A DNA stretch of 64,000 bases from Neobacillus vireti. Lineage in GTDB: Bacteria; Bacillota; Bacilli; Bacillales; Cytobacillaceae. The stretch is from contig NZ_LDNB01000017.1 of the NCBI RefSeq assembly GCF_001026695.1, positions 124,206 through 188,205 on the forward strand, read 5' to 3'. A program made the position numbers and the translations under genes. The stretch's first letter is position 1. Each line of letters starts with the position of its first letter. A model generated the notes under the pieces. It did no database searches, was not told the origin of the DNA, and saw nothing but the letters and a program-made list of their open reading frames with translations. Shown here in pieces: positions 1 through 64,000 of this stretch.

Positions 1-198
1 TTTTACATCCACTAAACCATCTTGAGAGAGTAGTTGCAATGCGTCTCTCACAGGAGTTTTACTGACACCCAACTCATTTGCGATTTCATTATAATCAATT
101 CTTGTCCCCGGTGGTAATTCATTATTTACTATTTTATTCCTCAAAAAGTAATAAATCTTTTCATTTAAATTACGGTTATCGAAAGCAGCATTTATCAT
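1..198 (-). CDS. GntR-family transcriptional regulator, N-terminal part (cut by window edge)
   Basis: The reverse strand encodes 66 codons running off the left edge. They form a winged helix-turn-helix typical of the GntR family (FadR/FCD-like group): a helix reading LNEKIYYFLRNKIVNNEL, then a PPGTRI turn, IANELGVSKTPVRDAL as the recognition helix, and LLSQDGL. The start is taken as the ATG at 198 because a GGAGG lies 8 nt upstream; the in-frame ATG at 204 is only 2 nt from it. The effector-binding domain is outside the window. The gene is divergent from the 335-8575 operon, and a strong palindrome lies on that operon's promoter, so it is the likely repressor. Family assignment is firm; ligand and target are inferred. 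Confidence 0.85.
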   Translation of the reverse strand, partial: MINAAFDNRNLNEKIYYFLRNKIVNNELPPGTRIDYNEIANELGVSKTPVRDALQLLSQDGLVDVK

Positions 199-244
199 AT
201 TCATTTCCTCCATATATAAAAATATATTTTATTTTCAGAAATTA

Positions 245-273
245 TTGACAACTAAAATTATTGGTATTAATAT
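245..273 (+). promoter_or_regulatory. sigma-A promoter of the 2-oxoacid oxidoreductase operon
   Basis: TTGACA at 245-250 and TAATAT at 268-273 are separated by exactly 17 bp, close to the sigma-A consensus. Transcription would begin near 280 and leave a leader of about 55 nt before the TTG start at 335. A palindrome covers the -10 element, so repression by occlusion is expected. Confidence 0.8.
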
Positions 274-291
274 CTAATATATCAGATATTA
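268..291. promoter_or_regulatory. palindromic operator, probable GntR site
   Basis: A 24-bp inverted repeat has a left arm TAATATCT and right arm AGATATTA around an AT-rich centre, with one mismatched pair. It overlaps the -10 box and start point of the promoter at 245-273 and lies between the divergent GntR gene and the operon. Size and position fit a dimeric GntR repressor site. Binding is inferred from position. Confidence 0.65.
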
Positions 292-334
292 TATATCAAC
301 GCTAGATAATATCATTGCAAAAGGAGGAAATTTT

Positions 335-2011
335 TTGAAAAGTATAGCACTATTTGGATTAACGGGTCAGGGGGTTGAAACTGCCGGTGAAATCCTTTCA
401 AAAGTTATTGAATCCCTTGGATATACTCATCGAAATTGGCGTGATTTTTCAACCATCATTCGTGGTGGAAATACTTCTTTTGAGATTTATATTGCCGATA
501 AGTTTGAAACTGAATCCCCGCCAAGAATGGAAGAAATCGATTTGGCCATTGTTTGGACCGATGAAGGTGTCGATCGGTATTTATCCAGGTTAAAAGATAA
601 GTCCATGATATTTGGTCCTAATAATGTTAAGAGCATACCAAGTGAGCATCAAGAAAATCCTCCTAAACTTGGATTTAACGTTTGGTCTTTAGGGATTATA
701 TGTGGACATCTAGGTATTCCGTATCAACAGGTATTGAAAGAGGTGGAAATGAAATTTAAAAAGGAGAAAAATACCGATTTATTCGAGGCAGGTTATCAAT
801 TGGGATTAACAGTTTTATCTGGTGAACCATTAATCGACCTTGGGATTGAAAATGTAACCATCTCTGGAAATGATGCATTATGCCTTGGGGGAATTGCCGC
901 AGATGTAAGGTATTATTACGGATATCCAATAACTCCAGCTTCCGAAATATTGGAGAACTTCTCAAAGTGGCTGCCGCCTTTAGGGGGAGGAACCTTTCAG
1001 GTAGAAGATGAGATAGCAGCAATCCATGCTGCATTAGGATGCAGTTATGCCGGTAAACGTACATTTGTTGCAACTAGTGGACCTGGATTAGCGTTAATGA
1101 CCGAAGGGTTGGGTTATGCAGCGGCAACAGAAATCCCACTGGTGTTAGTAGATAATCAACGCGGTGGACCTTCAACTGGAATGCCAACCAAAACCGAACA
1201 AAGTGATTTATTACACCTTATGAATGCAGGACATGGGGAATTTGCCCGTATCCTACTCACCCCAACAAGTGTGTTAGATTGTATCGTCACAATTCAAGAA
1301 GCACTCAACCTCTCAGAATATTATCAATGCCCCGTGATTATTGCATTAGATTTAGATCTTGCACTTAGGAAGATATCCATTCCATGGGAAAAAGTTGAAA
1401 GCGCTATCAGGTCTGTTGAAATCGACCGTGGACCTACTATTTTAGAATCACAAATTGAAGGAACTTATAAAAGATTTGAAGCAGTAGGCAGTTCTCCTCC
1501 ACTTCGAACTGTTCCTGGGGTAAAAGGTGGAGCATACGTAGCCAGTGGAGATGAGCATGATGAAAGAGGCTTAATGGAACCTGACTTTAAAAAGGTTCGA
1601 AGTACATTGCATATCAGAAGGTTAAATAAGGCTAACTCCATTCGATATAATAGACCCTTCTCCACAATCGGTGATAAAGACGCCCCAATTACTATCATTG
1701 GAACAGGGGCAATGGGAGAATTAATTGAAAACTTTGTAAAGGATAACCCTAGTGTTTATCAAGGCTTGCTCATACGTCAGCTTGCTCCTTTACCAAAGGA
1801 AGAATTAACAGTAGCATTGAAAAATTCCAAGAGAATTGTTGTCGCAGAGTATAATGCTAAAGCCCAAATACGAACTATTTTAAAACCTGGGTTAGAGAAT
1901 AAAGAAGTTCATTCACTTTTAAGGTTTGATGGTGAACACTTTACTGACAAAGAATTTAATGAAGAAATCTTTACCATTTTAAACGAAGTTACAAGTAATC
2001 TGACAAATTAG
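335..2011 (+). CDS. 2-oxoacid:acceptor oxidoreductase, fused gamma-alpha subunit (KorA/PorA type)
   Basis: A 558-residue subunit of a ferredoxin-dependent 2-oxoacid oxidoreductase, which decarboxylates a 2-oxoacid to its acyl-CoA. Residues 1 to about 180 form the gamma domain (start LFGLTGQGVETAG, then IIRGGNTSFE). The alpha domain follows, with the pyrimidine-binding motif GYPITPASEI near residue 196 and VEDEIAAIHAALG after it. Length and domain order match KorA of aerobic Bacillaceae. The start is the TTG at 335, 7 nt after AAGGAGG. Its beta partner begins 13 nt downstream. The following leucine/valine/phenylalanine-type dehydrogenase suggests a branched-chain or aromatic 2-oxoacid as substrate rather than 2-oxoglutarate; that is inference. 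Confidence 0.9.
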   Translation: MKSIALFGLTGQGVETAGEILSKVIESLGYTHRNWRDFSTIIRGGNTSFEIYIADKFETESPPRMEEIDLAIVWTDEGVDRYLSRLKDKSMIFGPNNVKSIPSEHQENPPKLGFNVWSLGIICGHLGIPYQQVLKEVEMKFKKEKNTDLFEAGYQLGLTVLSGEPLIDLGIENVTISGNDALCLGGIAADVRYYYGYPITPASEILENFSKWLPPLGGGTFQVEDEIAAIHAALGCSYAGKRTFVATSGPGLALMTEGLGYAAATEIPLVLVDNQRGGPSTGMPTKTEQSDLLHLMNAGHGEFARILLTPTSVLDCIVTIQEALNLSEYYQCPVIIALDLDLALRKISIPWEKVESAIRSVEIDRGPTILESQIEGTYKRFEAVGSSPPLRTVPGVKGGAYVASGDEHDERGLMEPDFKKVRSTLHIRRLNKANSIRYNRPFSTIGDKDAPITIIGTGAMGELIENFVKDNPSVYQGLLIRQLAPLPKEELTVALKNSKRIVVAEYNAKAQIRTILKPGLENKEVHSLLRFDGEHFTDKEFNEEIFTILNEVTSNLTN

Positions 2012-2024
2012 GGGGGGGGATAAA

Positions 2025-2849
2025 ATGTCTGCAACATTAACTGCAAAGGATTTCTCCAATGGTAATACGCCGACTTGGTGTCCCGGATGTGGAGACTTTG
2101 GAGTATTGAGGGGAATCCAAGGAGCATTAGCAAAATTAAGTATAAGTCCTGAAAATTCGGTCCTTGTTTCGGGAATCGGCTGCAGCGGAAAAATATCTCA
2201 TTACTTTGGAGGATATTCAATCCATACTACTCATGGGAGAACCTTACCAACTGCACTTGGGATTAAATCCTCAAGACCTGAATTAACGGTAATATCAGCA
2301 GGTGGTGATGGTGATGGATATGGAATAGGGGTAGGGCATCTAGTTCATGCAGCCAGAAGGAACTTACCTGTCACTTATATTGTTATGGATAATTCGGTTT
2401 ATGGAAATACAAAGGGTCAAACATCACCAACAAGTCCATTGGGATATGAATCATCGACTTCACCCGAGGGAAATCTTGATCAGCCCATAAATCCGCTATT
2501 ATTAGCATGGTCATCCGGGGCTACTTTCATCGGCCAAGGCTTTTCTGGTGACATTAAACATTTGGAAGATTTAATTATTAAGGGTATTCAACATGATGGA
2601 TTTTCCTTAATAAATGTTTTTAGCCCGTGTGTCGTTTTTAATAAAGCACAAGGGTACGATTTTTACAAAAAGAGAATTACCTATCAAGATCGTCCGGCGG
2701 AAACAAGCCCAGAGTTTGTTTCTTTACTCTCTGAAAATCCGTTTACAGCTGGAGTACTCTGGCAGAATAAAAAGGATACGGCTAGATATCAGCAACAAAA
2801 AGTTGTCGATAGTGATATTGTTTCATATCTAAAAGCAAGAATTATTTAG
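2025..2849 (+). CDS. 2-oxoacid:acceptor oxidoreductase beta subunit (KorB type, ThDP and 4Fe-4S binding)
   Basis: A 274-residue partner of the preceding subunit. It carries CPGCG at residues 19-23, GIGCSG with Cys53, the thiamine diphosphate motif GDGDGYGIG followed by NSVYGNTKGQTSPTS, and a late Cys202. The Cys19, Cys22, Cys53, Cys202 pattern is that of the single iron-sulfur cluster in KorB-type beta subunits. There is no extra 8Fe ferredoxin domain, so electrons must leave to an external ferredoxin or flavodoxin encoded elsewhere. Start ATG follows an unusually G-rich site (GGGGGGGG, 2012-2019). It is the second gene of the GntR-adjacent operon. Confidence 0.92.
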   Translation: MSATLTAKDFSNGNTPTWCPGCGDFGVLRGIQGALAKLSISPENSVLVSGIGCSGKISHYFGGYSIHTTHGRTLPTALGIKSSRPELTVISAGGDGDGYGIGVGHLVHAARRNLPVTYIVMDNSVYGNTKGQTSPTSPLGYESSTSPEGNLDQPINPLLLAWSSGATFIGQGFSGDIKHLEDLIIKGIQHDGFSLINVFSPCVVFNKAQGYDFYKKRITYQDRPAETSPEFVSLLSENPFTAGVLWQNKKDTARYQQQKVVDSDIVSYLKARII

Positions 2850-2882
2850 TTCTATTAAACTAATGAAATTTGAGGTGGAGAA

Positions 2883-3977
2883 ATGGAAGGCAAAATCTAT
2901 GAGTACTTAGAAAAATACAATTATGAAAATCTATTCTTTTTTAACGATAACGAAACGGGTCTTAAGGGTGTGGTTTGCATACATGACACAACGTTGGGAC
3001 CAGCAACGGGCGGCTTAAGAATGTGGACCTATCAAAACGAATGGGATGCAATCGAGGATGCCCTTAGGCTCGGTAAGGGAATGACTTATAAGTATGCAGC
3101 AGCTGGAGTGGACCTTGGCGGTGGAAAAGCGGTGATAATTGGCGATCCCAAAAAGCAAAAAAGTGAAGCATTGTTTAGGGCATTTGGGCGCTTTATAAAT
3201 CGCTTAAATGGATTATATATAACTGGGCAAGATGTAGGTACGACGTTAAGAGATATGGAAACCATCCGGTCGGAAACGCCTTATGTCGTTACACTTCCAC
3301 GAGAATTTGGCGGTGCGGGAGAAATTTCGCCTTATACAGCACTGGGTGTATACCAAGCAATAAAGGCTTGCTCTAAGGAGAAACTTGGAACGGAAAGTCT
3401 TGAAGGTGTACGAATTGCGGTTCAAGGTGTTGGAAATGTTGGTTATCATCTGGTTAAATACCTTGCGCAAGAAGGAGCCGATATCACGATTGCAGATATT
3501 GATAATAAGAGGGTTCAGGAAGTAGCCGATGAGTTTGGAACTACTATAGAGTCAGTTGAGAGGATACATGCATTGGATGTAGATATTTATTCGCCTTGTG
3601 CACTTGGAAAGGTAATCAATGACCGTTCACTAGGTGAGTTAAAATGTTCGATTGTTGCTGGGTCTGCAAATAACCAGCTAGCGGAAGAGAAGCATGGTAA
3701 CTTTTTAGATGAATTAGGTATCCTTTATGCTCCTGATTATATTGCCAATGCAGGTGGAACGATTTTTGATACAGATCGAATCAAACCGGGTGGATTTAAT
3801 GAACAAAGAGGGATCAATTCTGTCAAACGAATCTATGAAACGATGAGAGACTTAATCCATATCTCAAAAGCTGAAAATATTCCAACCTACAAAGCTGCCG
3901 ATTTATTTGCAGAAAGAAGGATTGAGAGTGTTGGAAAAGCGAAACAATTACGGAAACAGGTTTCTATCTTTAATTAA
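2883..3977 (+). CDS. Leu/Val/Phe-type amino acid dehydrogenase (leucine dehydrogenase family)
   Basis: An NAD-dependent oxidative deaminase of 364 residues, the normal length for leucine dehydrogenase. ATGGLRMW precedes GKGMTYKYAAAGVDLGGGKAV, which places the two family lysines at residues 70 and 82. The nucleotide-binding fold starts at VQGVGNVGYHLV, and IANAGG is near the end. It would turn a hydrophobic L-amino acid into the 2-oxoacid used by the oxidoreductase encoded just upstream. AGGTGGAG precedes the ATG. Substrate choice among leucine, valine and phenylalanine cannot be read from the sequence. Confidence 0.9.
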   Translation: MEGKIYEYLEKYNYENLFFFNDNETGLKGVVCIHDTTLGPATGGLRMWTYQNEWDAIEDALRLGKGMTYKYAAAGVDLGGGKAVIIGDPKKQKSEALFRAFGRFINRLNGLYITGQDVGTTLRDMETIRSETPYVVTLPREFGGAGEISPYTALGVYQAIKACSKEKLGTESLEGVRIAVQGVGNVGYHLVKYLAQEGADITIADIDNKRVQEVADEFGTTIESVERIHALDVDIYSPCALGKVINDRSLGELKCSIVAGSANNQLAEEKHGNFLDELGILYAPDYIANAGGTIFDTDRIKPGGFNEQRGINSVKRIYETMRDLIHISKAENIPTYKAADLFAERRIESVGKAKQLRKQVSIFN

Positions 3978-4003
3978 AAAAATAATCCTGGAGTGTGATC
4001 CAA

Positions 4004-4762
4004 TTGCGTTTAAAAGATAAGGTTTGTATTGTAACAGGTTCAAGTATGGGAATTGGTGAAGCAATCGCCGAACGATTTGCGCAAGAAGGTGCCAAAGTTG
4101 TCGTGAATTCAAGAAGCCTAGAACGTGCTGACAAGACTGCTGCAGCCCTTAAAGAAAAAGGATACGACGTATACGCTATCGCTGCAGATATGTCCAACAA
4201 GCAATCGGTGGTTGCACTGATGGATAAAACTGTTCAAAAGTACGGTGGGATTGATGTAGTCGTAAATAATGCAGGAGTCAATCGGATTGGTCCGTCTATT
4301 GAATTAAGTGAGGAAGATTGGCGGACTGTAATAGATACAAATCTGACGGGTACATTCTTCGGCTGTCAAGAAGCGGCCAAGTATATGCAAGGGAATGGGG
4401 GATCCATCATTAATATCACATCTGTTTATGGTCAAGTCTGTGTCCCTATGAGAGCGGCGTATAGTTCAACAAAGTTTGCGATGAATGGGTTAACGAAAGT
4501 CTTGGCTGTGGAATGGGCAGAAAAAAATATTCGTGTCAATGGTGTAGCTCCTGCTTATATTAAAACGCCTTTAGATGAAACCGATCAGGACGCTGGCGGG
4601 TATGGGGATGAAGATGTAATCAGACGTACACCATTAAATCGTTTTGGTACGACAAAAGAAGTGGCAGACGTTGTATTATTTTTAGCATCAGATGAATCAA
4701 GTTATGTAACAGGTTCCATTTACAATGTCGATGGTGGATGGGTTGCGTATGGCGGTTGGTAG
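4004..4762 (+). CDS. SDR-family oxidoreductase (glucose 1-dehydrogenase-like)
   Basis: A classical short-chain dehydrogenase of about 252 residues. It has the cofactor motif TGSSMGIG near the N-terminus, NNAG, the catalytic serine in NITSVYG and the YSSTK catalytic pair, and ends with VDGGW. I place the start at the TTG at 4004, 10 nt after GGAG; an in-frame GTG at 3995 overlaps that site and is unlikely. It lies 26 nt after the amino acid dehydrogenase and 15 nt before the cupin gene, so it is co-transcribed. The substrate is not predictable; an alcohol or hydroxy acid from the same pathway is likely. Confidence 0.85.
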   Translation: MRLKDKVCIVTGSSMGIGEAIAERFAQEGAKVVVNSRSLERADKTAAALKEKGYDVYAIAADMSNKQSVVALMDKTVQKYGGIDVVVNNAGVNRIGPSIELSEEDWRTVIDTNLTGTFFGCQEAAKYMQGNGGSIINITSVYGQVCVPMRAAYSSTKFAMNGLTKVLAVEWAEKNIRVNGVAPAYIKTPLDETDQDAGGYGDEDVIRRTPLNRFGTTKEVADVVLFLASDESSYVTGSIYNVDGGWVAYGGW

Positions 4763-4777
4763 AAAAGGAGGAATTTG

Positions 4778-5125
4778 ATGGGTGTCAAATTATTAGAAGA
4801 AAAGGGCTATTTTTTTGAAACATTAGCAGGAACAATCGGAACTGGTGAGGCGAAAATCGCTCGGTTTGTAACAGATGAACTTTCTCCTACTCTTGGCGGC
4901 GGAATGGTAAAGATAGAGAAGTGTAGATTTCCCTGGACTGTCCGTTACGATGAAATATTGTATGTAACTGAAGGTGAAATAATAATCGAATCAAATGGAG
5001 AAAACATGGTTGGAAAGGAGGGCGATTCATTTTTCATAGAAAAGGGGTCACCAATTGTTTATGAGGCTGTGTCCCAAGGAACCTTTCTATTTTCTTTATA
5101 CCCAGCCAATTGGAACAAACTATAG
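4778..5125 (+). CDS. small cupin, EutQ-like
   Basis: A 115-residue single-domain cupin. The core reads PWTVRYDEILYVTEGEIII and then GDSFFIEKGSPIVYEA, which resembles the cupin domain of EutQ-type ethanolamine utilization proteins. The usual cupin metal-binding histidines are not obvious, so a ligand-binding or structural role is as likely as catalysis. Start ATG at 4778 is 6 nt after AAAGGAGG; an overlapping TTG at 4775 is less well spaced. It sits between the SDR and the sodium symporter. Association with an amine oxidase and a transporter fits amine catabolism, but this is contextual. Confidence 0.7.
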   Translation: MGVKLLEEKGYFFETLAGTIGTGEAKIARFVTDELSPTLGGGMVKIEKCRFPWTVRYDEILYVTEGEIIIESNGENMVGKEGDSFFIEKGSPIVYEAVSQGTFLFSLYPANWNKL

Positions 5126-5134
5126 TCAATTTAA

Positions 5135-5172
5135 GATGAAACATCTGTTTTAAATAAGATAGATGTTTCATC
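5135..5172 (+). terminator. intra-operon hairpin, possible attenuator
   Basis: Two perfect 12-nt arms, GATGAAACATCT (5135-5146) and AGATGTTTCATC (5161-5172), are separated by 14 nt. No run of T follows, so it is a weak intrinsic terminator or an mRNA-processing or stability element between the cupin and symporter genes. Confidence 0.45.
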
Positions 5173-5347
5173 TATTACAAACGCCCCATTGTTAAAAACA
5201 TCAATGTTAGCTTTTATAAAGTAAAAAGCGAATAATTACAAAATTAATATTCTGATTATTATGAATAGTCTAAGTGCAGAAATACCTTCTTTTTAATCAA
5301 TAGTCTTTTGAACGATGAAGAAAAATTGGAAAAGGGGCTGGCATAGT

Positions 5348-6814
5348 ATGGATAAGATTGTTCTAGTTGAACTAATTATTTACTTTGTGGCTATGATTGG
5401 AATTGGAGTCTATTTTAGCCGCAAAGAGTTGGGATATAAAGATTACCACCTTGGGGGGGATAAAATTCCCGGTTGGGCCTTGGCTTTTTCGGAAAGATCC
5501 ACAGAAGCGTCTGCCTGGTTACTGCTTGGAGCTACGGGGTTTGCTTTTTCGACTGGACTTTCTAGTGTATGGTTGTTTATCGGGATGTTAGTGGGAATTA
5601 TAATTTCATGGTTATTTTTAGCAAAAAAATTTATGCAGGAGAGAATAAAGTATAATGCGATGACTCTTCCAGACTATTTATCAGCTAGATTTCCAAAACA
5701 CGCCAATATTATAAGAGGGATAGGGGCAATAATTATCATTCCTTTTTTTACTCTATATGTAGGGACCCAATTTGGCGGTACAGGTCAGACTTTGGAACAA
5801 ACGATGGGGATTAAACCAATAGTTGGCATCCTAATTGTCGCAGTTGTTGTCGTCGTATATTCATGTCTAGGAGGGTTCTTATCGGTTGTATGGACGGATG
5901 CAATTCAAGCTATTTTAATGGTTGCCACGCTCGTTGTTCTGCCGATTGTTGCCTTGTTTAAAATCGGTTCTTTAGACCTATCCATTACCGATGCACTTGT
6001 TCAAGCTGGAAATGGTGCTTCCTCTTGGACAGGTGGATTAACTGGGTTAGGAATTGGGCTTCTTATTTATACAAACTTATCATGGGCTCTCGGTTATTTG
6101 GGAGGCCAGCCACATATTAGTGCAAGATTTATGGCGTTAAGAAATGAAAAGGATGCGAAAATCGGTAGAAATGCAGCGATTCTCTGGGGAGTTTTAGCAT
6201 ATGGAGGAGCATTTTTGATTGGTATTACAGGGTTGACCTTGTACGGATCAGGTGGAGTTAAAAACGTTGAAATGATATTACCATTTATGCTGACTGAATT
6301 ACTTCCTGGGTGGTTAGTTGGAATATTACTTGCAGGTATTCTTGCTGCCATTATGTCAACAGCCTCTTCTCAATTATTAGTCGTCTCCACCTCCATAAGT
6401 GAGGATATTTTACACAAGGTTATGGGGCTGAAATTAAATGAGAAACAATTAGTATTGATTTCGCGTATTTCAGTATCGGTTGTTGGTTTAATTGGTTTGG
6501 TCATCGGTCTCATGTCTAAATCGTTAATATATGTAGTAATTGGCTGGGCATGGGCAGGTGTAGGAAACAGTTTTGCCGCTGCCATTCTTTTAACATTCTT
6601 TTGGAAACGTATGTCCGGGGCTGGTGTTATTGCTGCACTTCTTACAGGTTTTATTGGTACCATTATTTGGATCAATACACCTCTTGAAGGAATAGTGACA
6701 TCCCGTGGAGCAACATTAATCCTAGCATTAATAGGAGGAGTAATAGTTAGTTTGGCAATTCCCGAGAAAAAAGAAATTTCATCTGTAAAGAGTGAAGGAA
6801 TTAATTTGACCTAA
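5348..6814 (+). CDS. sodium:solute symporter (SSS/PutP family)
   Basis: A polytopic membrane protein of about 488 residues with roughly 12 to 13 hydrophobic segments. It begins DKIVLVELIIYFVAMIGIGVYFS and carries the SSS hallmarks YHLGG, PGWALAFSERSTEASAWLLLG and YSCLGGFLSVVWTDAIQA, as in proline permease PutP. I start it at the ATG at 5348, 10 nt after AAAGGGG; an ATG at 5315 has no ribosome site. It should import the substrate of this operon with sodium, perhaps an amino acid or related zwitterion. Family is clear; substrate is not. Confidence 0.9.
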   Translation: MDKIVLVELIIYFVAMIGIGVYFSRKELGYKDYHLGGDKIPGWALAFSERSTEASAWLLLGATGFAFSTGLSSVWLFIGMLVGIIISWLFLAKKFMQERIKYNAMTLPDYLSARFPKHANIIRGIGAIIIIPFFTLYVGTQFGGTGQTLEQTMGIKPIVGILIVAVVVVVYSCLGGFLSVVWTDAIQAILMVATLVVLPIVALFKIGSLDLSITDALVQAGNGASSWTGGLTGLGIGLLIYTNLSWALGYLGGQPHISARFMALRNEKDAKIGRNAAILWGVLAYGGAFLIGITGLTLYGSGGVKNVEMILPFMLTELLPGWLVGILLAGILAAIMSTASSQLLVVSTSISEDILHKVMGLKLNEKQLVLISRISVSVVGLIGLVIGLMSKSLIYVVIGWAWAGVGNSFAAAILLTFFWKRMSGAGVIAALLTGFIGTIIWINTPLEGIVTSRGATLILALIGGVIVSLAIPEKKEISSVKSEGINLT

Positions 6815-6834
6815 TATTCATTGAGGTGTTTAAA

Positions 6835-8256
6835 GTGGTAGATGACAGTTCTGGTTTAGTAAAATACTATGCTTCAAGGAGTTTCTGGCTTGAAAGCAGC
6901 GATGATGATTTAAGCCCTAGACCAAGTTTGAATGAGGAAATAACTGCTGACATTGCAATATTGGGAGCAGGATTCACAGGTTTATGGACTGGCTATTATT
7001 TATTACTTCAAGATCCGTCCTTAAAAATAGTGATTATTGAGAAGCATATTACCGGTTTTGGTGCTTCTGGCAGAAATGCAGGCTGGTGTTCACCGAAATT
7101 TTCATTAACTCCTGAAGTAGCTATTGAACGGTATGGTGAGGTGGCTGCTAGAGAATTACTTTTAACAATGTATGCTTCTGTAAATGAAATGGAACGTGTT
7201 ATTCAGGAAGAAAAGATGAAAGTAGATTGGAAAAAATCCGGATTTATGAAGGTGTCAATGGGAGAACATTTACTCTTTCAATTTGAAAATGAAATGAAAA
7301 CGTTTCAGAAACTTGGTTTAGAGGAGTACTATCAACTTCTAAACAGAGGCGAAACAAAGGACCGAATAAATGCTAATGGACTTAAAGGCAGTATTCTCAC
7401 TAAGGTATCAGCCGTTCTTCATCCTGCAAAATTAGCTAGGCAATTGGCTAGAATACTTGAGGAGAGAGGAGTAAAAATATATGAACAAACGGAGGTAGTA
7501 GACTTTAAAGAAGGTCACTCGTCAAATCCTCCGAAATTAATGACTAGGAGTGGGACTGTAACCGCTAATTTAGCAGTCGTAATTGCGGGAGAGGCATATC
7601 TTAGTCAAATGACTCTATTTCGCCGCCATATTATTCCGATGTACTCATCAATGGTAGTAACTGAACCTTTATCAGAGGCTCAATGGTCTTCTATTGGTTG
7701 GGAAAATCGGGAGGCAGTTGGGTCAAACACATTAGGTCAAGATTATCTCCAACGAACTGCTAATGGCCGAATTTTATTTGGACTCGGTAATGCGGGCCGC
7801 TACCGTTATGCTTCAAAAATAAAGGATTCATTTGACACTCATGATTCCGTCATTGACTGGTTAAAGCAAAGGGTCATAAAATGGTTCCCTTCGGTTTCCG
7901 TCAATCAGTTCACCCATGCTTGGGGAGGACCAATTGGGGTTACAAGTGACTGGACCCCCAACATTCAGTTTAATCAGCAAACCCGAGTGGCCAAAATTTT
8001 TGGATACTTTGGTCAAGGTGTTTCTACCGCTAATTTGGCTGGCCGGATTCTCACGGATCTTATTTTTGAGAAAAAATCTTCCCTTACTAACTTGCCGATG
8101 GTTCAACATTCTTCAGCAAAATGGGTTCCGGAGCCATTGCGATGGGCGGGAGCCAGGTATGTTCAATCAGAAATTGGTCGACTTGATAAAAGATCGGAAT
8201 TATATGGGATAGCACCAAAAGGAAATACCTTGGCAGAACGAATGATTCGTCATTAA
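6835..8256 (+). CDS. FAD-dependent amine/amino acid oxidoreductase (DadA/PuuB-like)
   Basis: About 473 residues of the DAO-type flavoprotein fold. The FAD motif is DIAILGAGFTGLWTGYYLL followed by IIEKHITGFGASGRNAGWCS. The C-terminal half contains HAWGGPIGVTSDWTPNI and GYFGQGVSTANLAGRI. The closest architecture is gamma-glutamylputrescine oxidase and related secondary amine or D-amino acid oxidases. The start is the GTG at 6835, 8 nt after GAGG. It follows the symporter by 20 nt and probably oxidises the imported amine, releasing a product for the SDR, dehydrogenase and oxidoreductase upstream. Substrate is unknown. Confidence 0.85.
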   Translation: MVDDSSGLVKYYASRSFWLESSDDDLSPRPSLNEEITADIAILGAGFTGLWTGYYLLLQDPSLKIVIIEKHITGFGASGRNAGWCSPKFSLTPEVAIERYGEVAARELLLTMYASVNEMERVIQEEKMKVDWKKSGFMKVSMGEHLLFQFENEMKTFQKLGLEEYYQLLNRGETKDRINANGLKGSILTKVSAVLHPAKLARQLARILEERGVKIYEQTEVVDFKEGHSSNPPKLMTRSGTVTANLAVVIAGEAYLSQMTLFRRHIIPMYSSMVVTEPLSEAQWSSIGWENREAVGSNTLGQDYLQRTANGRILFGLGNAGRYRYASKIKDSFDTHDSVIDWLKQRVIKWFPSVSVNQFTHAWGGPIGVTSDWTPNIQFNQQTRVAKIFGYFGQGVSTANLAGRILTDLIFEKKSSLTNLPMVQHSSAKWVPEPLRWAGARYVQSEIGRLDKRSELYGIAPKGNTLAERMIRH

Positions 8257-8335
8257 CGAAAAAAATAATAGTAATAACACCAGTAGGTTGTCCGAAATAA
8301 TTATGGTACGGCAAAAAGCAAGGAGTGGCATAAGG

Positions 8336-8575
8336 ATGGAATTCTTTTTAAGTTGTTATGATAACGCATTTCCTTGTGAAGTGACCCTAGATGAAGAAAA
8401 TGGGAGGTATATGCTAAGGAATTCAGATTCAAGTGGAGAATATTTTAATAGTCCAACAGAGCTAGTGGATTGGATTAAGAATAATTGGACTGAGAGAGAA
8501 TTCACCAATCCCAAGGAATTTATAGAAATGATTGCCTTGTTGGAAAAGTATATTTGTAAATCTCCCAATTATTAA
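8336..8575 (+). CDS. small acidic protein of unknown function
   Basis: A 79-residue ORF beginning MEFFLSCYDNAFPCEVTLDEENGRYML and ending in LLEKYICKSPNY. It is acidic, with no signal peptide or membrane segment, and contains an aromatic-rich SPTELVDWIKNNWTE helix. The ATG at 8336 is 10 nt after AGGAG, better than upstream alternatives. It lies 79 nt after the oxidase on the same strand and so is probably the last gene of the first operon. I do not recognise a family. Confidence 0.6.
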   Translation: MEFFLSCYDNAFPCEVTLDEENGRYMLRNSDSSGEYFNSPTELVDWIKNNWTEREFTNPKEFIEMIALLEKYICKSPNY

Positions 8576-8607
8576 TAATAACTTAATGTTTTTGTAGGAC
8601 CCTGGTA

Positions 8608-8648
8608 AGGGCCTGACCCGGGTGATGTTTTTTAATAGGGCAGGCTCT
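8608..8648. repeat. dispersed palindrome, GCCTGACCC type; possible terminator
   Basis: Arms AGGGCCTGACCC (8608-8619) and GGGCAGGCTCT (8638-8648) form an imperfect stem around an AT-rich loop. The sequence resembles the element at 48386-48436. It is placed where the first operon should end and may act as its terminator. Confidence 0.45.
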
Positions 8649-9023
8649 TTTCTGTGGAGAAATTTATAGGAGTGATACTACCCTATCCCAAAAAGAAATA
8701 GGCCGGTAAACTAAAGCTTTAAGACACCATTAACAAATGGAATTATAAAAACCTCATTTCCAAAATTATCTATTATAATGGTATTGATTTAGCTGCTAGA
8801 AAAGAACGAACTATTTTCGGTTTTTAATTTTAAAACTTTCGAATTCTTTCAAAAAAACAAAAAATAAAAGGAAGTTTTACATATTTAGAGAATTATATAG
8901 TGTGAACGATTCGATTAAGAATCATATATAAAATTTGATTTAAAAAGTAATCAACTCTTTTTATTAAAAAAACACATTACAAAACAGTGCTTTCAATTCA
9001 ATCGAACTAAGGGGGAGCATCAA
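8649..9023. other. AT-rich gap between first and second units
   Basis: No coding potential stands out. There is a short inverted repeat GATTC-N6-GAATC near 8909 and a TTGATT-N8-AATCAA pair near 8936, both weak. A stretch near 8702-8728 resembles part of the gap at 19616-19641 (shared GGTAAAC-AAAGCT). A promoter for the sigma-54 activator gene should be here, but I cannot place it with confidence. Confidence 0.4.
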
Positions 9024-9059
9024 ATGACAATTAATATACCAATGAGGATATTTCCATGA
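9024..9059 (+). CDS. 11-residue leader peptide overlapping the sigma-54 activator gene
   Basis: ATG at 9024 follows a strong ribosome site (AAGGGGGAG, 9009-9017) and encodes MTINIPMRIFP before TGA at 9057-9059. The stop overlaps the ATG of the activator at 9056 in an ATGA arrangement, the classic layout for translational coupling. The activator has its own weaker site (TGAGGA) inside this mini-ORF. The peptide shows no rare-residue run. Whether it is translated is inferred only from the site strength and overlap. Confidence 0.5.
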   Translation: MTINIPMRIFP

Positions 9060-10453
9060 TTGAGAACACGAAGCTTGATAGTGTGAACAAATCCGATATT
9101 GAAATCATCTTATTGTCCATTTTTCAATCAAGTTACGATGGTATTTACGTTGCAGACAATGATGGTGTGGGAATTATGGTTAATTCCGCTTACTCAAGAA
9201 TTACTGGTGTAAATAGCCAAGAGTTACTGGGAAAGAACATGATGACTGTGGTAAAAGAAGGGCTAGTTTCAGAATCTGTTACTATAAAGGTTTTAGAGGA
9301 AAAAACAGCTCAAACGATTATTCAAACGGTTAGAGGGAAGGAATTATTAGTAACGGGCAATCCTGTATTTGACCATAACGGGAAAATTACCTATGTTGTA
9401 ACAAACGTAAGGGATATATCTGATTTAAATTATATGAAAACTGAGCTGCTGCACTCAAAGAGATTGACGGAACAGTATGTATGTGAAATTGAAGAATTAA
9501 AAAAGAGAGAATTAATCCATTTGCATCTTGATGGAATTATCGGTCAAAGCCAAGAAATTATGAAGGTTTTTCATCTTGCAAGGAAGGTAGCTAAGGTTGA
9601 TTCTACGGTCCTTATTTTAGGAGAGTCTGGAGTAGGGAAAGAAGTGATTGTTAATTATCTCCACCAAGAAAGTGATCGGGCGAATGCACCTTTGATTAAA
9701 GTGAATTGCGGCGCAATACCAAAACACTTGCTGGAATCTGAATTATTTGGCTATGAAAAAGGCGCATTTACAGGGGCTGACAGTCAGGGAAAGCCCGGAT
9801 TGTTTGAACAGGCGGACGGGGGGACTATATTTCTAGATGAAATTGGCGACATGCCAATGGATCTGCAAGTAAAATTATTAAGGGTTCTCCAAGAATTTGA
9901 AATCATGCGCGTTGGCGGAAGAAAAAGCTTTAAAATTGATGTAAGGGTCATTTCAGCGACAAATATGAATTTAGAGGAAATGGTAGATAAAAATGATTTT
10001 AGAAGGGATCTTTATTACCGACTGAATATAGTTCCTATAAAGGTCCCTCCCTTAAGAGAAAGGATAGCAGATATTGTTCCACTTGCCTTCTATTTTTTAA
10101 ATAAAAACAATAAAAAGAATAAGTTAAATAAAAGGTTTCATCATGAAATCATTCATTTTTTCGAAGAATATCGCTGGCCAGGGAATATTAGAGAGTTAGA
10201 AAATTTAATTGAAAGATTAGTAGTAACAACAGACAATGAGGAAATAAAGATGCAGGATTTACCAGCTAGCTTGTTACTAGGAAAGGCTCGTAAAAAGATA
10301 GAAACGGGGAAATTAAAGGAAATTATTGCGAATGTTGAGCGAAAGCTAATCAAAGAGCAAATGGAAAAATCAAAGACAACACGCCATGCTGCAAAAGAAT
10401 TAGGGATTAGCCAATCAGCCCTGGTAAAAAAAATGCAGAAATTAGGTTTTTGA
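9056..10453 (+). CDS. sigma-54-dependent activator, PAS-AAA-Fis (RocR/LevR-type enhancer-binding protein)
   Basis: A 465-residue enhancer-binding protein. A PAS sensor (about residues 17-130) with FQSSYDGIYVADNDGVG is followed by an AAA+ domain. The Walker A motif GESGVGKE starts near residue 189, the sigma-54 contact loop GAFTGA is at 236-241, and GGTIFLDEIGDM is the Walker B region. The C-terminus is a Fis-type helix-turn-helix (TRHAAKELGISQSALVKKMQ). There is no response-regulator receiver domain, so a small ligand sensed by PAS is expected. A consensus -24/-12 promoter lies 165 bp downstream, before the SDR/ligase/dehydratase genes, which it should activate. Confidence 0.92.
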   Translation: MIENTKLDSVNKSDIEIILLSIFQSSYDGIYVADNDGVGIMVNSAYSRITGVNSQELLGKNMMTVVKEGLVSESVTIKVLEEKTAQTIIQTVRGKELLVTGNPVFDHNGKITYVVTNVRDISDLNYMKTELLHSKRLTEQYVCEIEELKKRELIHLHLDGIIGQSQEIMKVFHLARKVAKVDSTVLILGESGVGKEVIVNYLHQESDRANAPLIKVNCGAIPKHLLESELFGYEKGAFTGADSQGKPGLFEQADGGTIFLDEIGDMPMDLQVKLLRVLQEFEIMRVGGRKSFKIDVRVISATNMNLEEMVDKNDFRRDLYYRLNIVPIKVPPLRERIADIVPLAFYFLNKNNKKNKLNKRFHHEIIHFFEEYRWPGNIRELENLIERLVVTTDNEEIKMQDLPASLLLGKARKKIETGKLKEIIANVERKLIKEQMEKSKTTRHAAKELGISQSALVKKMQKLGF

Positions 10454-10467
10454 TGAAAAAAGGAATC

Positions 10468-10497
10468 AAAAGTCAACGTTCATTCGTTGGCTTTTTT
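10468..10497 (+). terminator. intrinsic terminator of the activator gene
   Basis: Arms AAAAGTCAACG and CGTTGGCTTTT enclose a TTCATT loop, with one mismatched pair, and the descending arm runs into six T. It separates the activator transcript from the sigma-54 promoter downstream. Confidence 0.85.
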
Positions 10498-10593
10498 CAT
10501 TACACTCAATGGGAAAACGAATAATTATCAATATATTAACGGTGATAAAGGAAGAAATGTCTGTATTTTTGCAATATTATGTCGAATTATTAT

Positions 10594-10610
10594 ATATTTT
10601 CATAAAATAT
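10594..10610. promoter_or_regulatory. AT-rich palindrome upstream of the -24 element, candidate activator site
   Basis: ATATTTT-CAT-AAAATAT is a perfect 7-bp inverted repeat ending 7 bp before the -24 box. Enhancer sites usually lie farther upstream, so it may instead be a helper-protein site or chance in AT-rich DNA. Confidence 0.3.
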
Positions 10611-10617
10611 GAAAAAT

Positions 10618-10633
10618 TGGCACAATTATTGCA
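10618..10633 (+). promoter_or_regulatory. sigma-54 (SigL) -24/-12 promoter
   Basis: TGGCAC (10618-10623), five bases, TTGCA (10629-10633) matches the -24/-12 consensus with exact spacing. Transcription would start near 10643-10645. It stands between the sigma-54 activator gene and the catabolic genes beginning at 10688. Confidence 0.92.
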
Positions 10634-10687
10634 ATATATAATAAATAATACGACAACAAATAAAAGAGGATGAAGGTGATTGAGAGG

Positions 10688-11452
10688 ATGGATCTTCCAA
10701 CATTTGATTTAAAAGGCAAGGTTGCCCTCGTTACAGGAGGAAGTAAAGGGATTGGATTTAGCATGGCTCAGGCATTAGGGCATTATGGAGCAACGCTTGT
10801 TATTTCCAGCCGAGGGGCTGAAGAAGGGGAAAAGGCTGTTTCACAGTTAAAGGAAGAGGATATCGAAGCAGCCTATATTCCTTGTGATGTTACGAAAAAG
10901 GATCAGGTGGAACTGCTAGTCAGGCGAATTGTGGATCAATTCGGCTCGCTTGATATCTTAGTGAACAACGCAGGAATGAATATCCGGAAGCTGTTAGTTG
11001 AAGTAGAAGAAAGCGATTGGGATCAAGTATTAACGGTCAATTTAAAAGGACTTTTTCTAGTGGGACAAGCTTGTGCCAAACAAATGATTAAACAAAATTA
11101 TGGAAAAATCATCAACATCTCATCTATTTTAGGATCAATTGGAATGCCGTTCCAGACATCATATGCGGCTAGTAAAGGAGGCATTAACCAAGTAACAAAA
11201 GTCTGGGCTGATGAGTTAGCACCCTATAATATCACCGTTAATGCCATTGGGCCAGGATACATAAAAACACCAATGACCAATGATTGGTTATCTGATCCTG
11301 AACGGGCTGAGAAAATAATCAATGCCAGCATGATCAAAAGAATCGGAGAAACTTCGGATCTTGTGGGACCTGTGGTTTTCTTTGCTTCTGATACATCAGC
11401 CTATGTTACTGGCCAGATATTAAATGTTGATGGCGGATGTACTGCTCGTTAA
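10688..11452 (+). CDS. SDR-family oxidoreductase, first gene of the sigma-54 operon
   Basis: About 254 residues with TGGSKGIG as cofactor motif, NNAGMN, catalytic serine in INISSILG, and SYAASK. The end is NVDGGC. I choose the ATG at 10688 because AGGTGAT lies 7 nt upstream and MDLPTFDLKGKVALVTGG is a usual SDR beginning; an ATG at 10670 and GTG at 10676 are poorer. It is the first gene after the sigma-54 promoter. In this pathway it could interconvert a 4-oxo and a 4-hydroxy acid (for example succinate semialdehyde or levulinate), which is inference. Confidence 0.85.
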   Translation: MDLPTFDLKGKVALVTGGSKGIGFSMAQALGHYGATLVISSRGAEEGEKAVSQLKEEDIEAAYIPCDVTKKDQVELLVRRIVDQFGSLDILVNNAGMNIRKLLVEVEESDWDQVLTVNLKGLFLVGQACAKQMIKQNYGKIINISSILGSIGMPFQTSYAASKGGINQVTKVWADELAPYNITVNAIGPGYIKTPMTNDWLSDPERAEKIINASMIKRIGETSDLVGPVVFFASDTSAYVTGQILNVDGGCTAR

Positions 11453-11475
11453 AGGAATGATTAGGAGGTTAGTAA

Positions 11476-13065
11476 ATGAATATCACCAATGAAGTCCACT
11501 TTAATCGTAAAGTAAAAGTCTTTAAGAATCGGCCTAAAAACCTGCATGCGATGTTGAAAGAGACTGCCCAGAAATATTCATCACATGAGGTCCTTGTGAT
11601 GAATGGAAATCGCTTAACGTATAAAGAAATGCACGAAAAAGTGGAGCAGATTGCCGGTAATTTACAGAACTCGCTATGTGTAAAAAAGGGAGATCGTGTT
11701 GCACTTATATTAGGAAATAGTATTGAATTTTGTTTACTCGTTTTTGCTTGTGCTAAATTAGGGGCCATTGTGGTGCCATTAAATACTAGACTAAGAGAAG
11801 ATGAACTTTCTTTTATGATTCAACAATCTAACAGCCAGATCTTGGTTGTGGATGATGAATTTTTAGAGAAGGTCGAAAGCATGAGAGATCTTGATTCCAT
11901 CATAAATGTTCAATACTTTTTCTTAGTGGGGAATAGAACACCAAACCGAAAAGATTATTTGCCTTTTGAAATCTTAGAACAACCTTCTTCAGGTGCGGAT
12001 GTTCATGTAACGGAAGAGGATCCATTATTTATTATGTATACATCTGGAACAACTGGACTTCCAAAAGGTGCGATCGGCAGTCATTTTGGTGCGATTCACA
12101 GTGCAATCAATTATGAATACGTGTTAAAGACAAATGACAAAACAATAACCCTAATCGCTGTTCCTCTCTTTCATGTTACAGGCTTAATTGGCCAGCTTTT
12201 TCACATGGTTAAGGTAGGGGGGACACTCGTTATAATGAGGAGGTTTAAGACAGAAGAATACATCCGATTAACAGTGGAAGAAAATGTATCCTTTTTGTTT
12301 AATGTTCCAACCATCTACAATATGATGATGGCACATTCAGATTTCTCATTATATAGCTATTCAAAAGTAAATTGTATCGCCTACGGCGGTGCTCCGATGT
12401 CGTCGGAAACGATTTATAAATTGAAAAAGTATTTTCCGAATTCGTACTTGCATAATGCATATGGAGCCACTGAGACCTCCTCTCCTGCAACCATTATGCC
12501 GCAAATCTTTAATGAGTCAAAGGTAGATTCCGTTGGACTGCCTGTTCCTGTTGGCGAAATAAGAGTTGTAAATGATTTGGATGAACCATGTAAACCTGGT
12601 GAAGTGGGTGAACTATTAATTAAAGGGCCCATGATCGTTGAAGGCTATTGGAACAATGAGGCTGCCAACCAAACATCATTCCATAATGAATTTTGGCGCT
12701 CAGGCGACTTAGCAAAAATAGATGAAGATGGTTTTGTTTATATTGTCGATCGAAAAAAAGACTTAATTAATCGGGGCGGTGAAAAGATATTTTCCATTGA
12801 GGTCGAGAATGTTCTTTATAATCATCCTAAAGTATATGAAGTGGCTGTCGTAGGAGTTCCAGATCCTCTCTTTGGGGAAATTGTCAAAGCGGTGATTGTC
12901 CCAGAGTCTGATGAAACCATTGAGAGCCAAGAAATAAAAGATTTTGTTGCAGAAAGATTAGCAAATTTTAAAGTTCCGAAACTAGTAGAATTTGTATCCG
13001 AACTGCCTCGTAATGCGGCGGGGAAAATTATAAAGAATGTGCTGAAGAATTTACAGCATCACTAA
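11476..13065 (+). CDS. acyl-CoA synthetase (AMP-forming), probable hydroxy acid-CoA ligase
   Basis: A 529-residue ANL-superfamily adenylating enzyme. The phosphate loop YTSGTTGLPKGA is near residue 187, AYGATETSSPA is the A5 motif, FWRSGDLAKIDEDGFVYIVDRKKDLI is the hinge region, and RNAAGKIIKN carries the catalytic lysine of the C-terminal lid. It would activate the organic acid entering this pathway to its CoA thioester. It follows the SDR by 23 nt with TAGGAGG before the ATG. Context (dehydratase, 3-hydroxybutyryl-CoA dehydrogenase, thiolase) points to a C4-C5 acid. Confidence 0.9.
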   Translation: MNITNEVHFNRKVKVFKNRPKNLHAMLKETAQKYSSHEVLVMNGNRLTYKEMHEKVEQIAGNLQNSLCVKKGDRVALILGNSIEFCLLVFACAKLGAIVVPLNTRLREDELSFMIQQSNSQILVVDDEFLEKVESMRDLDSIINVQYFFLVGNRTPNRKDYLPFEILEQPSSGADVHVTEEDPLFIMYTSGTTGLPKGAIGSHFGAIHSAINYEYVLKTNDKTITLIAVPLFHVTGLIGQLFHMVKVGGTLVIMRRFKTEEYIRLTVEENVSFLFNVPTIYNMMMAHSDFSLYSYSKVNCIAYGGAPMSSETIYKLKKYFPNSYLHNAYGATETSSPATIMPQIFNESKVDSVGLPVPVGEIRVVNDLDEPCKPGEVGELLIKGPMIVEGYWNNEAANQTSFHNEFWRSGDLAKIDEDGFVYIVDRKKDLINRGGEKIFSIEVENVLYNHPKVYEVAVVGVPDPLFGEIVKAVIVPESDETIESQEIKDFVAERLANFKVPKLVEFVSELPRNAAGKIIKNVLKNLQHH

Positions 13066-13095
13066 TTTTTTTTACAAAAGAGAGGAAGAGATGCA

Positions 13096-14424
13096 ATGTC
13101 TACAATTGTGAAAAAGGCTTGGGGCTATCGATATGCGGTTTTAATCGTTCTTTGGTTAGTCTATATTATTAATTATTTTGACCGGATGGCGGTCTTAACC
13201 TTTCTGCCATTCATACAGAAGGATTTAAACTTAACCCCTGTGGAAGTAGGGCAGCTAGCATCTGTGTTTTTCTTTGCCTATGCTGCTGCGCAAATTAGCG
13301 CTGGTTTCCTGGCTGATAAATTTGGAGCCAAAAGAGTTATGTATGTAGCCATTACAGTCTTTACATTCGTTACCGCTATAACAGGAATGGTAAAAACCTT
13401 CGGCCAGTTTTTGGCCCTCCGAATTGGATTAGGGCTTGGAGAAGGACACCATTTTGCCCCGGCCATTCGGGCAATAAATAACTGGTTCCCTCATAAAGAA
13501 AGAGGAAGGGCTGTTTCGTTTTTCGCAACTTCATGGGCCGTTGCCCCGGCAATCGTGCCGGTTATCGTTACTAGTATCTCTGTTTATTTTTTCAGTGGTG
13601 ATTGGAGACCGGTCTTCTATGTGCTTGCTATACCGGGAGTAATCGGAATTTTCTTACTATGGCGTTTTATATCAGATTCTCCAAAAGAAATGATTGCGAA
13701 AGGGAAATTGAGTAAGGATCAGGATATTGATGGGGATGATGTTGCTTCTGTTAGAACGATTTCGAAAGAAGAGAAAAGAAAAAGCTACGGTATTTTCCTC
13801 AAAGATGTTAATTTTTATGTTTTTACCTTGTGTCTATTTTGTCAATTAGCTGTTTATTGGGGAACAACGACCTGGTTAACTTCCTTTTTGGTTACCCAGC
13901 ATGGGTTAAATCTTAAGGAAATGGGCTTGTTCGCATCTGCACCATATATCGTTGCTTTCTTCGCTATGATGCTTGGGGGATGGCTGATGGATAACGTTCT
14001 TCATCGAATGAAGCCTGTTGCTTTGATTGGGTATATTTGCAGTATTCCTGTACTGTGGATGCTTGGTGCAGTAGAAAAAGGTAATACGGGTCTATTACTT
14101 ACACTGCTATTGCTCGTTGGTTTCTTTGTTAACTTAAACTTTGGCTCGATTTATGCTTATCTGCCTAAATTATATCCAAAGGAAGTTGTTGGAAGTGCAA
14201 CAGGATTAGCGAATGGAATTGGTCAAATGGGTGCATTTGTTTCTCCTCTGGTTGCAGGGTATTTAGTAAAAGTAGGGGCAAATGGAGCACAAGATTTTAG
14301 CAGAGTTTTTATCTTCTTTGCCATAGTTTCGGCAGTAGCGGCAGTTTGTTCTTTCATTTTGAAGGAAAAGAAGGTAACGAATGCCAGTATAAAATTGATT
14401 AAAACTGAGAAATCGATTAGTTAG
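13096..14424 (+). CDS. MFS transporter, anion:cation symporter (ACS) type
   Basis: A 442-residue protein with about 12 membrane helices. The N-terminal half has WLVYIINYFDRMAV and the loop motif GFLADKFGAKRVM; RIGLGLGEGHHFAPAIRAINNWF is typical of the ACS family, which carries organic anions such as hexuronates, tartrate and phthalate. GERGRA-like KERGRAVSFF follows. It lies 30 nt after the ligase gene and is the likely importer of the acid used by this operon. Substrate is inferred from context only. Confidence 0.87.
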   Translation: MSTIVKKAWGYRYAVLIVLWLVYIINYFDRMAVLTFLPFIQKDLNLTPVEVGQLASVFFFAYAAAQISAGFLADKFGAKRVMYVAITVFTFVTAITGMVKTFGQFLALRIGLGLGEGHHFAPAIRAINNWFPHKERGRAVSFFATSWAVAPAIVPVIVTSISVYFFSGDWRPVFYVLAIPGVIGIFLLWRFISDSPKEMIAKGKLSKDQDIDGDDVASVRTISKEEKRKSYGIFLKDVNFYVFTLCLFCQLAVYWGTTTWLTSFLVTQHGLNLKEMGLFASAPYIVAFFAMMLGGWLMDNVLHRMKPVALIGYICSIPVLWMLGAVEKGNTGLLLTLLLLVGFFVNLNFGSIYAYLPKLYPKEVVGSATGLANGIGQMGAFVSPLVAGYLVKVGANGAQDFSRVFIFFAIVSAVAAVCSFILKEKKVTNASIKLIKTEKSIS

Positions 14425-14463
14425 GTTTTTCTGAGAACCATATTAAAAAAGGTGGGATATAGC

Positions 14464-15645
14464 ATGCAGGTTTTGCCATCCATTTTTGAAACGATTAATG
14501 AAAAAGAGGCCATTCAATTTTTACAATCACTTATACAAGTGAACAGTGTGAATCAACCGGGAAATGAAAAAAGAGTAGCTGAGGTGATACAGACATATTT
14601 AACACCATCCAATCTTCACGTTGCATTAGATGATCTTGGTAACAATCGCGCTAATCTATTTGTTACCTATCCATATGTTGAGACAGATGAAAAATATTTA
14701 ATTTACAGCGGTCATTTAGATACCGTTCCAACGGGGAAGGTCGAATGGGAACATGATCCTTTTTCCGGGAAGGTAGTAGGTAATAAAATATATGGGCGAG
14801 GAACGACCGACATGAAAAGTGGTGTTGCTGCAATGGTCCTGGCTCTGAAATATTTAGAACGTGCCGGAGTGAAACTAAAGGGAACGGTACAGTTTGTCGG
14901 GACTGCAGGTGAAGAGGTCGATGGATACGGTGCAAAAATAGTCGTGGAAAAAGGGCAAATAGACAAGGCAACCGCATTGGTTGTTTCGGAACCTAGCGAA
15001 AACCAACTTTTCACTGCACATAAGGGCTGTTTATGGCTAGAAATCACTACCAATGGAAAAACAGCGCATGGTTCAATGCCAGACCAGGGTATTAATGCTA
15101 TTTTAACGATGAATGAGTTTATAAATACTCTCCAATCCTATCAATTTGATTACACGCCGCACCCATTATTAGGTCATCCAACGATTAATATTGGGACAAT
15201 TGATGGTGGTGTAAAAACAAATGTTGTACCGGATCAATGTAAATTGACTTTAGACATACGAACAATTCCTGGACAGGATAAAGATAGGATTTTAAAAGAT
15301 ATCGAGAATATGATCCAAGAAATCTCAATCCGGTCACAATCAACCTGCCAAATAAAGGTCATAAATAGTATGGAATCCGTAGGCACCAATGAATCAGATG
15401 ATTTTGTGATACTTGCTGTTAATACTGCTAAGAACCATTTAAACATAGAGCTAACTCCTTCAGGTGTTAATTATTATACGGATGCATCTGTTTATTGCCC
15501 TCATTTGAAAATACCGACGATTATATTTGGCCCGGGAAATCCAAAACTTGCACACCAGCCAGACGAATATGTAGAAATTGATAAATTCATCGAATCTATC
15601 CGTTATTTTATGGCCCTCGCGATTGATTATTTGGGTGAAAGCTAG
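14464..15645 (+). CDS. M20-family metallohydrolase (ArgE/DapE/CPG2-like)
   Basis: About 393 residues. The dinuclear zinc site motifs are present: YSGHLDTVPTG, GRGTTDMKSG and GTAGEEVDGYG, plus HKGCLWLEI and the late HQPDE. A dimerisation domain lies between. Start ATG at 14464 is 8 nt from GGTGG; the GTG at 14452 lies inside that site. M20 enzymes cleave N-acyl-amino acids, succinyl-diaminopimelate and similar amides. In this operon it could release the pathway acid from an amide-linked precursor. That role is inferred only from its position between carrier and dehydratase. Confidence 0.85.
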   Translation: MQVLPSIFETINEKEAIQFLQSLIQVNSVNQPGNEKRVAEVIQTYLTPSNLHVALDDLGNNRANLFVTYPYVETDEKYLIYSGHLDTVPTGKVEWEHDPFSGKVVGNKIYGRGTTDMKSGVAAMVLALKYLERAGVKLKGTVQFVGTAGEEVDGYGAKIVVEKGQIDKATALVVSEPSENQLFTAHKGCLWLEITTNGKTAHGSMPDQGINAILTMNEFINTLQSYQFDYTPHPLLGHPTINIGTIDGGVKTNVVPDQCKLTLDIRTIPGQDKDRILKDIENMIQEISIRSQSTCQIKVINSMESVGTNESDDFVILAVNTAKNHLNIELTPSGVNYYTDASVYCPHLKIPTIIFGPGNPKLAHQPDEYVEIDKFIESIRYFMALAIDYLGES

Positions 15646-15776
15646 AATTTGTTCGATAGGTAAATAGCTGCAGTGTGTCTAATTGATTAATAAACTTTTT
15701 AAATTCATTAATGGAATGTTAGATGAGATTACAACTCATAAAACAATGCGTCTAAAAAAAGAGGAGGAAAATTACT

Positions 15777-17234
15777 ATGATGACACAAGAAGAATATATT
15801 GAAAGTCTTCGCAAGCAAAAGAAGGAAGTTTATTTTATGGGAGAAAGGGTTGAAAATGTAGTCGATCATCCGGCGATGAGACCGCATATTAATGCAGCAT
15901 CTGTTACCTATAAATTGGGTACAGAAGAGCAATATGAAGAACTTGGCAGTGCAACCTCACATTTGACAGGAGAAAAAATAAACCGTTGGACACATATTCC
16001 GCAAAACCAAGAAGATCTCGTTAAGAAAGCGATGATGCTTCGGGTTGCGGGACAAATAACAGGAACCTGTTTTCAACGATGTGTTGGAATGGATGGCTTG
16101 ATTACCCTATATTCAACCACATGGGAGATGGACCGGGATCTTGGTACGAATTATCATGAAAGATTTAAACGATTTTTAATTGATACACAAAATAATGACT
16201 TTATGACAGATGGAGCCATGACAGATCCAAAAGGAGACCGTTCGAAAAGACCGTCAGAACAACAAGACCCTGATCAGTATGTCAGGGTGGTAGAAGAAAG
16301 AGAAGATGGGATTGTTGTTCGCGGTGCAAAAATGCATCAAACCGGTGCCATCAATTCACATCAAATTTTAGTTATGCCGGGTACTGCGATGACGCCAAAC
16401 GATGCAGATTACGCCATTTCCTTCGCTGTTCCAGCCGATGAAGCAGGGATTGTCTATGTTTTTGGACGGCAAGTTAATGACAGCCGTAAATGGGAAGGAA
16501 AAATAGATCAAGGAAATGCCAAATATGGAGTGGTCGGCGGAGAAGCGCTGATTATTTTTGAAGATGTATTTGTTCCATGGGAACGTGTATTTATGTATAA
16601 AGAAACCAAGTATACCGGAAAACTTGTTGATCGCTTCGCATCCTACCATCGTCAAAACTATGGTGCTTGTAAGGCAGGAAATCTTGATGTTCTGATTGGG
16701 GCAACAGCGTCACTTGCAGACATGCATGGAATCTCAAAAGCCAGTCATGTGAAGGAGAAACTTTCTGAAATGGCTCACTTAGTTGAAACTATGTATAGTG
16801 GAGCCCTCGCCTGTTCATTTAATTGTTCTACATCTGGATGTGGTACTGCTTTTGTTGATCCCGTGTTGGCAAATACATCTAAACTAAATACTGCTCGTTA
16901 TTATCCGGAAGTAACAAAGCTTTCCCAAGATTTAGCAGGTGGGTTTGTAGCCACACTGCCTTCTGAAAAAGAGTTAGATAACCCAAGAATTGCTCCTTAT
17001 ATTTATAAATACTATCGGACAGGTGAAAATGTAGATCCAATTCAAAGAATTAAAATGGGACGTCTTATTGAAAATATGACCGGCTCGACTCCAATTATTG
17101 AGTGTATGCATGGTGCGGGATCACCGCAGGCACAAAAAGTGGTCATCCAAAGATCAATTAATTGGGGTGAAAAAATTAAATATGCTTCGGAAATCGTCAA
17201 AGATTCAGAGGAACCAAGTGAAGTAACTAGCTAA
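15777..17234 (+). CDS. 4-hydroxybutyryl-CoA dehydratase / vinylacetyl-CoA isomerase family protein (AbfD-like)
   Basis: A 485-residue member of the HpaB superfamily that would usually be labelled 4-hydroxyphenylacetate 3-monooxygenase. It instead matches the Clostridium AbfD pattern as I recall it: TCFQRCVGMD gives Cys98 and Cys102, and YHRQNYGACKAG gives His291 and Cys298. These are the four ligands of the AbfD 4Fe-4S cluster (Cys99, Cys103, His292, Cys299), each offset by one. GAMTDPKGDR, GAKMHQTGAINSH and MHGAGSPQAQ also agree. It would convert 4-hydroxybutyryl-CoA to crotonyl-CoA using FAD and the cluster. GAGGAGG precedes the ATG. Flanking ligase, 3-hydroxybutyryl-CoA dehydrogenase and thiolase genes support the role. 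Confidence 0.88.
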   Translation: MMTQEEYIESLRKQKKEVYFMGERVENVVDHPAMRPHINAASVTYKLGTEEQYEELGSATSHLTGEKINRWTHIPQNQEDLVKKAMMLRVAGQITGTCFQRCVGMDGLITLYSTTWEMDRDLGTNYHERFKRFLIDTQNNDFMTDGAMTDPKGDRSKRPSEQQDPDQYVRVVEEREDGIVVRGAKMHQTGAINSHQILVMPGTAMTPNDADYAISFAVPADEAGIVYVFGRQVNDSRKWEGKIDQGNAKYGVVGGEALIIFEDVFVPWERVFMYKETKYTGKLVDRFASYHRQNYGACKAGNLDVLIGATASLADMHGISKASHVKEKLSEMAHLVETMYSGALACSFNCSTSGCGTAFVDPVLANTSKLNTARYYPEVTKLSQDLAGGFVATLPSEKELDNPRIAPYIYKYYRTGENVDPIQRIKMGRLIENMTGSTPIIECMHGAGSPQAQKVVIQRSINWGEKIKYASEIVKDSEEPSEVTS

Positions 17235-17264
17235 TCTACAAGTAACAATAAATCCTTTGCTGCC

Positions 17265-17294
17265 CGAGCAGATGCCCATTTGCAGCTGCTCGGC
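17265..17294 (+). terminator. hairpin between dehydratase and dehydrogenase genes
   Basis: CCGAGCAG-A-TGC and GCA-G-CTGCTCGG form a 12-nt stem with one mismatch and a six-base loop, followed by CTTCATTTTAT. The stem is strong but the T tract is broken, so partial termination or 3'-end protection of the upstream message is likely. Confidence 0.6.
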
Positions 17295-17354
17295 TTCATT
17301 TTATATAAGCTTTTTTACATAGAATGAAAAAATAGGAAACGGGAGGAAATAAAC

Positions 17355-18194
17355 ATGTCAAAGGTTCTCGTTATCGGAACAGGAACAATGGGAGCAGGAA
17401 TCGCTCAAGTAATTGCACACCATAATCACGAGGTCACATTGTTCGATCAATCCAAAGACCAGCTTGATAGGGGAATAGACAGCATTGAAAAGCAGCTTAA
17501 TTCTTTAGAAGAAAAGGGAAAAATAGATGCACAACAAAAAGAAACCACTTTAAAACATCTAGAACCAACCTCTACCTTTCCACACGCTTGTTTTGATCTC
17601 ATCATCGAGGCTGTACCTGAAAAGAAGGAGATTAAAAGTGCCGTTTTTAAACAAATGGATAAAATCAGTGATGAAAAAACTATATTAGCTACAAATACTT
17701 CATCGATTAGTATAAGCGAAATTTCGTCGTATATAGAAAAACGAGATCAAGTAATAGGACTGCACTTTTTTAATCCGCCAACCATAATGAAACTAGTAGA
17801 AGTCATTCGCGGGCACCGGACAGATGATAGGATTGTAACGAGAAGTAAAGAGTTTATACATTCAATTGGAAAAGTACCGATTGAAGTGAATGAAGCCCCT
17901 GGCTTTGTTGTAAACCGAATGTTAGTCCCAATGATAAATGAAGCTGTATTTCTATTGATGGAAGGAGTCGCATCGGCTGAAGAAATTGATCAATCAATGA
18001 AATTAGGTGCAAGTCATCCGATCGGTCCACTAGCTTTAGCCGATTTAATCGGTTTAGATGTGTGCTTACAGGTGATGGATGTTTTATACGATGAGTTTTC
18101 AGATAGTAAATACCGCCCAGCTCCACTCTTACGTAAAATGGTTCGGAGCGGCTACTTAGGACGAAAAACCAAGAAGGGGTTTTATTCCTATTAA
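17355..18194 (+). CDS. 3-hydroxybutyryl-CoA dehydrogenase (3-hydroxyacyl-CoA dehydrogenase family)
   Basis: A 279-residue NAD-dependent dehydrogenase, the usual single-function length. The Rossmann motif [18 protein letters not shown] is at the N-terminus, ATNTSSISI and [17 protein letters not shown] contain the catalytic histidine region, and [18 protein letters not shown] begins the C-terminal domain. It would oxidise (S)-3-hydroxybutyryl-CoA to acetoacetyl-CoA, the step before thiolysis. It has its own GGGAGG site and follows the hairpin at 17265. It is the fifth enzyme of the sigma-54-controlled set. Confidence 0.93.
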
Positions 18195-18298
18195 TTAATA
18201 AAAAATGGTCAGAAAAGGTTTGGGATTATGGTAATTGCCGAGAAATCCAAGTAGCAAAAGGGATGACAGTACGATTTAAATAAGAAGGGATGAAGAAA

Positions 18299-19477
18299 AT
18301 GAAAGATATCTATATTTTAGAAGGAGCCAGGACACCGTTTGGTTCATTTGGAGGAGTGTTAAAAGATGTGGGCGCCACAGATCTCGGGGTGACTGCAAGT
18401 AAAGAGGCGATCAGACGAAGTGGTATAGAACCAGACCATATTGACTTCTCTGTTGTAGGGAACGTTATCCATACTGCCCGTAATGCTTCCTATCTAAGCA
18501 GGCATATTGCCTTAAAATCAGGACTTCCAATTACAAGCCCTTCCTTAACGGTTAACCGTTTGTGCGGCTCAGGCTTGCAAGCAGTAATTTCTGCTGCCCA
18601 GTCAATCATATTAGGGGAGGGTGAAGCTGGTTTAGCTTGTGGAACTGAAAATATGAGCCAGTCTCCTTATGTAATGTATGGGAGCCGCTTTGGAACAGGC
18701 TTAAAGAGTCCGCAATTAGATGATATGTTGTGGGCTACGCTCACGGATGAATATAGTGGAATTGGTATGGGGATTACAGCTGAAAATATAGCTAAGAAAT
18801 ATAATATTTCACGGGAAGATCAAGATGAATATGCATTACAAAGTCAACAAAGGGCATCTGCTGCGAGAAACAGTGGTGTATTCCAAAAAGAAATTGTTCC
18901 AGTTGAAATAAAGAATAGAAAAGGAAGTTTCTTGATAACAGAAGATGAGCATATTCGGGAGAGTACTAATATAGAAGCGTTAAGAAAACTAAAACCTGCA
19001 TTTGAGACGGAAGGAACGGTTACCTCAGGGAATGCCAGTGGAATTAATGATGGGGCTGCATCCCTTGTGGTTGCTAGTGACTCGTTTATTTCTAAAAATA
19101 CTAAGACACCGCTTGCCCGTATTGTTTCCTGGAGCATTGCAGGTGTCGAACCTACATTAATGGGAATCGGCCCCATTCCTGCTATTCAAAAACTTTTAAA
19201 TAAGGAAAATTTAACGATTCATGATATTGATTTGTTGGAAGTAAATGAAGCTTTTGCTTCACAGTATTTATCTGTTGAGAGGGAACTGGGTTTAAACCGG
19301 GAAAAGACAAATGTTCACGGGGGAGCAATCGCTCTTGGACACCCTGTTGGAGCAAGCGGGGCGAGGATTTTATATTCACTTATACTAGAATTAAAGAGAA
19401 TAAACGGACGTTTCGGGATTGCTTCTCTCTGTATTGGGGGAGGGCAAGGAATTGCTATACTAGTTGAGGCATGTTAA
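18299..19477 (+). CDS. acetyl-CoA acetyltransferase (thiolase)
   Basis: About 392 residues with all thiolase landmarks: nucleophile Cys89 in NRLCGSGLQAV, NEAFASQYLSVERELGL, GGAIALGHPVGASGAR and the C-terminal CIGGGQG. It would cleave acetoacetyl-CoA to two acetyl-CoA, ending the pathway. The ATG at 18299 is 9 nt after GAAGGG; the ATG at 18290 touches that site. A 93-nt open frame without a start (18191-18283) fills the gap upstream. A bidirectional terminator follows at 19659-19694. Confidence 0.93.
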   Translation: MKDIYILEGARTPFGSFGGVLKDVGATDLGVTASKEAIRRSGIEPDHIDFSVVGNVIHTARNASYLSRHIALKSGLPITSPSLTVNRLCGSGLQAVISAAQSIILGEGEAGLACGTENMSQSPYVMYGSRFGTGLKSPQLDDMLWATLTDEYSGIGMGITAENIAKKYNISREDQDEYALQSQQRASAARNSGVFQKEIVPVEIKNRKGSFLITEDEHIRESTNIEALRKLKPAFETEGTVTSGNASGINDGAASLVVASDSFISKNTKTPLARIVSWSIAGVEPTLMGIGPIPAIQKLLNKENLTIHDIDLLEVNEAFASQYLSVERELGLNREKTNVHGGAIALGHPVGASGARILYSLILELKRINGRFGIASLCIGGGQGIAILVEAC

Positions 19478-19602
19478 TTTTTACAAGCTAATTGGTTAAT
19501 GTGCCAGTTTTTCATGGGCGTAATTCTATAAAAGGATTGCGTCTATTTCTATTTTTATATTAAAAATTACTTTTAAAAATTATTGGTTAGAATCCGGACA
19601 TT

Positions 19603-19615
19603 GGGGACAGTCCCC
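19603..19615. repeat. dispersed palindrome GGGGAC-A-GTCCCC
   Basis: A perfect 13-nt palindrome in the gap between two convergent genes. It matches the GGGACA/TGTCCC core of the element at 58070-58134. The following GGTAAAC-AAAGCT stretch resembles 8704-8717. Confidence 0.5.
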
Positions 19616-19658
19616 CGGTAAACCAAAGCTAACGCACCAGTTGACTGACCACATTCGT

Positions 19659-19694
19659 AAAAAACTCGGTACTCAATGGGGTGCCAAGTTTTTT
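19659..19694. terminator. bidirectional terminator between thiolase and cardiolipin synthase
   Basis: AAAAAACTCGG (19659-19669) and CCAAGTTTTTT (19684-19694) form an 11-nt stem with one G-T pair and T runs on both strands. It serves the two convergent genes. Confidence 0.75.
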
Positions 19695-21144
19695 ACAATA
19701 TAGGCGATAAAAGACGTGAGATGGCCTCTTTAAACTTGATAGACATGGAGCGCTCTTTATATTTTCGCATTGTCAGTTGAGAGCTATCATGACAATCTTG
19801 CAGGAACAAATCACTAAGCTGTTTAGCGACTTTTTCATCGTATATTACGGCATTCACCTCAAAATTTAATTGAAAGCTGCGTTTGTCGATGTTGGCAGTC
19901 CCAACAGAAGCCACTTCCTGATCTACTACAATCGTTTTTGCGTGGATGAATCCCTTCTCATACAAGTAAATTTTTGCGCCGTAATCGACCAGTTCACCAG
20001 TGTATGCCAAGGTTGCCCAATAAACTATGGGAAAATCCCCTTTACTAGGTATCATAATTCGAACATCAACACCTGAAAGCAAGGCAATTTTGCAGGCATC
20101 CATAAAGCTGGTATCAGGAACAAAATACGGGGATTGGATGTATACGGTTTTTTTAGCCGCCATAATCAGTTTAATATACATATTTTTGATATGTTCCGTT
20201 TCAGAGTTTGGTCCGCTTGCAATGATTTGAACAGGACTATTCCCTTCTGGTTTTTCCATTGGTACAGCATAGGGCTCAAGGTTCAATTTATTCTTGGCAG
20301 CATAATTCCAGTCTAAAAGAAACCTTCCTTGTAATTGATTCACCGATTCACCTTTAATTCTTAGATGGGTATCACGCCAGTAGCCGAATTTTTTATCCAA
20401 GCCCAAGTACTCATTTCCGATATTAAAGCCGCCGATAAAAGCAATCTTTCGGTCGATGATACAAACTTTTCGGTGATTCCGGTTATTTATGCGAAAATTG
20501 ATCAATTTAAGAAACGAGGGAAAAAAGGCCTCAACTTCACCGCCATAATGAATGAGTTCTTTAAAAAAACCAGGAGAAATCCTTTTAGAACCAATTTCGT
20601 CATAGAGAACCCGGACCTTGACCCCTTCTTTAGCTTTTTTTGTCAGTTCATCGCGCAGTCTTTTTCCAAGGGAATCGCGCTGTATGATGTAATATTGCAG
20701 ATGAATCTCTTCTTGCGCATTTTTAATATCTTCAAACAAAGCATGAAATTTTTTATGACCATCACTGAAAATCTCAATTTCATTGTACATCGACAGTAAT
20801 GCATTGGAGGAGTTCAAGTTCATCAAGAGCAAATCAGAATGTTTTGTTAGCAGTTTATAGTCGAAAAAACGCCTGTTTTGCAGCTGTTGAATTTGTTCTT
20901 TTACAGTTGATTGAAGATAGTTTCTTTCTTCAGCTGATAAACGGTAAAAATTCCTCTGTTTTAATTGCCTTCCCAGGAACAGATAAACTAAAAATCCCAC
21001 GATTGGAATAAAGAAAAGGACCATCAGCCAGGCCCATGTAGAACCAATGTCTCTTCGTTCTATAAACACAACCACACCCGCAAGCACAATATTCCCGATG
21101 AGAACAATGGTTACAAGCAATGTCGTTACATTTGTCACATCCAT
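19693..21144 (-). CDS. cls: cardiolipin synthase (two HKD phospholipase D domains)
   Basis: About 483 residues, the normal length. An N-terminal pair of membrane helices (TTLLVTIVLIGNIVLAGVVVF; WAWLMVLFFIPIVGFLVYLFLG) is followed by two phospholipase D domains with HRKVCIIDRKIAFIGG and HAKTIVVDQEVASVGTANID. It condenses two phosphatidylglycerol molecules to cardiolipin at the membrane. The start is the ATG at 21144, 10 nt from GAGGAG; a longer frame to 21255 lacks a site and would precede the membrane anchor with a basic tail. It is convergent with the thiolase gene and unrelated to the catabolic units. Confidence 0.93.
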   Translation of the reverse strand: MDVTNVTTLLVTIVLIGNIVLAGVVVFIERRDIGSTWAWLMVLFFIPIVGFLVYLFLGRQLKQRNFYRLSAEERNYLQSTVKEQIQQLQNRRFFDYKLLTKHSDLLLMNLNSSNALLSMYNEIEIFSDGHKKFHALFEDIKNAQEEIHLQYYIIQRDSLGKRLRDELTKKAKEGVKVRVLYDEIGSKRISPGFFKELIHYGGEVEAFFPSFLKLINFRINNRNHRKVCIIDRKIAFIGGFNIGNEYLGLDKKFGYWRDTHLRIKGESVNQLQGRFLLDWNYAAKNKLNLEPYAVPMEKPEGNSPVQIIASGPNSETEHIKNMYIKLIMAAKKTVYIQSPYFVPDTSFMDACKIALLSGVDVRIMIPSKGDFPIVYWATLAYTGELVDYGAKIYLYEKGFIHAKTIVVDQEVASVGTANIDKRSFQLNFEVNAVIYDEKVAKQLSDLFLQDCHDSSQLTMRKYKERSMSIKFKEAISRLLSPIL

Positions 21145-21365
21145 ACGAAAAAAACTCCTCTTTGTTACAAGTCTCCTAGTAAATCTTACCTGAATTGGGT
21201 GGACTTTAAAAGGAATATGACGGTTACTAGATTGTCGCGTTGTTGAAAAATTCACTTAAGGCACTACTTTAAATCAACCTTGCAGGCATAATTTTAGAAT
21301 GGCTGCTTTCCTCAATATATAATGGAAAAGTAGGGAATGATAGTTTATCGAAGGAGTTGTTTGTA

Positions 21366-22091
21366 GTGGGACAATCATTAAAAGGAAAAGTTGCGTTTGT
21401 AACTGGTGCTGGAAGAGGAATTGGCAAGGCGATTGCGATTGCATTAGCAAATGAAGGGATAAATGTTGGTTTGCTTGCAAGAACAGAAGCTGCTTTAAGG
21501 GAAGTGGCAAGTGAAGTTGAAGGTTTGGGAGTTAAAGTAGCATATGCTGCAGTTGATGTTTCATCCTTAGAAGAAGTAAATCAAGCCATTGAAAAATTGA
21601 CAAACCAGTTGGGCACGGCGGATATTCTAATAAATAATGCCGGAATTGGAAAATTTGCAACTCTTTTAGAAATGGATCCAGAGGAATGGAAGAAAATCAT
21701 TGATGTCAATATAATGGGTACATATTATGTAACTCGTGCTGTACTTCCACAGTTAATCGAAAAAAATGGCGGTGATATTATTAATATTTCATCGACTAAT
21801 GGGTTGAATGGTGCTGCTACTTCTAGTGCATATAGCGCATCTAAATTTGGAGTAATTGGTCTAACTGAATCATTAGCACAAGAAGTCCGGAGAAACAATA
21901 TCCGAGTGACGGGCCTAACTCCTAGCACGGTAGCTACAGAACTGGCTGTCAAAACCAATTTAATCGCAGAAAACGATGATGAAAAATATATGCAACCTGA
22001 AGATATTGCTGAATTTATCGTTTCCCAATTAAAATTACATCCGCGAGTTTATATCAAAACCGCAAGCCTTTTAGCAACCAATCCATTCTAA
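21366..22091 (+). CDS. SDR-family 3-ketoacyl-(ACP) reductase-like protein
   Basis: About 241 residues: [12 protein letters not shown] cofactor motif, NNAGIG, catalytic serine in NISSTNG and YSASK. The C-terminal part ([23 protein letters not shown]) departs from the usual GG ending and resembles Bacillus short-chain reductases of the YuxG/FabG-like group. The GTG at 21366 is 9 nt after AAGGAG. It stands alone with a terminator right behind it. Confidence 0.85.
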
Positions 22092-22095
22092 TCAC

Positions 22096-22131
22096 ATTCG
22101 AAGTCGGTCCATGCCGACTTCGAATTTTTTT
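22096..22131 (+). terminator. intrinsic terminator of the SDR gene
   Basis: Perfect arms TTCGAAGTCGG and CCGACTTCGAA flank a TCCATG loop and are followed by seven T. It insulates the SDR gene from the TetR unit. The rest of the gap to 22312 shows no gene. Confidence 0.92.
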
Positions 22132-22312
22132 GTCTTCTAGCAATTGGATTTGCAATGATGGGTAAACCAAAAAAGAAAAGGTTAAAAATTAAACCTCTTA
22201 AAAATGGAGGGTTTTTTGTGCACTCCTTAAAATCTCTGTACCATGAAACGACTTGATCCTTCAAACAGTTAATTATATTTTTCTAAAAATTCAAATGATT
22301 ATTAAAATATTA

Positions 22313-22341
22313 TTGACAAAAAACCGGACAGCCGGTATGCT
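22313..22341 (+). promoter_or_regulatory. sigma-A promoter of the TetR-led 21-kb unit
   Basis: TTGACA (22313-22318), 17 bp, TATGCT (22336-22341). Transcription would start near 22348, between the two operator copies. It should drive tetR and, with no strong terminator inside the unit, much of the downstream set. Confidence 0.8.
22323..22336. promoter_or_regulatory. TetR operator 1
   Basis: ACCGG-ACAG-CCGGT, a 5-bp inverted repeat filling the spacer between -35 and -10. An identical 14-mer lies 35 bp downstream. High GC content in an AT-rich setting and the following tetR gene mark it as an autoregulatory site. Confidence 0.75.
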
Positions 22342-22357
22342 AATAACAAATAAATAA

Positions 22358-22371
22358 ACCGGACAGCCGGT
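22358..22371. promoter_or_regulatory. TetR operator 2
   Basis: Exact second copy of ACCGGACAGCCGGT, just downstream of the expected transcription start and followed by CGGTTTTT. Two sites 35 bp apart straddle the start point, an arrangement suited to tight repression. Confidence 0.75.
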
Positions 22372-22415
22372 CGGTTTTTGGTATTAAGTGAATCTAGTTA
22401 AGGCGGTTTTCTAAA

Positions 22416-23021
22416 ATGACAAATGTATTGCAGAGTAAAGGCCAAGATCGAAAAGTAGAAATATTAGATGCTGCGCTAACGCTGTTTGTAAAAAATGGCT
22501 TTAATAGAACCTCAATTCAAGATATTGCAGATGCAGCAGGAATCACGAAAGGGGGGTTATATCATTATCTAAAAAGTAAAGAGGAAATTCTTTTTTTGCT
22601 CCACGAACGATTTATATCTGAAGGTTATTCGAAGTTGAAGTTAATCGAAGAAGAGTCACTTCCAACCGAAGAGAAGCTAGTAAAATTATTAAAAACACAC
22701 TTAGAAATTATTAAGGATTATAAGGATGATATCACCATCTTTTATAAAGAGTACAATAATTTATCGCCCGAGAATTATAAGATTGTTATGAATAAAAGAG
22801 ATGACTATGAAAGCATTTTCATTAACGTTTTAGAAGAAGGAAGAATAAATGGCGTTTTTAATATAGAAAATAGCCGAATTTCTAGTTTTTTTATCTTAGG
22901 TGCTAGTAACTTTATGTATCATTGGTATAACCCAAATGGTGAAAAGCCAATGGATGAACTAGCAAGAATTTATTTGAACATCATCAAAAACGGAATTCTA
23001 AATGAAAAAGATAAAGCTTAA
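22416..23021 (+). CDS. TetR/AcrR-family transcriptional regulator
   Basis: A 201-residue repressor. The N-terminal helix-turn-helix reads ILDAALTLFVKNGFNRTSIQDIADAAGITKGGLYHYLKSKEEIL, standard for TetR. The C-terminal ligand domain resembles the fatty-acid/acyl-CoA-responsive FadR/KstR group, but this is weak. It is the first gene after the operator-bearing promoter, so it likely represses itself and the catabolic genes and is released by a pathway CoA ester. The next gene begins 16 nt after its stop. Confidence 0.9.
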   Translation: MTNVLQSKGQDRKVEILDAALTLFVKNGFNRTSIQDIADAAGITKGGLYHYLKSKEEILFLLHERFISEGYSKLKLIEEESLPTEEKLVKLLKTHLEIIKDYKDDITIFYKEYNNLSPENYKIVMNKRDDYESIFINVLEEGRINGVFNIENSRISSFFILGASNFMYHWYNPNGEKPMDELARIYLNIIKNGILNEKDKA

Positions 23022-23037
23022 AAAGGGGGAAGAAGGG

Positions 23038-24000
23038 TTGAGCCACATTCCGAATGAGGAGTTAATGTCCCTTTATCAAACAATGGTCAAGATTCGCGGG
23101 TTTGAAGAAAGAGTTTCTAGTTTGTTCTCAGATGGGCTGATACCAGGATTTTTGCACTTGTACATAGGTCAAGAGGCAGTAGCATCTGGAATTTGTGAAA
23201 ATCTATCAAAGGAAGATTATATTACGAGTACACATAGAGGACATGGACATTGTATTGCAAAAGGTGCAGATGTAAAAAAAATGATGGCAGAGTTATTTGG
23301 AAAAGAAACCGGCTATTGTAAAGGAAAAGGCGGTTCGATGCATGTCGTCGATGTTGAAATAGGGATTCTTGGAGCAAATGGGATTGTTGGAGCAGGTATG
23401 CCGATTGCAGTTGGGGCTGGGATTACAGCCAAAACGAATAATAAAGGTCAGGTCGTGATTCCTTTCTTCGGTGAAGGAGCTACAGGAATTGGCTATTTTC
23501 ACGAAGCGGTTAACATGGCCTCAGTTCTTAAACTACCGATTATCTTTGTTTGTGAAAGTAATCAGTATGCAGAATTTACCCCTCGGGAAACTCATTTACC
23601 AGTAAAAACCATTGTAGAAAGAGGAGGAGCCTATGGCATTGAGAGCTTTCTAGTAAATGGAAATGATGTGGTAGAAGTCTATCAAACAATGAAACCAATC
23701 ATAAATCGAGTAAGAAATGGAGAAGGACCTTTCCTAGTTGAATGTGTAACCAATCGCTGGAGCGGCCATTTTGAAGGCGATCCACAACGTTATCGACCAG
23801 AAGGTGAAATTGACGAATGGAAGAAAAATGATCCTATTAAAAATTTCCGTTCCATCCTAACTTCTGAATATCATATCCAGGAAAGTTCACTCGTTTCGAT
23901 TGAAGAAGCTGTCAAACTAGAACTCGATGAAGCAGAAAAGTTTTCGCGCGAAAGCCCTTTTCCGAATGAATTGTCTACATTAGAAGATGTCTACGCTTAA
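23038..24000 (+). CDS. 2-oxoacid/acetoin dehydrogenase E1 alpha subunit
   Basis: About 320 residues of a thiamine diphosphate-dependent E1 alpha chain. GDGATGIG-type motif appears as GEGATGIGYFHEAVNMASVLKLP, with STHRGHGHCIAKG and CKGKGGSMHV before it, the pattern seen in acetoin dehydrogenase AcoA. The TTG at 23038 is 8 nt after AAGGGGG; an ATG at 23002 would overlap tetR. It pairs with the beta chain 14 nt downstream. The reaction would be oxidative cleavage or decarboxylation of a 2-oxoacid or acyloin with transfer to lipoamide. Acetoin itself is only one candidate substrate. Confidence 0.87.
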   Translation: MSHIPNEELMSLYQTMVKIRGFEERVSSLFSDGLIPGFLHLYIGQEAVASGICENLSKEDYITSTHRGHGHCIAKGADVKKMMAELFGKETGYCKGKGGSMHVVDVEIGILGANGIVGAGMPIAVGAGITAKTNNKGQVVIPFFGEGATGIGYFHEAVNMASVLKLPIIFVCESNQYAEFTPRETHLPVKTIVERGGAYGIESFLVNGNDVVEVYQTMKPIINRVRNGEGPFLVECVTNRWSGHFEGDPQRYRPEGEIDEWKKNDPIKNFRSILTSEYHIQESSLVSIEEAVKLELDEAEKFSRESPFPNELSTLEDVYA

Positions 24001-24014
24001 TAGGAGGTGGAATC

Positions 24015-25013
24015 ATGCTCATTCGATATAACAAAGCCATTAATAATGCGCTAAGAGAAGAAATGCAGAAGGATTCGACTGTTTTTATTGCAGGCGAAGA
24101 TGTAGGCAATGCTGGTGGATCCTTTGGAATCACGAGAGGATTGATTGCTGAATTTGGTTCAGCACGTGTCATCGACACACCGATTAGTGAATCAGCAATC
24201 GTCGGAATGGCTGTAGGTGCCTCCTCTACAGGATTGAGACCGGTCATTGAAATCATGTTTATGGATTTTATTGCCGTTTGTTTCGATCAAATTATCAATC
24301 AAGCCGCCAAAATGAGATATATGTCTGGGGGACAAATGGCATTGCCATTAGTGATTAGGACCCAAGGTGGAGCAGGTTTAAATGCCGGTCCTCAACATTC
24401 ACAAAGTTTGGAAGCGCTTCTATTTCATATTCCAGGGATAAAAGTAGTAATGCCCTCGAATCCATATGATGCAAAAGGTTTATTGAAAACAGCGATTCGT
24501 GATAATAATCCTGTTGTGTTCATTGAAAATAAAGCTTTATATGGGATGAAAGGGGAAGTACCCGAAGAAGATTATACGATTCCATTTGGAAAGGCGAAAA
24601 TTGTCAAAGAAGGAATTGATGTTACCATTGTTGCCGTAGGCCAGATGGTAAACAAAGCATTGGCAGCTGTAGAAACTCTTGAAAATAACGGAATATCTGC
24701 TGAGATTATTGATCCACGAACCATTACACCTTTGGACACAGACACCATTAAACAATCCGTTAAAAAGACAGGTCGACTAATCATTGTACATGAAGCAGTA
24801 AAAATTGGCGGAGTGGGTGCAGAAATTGCGGCCATGATTCAAGAAGATATCTTTGATTATTTGGATGCCCCAATCCAACGTGTTGGTGCACCATTTACAC
24901 CTGTCCCGTATAGTAAACCACTTGAAAACTATTATTTGCCAAATGAAAACGATATCATTAATGCAGTCAAAAAAATTTGTGTTGGCCGCCAATTCTCATT
25001 CGCCAGCCATTAA
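24015..25013 (+). CDS. 2-oxoacid/acetoin dehydrogenase E1 beta subunit
   Basis: A 332-residue transketolase-like beta chain: AGEDVGNAGGSFGITRGL, DTPISESAIVGMAVG, EIMFMDFIAVCFDQIINQAAKMRYMSGGQ and a C-terminal domain with IDPRTITPLD and HEAVKIGGVGAEIAA. It completes the alpha2-beta2 E1 component. AGGAGGTGG precedes the ATG. Close to AcoB/PdhB in length and motifs. Confidence 0.92.
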   Translation: MLIRYNKAINNALREEMQKDSTVFIAGEDVGNAGGSFGITRGLIAEFGSARVIDTPISESAIVGMAVGASSTGLRPVIEIMFMDFIAVCFDQIINQAAKMRYMSGGQMALPLVIRTQGGAGLNAGPQHSQSLEALLFHIPGIKVVMPSNPYDAKGLLKTAIRDNNPVVFIENKALYGMKGEVPEEDYTIPFGKAKIVKEGIDVTIVAVGQMVNKALAAVETLENNGISAEIIDPRTITPLDTDTIKQSVKKTGRLIIVHEAVKIGGVGAEIAAMIQEDIFDYLDAPIQRVGAPFTPVPYSKPLENYYLPNENDIINAVKKICVGRQFSFASH

Positions 25014-25030
25014 TAAAGGAGGAAGGGATT

Positions 25031-26047
25031 TTGACTTCGTTATTAGCTAAACCTACCTTTGCCTCCCCTAGAGCAAGAGCCTATGCGAATAAATTAGGAA
25101 TTGCGCTAGATCATTTTGAAGGAAGCGGTCCTAATGGACGAATTATCGAGCAAGATGTCATTCATTATACTGAAAAAATTAATAGTCAGATTAAAGATTT
25201 AACTCCAACTAAGAAACAACATAGAAAAATCACTCCACTCGCAAAAAATATTTCCAATATTCAAAATATTAGTATAGAACAAGTACAAGGAAGCGGCATG
25301 GACGGGAAAATTGTCAGTGCTGATATCTTAATAAAAGTCCAACAATCAAATAACATCACTGACAAAAAGAAATTACGTTTAGCGGGAATTCGAAAAGTAA
25401 TTGCCAAAAGGATGACTGATAGTAAGAGAAATGCTCCTCACGTGACACTTACAGTAAAAACCGAAGCAACGCATTTAGTTAACTACCGAAACGTTTATAT
25501 GGAAAAACATAAAATCAAAATTAGTTTTACAGATTTATTTGTAAAAATTGTTGCTGAAAGCCTGCGCAAGCACCCTATAATCAATGTTTCGTTAGAGGAA
25601 GAGATGCTTACCTATCATAACGATATTAATATTGGGATTGCCGTTGCCCGGGAAGAAGGATTAATTGTTCCAGTGATTCACAATGCGGATCAAAAATCGC
25701 TTGAACAAATCTCTTTTGACGTGAAAGATAAAGTGAACAGGGCGCGAACAAGAAAGTTGAAACGAACCGATACCGAAAACAGTCGATTTACTATTAGTAA
25801 TTTAGGGATGTATGAGGTGGATGCTTTTACCCCCGTGATCAACCAACCTGAAAGTGCGATACTTGGCATTGGTAGAATAATAGAAGATATTATTGTAGAA
25901 AACAGTCAAATCCGTATCGGAAAAACGATGGTTTTATCCCTTTCATTTGACCATCGTGTTATGGATGGGGCACCGGCAGCAGAATTTTTGGGTGAACTTA
26001 AACATTTTATTGAAAATCCAGAAGATATTCTGTCACTTCAAAACTAG
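25031..26047 (+). CDS. 2-oxoacid dehydrogenase E2 acyltransferase lacking a lipoyl domain, with two E3-binding-like modules
   Basis: About 338 residues. The chain begins directly with a peripheral subunit-binding module (ASPRARAYANKLGI then GSGPNGRIIEQDV, residues about 10-47). A second, similar module follows (ITPLAKNISNIQNI then GSGMDGKIVSADI, about 66-104). The acyltransferase domain ends with FDHRVMDG, giving His308 and Asp312. The expected N-terminal lipoyl domain is absent. A TTG at 25031 is 8 nt after AAAGGAGG, and the longer frame upstream overlaps the E1 beta gene and encodes no lipoyl motif. The missing domain is found on the E3 encoded next. Confidence 0.88.
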   Translation: MTSLLAKPTFASPRARAYANKLGIALDHFEGSGPNGRIIEQDVIHYTEKINSQIKDLTPTKKQHRKITPLAKNISNIQNISIEQVQGSGMDGKIVSADILIKVQQSNNITDKKKLRLAGIRKVIAKRMTDSKRNAPHVTLTVKTEATHLVNYRNVYMEKHKIKISFTDLFVKIVAESLRKHPIINVSLEEEMLTYHNDINIGIAVAREEGLIVPVIHNADQKSLEQISFDVKDKVNRARTRKLKRTDTENSRFTISNLGMYEVDAFTPVINQPESAILGIGRIIEDIIVENSQIRIGKTMVLSLSFDHRVMDGAPAAEFLGELKHFIENPEDILSLQN

Positions 26048-26058
26048 GAGAAATGAAA

Positions 26059-27753
26059 ATGGATATTATTGTTCCTAAAGCAGGTCTAACGATGACGGAG
26101 GCAACTGTCACCACATGGTTAGTTGCAGAAGGTGAAAAAGTGAAGAAAAATGACACCATTGCAGAATTAATGACAGAGAAAATGACAATAGAAGTAGAGG
26201 CACCAGAAAGTGGAGTAATTGTAAGCATTATAAAGCAAGAAGGTGAGGAAGTTCTCGTTGGGGAAACATTAGCCACTTTGCATACCACCCATTCATACCG
26301 GGATGAAAAGGAAAATATTGCCCTTCCTTCTGCAAATGAAGTGTTAAAAAGCCCTTCAAATGAAACCGCCTCACCTGGCTATGATGCTGCTGTAATTGGC
26401 GGCGGTCCAGGTGGTTATCTTGCAGCACTCCGTATTGCTCAATTAGGAGGAAAAGTCGTTTTAATTGAACGGAATGAGCTCGGTGGAGTTTGTTTAAATG
26501 CAGGGTGCATTCCCACTAAAACACTACTCAAAGGAGCAGAACTGACCAAAATCCATACCTTTTCATCGGAATTTGGTGTCTATTATCCACCACCAACGAT
26601 AGATTTTGCAAAACTGATGAAGAAAAAGGAAACGCTTATACAGCAGCTTCAAAAAGGAATTAGTCATTTGCTGAAGAAAGATAAGGTCACTGTTATAAAT
26701 GGGGTAGGCGAAATCGTCTCTCCAAATAAGGTGAAGGTCACCAAGAGCAATGGGGAAATAGAAACCATTACTAGTAAAAATATTATTTTAGCTACAGGTT
26801 CAGAGGCCCATATTCCGAACATTCCAGGTTTAAAAAATGCTAAACCATGGGCAAGCAAAGAGGCTCTTTCCATGACGGAATTACCTGAAAGTATTGCGAT
26901 TATCGGGGCAGGGGCCATTGGCTGTGAATTTGCTGGTATCTATGCTCCATTTGGTGTAAAAGTCGTGTTAATTGAGAGTGAAAACGAAATTCTGCCAGGA
27001 GCGGATCTTGATGTCGCTCAATTCCTAAAAAAATCACTTAAAAAAGATGGAGTCGAAATCCTAACCTCTTCACAAGTAAAAGAAATTAAAGAAGAAAATG
27101 GTGAAAAGACTTTATATATCGAACACAAAGATCATTATAAAGAAATTGTTGTCAAAGAGATTCTTGTAGCAACTGGTAGGAAAGCTAGACTAGAAAAGCT
27201 AAAAGCAATAGGACTTGAAGAAGAAAATGGGGGAGTTATGGTCGATGAATCACTTCGTACAAGTATCCCATCCATTTTCGCAATCGGGGACATAACAGGT
27301 AAAGAAAATTTAGCACATGTTGCTTCAGCACAAGGAATGGTCGCCGCTGAAAATTGCATGGGATATCAAAAAAGAATGAATTACGAATTGATTCCCCGTT
27401 GTATTTACACGTCCCCTGAAATCGCGTCTGTTGGTCTTACCGAAAAAGAGGCGAACACAAAAAATCTAGATTACCAGATTGGTAAGTACTATTTTAACGG
27501 CAATGGGCGAGCATTAACAAATGGAAAAGCAGAGGGATTTGTAAAAGTCGTTCGCGATAAAAAATATAATCAAATCCTCGGGATTCATATTGTCGGAACG
27601 AATGCATCCGAATTAATTTCAGAAGGAGTACTAGCTATAAACCTTGAAGCGACAACTGAGGAAATAGCAGCAACAATCCACCCGCACCCTACTTTATCCG
27701 AAGGTTTGCTAGAGGCAGCTTTAGCAAGTATGGGTAAAGGAATTCATGTATAG
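26059..27753 (+). CDS. dihydrolipoamide dehydrogenase E3 with N-terminal lipoyl domain
   Basis: About 564 residues, roughly 100 longer than ordinary E3. Residues 1-78 are a lipoyl domain with the modification site ELMTEKMTIEVEAP (Lys41). A linker leads to the E3 core at Tyr108 (VIGGGPGGYLAALR), with the redox pair Cys145 and Cys150 in GGVCLNAGCIPTK, a second nucleotide fold IIGAGAIGCEFAG and the C-terminal HPHPTLSEGLLEA. It reoxidises lipoamide with NAD and here also supplies the swinging arm missing from E2. The ATG at 26059 is 8 nt after AGGAG. Confidence 0.93.
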   Translation: MDIIVPKAGLTMTEATVTTWLVAEGEKVKKNDTIAELMTEKMTIEVEAPESGVIVSIIKQEGEEVLVGETLATLHTTHSYRDEKENIALPSANEVLKSPSNETASPGYDAAVIGGGPGGYLAALRIAQLGGKVVLIERNELGGVCLNAGCIPTKTLLKGAELTKIHTFSSEFGVYYPPPTIDFAKLMKKKETLIQQLQKGISHLLKKDKVTVINGVGEIVSPNKVKVTKSNGEIETITSKNIILATGSEAHIPNIPGLKNAKPWASKEALSMTELPESIAIIGAGAIGCEFAGIYAPFGVKVVLIESENEILPGADLDVAQFLKKSLKKDGVEILTSSQVKEIKEENGEKTLYIEHKDHYKEIVVKEILVATGRKARLEKLKAIGLEEENGGVMVDESLRTSIPSIFAIGDITGKENLAHVASAQGMVAAENCMGYQKRMNYELIPRCIYTSPEIASVGLTEKEANTKNLDYQIGKYYFNGNGRALTNGKAEGFVKVVRDKKYNQILGIHIVGTNASELISEGVLAINLEATTEEIAATIHPHPTLSEGLLEAALASMGKGIHV

Positions 27754-27769
27754 AAAGGAAGAGATATGT

Positions 27770-28555
27770 ATGGAAAAAGTAAAATATGTTCGCACCCAAA
27801 TCGGGTCTGGAATTGCCACCATCACAATTGATCGTCCAGATGTGTTAAATGCGATTGATGATGAGGTTTTAGAAGAGTTAGAAACCACTTTTAATGTGAT
27901 TGAAAAAGATGAAAAGATTCGTGTTGTCATCATCACAGGCGGTGGTGAGAAAGCATTCGTGGCTGGCGGAGATATTGATGCAATGAAACGAATGAGTGTA
28001 ATCGAAGGTGAAAGATTTGTTTATAAAGGACAATGCGTATTAAGCAAAATAGAGAACAGCAACAAAGTAGTCATTGCTGCGATTAATGGCTATGCATTAG
28101 GAGGCGGAACCGAGTTAGCATTGGCTTGTGATATTCGCATTGCTTCAGATAAGGCGAAATTAGGTCTCCCTGAGGTTTGTATCGGACTTTATCCAGGCTG
28201 GGGAGGAACTCAAAGATTAGTAAGATTAGTAGGAAAAGGTGTTGCGAAGGAATTAGTCTTTACCGGAAGACGCATTTCTGTCCACGAAGCAAAAGAATTA
28301 GGGATTGTGAACCGAATTGTCCCACACGATGAACTAATGAGTAGCTGTGTAGAACTAGCTGAGAGTATATTGGCTAATAGTCCAATGGCTGTGATTCAGT
28401 CTAAAAAAGCGATTAACCAAGGCAGTGAAATTTCCCTTGATAATGCATTAAGTTTAGAAGCAGAAGCATGGCTTGTTAACTTTAGTACAGAAGATCGTGT
28501 GGAAGGTTTAAGTGCATTTTTAGAAAAAAGGAAACCCAATTATTTGGGAAGATAA
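27770..28555 (+). CDS. enoyl-CoA hydratase/isomerase family protein
   Basis: About 261 residues of the crotonase fold. The oxyanion-hole region is EKAFVAGGDIDAMKRM, and both catalytic glutamates are present, in GGGTELALACDIRIAS and GLPEVCIGLYPGWGGTQRL. It would hydrate a 2-enoyl-CoA to the 3-hydroxyacyl-CoA. The ATG at 27770 is 8 nt after GGAAG. It belongs to the TetR unit but could also serve the crotonyl-CoA step missing from the sigma-54 operon. Confidence 0.9.
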   Translation: MEKVKYVRTQIGSGIATITIDRPDVLNAIDDEVLEELETTFNVIEKDEKIRVVIITGGGEKAFVAGGDIDAMKRMSVIEGERFVYKGQCVLSKIENSNKVVIAAINGYALGGGTELALACDIRIASDKAKLGLPEVCIGLYPGWGGTQRLVRLVGKGVAKELVFTGRRISVHEAKELGIVNRIVPHDELMSSCVELAESILANSPMAVIQSKKAINQGSEISLDNALSLEAEAWLVNFSTEDRVEGLSAFLEKRKPNYLGR

Positions 28556-28577
28556 TTGTCTAAGGAGGGAGAGGACA

Positions 28578-30125
28578 TTGAGTATTGAAGGAAATATCAA
28601 CTTCTCATCTGTCGTTAACAAATGGGCCGAAGAAAATCCTTATAAAGAGGTAATTGTTTATGAAAATAAACGAATTACATACAAAGAGCTGAATGATCGA
28701 GTGAATGCGTTAGCACAAGGGCTTCTCTCTCTTGGCATCGAACAAGGCGACCGTGTAGGGATTTTAGTTTATAATTGTTCAGAATTTTTCGAAACTATAT
28801 TTGCAGTCAATCGTATCGGTGCGATCTTTCTGCCGCTTAATTTTCGCTTAGCTCCAGATGAACTTGCTTATATCTTAGGAAATGCGGGAGCTAAAGCCCT
28901 TATCAGTGAAGATGACTTCCATAATGAAATCGATAGCATCAGAGAAAATTTGCCGGAACTTCAACATTATGTTTCCCTATCGGTGACAGAGGATAAATCA
29001 TGGAAGTCCTATCAGAAATTAATAGATTCCAATCTAGGTACACAAGTTTTAGACGCACATGTAGAATTAAACGATTTACATCGATTAATGTATACGTCTG
29101 GAACAACCTCTCGACCAAAAGGAGTCAAAATATCGTTTGAAAACTTGTATTGGAAAAATATAGGTCACATTTGGAACTTCAACATTGGACCAGATGATAA
29201 AACGTTAATCGTTGGTCCCCTTTACCATGTAGGAGGATTGGATCTTCCTTCAACAGGGGTTCTATATCGGGGTGGGAGTGTAGTGATCTTAAGGAAATTT
29301 GATCCTGAGCAAGTACTCGCTGCAATTGAGCAAGAAAAGCCAACCAATATTTGGTTAGCACCAGCCATGGTCAATATGTTACTTCAATTCGAACAGGCCC
29401 ATCGATATAATCTTGACTCGATTCGTTTCATCATTGCTGGAGGAGAAAGGATGCCAGAACCATTAATTGAAAGGGTTCAGAAGCTATTTAAAAATGCCTG
29501 GTTTTGCGATGCATATGGGTTAACAGAAACCGTTTCTGGTGATACTTTCCTCCCACGCTCCAAAACATTTGAAAAGCTTGGCTCCGTGGGAAAACCTTGC
29601 ATTCACTTGGATATGAGAGTTGTTGATGACGATGGAAACAAAGTCCCGCCTGGTGAAATTGGTGAGATTGTCTTTCGAGGACCAAAGGTAACAAAAGGAT
29701 ATTGGCAAGACGAAGAGTCAACCAAAAAGTCGATTCGAAACGGATGGTTTCATACCGGAGATATGGGCTACGTGGATGAAGAAGGCTATTTATACATCAC
29801 TGATCGTAAAAAGGATATGATCGTTAGTGGCGGAGAAAATATCGCAACACTTGAGGTAGAAAGGGTTCTATATGAGCATCCATTCGTGTTAGAAGCTGCC
29901 GTGATTGGAATTCCTCATCCAAAATGGGGAGAAGTTCCAAAAGCTTTCATTGTTGCGAAGAAAGATGAGAACATAATAGAAGCAGAACTCCTATCCTTAT
30001 GCAAGGAAAAACTAGCAAAATATAAAGTTCCACAAGAAATTGAATTTGTGAATGAATTACCGAGAAATCCTTCAGGAAAAGTCCTAAAAAGGGAATTAAG
30101 AGAAAATAGGAGGCAGCGAGCATAA
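28578..30125 (+). CDS. acyl-CoA synthetase (AMP-forming)
   Basis: A 515-residue ANL ligase. The phosphate loop reads YTSGTTSRPKGV, where the usual glycine after TSGTT is serine. YGLTETVSGDT is the A5 motif, GWFHTGDMGYVDEEGYLYITDRKKDMI the hinge, and RNPSGKVLKR the lid lysine. The TTG start follows AAGGAGGGAG. It charges a carboxylic acid of this pathway with CoA; the product of the HyuAB enzyme downstream is a candidate if that is a ketone carboxylase. Substrate is unknown. Confidence 0.9.
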   Translation: MSIEGNINFSSVVNKWAEENPYKEVIVYENKRITYKELNDRVNALAQGLLSLGIEQGDRVGILVYNCSEFFETIFAVNRIGAIFLPLNFRLAPDELAYILGNAGAKALISEDDFHNEIDSIRENLPELQHYVSLSVTEDKSWKSYQKLIDSNLGTQVLDAHVELNDLHRLMYTSGTTSRPKGVKISFENLYWKNIGHIWNFNIGPDDKTLIVGPLYHVGGLDLPSTGVLYRGGSVVILRKFDPEQVLAAIEQEKPTNIWLAPAMVNMLLQFEQAHRYNLDSIRFIIAGGERMPEPLIERVQKLFKNAWFCDAYGLTETVSGDTFLPRSKTFEKLGSVGKPCIHLDMRVVDDDGNKVPPGEIGEIVFRGPKVTKGYWQDEESTKKSIRNGWFHTGDMGYVDEEGYLYITDRKKDMIVSGGENIATLEVERVLYEHPFVLEAAVIGIPHPKWGEVPKAFIVAKKDENIIEAELLSLCKEKLAKYKVPQEIEFVNELPRNPSGKVLKRELRENRRQRA

Positions 30126-31297
30126 TGAACTTTGAAATCACTCAAGATCAATTAATGCTAAAAGAAGGTGTTAGAAAAATTGCCAATGACTTTGGCTTGG
30201 AATATTGGCGGGAAAAAGATGCAAAGCATGAGTTTGTACATGAATTATGGAGTGAATTGGGGAAAAACGGCTATATAGGTGTTTCAATTTCCGAGGAGTA
30301 TGGAGGTGTTGGTTTAGGCCTAGTTGAAATGGCGATGGTAATCGAAGAACTTTCAAAAGCAGGTGCAGGTTCAACAGTTGGTCAGCTATTTATGCTGACA
30401 CCCATATTCGGAGGCATAACAATTGAACGTCATGGGAGCGAAGTTCAAAAAAGAGAATACTTACCTAAAATTGCTTCAGGTGAGATGAATTTCTGTATGG
30501 CCCTTACAGAACCTAATGCAGGAAGTAATTCTCTTGAGATTACTACTTTCGCCAGGAAAGAGGGTGATCATTATATCATTAATGGTCAGAAGACTTGGAT
30601 TTCAGGTGTGAATGTTGCTGACAAGATGCTACTTGTGGCGAGGACAACAAAAAAGGAAGACGTTCAAAGGAAAACGGATGGCATTAGTTTGTTTTTAGTC
30701 GATTCAAAAGATTCTGCGATTGTTACGCAGCCAATTGAAAAAGTTGGGACACATTGTGTTCAATCTGATGAAGTGTTTATCGAGAACTTAAAAGTTCATA
30801 AAGACAATTTAATTGGTGAAGAAGGAAAAGGCTGGCGTTATCTTGTTGATACACTAAACGCTGAACGAATTGTCACAACGGCTGGCCTAGTAGGTACAGG
30901 AGAACTGGCCCTTAAACTAGCAGTAGATTATTCAAAAGAGAGAGTTGTTTTTAATAATACACCAATTGGTGCCTACCAAGGAATTCAATTTCCTCTTGCT
31001 GAGCTGAGTGCGGAAATCAATGTTGCTCAGCTAATGAACTACAAGGCAGCTTGGCTTTATGATCAATCCATCCCGAATGGAGCAGAAGCAAATACTGCAA
31101 AATTAATTGCCGGCAAAGCCGCATTTGGACTTTGTGATCGAGCGATGCAAGTACTGGGAGGCTTTGGCTACGCAAAAGAATATCATGTTGAACGAATATG
31201 GAGAGATGTTCGCCTCTTTAAAATTGCACCAGTATCAGAAGAAATGATTTTAAACTTTATTGCTCAGCATAACTTGGGAATGCCTAGATCTTATTAA
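30125..31297 (+). CDS. acyl-CoA dehydrogenase with non-standard catalytic position
   Basis: A 390-residue FAD enzyme. Flavin-binding motifs MALTEPNAGSNS and QKTWISG are present, and VLGGFGYAKEYHVERIWRDVR is near the end. Medium- and short-chain members then carry IYEGT with the catalytic glutamate; here the stretch reads KIAPVSEEM (residues 366-374), so that glutamate is absent. Glu247 in LNAERIV occupies the position used by isovaleryl-CoA dehydrogenase. The start overlaps the ligase stop by one base. A branched or hindered acyl-CoA substrate is suggested, which is inference. Confidence 0.88.
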   Translation: MNFEITQDQLMLKEGVRKIANDFGLEYWREKDAKHEFVHELWSELGKNGYIGVSISEEYGGVGLGLVEMAMVIEELSKAGAGSTVGQLFMLTPIFGGITIERHGSEVQKREYLPKIASGEMNFCMALTEPNAGSNSLEITTFARKEGDHYIINGQKTWISGVNVADKMLLVARTTKKEDVQRKTDGISLFLVDSKDSAIVTQPIEKVGTHCVQSDEVFIENLKVHKDNLIGEEGKGWRYLVDTLNAERIVTTAGLVGTGELALKLAVDYSKERVVFNNTPIGAYQGIQFPLAELSAEINVAQLMNYKAAWLYDQSIPNGAEANTAKLIAGKAAFGLCDRAMQVLGGFGYAKEYHVERIWRDVRLFKIAPVSEEMILNFIAQHNLGMPRSY

Positions 31298-31317
31298 TAT
31301 GTTTGGGGGCGTTAAAG

Positions 31318-32562
31318 ATGAAAAGGCTTTCGTTAATCGTGCTCGGATTTATCTTGTTATTCATAACAGCTTGCAGTAATTCAGCAATTAACAGTTCTAC
31401 GAATTCTTCAAGTGGATCAAAAGGTGATTCTGATAAAGGGAAGATTAAAATCGGTATGACCTCCGCGATTACAGGTCCTTATAGTGAATACGGGGAAGGA
31501 AATAAACGTGGGGTTAAATTAGCCATCGATGAATGGAATAAAAATGGTGGAATTAACGGCAAGAAAATCGAAATTGAAATTTTAGACGATCAATTAGTTC
31601 CTGATAAAGCTGCAACGAATGTTCAACAATTAATCGCAGATCCAGAGGTTGTTGCCCTTATTGGTCCTGCAGGAAGTGGTCCAGGATTGGCCACTGTTCC
31701 GATTACAGAAGCCAAAGGGATTGTTCATATGAACATTGTCCCACAAACGATTGCAGTAACCTACCCAAATGGAACTGATCAACCACCACGAAAAAATGTC
31801 TTCTCATTTGCCTTACAGAATGACGTAGAGGCACATGTTCTAGGAAAATTCACCGGTGAAAACTGGAAAAAGATTGCTTTACTTCATGAAAGTACAGCTT
31901 ATGGAAATTCTGGGATTGATTTGATTACAGAAATGTTAGAAAAGGATTTCAAGGTTAAACCAGTTGCTCGTGAAGAATACAATCAGGGTGTTTCTGATAT
32001 GACCTCGCAATTATCAAAAATTAAGAATGCTGGGGCAGAGGTAGTCGTTGTCGTAGGACTGGGCGCTGACCTAGCAAATATTAAAAAAGGGATGGATCGC
32101 TTAGGGCTTAACGTGCCACTAGTCGCAACAAATGGTGCACTGTCACTTCCATATGTAGAAGGAGCTGGTGATTTAGTTCTTGGGACCATTGGATCGATGG
32201 TTGGAGCTCTTGGGCAAGATCCATTATCAACTGAAGCACAAATATTTGCGAATGCTTATAAAGAAAAATATGGTGTCGACCGATACTGGGGAAATGACAA
32301 AGAAAACCCGCAGCTTTTTATGTCTTTAAACGTAGCGAATGCTTATGATGGTGCCAATGTTCTGTTTGAAGCAATTAAAAATGCCAAAAGTACGAAATCA
32401 GAAGATATCATCAAATCTTTAGAATCCATTAAAGACTATAAAGGGGTAAATGCGACCTATTCATTTAGTGGGCAAAAGCATCATGCTATCTCAGAAGAAG
32501 CACTCAATTTATTTAAATATGTCAAAGAAGGCAAGGACATTAAGCTAGTCCCATATAAGTAA
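31318..32562 (+). CDS. ABC transporter substrate-binding lipoprotein (LivJ/Peripla_BP_6 type)
   Basis: About 414 residues. The signal peptide has a lipobox ITAC with Cys19, followed by a Ser/Asn-rich linker. The mature part begins KIKIGMTSAITGPYSEYGEGNKRGVKLAIDEWN and continues AVVALIGPAGSG-like VVALIGPAGSGPGLAT, as in branched-chain amino acid and aromatic acid binding proteins. The ATG at 31318 follows GGGGGCG. It would deliver the growth substrate to the permeases encoded downstream. The Liv family covers amino acids, urea and aromatic acids, so the ligand is open. Confidence 0.92.
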   Translation: MKRLSLIVLGFILLFITACSNSAINSSTNSSSGSKGDSDKGKIKIGMTSAITGPYSEYGEGNKRGVKLAIDEWNKNGGINGKKIEIEILDDQLVPDKAATNVQQLIADPEVVALIGPAGSGPGLATVPITEAKGIVHMNIVPQTIAVTYPNGTDQPPRKNVFSFALQNDVEAHVLGKFTGENWKKIALLHESTAYGNSGIDLITEMLEKDFKVKPVAREEYNQGVSDMTSQLSKIKNAGAEVVVVVGLGADLANIKKGMDRLGLNVPLVATNGALSLPYVEGAGDLVLGTIGSMVGALGQDPLSTEAQIFANAYKEKYGVDRYWGNDKENPQLFMSLNVANAYDGANVLFEAIKNAKSTKSEDIIKSLESIKDYKGVNATYSFSGQKHHAISEEALNLFKYVKEGKDIKLVPYK

Positions 32563-32577
32563 AGTGAAATTACTATC

Positions 32578-32595
32578 AGTGAAGGGTCCTTCACT
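32578..32595 (+). other. short hairpin after the binding-protein gene
   Basis: AGTGAAGG and CCTTCACT are perfect 8-nt arms with a 2-nt loop and no T run. Placed right after the binding-protein gene, it may protect that message 3' end and raise its dose over the permeases. Confidence 0.5.
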
Positions 32596-32640
32596 TCCCT
32601 TAGGATGATTAGTAAATGTTTTGTAAGGTAAAAATCCTAT

Positions 32641-32673
32641 ACTGGTTGGGTGCTTAAATCGTATTCAGCCAGT
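32641..32673 (+). other. second hairpin in the binding protein-permease gap
   Basis: ACTGGTTG and CAGCCAGT pair over 8 bp with one G-U, around a 17-nt loop. No T tract follows. With the hairpin at 32578 it forms a structured 155-nt spacer before the LivH gene. Confidence 0.4.
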
Positions 32674-32717
32674 AGTTGATTTAATTGGAAGTGAATTCGT
32701 GTTAGGAGGTCATTACG

Positions 32718-33611
32718 GTGTCTAGTTTAGAGTTCGCCTTAGAGTTAATTTTTACTGGATTATGTGTCGGTGCCGTGTATTCCCTTATTGCACACGGTTT
32801 TAATATCACGTTTTGGACCACAAAGGTTGTAAACTTTGGTCATGGTCCATTTATTATGTTTTGTTCCATGCTGGTGTTGTCATTTTTATTGAATGGGTTA
32901 CCATGGATCGTTTCCATCCCTTTAGGATTTTTTATAATTATTCTCTTAGGATTTATTCTGGAAAGATTTTCCATTCGACCTCTATTAAAATATCCAACTA
33001 GTATGGGATGGATAGTCTCAACACTTGGTGTAGGTCTGTTTTTACAGGCTTTAGCTTCAAAAATATGGGGCGCTCAAGCATTAGCTTTTCCACCATTTAT
33101 CTTTAAAGCGACGGATTATGTTTCGATTTTTGGAATTCAATTATCGGCTCAATATTTACTTGTTTTAGTCATGGCATTAGTCATTATGCTAATAATGGAA
33201 GTGATTATCAATAAAACCATTTGGGGAAAAGCAATGAAAGCAGTTGCTCATGACCCGAACTTTGCTAGAGTCATGGGGATTAAATCAAAGATGGTCATGA
33301 CTTTGTCATTTATGATCAGTGCTTTATTAGCAGGAGTTGCTGGAATTCTGATTGCACCAATCTATGGGACCATCACTCCTGAATTTGGAATGAACATCAT
33401 GGTTTTAGGCTTTGTTGCTTCTGTTTTAGGTGGAATCGGTAGTTCCAAAGGAGCTTTGTTTGGTGGTCTAATGCTTGGAGTCATTGAAAAATTAGTCGGG
33501 GGCTATATCTCAACCTCTGCTGAGCATGGAGTAGCATTTTTGATTTTGATTATTATTTTAGCCCTTAAACCTGACGGGATCTTTGGAGTGAAGGTGGTCC
33601 AAAAAGTATGA
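32718..33611 (+). CDS. livH: ABC transporter permease, LivH type
   Basis: A 297-residue membrane protein with about eight hydrophobic segments. The family motif GLCVGAVYSLIAHGFNITFWTTKVVNFGHG is at the N-terminus and VLGGIGSSKGALFGGLMLGVIE near the end. The GTG start follows AGGAGG. It pairs with the LivM domain of the next gene, which overlaps it by 4 nt. Confidence 0.92.
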   Translation: MSSLEFALELIFTGLCVGAVYSLIAHGFNITFWTTKVVNFGHGPFIMFCSMLVLSFLLNGLPWIVSIPLGFFIIILLGFILERFSIRPLLKYPTSMGWIVSTLGVGLFLQALASKIWGAQALAFPPFIFKATDYVSIFGIQLSAQYLLVLVMALVIMLIMEVIINKTIWGKAMKAVAHDPNFARVMGIKSKMVMTLSFMISALLAGVAGILIAPIYGTITPEFGMNIMVLGFVASVLGGIGSSKGALFGGLMLGVIEKLVGGYISTSAEHGVAFLILIIILALKPDGIFGVKVVQKV

Positions 33612-35428
33612 CAAAGAGTACATTCCATAAAATCACGGATAGTCATTTTACAAAGCTGGTCTTGTTTCTGTTATTTGCTTTTATCCCATTTGTTTTTGCT
33701 GTAAATGATGTTCAATTATTTATCTTCTGGGGAATTAATATTCTCCTTGCCCAAAGTATTAACTTACTAAGTGGCTTTGCTGGACAAATTTCTTTAGGTC
33801 ATGCTGCATTTTATGCGATTGGTGCTTATACATCGGGAATCTTGATGACAAATTTCGGGTTGTCTTTAGTTGTGACCATTTTGGTAACTGCGCTTGTAAA
33901 TGGACTGGTCGGATATTTGTTATCCTTCCCTGCTGGACGAGTAAAAGAATTTTACCTAGCGATGATGACTCTAGGATTTGGGTTTATTATTCAAGAGGTT
34001 GCCAAAGAATGGTCTTCTGTTACAGGAGGAGTAATGGGATTGAGTGGGATTCCATCTCCCCAACTTGGTACATTCACCTTCTTAGGAATTCCAATGGGAC
34101 TAGCGTATTACTACTGGGTTGTTTTAATCATCGTTGTATTCTTTTTATGGATGTTCAAAAACTTTGTTCAATCGTATTTCGGTAGATCCTTCCTAGCAGT
34201 ACACCGCAGTGAGCTAAGTGCAGCCAGTATTGGAATCTCCCCACAATATGTTAAACAATTAGCATATACAGTAAGTGCGTTAATGGCAGGTGTTGCCGGG
34301 GCTTTGTATGCGCACTTAATGGGATATATTGGCTCGAATTCGTTTGGAATGATGCAATCAATCGAAATTCTAGTAATGGGGATTCTTGGAGGATTCGGAA
34401 CAATCATAGGTCCGATTTTGGGTGCAGGCTTCCTAACCTTTATACCCAATAAGCTTCAATTTATCCAGGAATATCAATTGATGATTTATGCTTTCCTTTT
34501 AGTTGTTTCCTTTTTAATCATTCCACAAGGCTTTGCTGGTGTACTGAATTTAAGAACTAGCCTCTATAAAAACCTTAAACATAAGGAAAAGTCTCCATTA
34601 CCTGTGCATAATGTACTGGCAAAAAGAGAAATTATCGATTCAGAAGCAAATAGAAGCAATCAACCGATTCTTACAACAACCAATGTCATTAAAGACTTTT
34701 CTGGTTTAAGAGCATTAAATGGGATCTCTATTAAACTCTATCGAGGGGAAATTCTAGGTTTAATCGGCCCTAATGGATCGGGAAAAAGTACGCTCGTAAA
34801 TCTAATCAGCGGAATCTATCCCATTACTTCGGGGAAGATTTCCTTTGAAGACCATGACATCACAAATAAACAAAGCCATTACATTGCAAACAGAGGAATT
34901 ATCCGTACGTTCCAGGATCCACATAATGTCGCAAACATGACGGTTCGCGAAAATTTACTTCTTGGAAATCACCGCTTATATCAGTCTGGGATTCTGTCTT
35001 GTACGATAAATTTCAAACGGAGTCTGGTAGAGGAACAAGAAATGCTAGTAAAAGTGGAGCAAATCATGGATTTATCTGAACTTGCTCATTACGCGGATGA
35101 TCAAGTAGGCAATCTACCATATGGAATTCAAAGAATCGTCGAGGTAGCAAGAGCGATTTTAGCAGAACCTAAAATTCTCTTGTTAGATGAACCGGCAGCA
35201 GGACTTTCTGAGACAGAGTTAAAGTTGTTAATCCAACTCATCCGATATGTGAAGAGCAGAGGAATTCCAATTGTCTTGATCGATCATCATATGGAATTTG
35301 TCGCTAGTCTAGTAGATCGAGTGTTTGTGTTAGATTCTGGAGAAGAAATTTACTCTGGTGATATGAAGGGTATGAAACAAAATAAACAAGTAATTGAAGC
35401 TTATCTGGGAGTGGCTAAACATGCTTAA
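33608..35428 (+). CDS. fused ABC permease and ATPase (LivM-LivG)
   Basis: A 606-residue fusion. Residues 1 to about 320 are the LivM permease (NLLSGFAGQISLGHAAFYAIGAY; GILGGFGTIIGPILGAGFL). After a polar linker of about 30 residues the LivG ATPase starts at LTTTNVIKDFSGLRALNG, with Walker A GPNGSGKST, the Liv-type signature LPYGIQRIVEVARA and Walker B ILLLDEPAAGL. Separate genes are the rule in Firmicutes. The start overlaps livH (ATGA) and the stop overlaps livF, so the importer genes are tightly coupled. Confidence 0.92.
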   Translation: MTKSTFHKITDSHFTKLVLFLLFAFIPFVFAVNDVQLFIFWGINILLAQSINLLSGFAGQISLGHAAFYAIGAYTSGILMTNFGLSLVVTILVTALVNGLVGYLLSFPAGRVKEFYLAMMTLGFGFIIQEVAKEWSSVTGGVMGLSGIPSPQLGTFTFLGIPMGLAYYYWVVLIIVVFFLWMFKNFVQSYFGRSFLAVHRSELSAASIGISPQYVKQLAYTVSALMAGVAGALYAHLMGYIGSNSFGMMQSIEILVMGILGGFGTIIGPILGAGFLTFIPNKLQFIQEYQLMIYAFLLVVSFLIIPQGFAGVLNLRTSLYKNLKHKEKSPLPVHNVLAKREIIDSEANRSNQPILTTTNVIKDFSGLRALNGISIKLYRGEILGLIGPNGSGKSTLVNLISGIYPITSGKISFEDHDITNKQSHYIANRGIIRTFQDPHNVANMTVRENLLLGNHRLYQSGILSCTINFKRSLVEEQEMLVKVEQIMDLSELAHYADDQVGNLPYGIQRIVEVARAILAEPKILLLDEPAAGLSETELKLLIQLIRYVKSRGIPIVLIDHHMEFVASLVDRVFVLDSGEEIYSGDMKGMKQNKQVIEAYLGVAKHA

Positions 35429-36152
35429 AATTAATGGCCTTCATGTGAACTACGGACCAATAAACGCCTTGAAAGGTATTTCTATAGACATTGCAGAGGG
35501 AAAAATCACTGCGATTATCGGTGCAAATGGTTCAGGGAAATCAACCATGCTAAGCGCAATCAGCGGGTTGATTATTCCAGACCAAGGTGAGATTTATTAC
35601 AAAGATACCCCAATCCAGACCAAACCAGTAGAAGAAAGAGTTAAGCGCGGAATTGCACATGTAATGGAAGGACGCCGCTTATTTAAGGATCAATCTGTTC
35701 ATGACAATTTACTTTTAGGTTTTTACTTTCGAAATTCAAAAGAAAATAAAAAAAATATGCTAAAACAAATTACTGAAGTATATGAACGATTTCCGATATT
35801 AGGTCAAAAAAAGCACCAACTAGCTGGCACATTAAGTGGTGGTCAACAGCAATTGTTGATAATCTCAATGGCAATACTTTCCAAACCGCGATTATTACTA
35901 CTTGATGAACCATCATTAGGATTAGCACCGATTGTAGTAGATCAAGTTTATCAGTACTTAGATGAATTAAAAGCAATGGGGGTTACCATTATTGTTTCCG
36001 AACAAATGGCAGCACTAGCCATGCGTATCGCAGATTTTGGGTACGTACTAGAGCGTGGAAAGATCGTTGGAAAGGGCGACGTACAATACTTGAAATCGAT
36101 GATGGACTCTGACGAAATGTCTGCTGTTTACTTTGGGGAGGCAAAAGTATAA
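35421..36152 (+). CDS. livF: ABC transporter ATP-binding protein, LivF type
   Basis: A 243-residue ATPase: Walker A GANGSGKST, HVMEGRRLF, signature LSGGQQQLLIISMAI and Walker B LLLLDEPSLGL. The ATG at 35421 overlaps the end of the fusion gene by 8 nt, after GGGAG; a longer frame begins inside it. It is the second ATPase of the importer. Confidence 0.92.
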   Translation: MLKINGLHVNYGPINALKGISIDIAEGKITAIIGANGSGKSTMLSAISGLIIPDQGEIYYKDTPIQTKPVEERVKRGIAHVMEGRRLFKDQSVHDNLLLGFYFRNSKENKKNMLKQITEVYERFPILGQKKHQLAGTLSGGQQQLLIISMAILSKPRLLLLDEPSLGLAPIVVDQVYQYLDELKAMGVTIIVSEQMAALAMRIADFGYVLERGKIVGKGDVQYLKSMMDSDEMSAVYFGEAKV

Positions 36153-36270
36153 AGGGAGTGAACGCTGATATTATCCATTTGTTAGAAATGGCTAGGTAAT
36201 GATTTGTATGCCATCTAAGGCTTTTCAAATATTCTATGTAAAATATCTATTTTAGATAAGGAGTGATCAT

Positions 36271-37035
36271 ATGACACAATTAACTAACAAACAAAGAGAA
36301 CTAAAGGAAAAATTCATTGCTGAAAGAGGGTACTGGGCTGATTTTTGGGAGGATACGTTAAGATTAAACGAAGACTTTTTCGAAAAGTACATTAAATTTT
36401 CAGCAGTCCCGTGGAAAAAAGGAACCCTTGATCCTAAGGTGAAAGAGTTAATTTATGTGGCGATTGATGCTTCTACTACTCATTTATATTCGCCTGGTAC
36501 CCAAGCCCATATGCAAAATGCAATCAGATACGGGGCTACTCCAGAAGAAATTATGGAAGTTTTTATGTTAACGAGTGTACTTGGGATCCATACTTGTACC
36601 TCTGGTATTCCTATTCTCGTTGACGAACTAAAAAATGCCGGGGTAGAACTCAATGAGGAACTAACTGTGAGACAGGAAAAATTAAAAGAACAATTCAAAG
36701 AAGCCCGCGGGTATTGGTCAGAGCTTTGGGATCAGTTTTTACTTCTGGATGATGAATTCTTTGAGGCCTATCTAGAGTTTTCTTCTGTTCCGTGGAATAA
36801 AGGCACATTGGAGCCAAAAGTGAAGGAGTTCATCTATATCGCGATTGATGCTGCCACCACTCATTTATATGATCCAGGTACACGAGTCCATATCAAAAAT
36901 GCGTTAAAATACGGGGCAACCAAGGAAGAAATTATGGAAGTATTCCAATTGGTTAGTGTGCTGGGGATTCATACTTGTTTAGAAGGTGTTCCAATTTTAG
37001 TAGAAGAAATGAAAAAGATGAAAGTGAATAGATAA
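36271..37035 (+). CDS. tandem carboxymuconolactone decarboxylase (CMD)-like protein
   Basis: A 254-residue protein made of two copies of one module, with a period of 127 residues: GYWADFWEDTLRLNEDFFEKY with PWKKGTLDPKVKELIYVAID, and GYWSELWDQFLLLDDEFFEAY with PWNKGTLEPKVKEFIYIAID. Each has TTHLY-x-PGT-x3-H and YGAT-x-EEIMEVF. The AhpD-type CxxC redox pair is absent in both halves, so peroxidase activity is unlikely. CMD-fold proteins include lactone-opening decarboxylases and uncharacterised helpers. It lies between the importer and two SDR genes. Its reaction is unknown. Confidence 0.85.
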   Translation: MTQLTNKQRELKEKFIAERGYWADFWEDTLRLNEDFFEKYIKFSAVPWKKGTLDPKVKELIYVAIDASTTHLYSPGTQAHMQNAIRYGATPEEIMEVFMLTSVLGIHTCTSGIPILVDELKNAGVELNEELTVRQEKLKEQFKEARGYWSELWDQFLLLDDEFFEAYLEFSSVPWNKGTLEPKVKEFIYIAIDAATTHLYDPGTRVHIKNALKYGATKEEIMEVFQLVSVLGIHTCLEGVPILVEEMKKMKVNR

Positions 37036-37146
37036 AGAAAATTTCTATCTTACAATCTAGCAGAAATAATTTGATAGATTGATTGGAGGGTTTTTCAGGT
37101 GTTTTGAAGATGGTTATGATTATTTTAAATTCGGAGATGCAAAAAT

Positions 37147-37938
37147 ATGGCTGAAAAACTAAAAGGTAAAATAGCTTTTGTTACCGGCAGTGCAAGAGGA
37201 TTAGGTGCAGAAGTTTGTAAGAGTTTTGCTGAAGAAGGCGTCACGAGGATTGCTTTAGCAGACATTTTAGAGAATGAGTTATTCGAAACCAGTAAACAAA
37301 TTGAACGGAAGTATGACATTAAAACAGTACCTATCGTTATGGATGTAAGTCTTGAAATGGACTGGATTAGTGCATGCAATATAGTAAAAAAAGAGTTTGG
37401 TTCAGTCAACATACTAGTAAATAATGCAGGTATAAGCCACCGGGTTGGCTTTGCAGATTGTACAATAGAGGATTGGAGTAAGGTCATTGCGGTTAATCAG
37501 ACGGGCACCTTTCTCGGGATGAAGCATATAGCTCCATTGATGAAAGTGTGTCAAGGGGGTTCCATTATCAATGTTTCATCCATTGCTGGACTAACAGGAT
37601 ATTTCGCTGCTGCTTATACTGCTAGTAAGTGGGCTGTTCGTGGGATGACGAAGGCCGCTGCAATGGAGTTTGGTGAATGGGACATAAGAGTAAATTCAGT
37701 TCACCCTGGGTTTGTATGGACACCGCTCACTTATCCTGCGAAAGAGTTAACAGAAAGGTTTTCTGAAATTACTGCTTTAAATCGTGTTGGCAGTGCAGAC
37801 GAGATCGCAAAATCGATTGTATTTTTAGCTTCTGATGATTCATCTTTTGTGACTGGAGCAGAATTAGCCATTGATGCAGGTTTGACTGCAGGCGGGGGAG
37901 TAAGAAAAATTGCCCAAAGCTTAAATCTAATTAAATAA
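37147..37938 (+). CDS. SDR-family oxidoreductase
   Basis: A 263-residue short-chain dehydrogenase: TGSARGLGAEV cofactor motif, NNAGISHRVGF, catalytic serine in INVSSIAG and YTASK. It ends in a longer tail (GGGVRKIAQSLNLIK) than most. GGAG lies about 9 nt before the ATG. It is one of a pair with the next gene, which suggests two successive or stereospecific alcohol oxidations in the TetR unit. Confidence 0.87.
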   Translation: MAEKLKGKIAFVTGSARGLGAEVCKSFAEEGVTRIALADILENELFETSKQIERKYDIKTVPIVMDVSLEMDWISACNIVKKEFGSVNILVNNAGISHRVGFADCTIEDWSKVIAVNQTGTFLGMKHIAPLMKVCQGGSIINVSSIAGLTGYFAAAYTASKWAVRGMTKAAAMEFGEWDIRVNSVHPGFVWTPLTYPAKELTERFSEITALNRVGSADEIAKSIVFLASDDSSFVTGAELAIDAGLTAGGGVRKIAQSLNLIK

Positions 37939-37994
37939 GGTTTTTAGCCTCAAAAGCAAATGGATTGTTAAAAAAAAACGAGGGAGTAATAAGA

Positions 37995-38741
37995 ATGACT
38001 TTTAAAAGCGGGAAAATTGATTTGACTAATCAAACTGCCATTGTTACAGGCGCTTCTGGGGGAATTGGGAGAGCAACTGCAATAGCTCTTGCGCGCGAAG
38101 GAGCGAATGTCGTTGCCAGTGATTTAACTTCTGTTGACGAAACGGTGTTATTGATAAAAGAAAATGCCGGTAATGCCATTGGGGTTAAATGTGATGTGAC
38201 AAAGAAAGAAGACATTCAAAACATGGTTCGATTGGCAGTAGAAACATTTGGCGACATAAGCATCCTTGTAACGGCAGCAGGTGTTTGTGAACGAACGGGT
38301 TCTGATGATATTAGCGAATTAGAGTGGAATTTTGTACAAAATGTGAATTTAAAAGGTACCTTCCTTTGTTGTCAAGCTGTATATCCAAAAATGAAAGAGA
38401 ATGGCTATGGAAAAATAGTTACTGTAGGGTCCATCGCAGGAAAAGTGGGTGGAGTTATTTCAGGTCCTCATTATGTAGCTTCTAAGGGCGGTGTCCATGC
38501 CATGGTCAAATGGTTTGCCCAAGATGGAGCTCCTCATAATGTGTATATTAATGCAGTTGCGCCCGGACCTGTTAGAACGAACATGACAGAAGACTGGCCA
38601 TATCGGGATGAAATGTCTCCACTAAAAAGATTAGGGGAACCAGAGGATATTGCTGAGTCTGTACTGTTCTTATCGTCTCAAGCTTCAAATTGGATTACTG
38701 GGATTACATTAGATGTAAATGGCGGAATGTTGATGAGTTAA
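37995..38741 (+). CDS. SDR-family oxidoreductase
   Basis: About 248 residues with TGASGGIGRATA, catalytic serine in VTVGSIAGKVGG and HYVASK; the usual NNAG is replaced by TAAGVC. The ATG at 37995 is 8 nt after GAGGGAG. It is the second SDR of the unit and lies just before the small zinc ribbon and HyuA genes. A role as secondary alcohol dehydrogenase making a ketone for HyuAB is possible but not shown. Confidence 0.87.
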   Translation: MTFKSGKIDLTNQTAIVTGASGGIGRATAIALAREGANVVASDLTSVDETVLLIKENAGNAIGVKCDVTKKEDIQNMVRLAVETFGDISILVTAAGVCERTGSDDISELEWNFVQNVNLKGTFLCCQAVYPKMKENGYGKIVTVGSIAGKVGGVISGPHYVASKGGVHAMVKWFAQDGAPHNVYINAVAPGPVRTNMTEDWPYRDEMSPLKRLGEPEDIAESVLFLSSQASNWITGITLDVNGGMLMS

Positions 38742-38815
38742 ATCATGTAAGGAGGTGGTCAAAGGGGGAAGAATGATTTAATAATTTTAAAAATTCAAAA
38801 ATGGGAGGAATACAA

Positions 38816-39040
38816 ATGAAACCTGTTTTGCGTCCAAATGAATCCTATATTAATGCAGACAAAAAATTGGTAACTGGAGAAGCTTGTCCTGAATGCAGAA
38901 GTATAAATATTAAAGTCTACTCTGTTTTAAGCGAAGGTGGCTGGTTGAAAGTAAAGAAATGTCAAAACTGCTTAACATCACTTGAAAGAGAACGTGCAGG
39001 ATTATTCGGTTCTATGAGTACACTGACTGATACATTATAA
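38816..39040 (+). CDS. small zinc ribbon protein preceding hyuA, possible third subunit
   Basis: A 74-residue protein with two CxxC knuckles, CPEC (24-27) and CQNC (49-52), spaced as in a zinc ribbon, and an N-terminal extension RPNESYINADKKL. GGGAGG precedes the ATG. It sits 64 nt before the HyuA-like gene. Acetone and acetophenone carboxylases contain a small extra subunit beside the HyuA- and HyuB-like chains, so this may be its counterpart here. No family name is certain. Confidence 0.7.
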   Translation: MKPVLRPNESYINADKKLVTGEACPECRSINIKVYSVLSEGGWLKVKKCQNCLTSLERERAGLFGSMSTLTDTL

Positions 39041-39104
39041 TAGATTCCTATTTTAATAACGTAATGTATGTTCGTAAAATTAATCATTCGGAAGGAGCAT
39101 GTTT

Positions 39105-41141
39105 ATGAGCGGAATGATCGGGGTTGATGTTGGTGGTACATTTACAGATGTTATCTCCATTAAGGAAGGTAAAATTTCGGCGGTTAAAGTCCCTACAAAT
39201 CCAGAAAGTATGGAACTGCCAGTTATCGAAGGTGCTGAATTGGTCGGAGCAAATAATATGGATGTATTTAATCACGCGAGTACCGCTGGCTTAAATGCAG
39301 TATTAACACGCAATTTGCCCAAGATTGCTTTTTTAACCACAGAGGGACATCGAGATATGCTAGACATGGGACGTGCATGGCGACCACTTGAGGGACAAAC
39401 TTCGGCCGATTGGCGCAGATCCTTTGGTGACGCGAGTGCTCCGCTAGTACCAAGATATCTAAGAAGGGGAATAAAGGAACGCATCATGAGCAATGGAGAA
39501 GTATTAATTCCGTTTGACGAAGAACAAGCATATAAACAACTACAAATACTTAAAAAGTGTAATGTACAAGGAGTTTCTATTTGTTTAATTAATGCATACG
39601 TAAATGCTGACCATGAAATCAAATTACAACAAATGGTCAAAGAAGTATTAGGCGATATTCCATGTTCTATCTCATCAAGTACCTCACCTCTAGCCAAAGA
39701 GTACCCTAGGGCATCCACCACCGTCATCGATGTGTTTATGAAAATAATTTATGAAGATTATTCTGAAAACCTTATCAATGGGTTAAGAAAGATTGGTTTT
39801 GGCGGAGAAATCAATTTTGCTGATTGTGCAGCCAACCTCTCTCCAGCAGATTTTGCTCTAGAGCGCCCACATAAAATTGTCTTTTCTGGACCATCATCCG
39901 GTACTGTTTCGAGTGCACACTTCGGAAGTAAAATCGGAGAAAAAAACATTCTTTGCTGTGATATCGGAGGAACCTCTTGTGATATTAGTATCGTAAAAGA
40001 TGGAAAACCCACTGTTACTACAGTATTTGAACTTGAGCATGACTTACTTGTTAACACCCTTACAAATGAGGTTTCAAGTATTGGAGCTGGCGGCGGAAGT
40101 ATAGTCAAAATTGATCCTGGTACGGGGGAACTGAGGGTAGGACCAGAAAGTGCCGGAGGAAAACCAGGCCCTGCATGCTATGGGAAAGGCGGTAAAAATC
40201 CTACCGTAACTGATACTTGTTTATTAATTGGAATTTTAAATTCTGATGCCCCGCTTGGAGGTAGAATTCGGTTAGACAAACAATTAGCCGTGGAAGCCTT
40301 TCAATCTTTGCCAACGAATCTTGATTTGAATCAGCGGGTGAGGTATGCCTATGAAATGGGATTAAATGAGATTAGTGAAGGTATTGTTGATATTTCCGTT
40401 AAACACGGAATTGATCCTCGTGATTATTCTTTAATTGCATATGGCTCTGCAGGTCCCATGCTCTTACCTGCTGTATTAGAAAAAGTGGGGGCAAAAAGTG
40501 TCTTAATTCCACCGTATCCAGGATTATTTTCTGCATTGGGTTTATTAAGTTCAGATCTTGTTTTTGCAGATAGTCAATCTGCTTATCTTTCTATAGATGA
40601 TAACGCTGCAGATAGAATAATGGAAATTTTTAATGAAATGGAAAGCCGCCTGTTATCAAAAGTTTCTATTGATCGAAATGATGTAAAAATTGTGCGGACG
40701 TTTGATGGTCACCTTGCTGGCCAAACATGGGAAACCCCATTCATTCCGTTACCTGAAGGAAATATCACATCGGAACACATCGAAGAGATTATCGGTAATT
40801 TCCATGATACTTATGAGAAACATTGGGGAAATCGTTTTGACGGAATGCCTGTCGTTGGGGTAACGTTCCGTCTGCAAATTGTCGTCCCAACCGATAAAGT
40901 CAGTTATCCTGAAATTCCTAAAAGGATAGGAAAAAAATTGATCCCAATTGATATAGTCGAGCTTCAATATATTAGTGACTCACCAATCCATGCGAATGTA
41001 TTCCAAAGAGATGACCTTTATAATGGGGATATCATCGTTGGTCCCGCAATTATTCGGGAGGCATTATCGACTACTTTTATTGAACGGTCTCAAAGTGCAA
41101 AAGTTGGTCAGTTTGGCGAGATTACCATTACAAGAGTATAG
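39105..41141 (+). CDS. hydantoinase/oxoprolinase family subunit A (HyuA-like ATPase subunit)
   Basis: A 678-residue ATP-dependent subunit. The N-terminal motif GVDVGGTFTDVISI is the phosphate-binding site of the actin-like fold, repeated by CCDIGGTSCDISIV near residue 285. NHASTAGLNAVLTR, FSGPSSGTVS and GAGGGSIVKID are family signatures. Members include 5-oxoprolinase, hydantoinases, caprolactamase and acetone or acetophenone carboxylases, which phosphorylate a carbonyl group. ATG at 39105 is 7 nt after AAGGAG. Surrounding ligase, SDR and thioesterase genes favour a ketone carboxylase, but a lactam or hydantoin hydrolase cannot be excluded. Confidence 0.9.
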   Translation: MSGMIGVDVGGTFTDVISIKEGKISAVKVPTNPESMELPVIEGAELVGANNMDVFNHASTAGLNAVLTRNLPKIAFLTTEGHRDMLDMGRAWRPLEGQTSADWRRSFGDASAPLVPRYLRRGIKERIMSNGEVLIPFDEEQAYKQLQILKKCNVQGVSICLINAYVNADHEIKLQQMVKEVLGDIPCSISSSTSPLAKEYPRASTTVIDVFMKIIYEDYSENLINGLRKIGFGGEINFADCAANLSPADFALERPHKIVFSGPSSGTVSSAHFGSKIGEKNILCCDIGGTSCDISIVKDGKPTVTTVFELEHDLLVNTLTNEVSSIGAGGGSIVKIDPGTGELRVGPESAGGKPGPACYGKGGKNPTVTDTCLLIGILNSDAPLGGRIRLDKQLAVEAFQSLPTNLDLNQRVRYAYEMGLNEISEGIVDISVKHGIDPRDYSLIAYGSAGPMLLPAVLEKVGAKSVLIPPYPGLFSALGLLSSDLVFADSQSAYLSIDDNAADRIMEIFNEMESRLLSKVSIDRNDVKIVRTFDGHLAGQTWETPFIPLPEGNITSEHIEEIIGNFHDTYEKHWGNRFDGMPVVGVTFRLQIVVPTDKVSYPEIPKRIGKKLIPIDIVELQYISDSPIHANVFQRDDLYNGDIIVGPAIIREALSTTFIERSQSAKVGQFGEITITRV

Positions 41142-41201
41142 TGTGGAAAGCAGTCTTTAGATAAAATCACCTTAAATAGGTGAAATTGAGGAGGAGTGTT
41201 C

Positions 41202-43154
41202 ATGAAAAATACTGCAGTGTTAATACGTGACTTGAGTGAAAAGGAATTTTTTGAAAAATATCAATGTGATCGTTTTACCGCGATGGTCATTTCTAACCGC
41301 TTGAGGTATATTGTCCAACATATGTGCACTGATTTATTAAATACAGCTTTTTCCATTATTCTCCGTGACTGGTATGATTTTGCTGCTACGATATCCGGGC
41401 CTCCTGAACAAGATTATCCAATGCCAGCGGTAAGTAATAGCCTTGTTTTGTTCGTCGGACCGATGACTGATGCTGTAAGAAACATGGTAGAAGAGTATGG
41501 TACAGAGAATTTAAACCCTGGTGATGTAATTATTGCGAATGACCCATACCGGATAGGTACGCATGTTAATGATATTTGCTTCGTGAAACCAGTCTTTTAC
41601 GAAGTAAAGGGTGAAAATAAAATCGTGGGGTTTGTCAATATGCAAGCACATATGCTTGACATGGGTGGGGTTGTCCCATCTGGTTTTAGTGGCACAAAGA
41701 AAGATATTTATGAAAATGGGTTAGTCCTTGGTCCTCGATTGTTTTACAAAGAAGGAAAGCCATATAAACCAACATGGGATTTAATTTTTGATAATGCCCG
41801 ATACGGAGAAATTATGCGTCCCGATATGATCACCATTTATAAAAACCTTCTTTTAGGTGAAAAAGAGACGATTGAAACGATAGAACGGTATGGTGTAGAA
41901 GCCTATCTTGGTTCCATCAAATATGCAATAGATATTTCTGCAGAGTCAATAGGAAGAGCGTTTGAAAAACTTCCCGATGGTGTTTATGAAGGCGAAGAGT
42001 TTATTGATTGTGATGGGATTGATAATTCCGAGGAGTATAAAGTAAAAACGAAGATTACTGTAAGGGGTGGCAAGGTAGAAGTTGATTTAAGCGGTTCCTC
42101 ACGCCAAGCTCGAACCTCTATCAATGCAAGTTTCTTAGATACCAAAACAGCAATAGGTGCTGCATTTAAATACTTATTGGATCCAAGTTCAACCTTTACC
42201 TCAGGGGTGATGAGAAATATTGATATCGTGCTCCCGGATGCAAGCGTTACAAATGCAATGCCTCCTGATGGTGCCATTTTTCTTTATTGGGAAACCTCGA
42301 TGCCTGTTTTATTGTCCATCTTTAGAGCATTGAAGGATGTTCTAAAGGAAAATGCGATTGCAGGGGATACATGCTCGCTAAATATCCACAATGCAAATGG
42401 CTTTTGGCCAGACGGAAATCCGTGGGTGACCATGGCACAGTGTGGTGGGGAACACGGTGCATGGGGTGCGACGAAGGCAGGGGATGCTGATAGCTATAGC
42501 GTGGCCTATCTTGCGAATAACCTCGACCCTTCAACGGAAGCCATTGAAATTGATGTTCCAGTCGTCGTACTCCGTAAGGAATATGTACCCGATACTGCAG
42601 GGGCTGGTCAAAATCGTGGCGGAGCAGGGGTACTAAAGGATACCCTTTGGAGAACCGATACACAACATCATTCAATGCCGCTGCATTTAAAAAGACCAAG
42701 TGGATTTGGTGTAAATGGTGGAAAAGACGGCAAAACAGGAGCTGTGTGGACGTGGGATCCAGAAAACTATGATATTGAAAAAGAAGAGAATTTACTCGCA
42801 CATAATAAAGAAGCGTATCACATTTCCACTCCAGTTGCAGGTAAATTAAATCCTGAAACGAAAATGCCTGAAGTAAATGGTGAATATTATTATTTTGCAA
42901 CCGTTCCTGTTTGGAAAACAAAGCCAAATGCAATGTTTCGCTATATTACAAATGCTGGAGGGGGATGGGGAGAACCTTATGCTCGTGATCCAGAAAAAGT
43001 AAAGCGAGATGTTCGGGACGAATACGTTACGATTGAAGGGGCAAAGGAGGTCTATGGGGTCATCATCGTAGGTGATCCAATTACTGATCCAGAAGGTCTT
43101 ATTGTTGATTATGATGCAACGAAAGTTTTACGGGAGCGATTGGCAATAAAATAA
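41202..43154 (+). CDS. hydantoinase B/oxoprolinase family subunit (HyuB-like)
   Basis: A 650-residue partner of HyuA. Family motifs are VIIANDPYRIGTHVNDICFVKPVF, NMQAHMLDMGG, the VDLSGSSRQA module, and NRGGAGV. It carries the metal-dependent active site that acts on the phosphorylated intermediate. The start at 41202 follows GAGGAGG. The gene order zinc ribbon, A, B is compact and terminated 570 nt later, after the thioesterase gene. Confidence 0.92.
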   Translation: MKNTAVLIRDLSEKEFFEKYQCDRFTAMVISNRLRYIVQHMCTDLLNTAFSIILRDWYDFAATISGPPEQDYPMPAVSNSLVLFVGPMTDAVRNMVEEYGTENLNPGDVIIANDPYRIGTHVNDICFVKPVFYEVKGENKIVGFVNMQAHMLDMGGVVPSGFSGTKKDIYENGLVLGPRLFYKEGKPYKPTWDLIFDNARYGEIMRPDMITIYKNLLLGEKETIETIERYGVEAYLGSIKYAIDISAESIGRAFEKLPDGVYEGEEFIDCDGIDNSEEYKVKTKITVRGGKVEVDLSGSSRQARTSINASFLDTKTAIGAAFKYLLDPSSTFTSGVMRNIDIVLPDASVTNAMPPDGAIFLYWETSMPVLLSIFRALKDVLKENAIAGDTCSLNIHNANGFWPDGNPWVTMAQCGGEHGAWGATKAGDADSYSVAYLANNLDPSTEAIEIDVPVVVLRKEYVPDTAGAGQNRGGAGVLKDTLWRTDTQHHSMPLHLKRPSGFGVNGGKDGKTGAVWTWDPENYDIEKEENLLAHNKEAYHISTPVAGKLNPETKMPEVNGEYYYFATVPVWKTKPNAMFRYITNAGGGWGEPYARDPEKVKRDVRDEYVTIEGAKEVYGVIIVGDPITDPEGLIVDYDATKVLRERLAIK

Positions 43155-43175
43155 TAAACACTAATATTCAGAGGG

Positions 43176-43583
43176 GTGGCAGCCATTCATCATACTACAC
43201 AAATCGTTACAAGGTATTGTGAATCAGATGCTTTAGGTCATATCAATAGTGTCAGCTATTTTATTTATTTAGAACAAGCACGTGTAGAGTTTCTTTTAGA
43301 TAATGAAATCATTCCAAACCTAGATAATTGGCCATTTATTCTTGTTTCCACTAATTGTGAATATAAGCAGCAAATTTATGTAAATGATAGGATAGTAGTA
43401 AATACCTTTTTAAAAGAGATTGGAAGAAGTAATTTTACTTTAGGTCATAAGATCGTTCATGAAGATCGGGATGAATTACTTGCATACGGGGAATCGGTTG
43501 TCGTTCACTTTGATTTTGAACAGCAAAAAAGTAGTCCGGTCCCTGTTGAGATGCGGAACAAAATGGAAAAGTTTTTGAAATAA
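43176..43583 (+). CDS. acyl-CoA thioesterase (4HBT/YbgC type), last gene of the TetR unit
   Basis: A 135-residue hot-dog-fold protein with VTRYCESDALGHINSVSYFIYLEQARVEFL, which contains the 4HBT-type catalytic aspartate in SDALGHIN. It would hydrolyse a pathway acyl-CoA, perhaps to relieve CoA trapping. The start is uncertain: the only GTG (43176) touches the ribosome site GAGGGG, and no later ATG, GTG or TTG is compatible; an ATT at 43185 is well spaced. Terminators follow at 43723 and 43858. Confidence 0.8.
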   Translation: MAAIHHTTQIVTRYCESDALGHINSVSYFIYLEQARVEFLLDNEIIPNLDNWPFILVSTNCEYKQQIYVNDRIVVNTFLKEIGRSNFTLGHKIVHEDRDELLAYGESVVVHFDFEQQKSSPVPVEMRNKMEKFLK

Positions 43584-43722
43584 AATGTAAATGGATAAAT
43601 ATACTAAAGGCTCAGAATGGTCAGGAGCATTCGATTTCTTCAACTCTTACCGCAGTGAAAATTGTCGCGAAATATCACGATTGGAATAAAGATTTTTTGG
43701 GGCATGATTAAACAAAATTACC

Positions 43723-43765
43723 AAAAAAACATTAGAGACGCAATCGAACTCTCTAATGTTTTTTT
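43723..43765 (+). terminator. terminator of the TetR unit
   Basis: A perfect 16-nt stem with arms AAAAAAACATTAGAGA and TCTCTAATGTTTTTTT around an 11-nt loop, ending in seven T. It closes the 21-kb gene set. The gap 43584-43722 contains only an unsupported 32-codon frame. Confidence 0.92.
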
Positions 43766-43857
43766 AATCCTTTCAAAGGAATAACAAAGAAGGAATGTGA
43801 TTGATCCATTAATGAAATGATGATTTTAAAGGAAATGATTAGTAAAAAGGGATTGCA

Positions 43858-43891
43858 AAAGAGAGGCAGATGAGTCACTCTGCCTCTCTTT
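43858..43891. terminator. second terminator-like hairpin, probably bidirectional
   Basis: AAAGAGAGGCAGA and TCTGCCTCTCTTT form a perfect 13-nt stem with an 8-nt loop. It lies between the forward unit and the reverse methyltransferase gene and could stop both. A lone TGCCAGGCAC core follows at 43961-43970. Confidence 0.75.
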
Positions 43892-44005
43892 ATTAGAATT
43901 TCTATGGAACTAACTAACAATTATTTTATAAAACAAAATTACGGTCTTTAAAGAAAAAGATGCCAGGCACAATACATAAAATTGAAAGGGGGCTTTAAAC
44001 CTTTT

Positions 44006-44701
44006 TTATTTTGAAGTGTGTGCAATCCAACCACCAAAAAGTGTTGTTGAAAAAAATGTTGCAATACGCTCAAATCCAGTTTGCTCTAGAAGTTCTTCGA
44101 TTTCGATGGCAGATATAAATGATAGGCCCCGAACTGATTTTTCCATTTCCTCCACATCTTCTTTGGTTAAATTCGTTAAATCAAGCCATATTGATTTCCA
44201 TAAATTCATCCGTTCATCGAATTCTGATTTTGATTGATCACCATACATCGTGACAAGGACAAAAGGTGAACCCGGTTGTAATAGTTCTTTCACTGTTCTT
44301 AATAAACTGCGTTTTTCTTCCATCGTCTCAATAAAATGGAGAACAAGTAAGCATGTTGCACCATCGAATTTCTCATTAAATTGCATTTGTTCAATTTTAC
44401 CGGTATGAATGGACACCCGTTCATGTACACCCTCATTCTTTGCTTTTTGCAGTGCAACTTCTAGCATAGCTTCAGAAGTGTCGACACCTGCAAAGGTCCA
44501 TGTGGGATTTGCAGTACCAAATTTCACAAATTCATTTCCTCCTCCCGCACCCACGATTAATACGTTTGCTGTGTCTTTAACATGTGCCCGGAGAAAGGAC
44601 TGCACCATACGGAATAACGCATCATATGTTGGTAATGCACGTCGAATCCCTTTATCGTATTCTCTAGCCATTTCCATATCAAATTCTAAATCGTTCTTCA
44701 C
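44006..44701 (-). CDS. class I SAM-dependent methyltransferase
   Basis: About 231 residues. The SAM-binding motif is ANVLIVGAGGGNEFVKFG, followed by FAGVDTSEAMLEVA, and a post-I motif at DGATCLLVLHFI. The GTG at 44701 is 7 nt from AAGGGGG on the reverse strand; an ATG at 44722 has no site. The family includes small-molecule methyltransferases, and the acceptor is unknown. It is a stand-alone gene on the opposite strand from the catabolic unit. Confidence 0.85.
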   Translation of the reverse strand: MKNDLEFDMEMAREYDKGIRRALPTYDALFRMVQSFLRAHVKDTANVLIVGAGGGNEFVKFGTANPTWTFAGVDTSEAMLEVALQKAKNEGVHERVSIHTGKIEQMQFNEKFDGATCLLVLHFIETMEEKRSLLRTVKELLQPGSPFVLVTMYGDQSKSEFDERMNLWKSIWLDLTNLTKEDVEEMEKSVRGLSFISAIEIEELLEQTGFERIATFFSTTLFGGWIAHTSK

Positions 44702-44879
44702 TATTTTACCCCCTTCGCACATTAACTTTCTGTCTATTATTATCCTGTAATATAAGAAAATTTACAATGTTCAAATAAGTGTAATGTTAACTGAGATATG
44801 CCAGCGATATGGTGCAGAGCTTTCATGGCTGAAAGAAAATAGTTAGCGCTTTCTACAATAATTTCCAAGATTGTTTTGT

Positions 44880-45074
44880 TTATTTTTTGACCCAAGTGTC
44901 CTCATTCTTTTTATATTTCTTTTTGACAGCACTCCAAGCTACTTTAAATGCGGTTTCTTCCTCTTTATATTCTTCATTGGCAGAATTAAATGCTTCGAAA
45001 AAGATTTCTTGTGCATGATGGGGTAAATGATCCTTAACTGAATCTGGTAAATCACTAAGTTTATGATATGGCAC
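44880..45074 (-). CDS. ChaB-family small protein
   Basis: A 64-residue ChaB domain: YHKLSDLPDSVKDHLPHHAQEIFFEAFNSANEEY, then EETAFKVAWSAVKKKY. The best start is the GTG at 45074, 9 nt after GGAGG; an ATG at 45083 abuts that site. ChaB was named after a cation transport regulator in E. coli, but the domain's role is not established. It is common in Bacillaceae, often with stress genes. Confidence 0.85.
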   Translation of the reverse strand: MPYHKLSDLPDSVKDHLPHHAQEIFFEAFNSANEEYKEEETAFKVAWSAVKKKYKKNEDTWVKK

Positions 45075-45226
45075 TTTTTTCATCCTCCTTTTATTTAAAT
45101 TGGTTAATTTGTATATAACCCAATAAATCAATCCCAAACTTACCAATACTCTATGGTGTTTGTCTAAAATAGCCCACGGTTTATCCTCTTTCTAGAAAGT
45201 CAACCTGGCTGCATGAGGAGATTTAT

Positions 45227-45280
45227 ATGACTTTTTTTAGTGACAATTATTCGGTTCAAGTAACAGGATACGTAACTTAA
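45227..45280 (+). CDS. 17-codon mini-ORF upstream of the betaine transporter
   Basis: GAGGAG 6 nt before an ATG encodes MTFFSDNYSVQVTGYVT and TAA. The ORF is 77 nt upstream of the transporter ATPase start and could be a leader or a chance frame. No hairpin was recognised after it. Confidence 0.25.
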   Translation: MTFFSDNYSVQVTGYVT

Positions 45281-45357
45281 TCTTATAAAGTAACATAAAA
45301 CAACAACATCTGGAAAAAATGTATATGATACGGTCATTATAAGAATGAGGTGACAGC

Positions 45358-46563
45358 ATGAATCCTTACATCGAGGTCAGAAATGTTTCTAAGATTTTTG
45401 GCAATAATTCGAAAGCAGCGATTGATCTATTGAGGCAGGGTAAGACCAAAAAGGAAATTTTAAAAGCAACAGGACAGACAGTTGGGGTAAAAAATGTTTC
45501 CTTCGAAATTTATCCCGGTGAAATTTTTGTCATCATGGGTTTATCCGGAAGTGGGAAATCCACTTTAATCCGCATGTTTAACAGGCTGATTGAGCCGACT
45601 ATCGGAGAAATACTGATAGAGAATGAAGATATCGTGAAGATGAGTGAGGCGAGACTGAGGAAAGTAAGACAGAAAAAGATTAGCATGGTGTTTCAAAACT
45701 TTGCTTTATTTCCTCATAAAACGATTGTGGAAAATACGGAATATGGGCTGGAAATCCAGAAGGTTCCCATAGAACAGCGCAGGAAGAGGGCATTAAGTGC
45801 CCTTGAGGTAGTCGGGTTAAAAGGGTACGAAAACCAGTTGCCTAAACAATTGAGCGGCGGTATGCAGCAGCGGGTTGGACTAGCTAGAGCACTAGCCAGT
45901 GACACCGATGTAATTTTGATGGACGAGGCATTCAGTGCGCTCGATCCGTTAATACGGAAGGATATGCAGGATGAACTGCTGGATATTCAAGAAAAATATA
46001 AGAAAACGATTATCTTTATCACCCATGATTTAGATGAAGCACTTCGCATAGGAGACAGGGTTGCGTTAATGAAGGATGGCAGCATCATCCAGCTGGGTAC
46101 ACCTGAACAAATTTTGATGAATCCTGCCAATGAATTTGTCGAGAAGTTTGTGGAAGATGTAGATTTAGCAAAAATATTAACCGCCTCCCATGTAATGAAA
46201 CGGGCAGAAAAAATTGGTGTCGACCGAGGACCGCGAGTAGCATTGGAGATTATGCGGAAGCAGGGATACTCCAGCATCTTTGTTGTTGATCGCAATCGAA
46301 GACTTTTGGGCGCCATTACCGCTGAGGAGGCACGGCAGGCCATTGAGCAGAATCAAACCATTGCAGATGTCATGACAACTGATATTCCAATTGTCTCCGG
46401 TGAAACATTACTTACAGATCTAATGGACGTAATGGCTACATCCAATGTACCCATTTCCGTTATCGATGAAGAAAACCGCTTGCAAGGAATTGTCATACGC
46501 GGAGCCGTCATCGGGGCATTGGCAGGAAATAAAGATTCTTTGAACGATTTGGAGGGCGAATGA
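45358..46563 (+). CDS. opuAA: glycine betaine/proline betaine ABC transporter ATPase (OpuAA/ProV)
   Basis: A 401-residue ATPase. Walker A is GLSGSGKST, signature LSGGMQQRVGLARAL, Walker B VILMDEAFSALDPLIR, followed by two C-terminal CBS domains (about 280-400) that sense ionic strength in OpuA. The N-terminal insert AIDLLRQGKTKKEILKATGQTVGV is typical of ProV/OpuAA. It energises uptake of osmoprotectants. The permease-binding protein gene begins 1 nt after its stop. Confidence 0.95.
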   Translation: MNPYIEVRNVSKIFGNNSKAAIDLLRQGKTKKEILKATGQTVGVKNVSFEIYPGEIFVIMGLSGSGKSTLIRMFNRLIEPTIGEILIENEDIVKMSEARLRKVRQKKISMVFQNFALFPHKTIVENTEYGLEIQKVPIEQRRKRALSALEVVGLKGYENQLPKQLSGGMQQRVGLARALASDTDVILMDEAFSALDPLIRKDMQDELLDIQEKYKKTIIFITHDLDEALRIGDRVALMKDGSIIQLGTPEQILMNPANEFVEKFVEDVDLAKILTASHVMKRAEKIGVDRGPRVALEIMRKQGYSSIFVVDRNRRLLGAITAEEARQAIEQNQTIADVMTTDIPIVSGETLLTDLMDVMATSNVPISVIDEENRLQGIVIRGAVIGALAGNKDSLNDLEGE

Positions 46564-46564
46564 G

Positions 46565-48292
46565 ATGAATGTACCGAAAATCCCTTTAGGAAATTGGGTA
46601 GATGTACTTGTCAAATGGGTAACCATTGCCTTTGCCGGATTGTTCGCCTTTTTAACCACCGTTATCGAGTCCCTATTAAATATTATTGTGGACGTATTAA
46701 GTGTTGGCCCGCCAATCATCTTAATCGCCGTTTTAACATTGTTAGTTGCCTATACCAGCAGATGGCCGTTAGGAATTTTTACGCTTATCAGTTTACTCTT
46801 GATCGATAATCTCGGCTATTGGGATTCCAGTATTCAAACCATTGCGATTGTTTTATTATCAGGATTACTCACCATCATCATTGGGATCCCAGTTGGAATC
46901 TGGAGTGCACAACGAAAAACGGTGCATCGAATCGTAACGCCGATTTTGGACTTTATGCAGACCATGCCGGCGTTTGTCTATTTAATTCCATCAATTTTAT
47001 TTTTTGGAATCGGAGTAGTACCGGGAATTATTGCCTCGTTTATTTTTGCGATTGCGCCAACAATCCGAATGACGAATCTGGGCATTAAGGAAGTTCCGAA
47101 GGATTTAATTGAAGCAGCCGATGCTTTTGGTTCCAGCAACAGCCAAAAATTATTTAAGGTTCAATTACCAATCGCCACACCAACGATTATGGCCGGGGTC
47201 AACCAAAGTATTATGCTGGCGCTTTCGATGGTGGTGACGGCTTCATTAGTTGGTGCACCGGGGCTTGGGGCAGATGTTTACCGGGCAGTCAGCCAAATTG
47301 ACGTAGGACGAGGCTTTGAAGCAGGATTATCGATTGTATTCATCGCTGTTATCCTCGATCGGATTTCGCAAAACTTACGAAAACCGGCCTATGAGAATGT
47401 GATCAAGAAAAAAATTGTCTTTTCCATCTTAGCTGTTCTGGTTATCGTGACAGCGATTGTGACAGGAATTACAAAAGAAACGGCTAAAAATAAGGATGGT
47501 AACAGCATTGGTGCCCAAACGGATTATAAAATTATCGGGATTGAACCTGGTGCAGGAATTATGGCACAAGCGAATCAAGCTATCAAAGAGTATCAGCTGA
47601 ATGATTGGCAGCTGGCGGAAGGTTCATCTGCCGCCATGACAGCTGAATTGAAGAAAGCATATGACCATAAGAAACCCATAATAATCACCGGTTGGGCACC
47701 GCATTGGATGTTCTCGACTTACGATCTTAAATTTCTGAAAGACCCAAAGAAATCCTTTGGTGAGGTTGAAGATATTCATACGATTGTAAGAAAAGGTCTG
47801 GAACAGGATGCTCCAGGTGCATATACCATCCTCGATCAATTTAACTGGAAACCCGCTGATATTGAAAAAGTGATGGTGGATATTAAAGATAGGATGGACC
47901 CAGCTGAAGCAGCGGATAAATGGATTAAGGCTAACGGGGACAAAGTGGCGCAATGGACAAAGGGTGCCGATGCAGGCAATGGGAAAAAAATCAATCTTGT
48001 CTATGTCGCTTGGGATACCGAAATCGCAAGTACAAATGTTATTGCTAAGGTTCTAGAGCAGAATGGCTATGATGTGAAATTAAGCCAAGTGGAGGTCGGT
48101 CCTATGTTTGCCGGTGTGGCCAACGGGAGTGTGGACGGTATGGTGGCCGCCTGGCTGCCTAGTACCCATAACGAATTTTATAAGCAATATAAGAACGATC
48201 TTGTTGATTTAGGAACCAACCTCCATGGAACCAAGAATGGACTGGTTGTACCAACGTATATGGATATTGATTCCATTGAAGATTTGAAGTAA
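46565..48292 (+). CDS. glycine betaine ABC transporter permease fused to substrate-binding domain (OpuABC type)
   Basis: A 575-residue fusion. Residues 1 to about 290 are the OpuAB/ProW permease with PVGIWSAQRK and the loop EVPKDLIEAADAFGSSNSQKLFKVQLPIATPTIMAG. A final helix near 290-310 (FSILAVLVIVTAIVTGI) anchors the binding domain, which begins near KIIGIEPGAGIMAQ and ends with DIDSIEDLK. B. subtilis OpuA has separate proteins; the fused form resembles lactococcal OpuA. It imports glycine betaine or a related osmolyte. Confidence 0.93.
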   Translation: MNVPKIPLGNWVDVLVKWVTIAFAGLFAFLTTVIESLLNIIVDVLSVGPPIILIAVLTLLVAYTSRWPLGIFTLISLLLIDNLGYWDSSIQTIAIVLLSGLLTIIIGIPVGIWSAQRKTVHRIVTPILDFMQTMPAFVYLIPSILFFGIGVVPGIIASFIFAIAPTIRMTNLGIKEVPKDLIEAADAFGSSNSQKLFKVQLPIATPTIMAGVNQSIMLALSMVVTASLVGAPGLGADVYRAVSQIDVGRGFEAGLSIVFIAVILDRISQNLRKPAYENVIKKKIVFSILAVLVIVTAIVTGITKETAKNKDGNSIGAQTDYKIIGIEPGAGIMAQANQAIKEYQLNDWQLAEGSSAAMTAELKKAYDHKKPIIITGWAPHWMFSTYDLKFLKDPKKSFGEVEDIHTIVRKGLEQDAPGAYTILDQFNWKPADIEKVMVDIKDRMDPAEAADKWIKANGDKVAQWTKGADAGNGKKINLVYVAWDTEIASTNVIAKVLEQNGYDVKLSQVEVGPMFAGVANGSVDGMVAAWLPSTHNEFYKQYKNDLVDLGTNLHGTKNGLVVPTYMDIDSIEDLK

Positions 48293-48385
48293 ATTATTGG
48301 GATTATCATTGCATTCGGTGGCAGCTAACTTGTTATATAAATTTAATTAACTTTCTTCCGTCTTGTACGGCGAAGCAGGAATTAT

Positions 48386-48436
48386 GGCGCCTGACCCCTG
48401 TCGAATTAACGCTTTAACGCTGCGGGGGCAGGCACC
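48386..48436. repeat. dispersed palindrome, GGCGCCTGACCCC type
   Basis: Arms GGCGCCTGACCCC (48386-48398) and GGGGGCAGGCACC (48424-48436) pair with two mismatches around a 25-nt spacer. It lies in the 557-nt gap between the transporter and pirin genes and is related to 8608-8648. Confidence 0.6.
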
Positions 48437-48605
48437 GATTTTCGGAAACTTAACGATATTGCACAAATCTGTACATCTTCTCTTAAATCTGAGAGACCAA
48501 GAAAAAAATACAAGTGCTTTAAAACTCACTCAAGTTAAATGAAAAGCAATTTACAGAAGTAAATAAATTGCGCAAGCAATGTCTGAACAAAGCTATCTAA
48601 TATTT

Positions 48606-48688
48606 AAAGGAGAAGAATATTTCAGCATGAAATTAAGAAATGCAAAAAAATACTCTTAATTCGAGATATTTTTATTGCATTTTTTTTA
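48606..48688 (+). terminator. terminator-like hairpin overlapping a 10-codon frame
   Basis: AAATGCAA (48638-48645) pairs with TTGCATTT (48675-48682), with extra pairing inside, and eight T end the element. AAAGGAGAAG at 48606 precedes an ATG at 48627 that encodes only MKLRNAKKYS and stops inside the stem loop. It may be a plain terminator or a leader attenuator. The rest of the gap holds no gene. Confidence 0.5.
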
Positions 48689-48849
48689 CTTGAGGAGTAA
48701 AGTGATAGTAACGAACCGAAAATAAATTAGTAAATTAAGAACCCTTTTACTTGTGGTAAAATGCTATGTTATTAATTTTTTATTCATCACTTGACTAGTA
48801 AATTGAAATAAATCCACATCAGGGTAGCTATTAAAGGAGAGAAATAGAA

Positions 48850-49863
48850 GTGAATAACAAAATCATGAAAATACAAAAATTAGGATTTCCGTGGGAGACA
48901 GAAGATCCGTTCCTGATGACAGTACATCATAAAGATGCGTATCCTTCAGGAAATGACCAGCAGGGTCCTAACGTTTCATTGGAAGGCAGAAATCTTGGCG
49001 AGGATTTTACGTTACGTGATGGTTTTAGAATGTATCATGGTAAAACCGTTCCGGGATTTCCTGTACATCCCCACAGAGGTTTTGAAACGGTAACCGTCGT
49101 TCTTGAAGGTCTTATTGATCATTTTGATTCATATGGGTCCGTAGGACGATTCGGGAATGGAGATGTTCAGTGGATGACAGCAGGTAAGGGTGCACAGCAT
49201 ACTGAAATGTTTCCTCTCGTCCATCAGGACAAAGGCAATCCACTTGAATTCTTTCAGATATGGCTGAATCTACCCGCAAAAGATAAATTCGCTGATCCTG
49301 AATATAAAATGTTATGGGCTGAAGATGTACCGGAAGCACAATCAGCGGCTGCTAATGGACAGAAAACGACCGTAAGACTAATTGCCGGAAGTGTGATGGG
49401 CAAGTCTAGTTTAGAACCAAACTCTGCTTCTTGGGCAAACGATAAAAATCATCATGTGGGAATCTACCTTATTCATATGGAGCCGGAAGCAGTCTACACC
49501 CTGCCGTCAGTTTCAGCGACAATGACGAGAAATATATACTATTATCAGGGAGATAAACTAAATATAGACGAAACAGCGATTGAAACGTACCATCGTGTAA
49601 AGCTTGCTGGTGATCAGGCAATCACGATTACAAATGGATCATCTGATAGCTATATGCTGCTCCTAGAGGGTGAGCCGATACAAGAACCTGTCGTATCCTA
49701 TGGACCGTTTGTAATGAATACTGAGCAGGAAATTCGTGATGCATTCAGGGAGTATCAAAATACAAAATTTGGAGGCTGGCCATGGGACCGTCCAGATCCT
49801 GTAAATAAGCGTGAGTCAGGAAGATTCGCACGTCATGCGGATGGAAGAGTTGAAAAAAGGTAA
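48850..49863 (+). CDS. pirin-family protein
   Basis: A 337-residue bicupin. The metal site is recognisable in FPVHPHRGFETVTVVLEG and the following GDVQWMTAGKGAQHTEMF, where pirins bind iron through His, His, His and Glu. Bacterial pirins include quercetin-degrading enzymes such as YhhW, and others are regulatory. The start is a GTG after AAAGGAG. It is monocistronic. Confidence 0.9.
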   Translation: MNNKIMKIQKLGFPWETEDPFLMTVHHKDAYPSGNDQQGPNVSLEGRNLGEDFTLRDGFRMYHGKTVPGFPVHPHRGFETVTVVLEGLIDHFDSYGSVGRFGNGDVQWMTAGKGAQHTEMFPLVHQDKGNPLEFFQIWLNLPAKDKFADPEYKMLWAEDVPEAQSAAANGQKTTVRLIAGSVMGKSSLEPNSASWANDKNHHVGIYLIHMEPEAVYTLPSVSATMTRNIYYYQGDKLNIDETAIETYHRVKLAGDQAITITNGSSDSYMLLLEGEPIQEPVVSYGPFVMNTEQEIRDAFREYQNTKFGGWPWDRPDPVNKRESGRFARHADGRVEKR

Positions 49864-49927
49864 CCACTATTCATAAAATGTAAAGTTAGCAGATGATCGT
49901 GTTCATCCTGCATAATCATTATTTACA

Positions 49928-50038
49928 GACTTCGGAAACGGTCCAGATTTCAAACCAAAAGCAGTTCAAGAAGATTTAGTAAATCAAATGTTAGATCAAT
50001 TAGTTTCTTGGTCAAAAGCAATATTCACACTCAGATAA
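49928..50038 (+). pseudogene. remnant of an NAD(P)H-dependent FMN reductase-like gene
   Basis: A 36-codon open stretch encodes DFGNGPDFKPKAVQEDL then VNQMLDQLVSWSKAI and stop. This resembles the C-terminal tail of YwqN-type NAD(P)H-dependent oxidoreductases (DQLVWWAKAL-like). There is no start codon with a ribosome site, and a stop lies just upstream. The rest of the gene is missing. Confidence 0.45.
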
Positions 50039-50103
50039 TTAATAAAGAATTGAATTGCTGGAACTGACACCATGTGCAAGTAATTATGCACATAACTTAA
50101 CAT

Positions 50104-50144
50104 AGCAAAAAGGATTGTCCTATAACCTGACAACCCTTTTTGCT
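50104..50144. terminator. bidirectional terminator
   Basis: AGCAAAAAGGATTGTC and GACAACCCTTTTTGCT form a 16-nt stem with one mismatch. It ends just before the stop of the reverse stress gene and serves mainly that gene. Confidence 0.8.
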
Positions 50145-50145
50145 G

Positions 50146-50634
50146 TTATTTATTTAATTCAACCGTTTCATTAACATCTGTCGATTTAGAACTTTGTCCT
50201 GTCATGCGTTTATAGAGAAAGGCAATTTTCTTCTTAAAATTACCGGTTTCCCAATATTCGGCTGCTTCCGCTTTTACCTTTATCAAGATAACGTTAGGAT
50301 CATCATAAGAAGTTTGCATAATTTTCTCATATACTTTGGTCCACAATTCCTTTTTCTTGTCTAAATCATCAACAATTTCTGCCCTTCCACGGACGGAAAC
50401 ATAGGATTTACCTGCATAAGCCACATTAACATCTTGATCATGTAAAATTTCTTCATATTTATTAGTCTCTTTTTTAGTGAAAAACCATAAGTCACCATCA
50501 AACTCTACTTCTTGTGTTTTCATAGGACGAGAAACAAGCCCTTCTTCAGTTACCGTAGTCAGCATGGCCGTGTCTACGTCTTTGATTAACTCTCTTAATG
50601 TTTCCATTTCTTCTTGTTTCATCATATTAGACAT
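50146..50634 (-). CDS. pyridoxamine 5'-phosphate oxidase-like general stress protein (YdaG/GsiB-26 type)
   Basis: A 162-residue split-barrel flavin-binding protein: AMLTTVTEEGLVSRPMKTQEVEFDGDLWFFTKKETNKYEEI and VNVAYAGKSYVSVRGRAEIVDD, then AEYWETG. It matches B. subtilis general stress protein 26 (YdaG) in length and motifs. The ATG at 50634 is 7 nt after GAGG. A sigma-B promoter would be expected, but no clear match is visible upstream. Catalytic activity is unproven in the family. Confidence 0.85.
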   Translation of the reverse strand: MSNMMKQEEMETLRELIKDVDTAMLTTVTEEGLVSRPMKTQEVEFDGDLWFFTKKETNKYEEILHDQDVNVAYAGKSYVSVRGRAEIVDDLDKKKELWTKVYEKIMQTSYDDPNVILIKVKAEAAEYWETGNFKKKIAFLYKRMTGQSSKSTDVNETVELNK

Positions 50635-50870
50635 TTCCATCACCTCATTAATGTTTATAGAGGTAATCTACCCTTTACACCAACTTTTATTCAAATATGG
50701 CGGATTACTAACTAACTCTAACAAAATGAAACTTTAATGGAGCAATTAAAAAGTCTAATTTCTTCGCATTAAATAGAAACATTTCGATATAAAGATATTA
50801 TGCCGTGAATAAATTACAATTTTTCTCACCAACTTAAGAAATAAACAAATTAGAGAAGTAGGTGTAATAG

Positions 50871-51971
50871 ATGCCGCGAAATTGTTATCGGGTATTCACT
50901 ATAATTTCTTTAACCTTGGTCATTTTATCATCCTGTAATCCTTCAAAAAGAAAAGAGGTTAGCCCAGAAAATAAAGCTCCACGAGAAGTATTAGGCTTTT
51001 ACACAGAGAAGGAAGGAAGTTTTCCAGGGTCGCAACCTACTGTTAATTCGCAATTCACGAATTTAAGCAGCATTGCGCCATTTTGGTACAAGCTTGATGA
51101 TAAGCGTCCAGGCAGTCTTATAGATTCCGTTACAGCAGATCATAAGAGAATGGTTATCAAGAGCGCTCATGATAATCATGTGAAGGTATATTTAGTTGTC
51201 CACAACCTTTTTTATGAAACCCTGGAAAAGGGCAAACAAGTGGCGAGTAATGTCATCAATAACGATATTAACCGCAATGTTTTCATTCAGAATTTACGAA
51301 ATGAAATAAATCAGTTCGGATATGACGGTATTAATATAGACATGGAAAATTTGAATTTGAATGACCGGGATTCCTTTAGTATGATGATTAAAAAATTGTG
51401 TGATGTGCTGCATCGTGATGGGAAAGCAGTAACCGTTTCAGTCCCAGCAAACACAGGTGATTCGCGGGCGAATCCGTGGTCACCGTGGTTTGATTATGCA
51501 AAGCTTGGTCAATTTGCAGATGGGTTAATGATCATGACTTACGATGAACACAACGCAAAAACAACACCCGGCTCAACAGCATCGTTGGATTGGACAGAAA
51601 CAACGATTCGTTATGCTTTGAATAAAGGAGTACCACCGTCCAAAATTATTCTCGGTATCGCTGGTTATGGGTGGGACTGGGACACAACAGCGAACAAAGC
51701 CGTTTATAGCTCATATGCACTATTAAAGGGGCATATAACAAAATATAAAGCTGACGTTTTGTGGGATACCCGTTCGCAAACACCTTATTTCGGTTATGTA
51801 GATGAAAAAAAACATAGCCACCAGGTCTGGTTTGAAAATAGCAAAAGTCTCCGGACTAAGCTAAACTTGGTGGAAAAGTATAACTTACAAGGAATCGGGA
51901 TTTGGCGACTCGGCTTAGAAGATCCAAAGTACTGGACGGTCATATCAGAGAAGATAAAAGTAAAAAAATGA
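50871..51971 (+). CDS. GH18-family lipoprotein, spore cortex/peptidoglycan hydrolase-like
   Basis: A 366-residue glycoside hydrolase 18. A signal peptide with lipobox LSSC (Cys22) predicts membrane anchoring. The catalytic stretch DGINIDME has Asp152 to Glu159, close to the DGVNIDFE of YaaH/SleL/YdhD N-acetylglucosaminidases. MTYDEHNAKTTPGS and GYGWDW are further GH18 landmarks. There are no LysM domains, unlike YaaH. A role in cortex or wall cleavage is likely by family. Confidence 0.9.
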   Translation: MPRNCYRVFTIISLTLVILSSCNPSKRKEVSPENKAPREVLGFYTEKEGSFPGSQPTVNSQFTNLSSIAPFWYKLDDKRPGSLIDSVTADHKRMVIKSAHDNHVKVYLVVHNLFYETLEKGKQVASNVINNDINRNVFIQNLRNEINQFGYDGINIDMENLNLNDRDSFSMMIKKLCDVLHRDGKAVTVSVPANTGDSRANPWSPWFDYAKLGQFADGLMIMTYDEHNAKTTPGSTASLDWTETTIRYALNKGVPPSKIILGIAGYGWDWDTTANKAVYSSYALLKGHITKYKADVLWDTRSQTPYFGYVDEKKHSHQVWFENSKSLRTKLNLVEKYNLQGIGIWRLGLEDPKYWTVISEKIKVKK

Positions 51972-52122
51972 TGTTGTAAGTATAATGTGCGTATTACTTG
52001 GCAAAAACTGCGCCCAATTGTTGATTGTATTTAAAATATTTTGGCTGCATCAGTGTTGTTCTAAAGGAACGAAATGAATTATAATAACAACATTGAATGT
52101 ACAGAATACGGAGGAGAAACGA

Positions 52123-52443
52123 TTGAAATTTCCAAATGATGCTGATGGGGATGCATTACGTAGTTTATATAAAGATGGACTAGATTTTAAAAAACAACAA
52201 TCAGTGGACTTTTTTGTTGCCTTGCCCGATAAAGCAACAGGTGAAAAATTATTGCAAGTACTAAAAGGAGAAGGATTCAATTGTTTCCTAGAGGAAGACG
52301 ACGAAACAGAAGAGTGGGCCTGTTGCTGCTCTAAAAGAATGCTTTTAAATTACAATGAATTAATTAAAATTCAGAATAAATTAGATAGCTTAAGTAAATC
52401 ACACGGTGGTTATTCTGACGGTTGGGGCGTATTTGTTGATTAA
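52123..52443 (+). CDS. RraB-like (ribonuclease E inhibitor RraB family) protein
   Basis: A 106-residue acidic protein beginning MKFPNDADGDALRSLYKDGLDF and ending GGYSDGWGVFVD, with VDFFVALPDKATGEKLLQVL between. This fits the RraB/DUF695-type fold. RNase E inhibition is known only from E. coli; here the function is open since Bacillaceae use RNase Y. The TTG at 52123 is 7 nt after GGAGGAG. Confidence 0.75.
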   Translation: MKFPNDADGDALRSLYKDGLDFKKQQSVDFFVALPDKATGEKLLQVLKGEGFNCFLEEDDETEEWACCCSKRMLLNYNELIKIQNKLDSLSKSHGGYSDGWGVFVD

Positions 52444-52483
52444 AATAAATGAGTGAATCTAAGATATATCCATAGATAAAGAG

Positions 52484-52529
52484 AAATAAAGTGCCAGGTC
52501 CATTCTATTTTGGTCCTGGCACTTTATTT
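52484..52529. terminator. bidirectional terminator built from the GTGCCAGG palindrome
   Basis: AAATAAAGTGCCAGG and CCTGGCACTTTATTT form a perfect 15-nt stem with additional TCCA/TGG pairing inside. ATAAAGTGCCAGG is shared with the element at 59699-59750. It lies between convergent genes. Confidence 0.75.
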
Positions 52530-52573
52530 TGCAGAGTATGAAACAACGAAGAAGAAACCTCCTCCTTGTTCCC

Positions 52574-53632
52574 CTAATCCATCACCTTTTTTTCACCTAT
52601 CTCCTTAAGACCAGCGCGGATCAGCAGAAAAACGACTATCCACGAAGCAATTATCAAAAAGGCCTGTCCAAAGGGAAACATACCGGTAATAGGAGTATCC
52701 CATAGAGCATGCATCAACACGACTAAGAAAAAGACCCGTAAAAATTTATATTTAACCAACGTATTCAGCTTAAAGGGATGGTCCCCTTGTACCCGGCAAA
52801 ACGCGGCCCCTGTAAGAGCGGCCCAGGCAACATGCCCGCCCGGGGCTAAAAGCCCGCGCCAAAGGATTGTGGTATAAAGATTTTGGGCATCCCCGGACAT
52901 GAGCGACCTAAGGGCATATCCTGCCGTTTCAAATGCAGCAAATCCAGCTCCAACGGCTGCCCCAATGAGCAGTCCATTAAGAATGTACCTGTATTTTCGG
53001 TAGCGAACAAAACTAATGACCGTGATTGCTTTGGCCAGCTCCTCGGCAATTCCAATCGTAATCGGATTGATTATATTTTTCAAAATATCAAAAAACACAA
53101 GCGCAACTAACATGGAGAGAATCCCGCCAATCAACACAACATATATAATCCGGTAAATGGCTATATTTTGCGGGGCATTCATCTCCCAGAAGAAGATTAA
53201 TGTTGTCAACGGGACCGCAAATGCCCCAACAATGATAAGCCCTGGGATAAAGTTCACATTTCCAAAATAGTCAACGCCTATGTAAAATCCTGCGAATGCT
53301 AGAAGCGCAACGATAAACATCCTTGCAAATAGCCAAGGCTTGGGCCATGTATCCGTTACTTCCGAAATTTTAGGTGTCGTAAGCGCCGTCCCTACGATAA
53401 ATAGCCGCTCCGCCTCTAATTCGCTATGATTTCGGAAAACACGGGAAAATACGTTTTGAAATTTTGGTTCAATCGATCGTTCAATTCTCGGGACCATATC
53501 TACATAATGGGCAAACTCATAAAAAAAGCTGTTTTCATCCTCTTCCATGTTATTCTTAACAAACGTTTCACCGCAGCTAATGCAGAACTTTACTCCATCC
53601 GGATTTGTATAAACACATTGCGGGCACTTCAA
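52574..53632 (-). CDS. PrsW-family intramembrane metalloprotease with N-terminal zinc ribbon
   Basis: A 352-residue protein. Residues 1-22 form a zinc ribbon with CPQC and CISC (Cys3, 6, 17, 20). About seven membrane segments follow. PrsW motifs are IAEELAKAI, GAGFAAFETAGYAL, GGHVAWAAL and MHALWDTP, giving the glutamates and histidines of the metalloprotease site. B. subtilis PrsW cleaves the anti-sigma factor RsiW but lacks this ribbon. The TTG at 53632 is 8 nt after GGGGG. Confidence 0.9.
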   Translation of the reverse strand: MKCPQCVYTNPDGVKFCISCGETFVKNNMEEDENSFFYEFAHYVDMVPRIERSIEPKFQNVFSRVFRNHSELEAERLFIVGTALTTPKISEVTDTWPKPWLFARMFIVALLAFAGFYIGVDYFGNVNFIPGLIIVGAFAVPLTTLIFFWEMNAPQNIAIYRIIYVVLIGGILSMLVALVFFDILKNIINPITIGIAEELAKAITVISFVRYRKYRYILNGLLIGAAVGAGFAAFETAGYALRSLMSGDAQNLYTTILWRGLLAPGGHVAWAALTGAAFCRVQGDHPFKLNTLVKYKFLRVFFLVVLMHALWDTPITGMFPFGQAFLIIASWIVVFLLIRAGLKEIGEKKVMD

Positions 53633-54066
53633 TTAATTTCCCCCCACTTAATTTTATCGATAAACATATTGGCGTTTTCCATCGAATCATTTTGTGAATT
53701 AGTTCAAATGTGGAAATTTTTGAATAGTAAAATTGCTTATTGCATGGATGCCAATGACGTATCCCCTAAAAAATGAATAGCAACCTCAAAAAAAGTATGC
53801 CCAACTAATGGAAATATAATTGAAAAACAAATAGATACACGTGATGGAATAGGATGAAATCCAGGAACTTTAGACATTGGTGGTCCTATTTTCTCAGTAG
53901 GATTGATCAAAGGGTAAAGCACGGGGACCACACAGATCATTTTGTATGCTCAATTTTGGGTGCAGCTCTAACTAGGAGACAAGGTCAGGGCGGAGAATGA
54001 AAGTGAATAAACATTAATTTTAGGCTAACTATATAAAGAGTTAATATGAAAAAGGTGATGACTTCG
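53633..54066. other. gap with no supported gene
   Basis: A 67-codon reverse frame (53737-53940) lacks a good ribosome site and matches nothing I know. No strong hairpin or promoter was recognised. Confidence 0.4.
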
Positions 54067-54294
54067 ATGGAGCAATTAAAAATAACTAACATGATTATTG
54101 ATGACGATTTTGCTGTAGATGAATATGTGACTGCTGAATTTAAATACAATCATAAAACATATAGTATGACATTTAAAAAAGCAGACCTTGAAATCATCAA
54201 TTCCTGGGTTTTTGAGGATGTTACCTCATTTCCAGCATATGTACCAGAAGAAGTAGTGGAATCAATTAGAGATGAGGTCACAAAAAGAATCTAG
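54067..54294 (+). CDS. small protein of unknown function
   Basis: A 75-residue acidic protein, MEQLKITNMIIDDDFAVDEYV to the C-terminus EVVESIRDEVTKRI, predicted to be a small alpha/beta fold with no membrane segment. The ATG at 54067 is 7 nt after AAAGGTGAT, which decides the start over the ATG at 54046. Not recognised. Confidence 0.65.
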   Translation: MEQLKITNMIIDDDFAVDEYVTAEFKYNHKTYSMTFKKADLEIINSWVFEDVTSFPAYVPEEVVESIRDEVTKRI

Positions 54295-54425
54295 ACTCCT
54301 GAATTTCCACGTCGTGTTGAGGTGAAAGGATTTTGGCAAGAGTTATACCGGCAATAATTCGGTGTTAAATACAATCCCAAAACATATACATATCTTAGTA
54401 GGGTATTCGATTTGGACATAAAGGA

Positions 54426-54788
54426 GTGAGGATTATAAGCTTCAAAATGAGAAAAGCAAATATGCTGGCTGAACAAATAAATGATTTTATTCAATATGTC
54501 CAAAGAAGCTATCAAACTAAAAACAGCCTTTATGCAAATAAAGATAGAATATATCAAATAAAACTCTGGATGGAAGAGTTTAAGTTTCAAATAATAGCAG
54601 ATGAGCTCTTCAGAGTAAATCAGTTTTCTTGGAATGAAAAGTACACTTATTATTTAGTTGACCAATTTCGGCAGGGCATCAACATAATCGATGAATATGT
54701 AAACAATAACTACAACGAATTATTCCTCATTACGGCTAGACTTTTCACCTTAAAGAACCTTTGCCAATTATTACAAAGTGATATATAG
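54426..54788 (+). CDS. small helical protein of unknown function, start uncertain
   Basis: Up to 120 residues, rich in aromatic and charged helices (ANMLAEQINDFIQYVQRSY; YYLVDQFRQGINIIDEYV). The GTG at 54426 overlaps the AAGGAG site, while the first ATG (54447) is 20 nt from it. An ATT or ATA start between them is possible. Not recognised. Confidence 0.55.
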   Translation: MRIISFKMRKANMLAEQINDFIQYVQRSYQTKNSLYANKDRIYQIKLWMEEFKFQIIADELFRVNQFSWNEKYTYYLVDQFRQGINIIDEYVNNNYNELFLITARLFTLKNLCQLLQSDI

Positions 54789-54933
54789 ATTAATTTAACA
54801 TAAATATATTATGTAAACTTAAAATAAGATGCCTGACGCTATTGAAGTATAGTGCTATTTCAAAAAAGAGGGATTCGGTTCATTCGAAAGTTGTTACACC
54901 ACTGTTGAACATAATGAATACAAGATTATAGTA

Positions 54934-54970
54934 CCTAACACCCAATGGGTTTAGTTCACCGGTGGTTAGG
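54934..54970. other. branched inverted repeat (possible terminator or structured RNA)
   Basis: The outer arms CCTAAC and GTTAGG enclose two smaller palindromes, ACCCA-A-TGGGT and CACCGGTG. The fold would be a three-way junction of 37 nt. ACTTTTACCTTTTT follows. It sits in the 269-nt gap between two forward genes. Confidence 0.45.
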
Positions 54971-55057
54971 ACTTTTACCTTTTTAAAAAATATATCGATG
55001 GCTATAATTGTAATAGAGTATGGTAGTATGAATTGTATTTATAAATGAGGTATTATA

Positions 55058-55864
55058 ATGGGGAAAAAGGTAAACCGTGTTCCATATGAGCTTAATGCAA
55101 ACGGGATTAAGTCTTTGCCAATGGATGAAATCAAAATAATCTTGCGAGGTGCTGAGGATTTGATCATGAGTGGCGGCCGCGCCATGCTTGCCAAGATTCT
55201 TGCTGGATCGAAAGAAAAAAAGCTATTGGATCTAGAATTGGATTACAGCCCCGTATATGGGGCATTTAAAGATAGTTCGCAAAAAGAAATCCTCGCAAAA
55301 ATAGACTGGATGATTCTTCATCATTATTTAGCGATTGAATATAATTACAGACTTCCGCTACTGGTATACACTGAAAAAGGCTGGGAGATTGAACGGGAGA
55401 CCTATGCTAATGAATTATTGGATAAGCTAATCTTTGCAGCTGAGAATGGTCAGTATGAATTTGTCGAATCACTAAAAGATCGTAACCGTGGCATGATCCT
55501 TCTATTATTGGACAAGATTGCGGACTCAAGTCATAAAGAGTTGATTACAATCTTGAAAGCATGGCAAGGGATTGAATACAAAAAGCTTAGAATAAGAATC
55601 CAAGAAGTTATTGATGTATTGGAGAATATAGAAGATACCCAGAATCTAAAACTGAATCAAGAAGTAATTTCATTTTCAGCAAATAAAAAATGGCTTTCTC
55701 TACCTGAAGAGGTACGGAGAAAACTTGAACGAAATGTTTGGTGTGGTTCTTGTCGGGATGTTGTAAAAATTGAAAATTGTATTGTCAAAGAATCATCCAA
55801 TGGAATTCTGCTTCAAGGTAAATGTCATAAATGTGGAAATGAGGTAGTAAGAGTTATTGACTGA
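55058..55864 (+). CDS. RQC-minor-type DNA-binding protein with C-terminal zinc ribbon
   Basis: A 268-residue protein. The first 120 residues (LPMDEIKIILRGAEDLIMSGGRAMLAKILAGS; ILAKIDWMILHHYLAIEYNYRLPLLVYTEKGWEIE) resemble the RQC winged helix that in RecQ binds duplex ends, found here without a helicase. The C-terminus has CGSC (229-232) and CHKC (256-259), a zinc ribbon. I recall this arrangement as RQC-minor-1, common in Bacillaceae. Its task is unknown. Confidence 0.75.
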   Translation: MGKKVNRVPYELNANGIKSLPMDEIKIILRGAEDLIMSGGRAMLAKILAGSKEKKLLDLELDYSPVYGAFKDSSQKEILAKIDWMILHHYLAIEYNYRLPLLVYTEKGWEIERETYANELLDKLIFAAENGQYEFVESLKDRNRGMILLLLDKIADSSHKELITILKAWQGIEYKKLRIRIQEVIDVLENIEDTQNLKLNQEVISFSANKKWLSLPEEVRRKLERNVWCGSCRDVVKIENCIVKESSNGILLQGKCHKCGNEVVRVID

Positions 55865-55913
55865 GAAAAAGTTTTTCAAATTTAATTCTATGATTTTTTG
55901 GATAAAAAAAGCA

Positions 55914-55936
55914 GGGACTTCTATTTTTGAAGTCCC
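55914..55936 (-). terminator. intrinsic terminator of the reverse kinase gene
   Basis: GGGACTTC and GAAGTCCC around a 7-nt loop. Read on the reverse strand it is followed by TGC and seven T, just 20 nt beyond the kinase stop. Confidence 0.85.
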
Positions 55937-55956
55937 ATTACAATCTATTTATTAAC

Positions 55957-56970
55957 TTATTCAATTTCTTTTAAAATCAATTCAAAATCTATATCGACAA
56001 TCGCTTCATCCAAAAGGATTCGATTTTTAATATCACTTACTAATTTTTGTAATCGCTCACTAGCCTTTGATAAATCTTCTTTTTTATGGAAGACAGAATA
56101 TAAAGTTAGATCACGAAGTTTGAAGAATAATGGTATCTGTTTAATCCAATAGGAGTCAATATAATTCTCCTCGTAATATCCTATTAAAAATTGTCTAGCA
56201 AAGTTTTGGGCGAATTCCGATCGATCTTCCTTACTTTCAAGAGCCGTATTAAACCAAACAGCATAATAAATCGGTATCGCAATATCGCTGGCAAACCAAT
56301 GATAAGAGCAATCGTCGAAATCAAATACCTCAATTTTGCCATTTTCAACAAAGAAATTTCCTGAATGTATATCAGAATGGATTAATCCATAAGTATTAGG
56401 ATCTTTATCAAGCTGCTGAATTTGTTGTAGTAATGCTTTTCCTTTTTCGATTACTTCTTTTTCATTAGTAGGAGCAAATTTTTCAATTAAATTTAAATCG
56501 TCCTCGTCCCATTCAGGCCGTTTGGTGATACTATCTGGTTTTTGATAGTTTTTTGTAGCATGATTCATTTTCCCAACTAACTTTCCCCATTGGTAAAACA
56601 AGGTATCGTTGAAATCTTCCGTTCGAACATTTTTTCCATGAGCCTTTTTAAACAGGCAGGCAAAAAAGAATGTGTCTTCTGAAATAAGTGCTTCCACATA
56701 ATTTCCATTAATCGATGGAAGTGCACGGCACACATTTATCTTTTGATCAGATAAAAAGTTTAGCCAATCCAATTCCGATTCAATTTGATCCTTTGATCGA
56801 TGGGAGCTGTGAGTTAAACGTAAGACAAAAGGGACGCCATTTCGATAGACCTCAAATGCGTAATTCTCGAAATCTCCAAGCTTTTTTGGTTCTTGTTCTG
56901 TTGCCGTATATAATGATAAAGCTTTTTGTAAAAGCTCTTCCGTAAATAATCTTGATACCGATTCTTCCAT
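55957..56970 (-). CDS. APH-family phosphotransferase (kinase)
   Basis: A 337-residue aminoglycoside phosphotransferase-fold kinase. Catalytic loop LIHSDIHSGNFFV and the metal-binding VFDFDDCSYHWFASDIAIPIYY are clear. The family includes homoserine, choline and hydroxylysine kinases as well as resistance enzymes, so antibiotic resistance should not be assumed. The ATG follows GAGGTGGGGG at a normal distance. A stand-alone reverse gene. Confidence 0.88.
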   Translation of the reverse strand: MEESVSRLFTEELLQKALSLYTATEQEPKKLGDFENYAFEVYRNGVPFVLRLTHSSHRSKDQIESELDWLNFLSDQKINVCRALPSINGNYVEALISEDTFFFACLFKKAHGKNVRTEDFNDTLFYQWGKLVGKMNHATKNYQKPDSITKRPEWDEDDLNLIEKFAPTNEKEVIEKGKALLQQIQQLDKDPNTYGLIHSDIHSGNFFVENGKIEVFDFDDCSYHWFASDIAIPIYYAVWFNTALESKEDRSEFAQNFARQFLIGYYEENYIDSYWIKQIPLFFKLRDLTLYSVFHKKEDLSKASERLQKLVSDIKNRILLDEAIVDIDFELILKEIE

Positions 56971-57102
56971 GGTACAGCCCCCACCTCTTAACTATTGTAA
57001 GAAAATTCTATAAAAATTCCGATAAATCGTCAACACTTCTTATCAGATGACTTTGAAGCGTCTGTTTTTAAAGTTGTATTGCTGTTAGGAAAATCAACTT
57101 TT

Positions 57103-57131
57103 TTGACAAAATATTAAATTAGAATTAATAT
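57103..57131 (+). promoter_or_regulatory. sigma-A promoter of the SDR gene at 57246
   Basis: TTGACA (57103-57108), 17 bp, TAATAT (57126-57131). It predicts a 5' leader of about 108 nt, which contains the inverted repeat at 57175-57214. Confidence 0.8.
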
Positions 57132-57174
57132 AAATACGTGGTAAGAATCTTTAATTCTAAATTCTCGATTTCAA

Positions 57175-57214
57175 ATTATATTATTATTTTTCAATTAATG
57201 GCAAATAATATAAT
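57175..57214 (+). other. AT-only inverted repeat in the SDR leader
   Basis: ATTATATTATT and AATAATATAAT are perfect 11-nt arms, 18 nt apart, ending 31 nt before the ATG. It could be an operator or an mRNA stem near the ribosome site; AT content lowers confidence. Confidence 0.4.
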
Positions 57215-57245
57215 GTGATGAAATGTTGAAGGGAGAAAGTCAAAA

Positions 57246-57989
57246 ATGGGTAAATTGGATGGAAAAGTAGCTATTATAACAGGCGCTGCACAAGGTATGG
57301 GAGCTATGCATGCCCGTAAATTTGTGGAAGAAGGGGCAAAAGTAGCTGTAACAGATGTCAATATTGATGCGGCCCAACAATTAGCAGATGAAATTGGTGA
57401 GAATGCTATTGCGTTAAAACTGGATGTTTCAAACGCTGATAACTGGAAGGAAGTTGTCGAAAAAACGGAAGAAAAGTTTGGTCCGATTACAGTTTTAGTA
57501 AATAACGCGGGGGTGGGTATTTTCAAACCGCTAGAAGAACTAACTGAAAAAGACTTCAGATTAACATTTGAAGTAGATGAATTAGGTGTATTTTTAGGGA
57601 TGAAGACCGTCGTTCCTTCTATGAAACAGGCAGGAGTAGGATCTATCGTAAATATTTCATCAGTGGATGGGTTAGTGAGTGCTCCAACAGCCATTGCTTA
57701 TAGTGCATCCAAACATGCTGTTACGGGTATGACAAAAGGTGCTGCTACTGAACTTGGGCAATACAATATTCGTGTTAACTCTGTTCACCCAGGAATTATA
57801 AAAACACCAATGGCGGAACAAGGAGATGTTGCTGAATATTTGAAACAACTAGAACAGGACATCCCGTTAAGAAGACGAGCAGAGGTATATGAGGTATCTA
57901 ATTTAGTTATTTACCTTGCTTCTGATGATTCTAGTTATTCAACTGGAGCACAATTCGTGGTTGATGGCGGAATGATTTCAGATTTATAA
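57246..57989 (+). CDS. SDR-family oxidoreductase (glucose 1-dehydrogenase-like)
   Basis: A 247-residue SDR: TGAAQGMGAMHA cofactor motif, NNAGVG, catalytic serine in NISSVDG, YSASK and the ending VVDGGMISDL. AGGGAGAAAG precedes the ATG. It has its own promoter and terminator, so it is monocistronic. Substrate unknown; the family acts on sugars, steroids and secondary alcohols. Confidence 0.88.
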   Translation: MGKLDGKVAIITGAAQGMGAMHARKFVEEGAKVAVTDVNIDAAQQLADEIGENAIALKLDVSNADNWKEVVEKTEEKFGPITVLVNNAGVGIFKPLEELTEKDFRLTFEVDELGVFLGMKTVVPSMKQAGVGSIVNISSVDGLVSAPTAIAYSASKHAVTGMTKGAATELGQYNIRVNSVHPGIIKTPMAEQGDVAEYLKQLEQDIPLRRRAEVYEVSNLVIYLASDDSSYSTGAQFVVDGGMISDL

Positions 57990-58003
57990 TTTACAATTTA
58001 GAG

Positions 58004-58033
58004 ATAAGACCTCAGTGGCAGCTGGGGTCTTAT
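58004..58033 (+). terminator. terminator of the SDR gene
   Basis: ATAAGACCTCAG and CTGGGGTCTTAT pair over 12 nt with one G-T around a TGGCAG loop, followed by TTATT. The stem is strong, the T tract short. Confidence 0.7.
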
Positions 58034-58069
58034 TTATTGCTGTTTAAACTTTTTTAGTAGGGACGGGGG

Positions 58070-58134
58070 GGGACAGGTAAGTGTCCCTCCCTTCATTTGT
58101 TTAAATTAGATTTTCTGTGGTAAGGAACCTGTCC
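58070..58134. repeat. dispersed palindromic element, GGGACAGG/CCTGTCC type
   Basis: GGGACA (58070-58075) pairs with TGTCCC (58082-58087), and GGACAGGT (58071-58078) alternatively pairs with ACCTGTCC (58127-58134). The two foldings are mutually exclusive. The core is related to 19603-19615. It lies in the gap before the permease gene. Confidence 0.5.
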
Positions 58135-58257
58135 TCTCGTTTCGTTTCCCTAACTTTCGCTAATCAGTTTGCAATTATCTGATTTTCCTTTATTATTAAA
58201 TTATTCAATGCTATCAAAATATTACAAAATTCGGGAAAGTAGGGAGACGGAAATCAG

Positions 58258-59643
58258 ATGCAGGAACAAAAATTGTCGAGAGGTCTAAAAAACAGGCACG
58301 TACAACTAATCGCTATTGGCGGGGCAATCGGAACGGGGTTATTTCTTGGAGCAGGGAAATCTATTCATTTAGCAGGTCCATCGATTTTATTTGCTTACTT
58401 GATTACAGGGGTAATTTGCTTTTTAATCATGCGCGCACTTGGAGAACTGCTTTTATCCAATTTGAAATATCATTCTTTTGTTGACTTTGTAAGATACTAT
58501 TTAGGTAATATGGCAGCATTTATCACAGGCTGGACTTACTGGTTTTGCTGGATTTCAATCGCTATGGCTGATTTAACAGCCGTTGGTCTCTATACTCAGT
58601 ATTGGCTTCCTGATGTACCACAGTGGATGCCTGGTTTAATTGCCCTTGTTATTTTGCTAATCATGAACCTTGCAACTGTAAAACTTTTTGGCGAAATGGA
58701 ATTCTGGTTCGCATTAATTAAAGTCATTGCGATTCTAGCATTAATTGTTATCGGAATTTTCATGATTATTAAAGGCCTTTCCACAAATTCAGGCTCAGCC
58801 AGTTTTACGAATATATGGGGCCATGGCGGTATGTTCCCGAATGGCATAAATGGCTTTATTCTCTCATTCCAGATGGTAGTGTTTGCGTTTGTTGGCATCG
58901 AACTTGTAGGACTAACTGCAGGTGAAACAGAAGACCCTGAAAAGGTTATCCCAAAAGCTATCAATAATATTCCTATACGGATTATAATTTTCTATATTGG
59001 CGCCCTTATCGTCATTATGAGTATTTATCCATGGAACGCTATCAACCCAGCGAAAAGCCCATTCGTCCAAGTTTTCGTGGCGGTTGGTATCGCAGTAGCT
59101 GCTGGTATCGTCAATTTTGTCGTCTTAACATCTGCAGCGTCGGCATGTAACAGCGCCATATTCAGTACAAGCCGGATGGTATATTCACTTTCCAAAGATA
59201 AAAATGCACCGGTACCATTTGCTAAGCTTAATGCCCGTAAAGTACCTTCCAATGCCTTGTTCTTTTCGACTCTCGTCATTCTTATTGCCGTTATTTTGAA
59301 CTATGTTATGCCAGAAGGAGTATTTACACTGATTACAAGTATTTCAACAGTATGTTTCATCTTTATTTGGGGAATTACGGTCATCAGCCATTTGAAATAC
59401 CGCAAAACTAGACCCAATCTAGCGAAAGTGAACAAATTTAAATTGCCGTTCTATCCATTTTCCAATTACTTAATCCTTGCTTTTCTAGCGTTCGTTCTTG
59501 TCGTACTTGCTCTTGCGGAAGACACCCGTGTTGCCTTGTTTGTAACTCCCGTTTGGTTTATTTTGCTGATTGCGATTTATATGATGCGGAAACCAAATGC
59601 GAATCTTATTGATCGGGTGAATAAAGGGAAAATAGCTAATTAA
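58258..59643 (+). CDS. amino acid permease (AAT/APC family, CycA/AapA-like)
   Basis: A 461-residue carrier with 12 membrane helices. It begins LSRGLKNRHVQLIAIGGAIGTGLFLGAGK, the hallmark of the AAT family, and contains AGETEDPEKVIPKAINNIPIRI. B. subtilis AapA and E. coli CycA (D-serine/D-alanine/glycine) are close in length and motifs. GGGAGACGG precedes the ATG. It is probably monocistronic. Confidence 0.9.
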   Translation: MQEQKLSRGLKNRHVQLIAIGGAIGTGLFLGAGKSIHLAGPSILFAYLITGVICFLIMRALGELLLSNLKYHSFVDFVRYYLGNMAAFITGWTYWFCWISIAMADLTAVGLYTQYWLPDVPQWMPGLIALVILLIMNLATVKLFGEMEFWFALIKVIAILALIVIGIFMIIKGLSTNSGSASFTNIWGHGGMFPNGINGFILSFQMVVFAFVGIELVGLTAGETEDPEKVIPKAINNIPIRIIIFYIGALIVIMSIYPWNAINPAKSPFVQVFVAVGIAVAAGIVNFVVLTSAASACNSAIFSTSRMVYSLSKDKNAPVPFAKLNARKVPSNALFFSTLVILIAVILNYVMPEGVFTLITSISTVCFIFIWGITVISHLKYRKTRPNLAKVNKFKLPFYPFSNYLILAFLAFVLVVLALAEDTRVALFVTPVWFILLIAIYMMRKPNANLIDRVNKGKIAN

Positions 59644-59698
59644 GTGAAAACTCTAGGAAGCAGAGTTACTAAGGGGCAGGTCCATTGTCTCAACCAAC

Positions 59699-59750
59699 AA
59701 TAAAGTGCCAGGCACCTCCAATTTTCTGGATGGTGCCTTTGTACTTTATT
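59699..59750. repeat. dispersed palindrome, AAGTGCCAGGCACC type; likely terminator
   Basis: AATAAAGT, GGCACC and TCCA on the left pair with TGGA, GGTGCC and ACTTTATT on the right, with two internal bulges. It shares ATAAAGTGCCAGG with the element at 52484-52529. It follows the permease gene by 55 nt. Confidence 0.6.
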
Positions 59751-59917
59751 GGCTCACAAAATATTATTCACCTTTCCAGTCATAAGCCTGTGAAAATTAT
59801 GACAATTTTTCAAAGCAATACAGAAGTCTATGTTAAAATAAAGGTAAGATGATTTTGTTAAATAGCGATTTATAACAATGGTATATATTGAATTTTGCCA
59901 TACATGGAGGCGATTTG

Positions 59918-60469
59918 GTGTTTTATCAAGATGCTGATTTATTGATACGCCCAATAATAGAGGGAGATTTACCAGTTCTTTGGCAGCTTATTTATCAAGA
60001 CGTATCCCCTGAATGGAAAAAGTGGGACGCCCCCTATTTTGAACATAAGCGTATATCTTTTGACGAATACATAGGTCAAAAAGAAAAATGGATAAACCGA
60101 GAAGATCGCTGGGCAATTGTTGTGAAGGGTGAGGTTGTCGGTACAGTTAGCTATTACTGGGAGCATAAACCTTCAAACTGGCTCGAAATGGGAATCGCGA
60201 TTTATACTCCTGCCTATTGGAGCGGCGGCTATGGTACAAAGGTTCTCCGACTGTGGATCAATCATTTATTTAATACATTGCCTTTGGTCCGTGTCGGCTA
60301 TACAACTTGGTCAAGGAACGAGCGGATGATAAAGGTGGGTGAAAAGCTTGGAATGACAATGGAGGCTCGGCTTCGAAAATGCAGGTACTTCAACGGAGAA
60401 TACTATGATTCTATTAGGATGGGGCTTTTGCGTGAGGAATGGGAAGCAAATCCAGGATTTCATGAATAA
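59918..60469 (+). CDS. GNAT-family N-acetyltransferase (RimJ/RimL-like)
   Basis: A 183-residue acetyltransferase. It starts DADLLIRPIIEGDLPVLWQLI, with EMGIAIYTPAYWSGGYGTKVLRLWINHLF as the acetyl-CoA-binding region and RNERMIKVGEKLGMTMEARLRKC, as in ribosomal-protein-alanine acetyltransferases and Bacillus YdaF-type enzymes. The GTG at 59918 is 7 nt after TGGAGG. Substrate unknown. Confidence 0.88.
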   Translation: MFYQDADLLIRPIIEGDLPVLWQLIYQDVSPEWKKWDAPYFEHKRISFDEYIGQKEKWINREDRWAIVVKGEVVGTVSYYWEHKPSNWLEMGIAIYTPAYWSGGYGTKVLRLWINHLFNTLPLVRVGYTTWSRNERMIKVGEKLGMTMEARLRKCRYFNGEYYDSIRMGLLREEWEANPGFHE

Positions 60470-60541
60470 ATCAGCGACTGCAATTATTGTGATTGCGGTC
60501 GTTTTCGTAGTGGGTAATCTTTTTTAAAATTTGCCGAATAA

Positions 60542-60575
60542 AAAACTGCCAGGATGTATTTTTCCTGGCAGTTTT
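60542..60575. terminator. terminator after the acetyltransferase gene
   Basis: AAAACTGCCAGGA and TCCTGGCAGTTTT are perfect 13-nt arms around an 8-nt loop. The TGCCAGGA core again resembles the dispersed palindromes. The remainder of the gap to 60752 is AT-rich with no recognised promoter. Confidence 0.8.
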
Positions 60576-60752
60576 CTATTTATCTATAATAATCCATTAA
60601 ACCCACTGAATATTCAGTCCTAAACAAACATACACATTACTATCAACTGAAATTCACAACAATTCACAGTACATCCCACAACTTCATTCAAATTTTATTT
60701 GTATTTTGTTGTTTTTAAAATAAGCCCATTTAAAATGTGAGGAGCTGTTCAT

Positions 60753-61511
60753 ATGTTTAGTTCATTTAAGAATAAGACTGTAATCGTTACCGGTGGCAGT
60801 AAAGGGATAGGAAAAGGAATTGCTCGAGTATTTGCAAATCATGGCGCGAATGTAGCTGTGGTGGCACGGAATCTAGAAGCTGCAGAGGCCTGTGCAGCCC
60901 AATTGAATGGTGAAAATGGAAAGGTAGCTGCCTTTTCAGCGGATGTTCAAGATCGTGTATCGATGAAAGCGATGGCAATAGAGGTCAATGAAAAATTTGG
61001 TAGCATTGATGTGTTATGTGCAAATGCTGGGATATTTCCTTCAGCATCCCTTGAGGACATGACAAATGAAGACTGGGATAAAGTGATGAATACAAACGCG
61101 AAAGGTACTTTCCATGCTGTACAGGCATGTATCCCTTACTTAAAGCAAGCGGAATATGGACGCATTGTAATAACCTCATCGATTACTGGTCCCGTTACTG
61201 GTTACCCCGGCTGGTCGCACTATGCAGCGAGTAAGGCCGCACAACTAGGTTTTATGCGGACAGCAGCATTGGAATTGGCTGGTGAACACATTACTGTGAA
61301 TGCAGTGTTACCGGGAAATGTTCTGACAGAAGGGTTGGAAGGATTAGGAGACGATTATTTGAAAGAAATGGCATCTGCTATTCCGATGAAAAAGTTAGGC
61401 ACTGTTGAAGATATCGGTCATGCTGCCCTTTTCTTGGCCACAAAGGAAGCAGGGTTTATCACGGGTCAATCAATTATTGTTGATGGCGGACAAATTTTAC
61501 CGGAAAATTAA
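60753..61511 (+). CDS. SDR-family oxidoreductase (FabG-like)
   Basis: A 252-residue SDR with TGGSKGIGKGIA, catalytic serine in VITSSITGPVTG and HYAASK, CANAGIF in place of NNAG, and ending IVDGGQILPEN. GTGAGGAG precedes the ATG. It is followed by a DeoR regulator, an aminotransferase and a kinase on the same strand, so it is probably part of an amino alcohol or amino sugar pathway. Confidence 0.88.
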   Translation: MFSSFKNKTVIVTGGSKGIGKGIARVFANHGANVAVVARNLEAAEACAAQLNGENGKVAAFSADVQDRVSMKAMAIEVNEKFGSIDVLCANAGIFPSASLEDMTNEDWDKVMNTNAKGTFHAVQACIPYLKQAEYGRIVITSSITGPVTGYPGWSHYAASKAAQLGFMRTAALELAGEHITVNAVLPGNVLTEGLEGLGDDYLKEMASAIPMKKLGTVEDIGHAALFLATKEAGFITGQSIIVDGGQILPEN

Positions 61512-61561
61512 CTAACATCTAAAAAAGGTTCCCATTCTTTGCTAAGCAGGTGGCAGCATAT

Positions 61562-62341
61562 ATGTCTTTATCCTTTGAAGAACGCAAAACAACCATAATG
61601 GAATCTTTAGAAAAAGAAGAGAAAGTTCAGGTACGGCTGTTGGCTACTATCCTTCAGGTTTCAGATGAAACGATTCGCCGTGATTTAGACCGGCTTGAAA
61701 AGGAAGGTTATCTGAAAAAGGTATATGGGGGAGCCGTAAAAACGAAGATTCATAACTGGGAATTACCATTTGATGAAAAAACAATGATTAATAAAAAAGA
61801 GAAACAAGCAATTTGTAAGGCAGCAGCAAGCCTTGTCGAAGATGGTGACATTATTATGATTGGAAATGGAACCACTCCATTAGATATGATTCCATACTTA
61901 GCGGACAAAAATGAGGTCACTTTGATTACTCATTCTGTTCCGGTCATGCTTGGTGCTATGGATGCATTTAAAGGCCGTATTGTTTTTATTGGCGGTGAAA
62001 TTGAAAGAAATCAGAAATACATGAGTGGTCCTCTTTCAGAAAGAATGCTAGAGCTGCTCCAAGCAAATAAAGCTTTTATTTGTGCGGGAGGAATTTCAAC
62101 GGTTAATGGAATCACTGATTATGATATCAGCGGATCTAGTATCTCTCGAAAAATGATGGAACGTGCGGAAGAGGTAATCATTTTGGCGGATCATACCAAG
62201 TTTGGGAAAACTACTTTTGCTAATATGTGCTCTTTAACAGATGCAACTAAGATTATCACGGATGATAGTTGCCCAAACGAATGGAAAAAAATAATAGCTG
62301 AAAATGGAATCGAATTATTAATAGCAAACGAAATGAACTAG
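61562..62341 (+). CDS. DeoR-family transcriptional regulator
   Basis: A 259-residue repressor. The N-terminal helix-turn-helix is VRLLATILQVSDETIRRDLDRLEKEGYLKKVYGGA. The DeoRC sensor domain has IMIGNGTTPLDMIPYL and ADHTKFGKTTFA. These sense phosphorylated sugars or similar compounds, which fits the kinase at the end of the unit. ATG at 61562 is 9 nt after AGGTGG. Confidence 0.92.
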   Translation: MSLSFEERKTTIMESLEKEEKVQVRLLATILQVSDETIRRDLDRLEKEGYLKKVYGGAVKTKIHNWELPFDEKTMINKKEKQAICKAAASLVEDGDIIMIGNGTTPLDMIPYLADKNEVTLITHSVPVMLGAMDAFKGRIVFIGGEIERNQKYMSGPLSERMLELLQANKAFICAGGISTVNGITDYDISGSSISRKMMERAEEVIILADHTKFGKTTFANMCSLTDATKIITDDSCPNEWKKIIAENGIELLIANEMN

Positions 62342-62406
62342 CAGCGAATATCAATAAATGTGAAACAAACTTATCCAAATGCTGTAAGAGAAGTGAGGAG
62401 AAAAGT

Positions 62407-63669
62407 ATGGTTGAATTTGGCAGTAAACAAACAGTCATAGATCAATCCCTTCAATGGTGGAATCCAGGGAAAACAAGCCAGTGGCAAAAAGATGGTATTG
62501 ACCTCGTTATGGGGAAACGTGAAGGGTATTACTTTTACGATATGAATGGCAAAAAATTAATGGATGTTCATTTAAATGGCGGAACCTATAATTTAGGGCA
62601 TCGTAATCCTGAAATTATCGCTGCTTTGAAGGAAGCGTTAGATGATTTCGATATCGGCAATCATCATTTTCCAGCGATGACCCGTGCCAAGCTTGCTGAA
62701 AAACTGTCACAATGCACACCTAATGGCCTACATTATTCTATCCTATCTGCGGGTGGAAGTGAAGCTATCGATGTTGCCTTAAAATGCGCTAGATATGCCA
62801 CGAAACGGAAAAAAATCGTCTCGATCATTAATGGGTATCATGGCCATACAGGACTCGCTGTTTCATTAGGAAATGAACGGTATTCACGCTTGTTTTTGAG
62901 TGAAGGGGACCCGACAGAGTTTATTCATGTTCCATTCAATGATTTAGATGCGATGGAGAGAGCATTAATGAATGAAGATGTTGCCTGTGTCATGATCGAA
63001 ACGATTCCGGCAACCTACGGATTCCCGCTTCCCGAAAGAGGATATCTTCCTTCAGTTAAAAGATTGTGTGAAAAATTTGGTACCCTATATATCGCGGATG
63101 AGGTTCAAACGGGCTTAATGCGGACAGGAAAACTTTGGGGGATTGAACACTATGGGGTGGAACCAGATATTTTAGTTACCTCTAAAGGCTTTAGCGGCGG
63201 AATTTATCCGATTGCAGCTACCGTTGTTAACAAAAAGGCGGGAAATTGGATGAATGAAGATGGATTTGCCCATATTTCCACATTTGGTGGTTCGGAATTA
63301 GGCTGTATTGTGGCTATGAAGGTGTTAGAAATCTCCCAGCGTAAGGAAATACAGCAGAACGTTGATTTTGTTGGACGTTATTTACGGACGGGACTAGAAA
63401 CAATTAAAAAGCAAAATCATGACTTTTTTGTGGGCATTCGCCAATTGGGCGTTGTAATGGGGCTGGAGTTTAGTCATCCGAAAGGTGCCATCTATGTCAT
63501 GCAGCAGCTTTTTAAAAATGGAGTTTGGGCCATTTATTCCATGCTCGATAATAAAGTCCTTCAATTTAAACCTGGTTTACTTTGTGATCAAGAATATTGT
63601 GATGAGTTACTGACAAAATGTGAACTTAGTATTACTCAAGCAGCAAAAATGGCCTATAGCTATAGTTAA
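62407..63669 (+). CDS. class III pyridoxal-phosphate aminotransferase (or related phospho-lyase)
   Basis: A 420-residue fold-type I enzyme. GGSEAIDVALKCARYAT and NGYHGHTG precede ADEVQTGLMRTG; the PLP lysine is Lys260 in TSKGFSGGIYP. Class III members include omega-aminotransferases, GABA transaminase and the ethanolamine-phosphate and phosphohydroxylysine phospho-lyases. The adjacent APH-type kinase gene makes the phospho-lyase option worth considering. AGTGAGGAG precedes the ATG. Confidence 0.9.
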   Translation: MVEFGSKQTVIDQSLQWWNPGKTSQWQKDGIDLVMGKREGYYFYDMNGKKLMDVHLNGGTYNLGHRNPEIIAALKEALDDFDIGNHHFPAMTRAKLAEKLSQCTPNGLHYSILSAGGSEAIDVALKCARYATKRKKIVSIINGYHGHTGLAVSLGNERYSRLFLSEGDPTEFIHVPFNDLDAMERALMNEDVACVMIETIPATYGFPLPERGYLPSVKRLCEKFGTLYIADEVQTGLMRTGKLWGIEHYGVEPDILVTSKGFSGGIYPIAATVVNKKAGNWMNEDGFAHISTFGGSELGCIVAMKVLEISQRKEIQQNVDFVGRYLRTGLETIKKQNHDFFVGIRQLGVVMGLEFSHPKGAIYVMQQLFKNGVWAIYSMLDNKVLQFKPGLLCDQEYCDELLTKCELSITQAAKMAYSYS

Positions 63670-63691
63670 CCATTAGAAGGGAGAAAAGAAA

Positions 63692-64000
63692 ATGAGCAAT
63701 CCCTCCGTTGACCCATTACAAGAATCCTTGAATAAATTTAATGAAATTGCAAATACCGCACTTCCTTCCTATCCATTTTTATCTCAATCTACGATTCAAC
63801 TATTAAATTACTCTGAAAATGCTACTTATCTTGTTACCGATTCGGGTAGGGGTGAAAAATATATTTTACGTGTCGGACGCCCGGGATATCATACAAAGAT
63901 GGAAGTGGAGAGCGAGCTTGAGTGGTTGAAGTCAATCCATAAGCACTCGTCTATTCATATTTCCTTGCCCATTTTAGGAGGGAACAGCGAATATATTCAA
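63692..64000 (+). CDS. APH-family phosphotransferase, N-terminal part (cut by window edge)
   Basis: 103 codons are visible after GAAGGGAG and an ATG at 63692. They contain a nucleotide-binding beta-sheet pattern (IQLLNYSENATYLVTDSGRGEKYILRVGRPGY, then ESELEWLKSI) as in homoserine/hydroxylysine kinase-like proteins. The catalytic loop lies beyond the window. Adjacent to the class III PLP enzyme, 22 nt apart, so probably co-transcribed. Confidence 0.75.
   Translation, partial: MSNPSVDPLQESLNKFNEIANTALPSYPFLSQSTIQLLNYSENATYLVTDSGRGEKYILRVGRPGYHTKMEVESELEWLKSIHKHSSIHISLPILGGNSEYIQ

What the first reader, a model, noticed from the sequence alone, without database searches (positions are those of the whole stretch)
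15777..17234. HpaB-superfamily protein with all four iron-sulfur ligands of 4-hydroxybutyryl-CoA dehydratase
The sequence shows Cys98, Cys102, His291 and Cys298 in TCFQRCVGMD and YHRQNYGACKAG. From memory, AbfD of Clostridium aminobutyricum binds its 4Fe-4S cluster through Cys99, Cys103, His292 and Cys299, a constant offset of one. True 4-hydroxyphenylacetate monooxygenases lack these. An automatic HpaB label would hide a radical dehydratase, known mostly from anaerobes and the archaeal 3-hydroxypropionate/4-hydroxybutyrate cycle, in an apparently aerobic Bacillus.
Basis: partly seen in the sequence, partly recalled or inferred. Interest (0 to 1): 0.78.

Follow-up and report, generated by a model that had tools for sequence, protein, structure and literature searches.

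The report
Iron-sulfur radical dehydratase in Neobacillus
A soil bacterium that databases credit with an oxygen-using ring hydroxylase appears instead to carry an iron-sulfur/flavin dehydratase of the 4-hydroxybutyryl-CoA type, inside a gene set that looks built to break a small hydroxy-acid down to acetyl-CoA; its branch of the family shows a small, consistent active-site difference from the two enzymes with solved structures.

Summary

Added here: (1) a seven-gene run behind a perfect sigma-54 promoter match, next to its likely activator: SDR, CoA ligase, MFS, M20, dehydratase, hydroxybutyryl-CoA dehydrogenase, thiolase. (2) A subfamily with four fewer residues before the Glu455 equivalent, and with SDR/thiolase rather than CoA-transferase neighbours; I know of no assayed member, so the exact substrate is open. 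(3) The cluster loop is AbfD-like, not the one-residue-shorter loop of the Nitrosopumilus enzyme (entry title: oxygen tolerant) and Bradyrhizobium homologues. The genome carries narG, so use under low oxygen is plausible. Presence in aerobic bacteria is not new, and other sources already use the dehydratase name.

The parts
9056..10453 (+). sigma-54-dependent activator: PAS, AAA+ sigma-54 interaction domain, HTH
   Evidence: Pfam Sigma54_activat E 6.7e-73, PAS, HTH_50; best NCBIfam PrdR, below its cut-off
10618..10633 (+). sigma-54 (-24/-12) promoter match TGGCACAATTATTGCA, 36 bases before the SDR start
   Evidence: only perfect match in the window; expectation from base composition 0.12; genome has RpoN
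10670..11452 (+). short-chain dehydrogenase/reductase (first gene of the run)
   Evidence: Pfam adh_short_C2 E 1.3e-65; SDR neighbour in 7 of 12 short-loop loci, 0 of 13 long-loop loci
11476..13065 (+). AMP-forming acyl-CoA ligase, proposed to activate the hydroxy acid
   Evidence: Pfam AMP-binding E 2.2e-87; 23-base gap to the SDR
13096..14424 (+). MFS transporter, proposed importer
   Evidence: Pfam MFS_1 E 1.6e-74
14452..15645 (+). M20 metallohydrolase (ArgE/DapE type); role unknown
   Evidence: NCBIfam PRK08588 and TIGR01910 above cut-off; homologues near the dehydratase in L008 and L016
15777..17234 (+). protein of the 4-hydroxybutyryl-CoA dehydratase (Fe-S/FAD) family
16068..16070 (+). 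codon of Cys98 (AbfD Cys99), cluster ligand
   Evidence: alignment
16080..16082 (+). codon of Cys102 (AbfD Cys103), cluster ligand
   Evidence: alignment
16647..16649 (+). codon of His291 (AbfD His292), cluster ligand
   Evidence: alignment
16662..16667 (+). Gly296-Ala297, two-residue cluster loop between Tyr295 and Cys298
   Evidence: two residues in 120 of 120 listed homologues; one residue in 6VJR and in 120 of 120 listed homologues
16668..16670 (+). codon of Cys298 (AbfD Cys299), cluster ligand
   Evidence: alignment
17076..17099 (+). residues 434-441, 8-residue loop before Glu442 (12 residues in AbfD and 6VJR)
17100..17102 (+). codon of Glu442 (AbfD Glu455)
   Evidence: alignment
17355..18194 (+). 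3-hydroxybutyryl-CoA dehydrogenase
   Evidence: Pfam 3HCDH_N E 1.1e-61; best NCBIfam PRK05808, 397 bits against a 408 cut-off
18290..19477 (+). acetyl-CoA acyltransferase (thiolase), BktB-like
   Evidence: Pfam Thiolase_N E 1.3e-89; TIGR01930 above cut-off, best hit BktB (513 bits) below its 565 cut-off
19514..19546 (+). terminator-like hairpin after the thiolase gene
   Evidence: pattern scan

Best explanation
The protein is an FAD/[4Fe-4S] radical dehydratase of the 4-hydroxybutyryl-CoA dehydratase family, working in a sigma-54-controlled catabolic operon of a Neobacillus. Proposed route: MFS import, activation of 4-hydroxybutyrate (or a close gamma-hydroxy acid) by the AMP-forming ligase, dehydration through a transient ketyl radical with the cluster holding the hydroxyl group (mechanism recalled from AbfD), giving crotonyl-CoA; a crotonase encoded elsewhere hydrates it, then the operon's dehydrogenase and thiolase yield two acetyl-CoA. 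Shown here: family, ligands, predicted fold, gene order, promoter match. Inferred: cofactors, substrate, pathway direction, promoter activity, use under low oxygen. Unexplained: the roles of the SDR and the M20 hydrolase.
Against: No crotonase gene in the run itself. The loop before the Glu455 equivalent is four residues shorter than in AbfD and 6VJR. The SDR has no obvious step for 4-hydroxybutyrate. L006 and L016 show no HBD or thiolase homologue within the 10 kb flanks, and L020 only an HBD homologue at 39%. A stable hairpin (-30 kcal/mol) lies between the dehydratase and dehydrogenase genes, so the run may not be one even transcript. Sigma-54 activators are not specific to this subfamily: 4 of 12 short-loop and 8 of 13 long-loop loci have one.
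Confidence: 0.7

Rival explanations
1. Same chemistry, other substrate: the short-loop subfamily dehydrates a gamma-hydroxyacyl-CoA with a secondary alcohol, for example 4-hydroxyvaleryl-CoA. The SDR would make the 4-hydroxy acid from a 4-oxo acid such as levulinate, and the BktB-like thiolase would release propionyl-CoA plus acetyl-CoA.
For: SDR genes lie near 7 of 12 short-loop but 0 of 13 long-loop loci (Fisher p 0.0016), an AbfT-like CoA-transferase near 1 of 12 and 7 of 13 (p 0.03); shorter loop before the Glu455 equivalent; best NCBIfam thiolase hit is BktB.
Against: The SDR could serve another step; the BktB model is below its cut-off; the loci are not phylogenetically independent and were picked by rank of similarity to the window protein; eight features were compared without correction; no paper of the library held both '4-hydroxybutyryl-CoA dehydratase' and '4-hydroxyvaler'.
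Confidence: 0.22
2. It acts mainly as a vinylacetyl-CoA isomerase, without dehydrating anything in vivo.
For: The family has this second activity (AbfD, recalled; molecule name of 6VJR).
Against: The ligands and the equivalents of AbfD Tyr296 and Glu455 are kept; no source of vinylacetyl-CoA is visible among the seven genes.
Confidence: 0.04
3. It is a flavin monooxygenase of the HpaB type, as the Pfam and NCBI labels suggest.
For: Pfam HpaB_N and HpaB match strongly.
Against: NCBIfam HpaB-1 scores 186 bits against a 480 cut-off; tree, fold and ligands separate it from HpaB; none of the seven genes of the run is a flavin reductase by its Pfam and NCBIfam matches.
Confidence: 0.01
4. It is part of an autotrophic 4-hydroxybutyrate carbon-fixation cycle.
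For: The enzyme is listed among the steps of both archaeal 4-hydroxybutyrate cycles (PMC9802188, passages).
Against: Orthologues in only 7 of 61 genus genomes; neighbours look catabolic, with a CoA ligase and a likely importer. The other cycle enzymes were not searched for.
Confidence: 0.01

Closest known systems
AbfD, 4-hydroxybutyryl-CoA dehydratase of Clostridium aminobutyricum (1U8V)
   Same: four cluster ligands, the other seven compared active-site residues, two-residue cluster loop, fold (rmsd 1.5 over 475 residues)
   Different: 48.5% identity; 12-residue loop before Glu455 (8 here); 7 of 13 long-loop loci carry an AbfT-like CoA-transferase, here there is a CoA ligase and an SDR
Nitrosopumilus maritimus 4-hydroxybutyryl-CoA dehydratase (6VJR, entry titled oxygen tolerant)
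   Different: 49.1% identity; one-residue cluster loop and 12-residue Glu loop; groups with Bradyrhizobium and Sphingomonas plasmid homologues (100/100)
HpaB, 4-hydroxyphenylacetate 3-monooxygenase (2YYG and kin)
   Same: overall fold, shared Pfam domains
   Different: 25.6% identity, none of the four ligands, rmsd about 3.1
BbuA, eliminates trimethylamine from gamma-butyrobetainyl-CoA (PMC8364193, passages)
   Same: authors envisioned a cryptic flavin radical C4 elimination from an acyl-CoA, likened to 4-hydroxybutyryl-CoA dehydratase
   Different: paper states about 10% identity to the dehydratase

Membership tests
4-hydroxybutyryl-CoA dehydratase family (AbfD-like) | three Cys and one His ligand of the [4Fe-4S] cluster at AbfD positions 99, 103, 292, 299 (ligand roles recalled) | tested here: met
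   exact correspondence
4-hydroxybutyryl-CoA dehydratase family (AbfD-like) | other active-site residues (AbfD Gln101, His188, Thr190, Glu257, Tyr296, Lys300, Glu455; roles recalled) | tested here: met
4-hydroxybutyryl-CoA dehydratase family (AbfD-like) | tree position with AbfD and 6VJR, apart from HpaB | tested here: met
   100/100, 59 against 4 rows
4-hydroxybutyryl-CoA dehydratase family (AbfD-like) | fold closest to 1U8V and 6VJR | tested here: met
4-hydroxybutyryl-CoA dehydratase family (AbfD-like) | FAD and an intact [4Fe-4S] cluster in the purified protein | not testable with these tools
   needs protein
4-hydroxybutyryl-CoA dehydratase family (AbfD-like) | conversion of 4-hydroxybutyryl-CoA to crotonyl-CoA | not testable with these tools
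   needs assay
long-loop subfamily, which holds both solved enzymes | 12-residue loop before the Glu455 equivalent (feature defined here) | tested here: not met
   8 residues; 45 short-loop and 12 long-loop rows part at one branch, 100/100, with both loops cut out of the sequences and the 4 HpaB rows, L019 and L034 left out
N. maritimus-like class | one-residue cluster loop HRxxY-x-C (feature defined here) | tested here: not met
   two residues
HpaB monooxygenase | NCBIfam equivalog TIGR02309 or TIGR02310 above cut-off | tested here: not met
   186.2 of 480.2 and 102.3 of 885.2 bits
sigma-54-dependent operon | -24/-12 element, sigma-54 activator gene and RpoN in the genome | tested here: met
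sigma-54-dependent operon | transcription that depends on RpoN and the activator | not testable with these tools
   needs reporter or deletion strains

The most novel reading that the evidence does not exclude
The short-loop subfamily is a separate enzyme: a radical dehydratase for other gamma-hydroxyacyl-CoA substrates (for example 4-hydroxyvaleryl-CoA made with the partner SDR from a 4-oxo acid). In addition, the length of the cluster loop (HRxxY-x-C against HRxxY-xx-C) marks, and perhaps sets, oxygen tolerance across the family, so this Neobacillus enzyme is an oxygen-sensitive one used under nitrate or low-oxygen conditions.
Probability: 0.25. Interest if true: 0.72.

Novelty: new variant of a known kind. 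Interest (0 to 1): 0.48.

Why it matters
It corrects a misleading 'hydroxylase' label on a likely radical enzyme. It also splits the sequences examined into three classes by two short loops: window type, AbfD type, and N. maritimus/Bradyrhizobium type. That makes two questions directly testable: what does the unassayed short-loop class act on, and what lets some 4-hydroxybutyryl-CoA dehydratases tolerate oxygen while others are inactivated. Both bear on engineered carbon-fixation and 4-hydroxybutyrate routes.

Tried and rejected
HpaB monooxygenase: rejected by ligands, model cut-offs, tree and fold. Carbon-fixation cycle: not supported; the other cycle enzymes were not searched. AbfT-type CoA-transferase activation: the genome has three PF13336 matches, above Pfam's cut-off but weak (31-33 bits, in frames of 225-230 aa), against 251 bits for the transferase beside the Fusobacterium dehydratase, so the ligase is the likelier activator. 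RNA elements: none at Rfam gathering scores over 8000-22000. The sigma-70 pattern scan found no + strand site in the 131-base gap before the dehydratase.

Literature, all from a library that lacks most subscription papers. One search listed 27 papers holding '4-hydroxybutyryl-CoA dehydratase' and 'Bacillus'; I read passages of four of them (PMC10665291, PMC12316311, PMC9802188, PMC10173188). PMC10665291 reports the enzyme name from genome annotation of a Bacillus cereus strain, so the name in a Bacillus is not new; the passages show no assay. Passages of PMC8364193, PMC4919048, PMC10833072 and PMC12246640 and the abstract of PMC13199352 were also read. Searches showed no assay of a short-loop enzyme in the listings or in the passages read. 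Look-ups by recalled DOI of the AbfD structure, a Metallosphaera and a Nitrosopumilus paper failed, so AbfD mechanism, ligand and residue roles are recalled; the numbering agrees with the alignment.

Limits: the archaeal anchor is one sequence (6VJR). The context counts use 24 stretches chosen from the ranked hits plus one Fusobacterium record; two short-loop loci come from one genome (G303), L071 holds two short-loop genes, some stretches are cut by contig ends, neighbours were labelled by BLAST, and two long-loop loci were classed by eye. Perfect sigma-54 sites occur in 3 of 11 related loci scanned (L008, L016, L020); the other 8 have none. With two mismatches allowed the window has 95 matches against 66.9 expected from shuffles, so only the perfect site carries weight, and its expectation of 0.12 rests on base composition alone.

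Full report
OBSERVATION. The ORF at 15777-17234 (+) encodes 485 aa with the stated motifs. phmmer against the PDB puts 6VJR (E 4.6e-143) and AbfD 1U8V (7.9e-143) first, HpaB 2YYG at 2.9e-40. On a 63-row alignment, window Cys98, Gln100, Cys102, His187, Thr189, Glu256, His291, Tyr295, Cys298, Lys299 and Glu442 fall on AbfD Cys99, Gln101, Cys103, His188, Thr190, Glu257, His292, Tyr296, Cys299, Lys300 and Glu455. In that alignment 56 of 63 rows share the whole pattern. The seven others are four HpaB rows without any ligand, P0101 (Lys to Arg), L034 (no Glu455 equivalent) and L019 (no Glu455 and no Glu257 equivalent); the last three keep all four ligands. All 120 listed homologues keep the four ligands.

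OPERON. A sigma-54 activator (9056-10453) precedes a perfect -24/-12 element at 10618-10633, the only perfect match in the window (expectation 0.12 from base composition). It ends 36 bases before an SDR gene. Then follow, all on +: AMP-forming ligase, MFS transporter, M20 hydrolase, the dehydratase, 3-hydroxybutyryl-CoA dehydrogenase and a thiolase, with a terminator-like hairpin at 19514-19546. Gaps between the seven genes are 23, 30, 27, 131, 120 and 95 bases; a stable hairpin in the 120-base gap could attenuate the last two genes. The genome has RpoN and nine crotonase-family matches. Of 11 related loci scanned, three have a perfect element ahead of the SDR homologue (L016, L020) or the dehydratase (L008); the other eight have none.

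RELATIVES. The genus is Neobacillus by its named members: contigs of N. bataviensis, N. mesonae and N. niacini have the lengths of contigs of G001, G015 and G020, placed in the same genus. Of 61 genus genomes, 7 carry an orthologue at 87% or more (own genome included), one of them two copies. In the family it is 8 of 193 at E 1e-90, the eighth being a 40% paralogue. Across a sample of the phylum it is 58 of 398. The gene is thus patchy and accessory in Neobacillus. L004, L005 and L007 keep dehydratase-dehydrogenase-thiolase but differ upstream: L005 has hydantoinase A and B, a cyclase-family protein and another ligase; L004 and L007 have 2-oxoacid dehydrogenase genes. L006 and L016 show no dehydrogenase or thiolase homologue in their flanks, L020 only a 39% dehydrogenase homologue. 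Paenibacillus L009 and L010 hold dehydratase, SDR, dehydrogenase, ligase, thiolase and crotonase homologues together. That supports a route from a gamma-hydroxy acid to acetyl-CoA; direction and substrate are inference.

TWO LOOPS. Between Tyr295 and the last Cys ligand there are two residues in AbfD and the window protein but one in 6VJR and in the Bradyrhizobium and Sphingomonas plasmid homologues. This holds in 120 of 120 listed hits (two residues) and 120 of 120 listed hits (one residue). Before the Glu455 equivalent there are 8 residues in the window protein and in 120 of 120 listed hits, and 12 in AbfD, 6VJR, 118 of 120 listed hits (the other two lack the Glu motif by the pattern used) and 120 of 120 listed hits. 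Each list is the best 120 of about 8000 scored candidates, so it samples near relatives of its query. With both loops cut out and the HpaB rows, L019 and L034 left out, 45 short-loop and 12 long-loop rows still part at a single branch with 100/100 support. So the window enzyme belongs to a coherent subfamily that contains neither solved structure. I know of no assayed member, and the searches named in Tried and rejected showed none.

CONTEXT OF THE LOOPS. In 12 short-loop and 13 long-loop loci, an SDR homologue lies within 3.5 kb in 7 and 0 (Fisher p 0.0016), a thiolase in 8 and 2 (p 0.015), a dehydrogenase in 6 and 2 (p 0.097), a crotonase in 3 and 2 (p 0.64), a sigma-54 activator in 4 and 8 (p 0.24), and an AbfT-like CoA-transferase in 1 and 7 (p 0.030) (the transferase reference is PF13336 at 251 bits). 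Two further Fusobacterium neighbours used as references came to 0 and 4 (p 0.096) and 0 and 1 (p 1). Pfam tallies over 77 and 71 neighbours, of which the first 25 families are shown, point the same way for thiolase, SDR and CoA-transferase. The p values ignore relatedness of the genomes and the number of tests.

OXYGEN. The entry title of 6VJR calls it oxygen tolerant. A review states that the HP/HB-cycle enzymes are oxygen-tolerant whereas the dehydratase of the DC/HB cycle is inactivated by oxygen (PMC10173188, one passage). The window genome has four strong COX1-family matches (that family also holds nitric oxide reductases, recalled, and they were not told apart), one full-length NarG (1748 bits), no Cu nitrite reductase above cut-off and no class III ribonucleotide reductase match. 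A facultatively anaerobic, nitrate-reducing Neobacillus has been described (PMC13199352, abstract). The AbfD-like loop together with NarG suggests, but does not show, use when oxygen is low. The link between loop length and oxygen tolerance is a hypothesis: AbfD's sensitivity is recalled, and oxygen tolerance of the Bradyrhizobium and Sphingomonas enzymes was not looked up or tested.

NOVELTY. The family, its chemistry and its presence in aerobes are known: NCBI and JGI already use the dehydratase name for many homologues, including Bradyrhizobium. A sigma-54 survey links the COG2368 group, including 4-hydroxybutyryl-CoA dehydratase, to sigma-54 mainly in Clostridia (PMC12316311, passage). What I did not find described in the searches named is the short-loop subfamily as a unit, its SDR/thiolase context, and the loop difference between classes.

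CHECK. Mended: the count of papers opened, the wording on COX1 matches, PF13336 matches, L016, L019, rows left out, the full list of context tests, and the removal of a recalled tetramer statement.

Noticed in passing
window 22416-38741: Second catabolic stretch: TetR-like regulator, 2-oxoacid dehydrogenase E1a/E1b/E2/E3 (the regulator and the first three named from reading the ORFs), crotonase, AMP ligase, acyl-CoA dehydrogenase, branched-chain-type ABC transporter, carboxymuconolactone decarboxylase family protein, SDRs; hydantoinase A/B follow at 39099-43154.
   Followed up: no
window 335-6814; L018:574-9905: 2-oxoacid:ferredoxin oxidoreductase pair, amino-acid-dehydrogenase-like (ELFV) protein, SDR and a sodium:solute symporter upstream of the operon; L018 has homologues of the first four plus an amino acid permease next to its dehydratase. 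May hint at an amino-acid-derived substrate.
   Followed up: partly
L019, L034: A deeper branch (40-44% identity) keeps all four cluster ligands but lacks the equivalent of AbfD Glu455 (Ser or Ala); possibly a different reaction.
   Followed up: no
L007 and L016 (same Neobacillus niacini contig): Two dehydratase copies about 36 kb apart with different upstream gene sets; one set has homologues of the window's activator, SDR, ligase, MFS and M20 genes, with extra hydrolase genes between.
   Followed up: partly
L031 (Bradyrhizobium elkanii conjugative plasmid): Dehydratase with the short cluster loop near an SDR, an AMP-binding protein and an N-acyl homoserine lactonase family protein, labelled 4-hydroxyphenylacetate 3-hydroxylase N-terminal domain-containing protein.
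   Followed up: partly
window 17235-17354: Stable hairpin (-30 kcal/mol) between the dehydratase and dehydrogenase genes, no Rfam match.
   Followed up: partly
G000 contig C9:205582-209241, about 17 kb beyond the window's right end: Respiratory nitrate reductase narG of the same genome.
   Followed up: no
L020 and L096: The record titled Paenibacillus sp. BSR1-1 has a contig of the same length as one of G051, which genome search places in the window's own genus; its genus label may be wrong.
   Followed up: no
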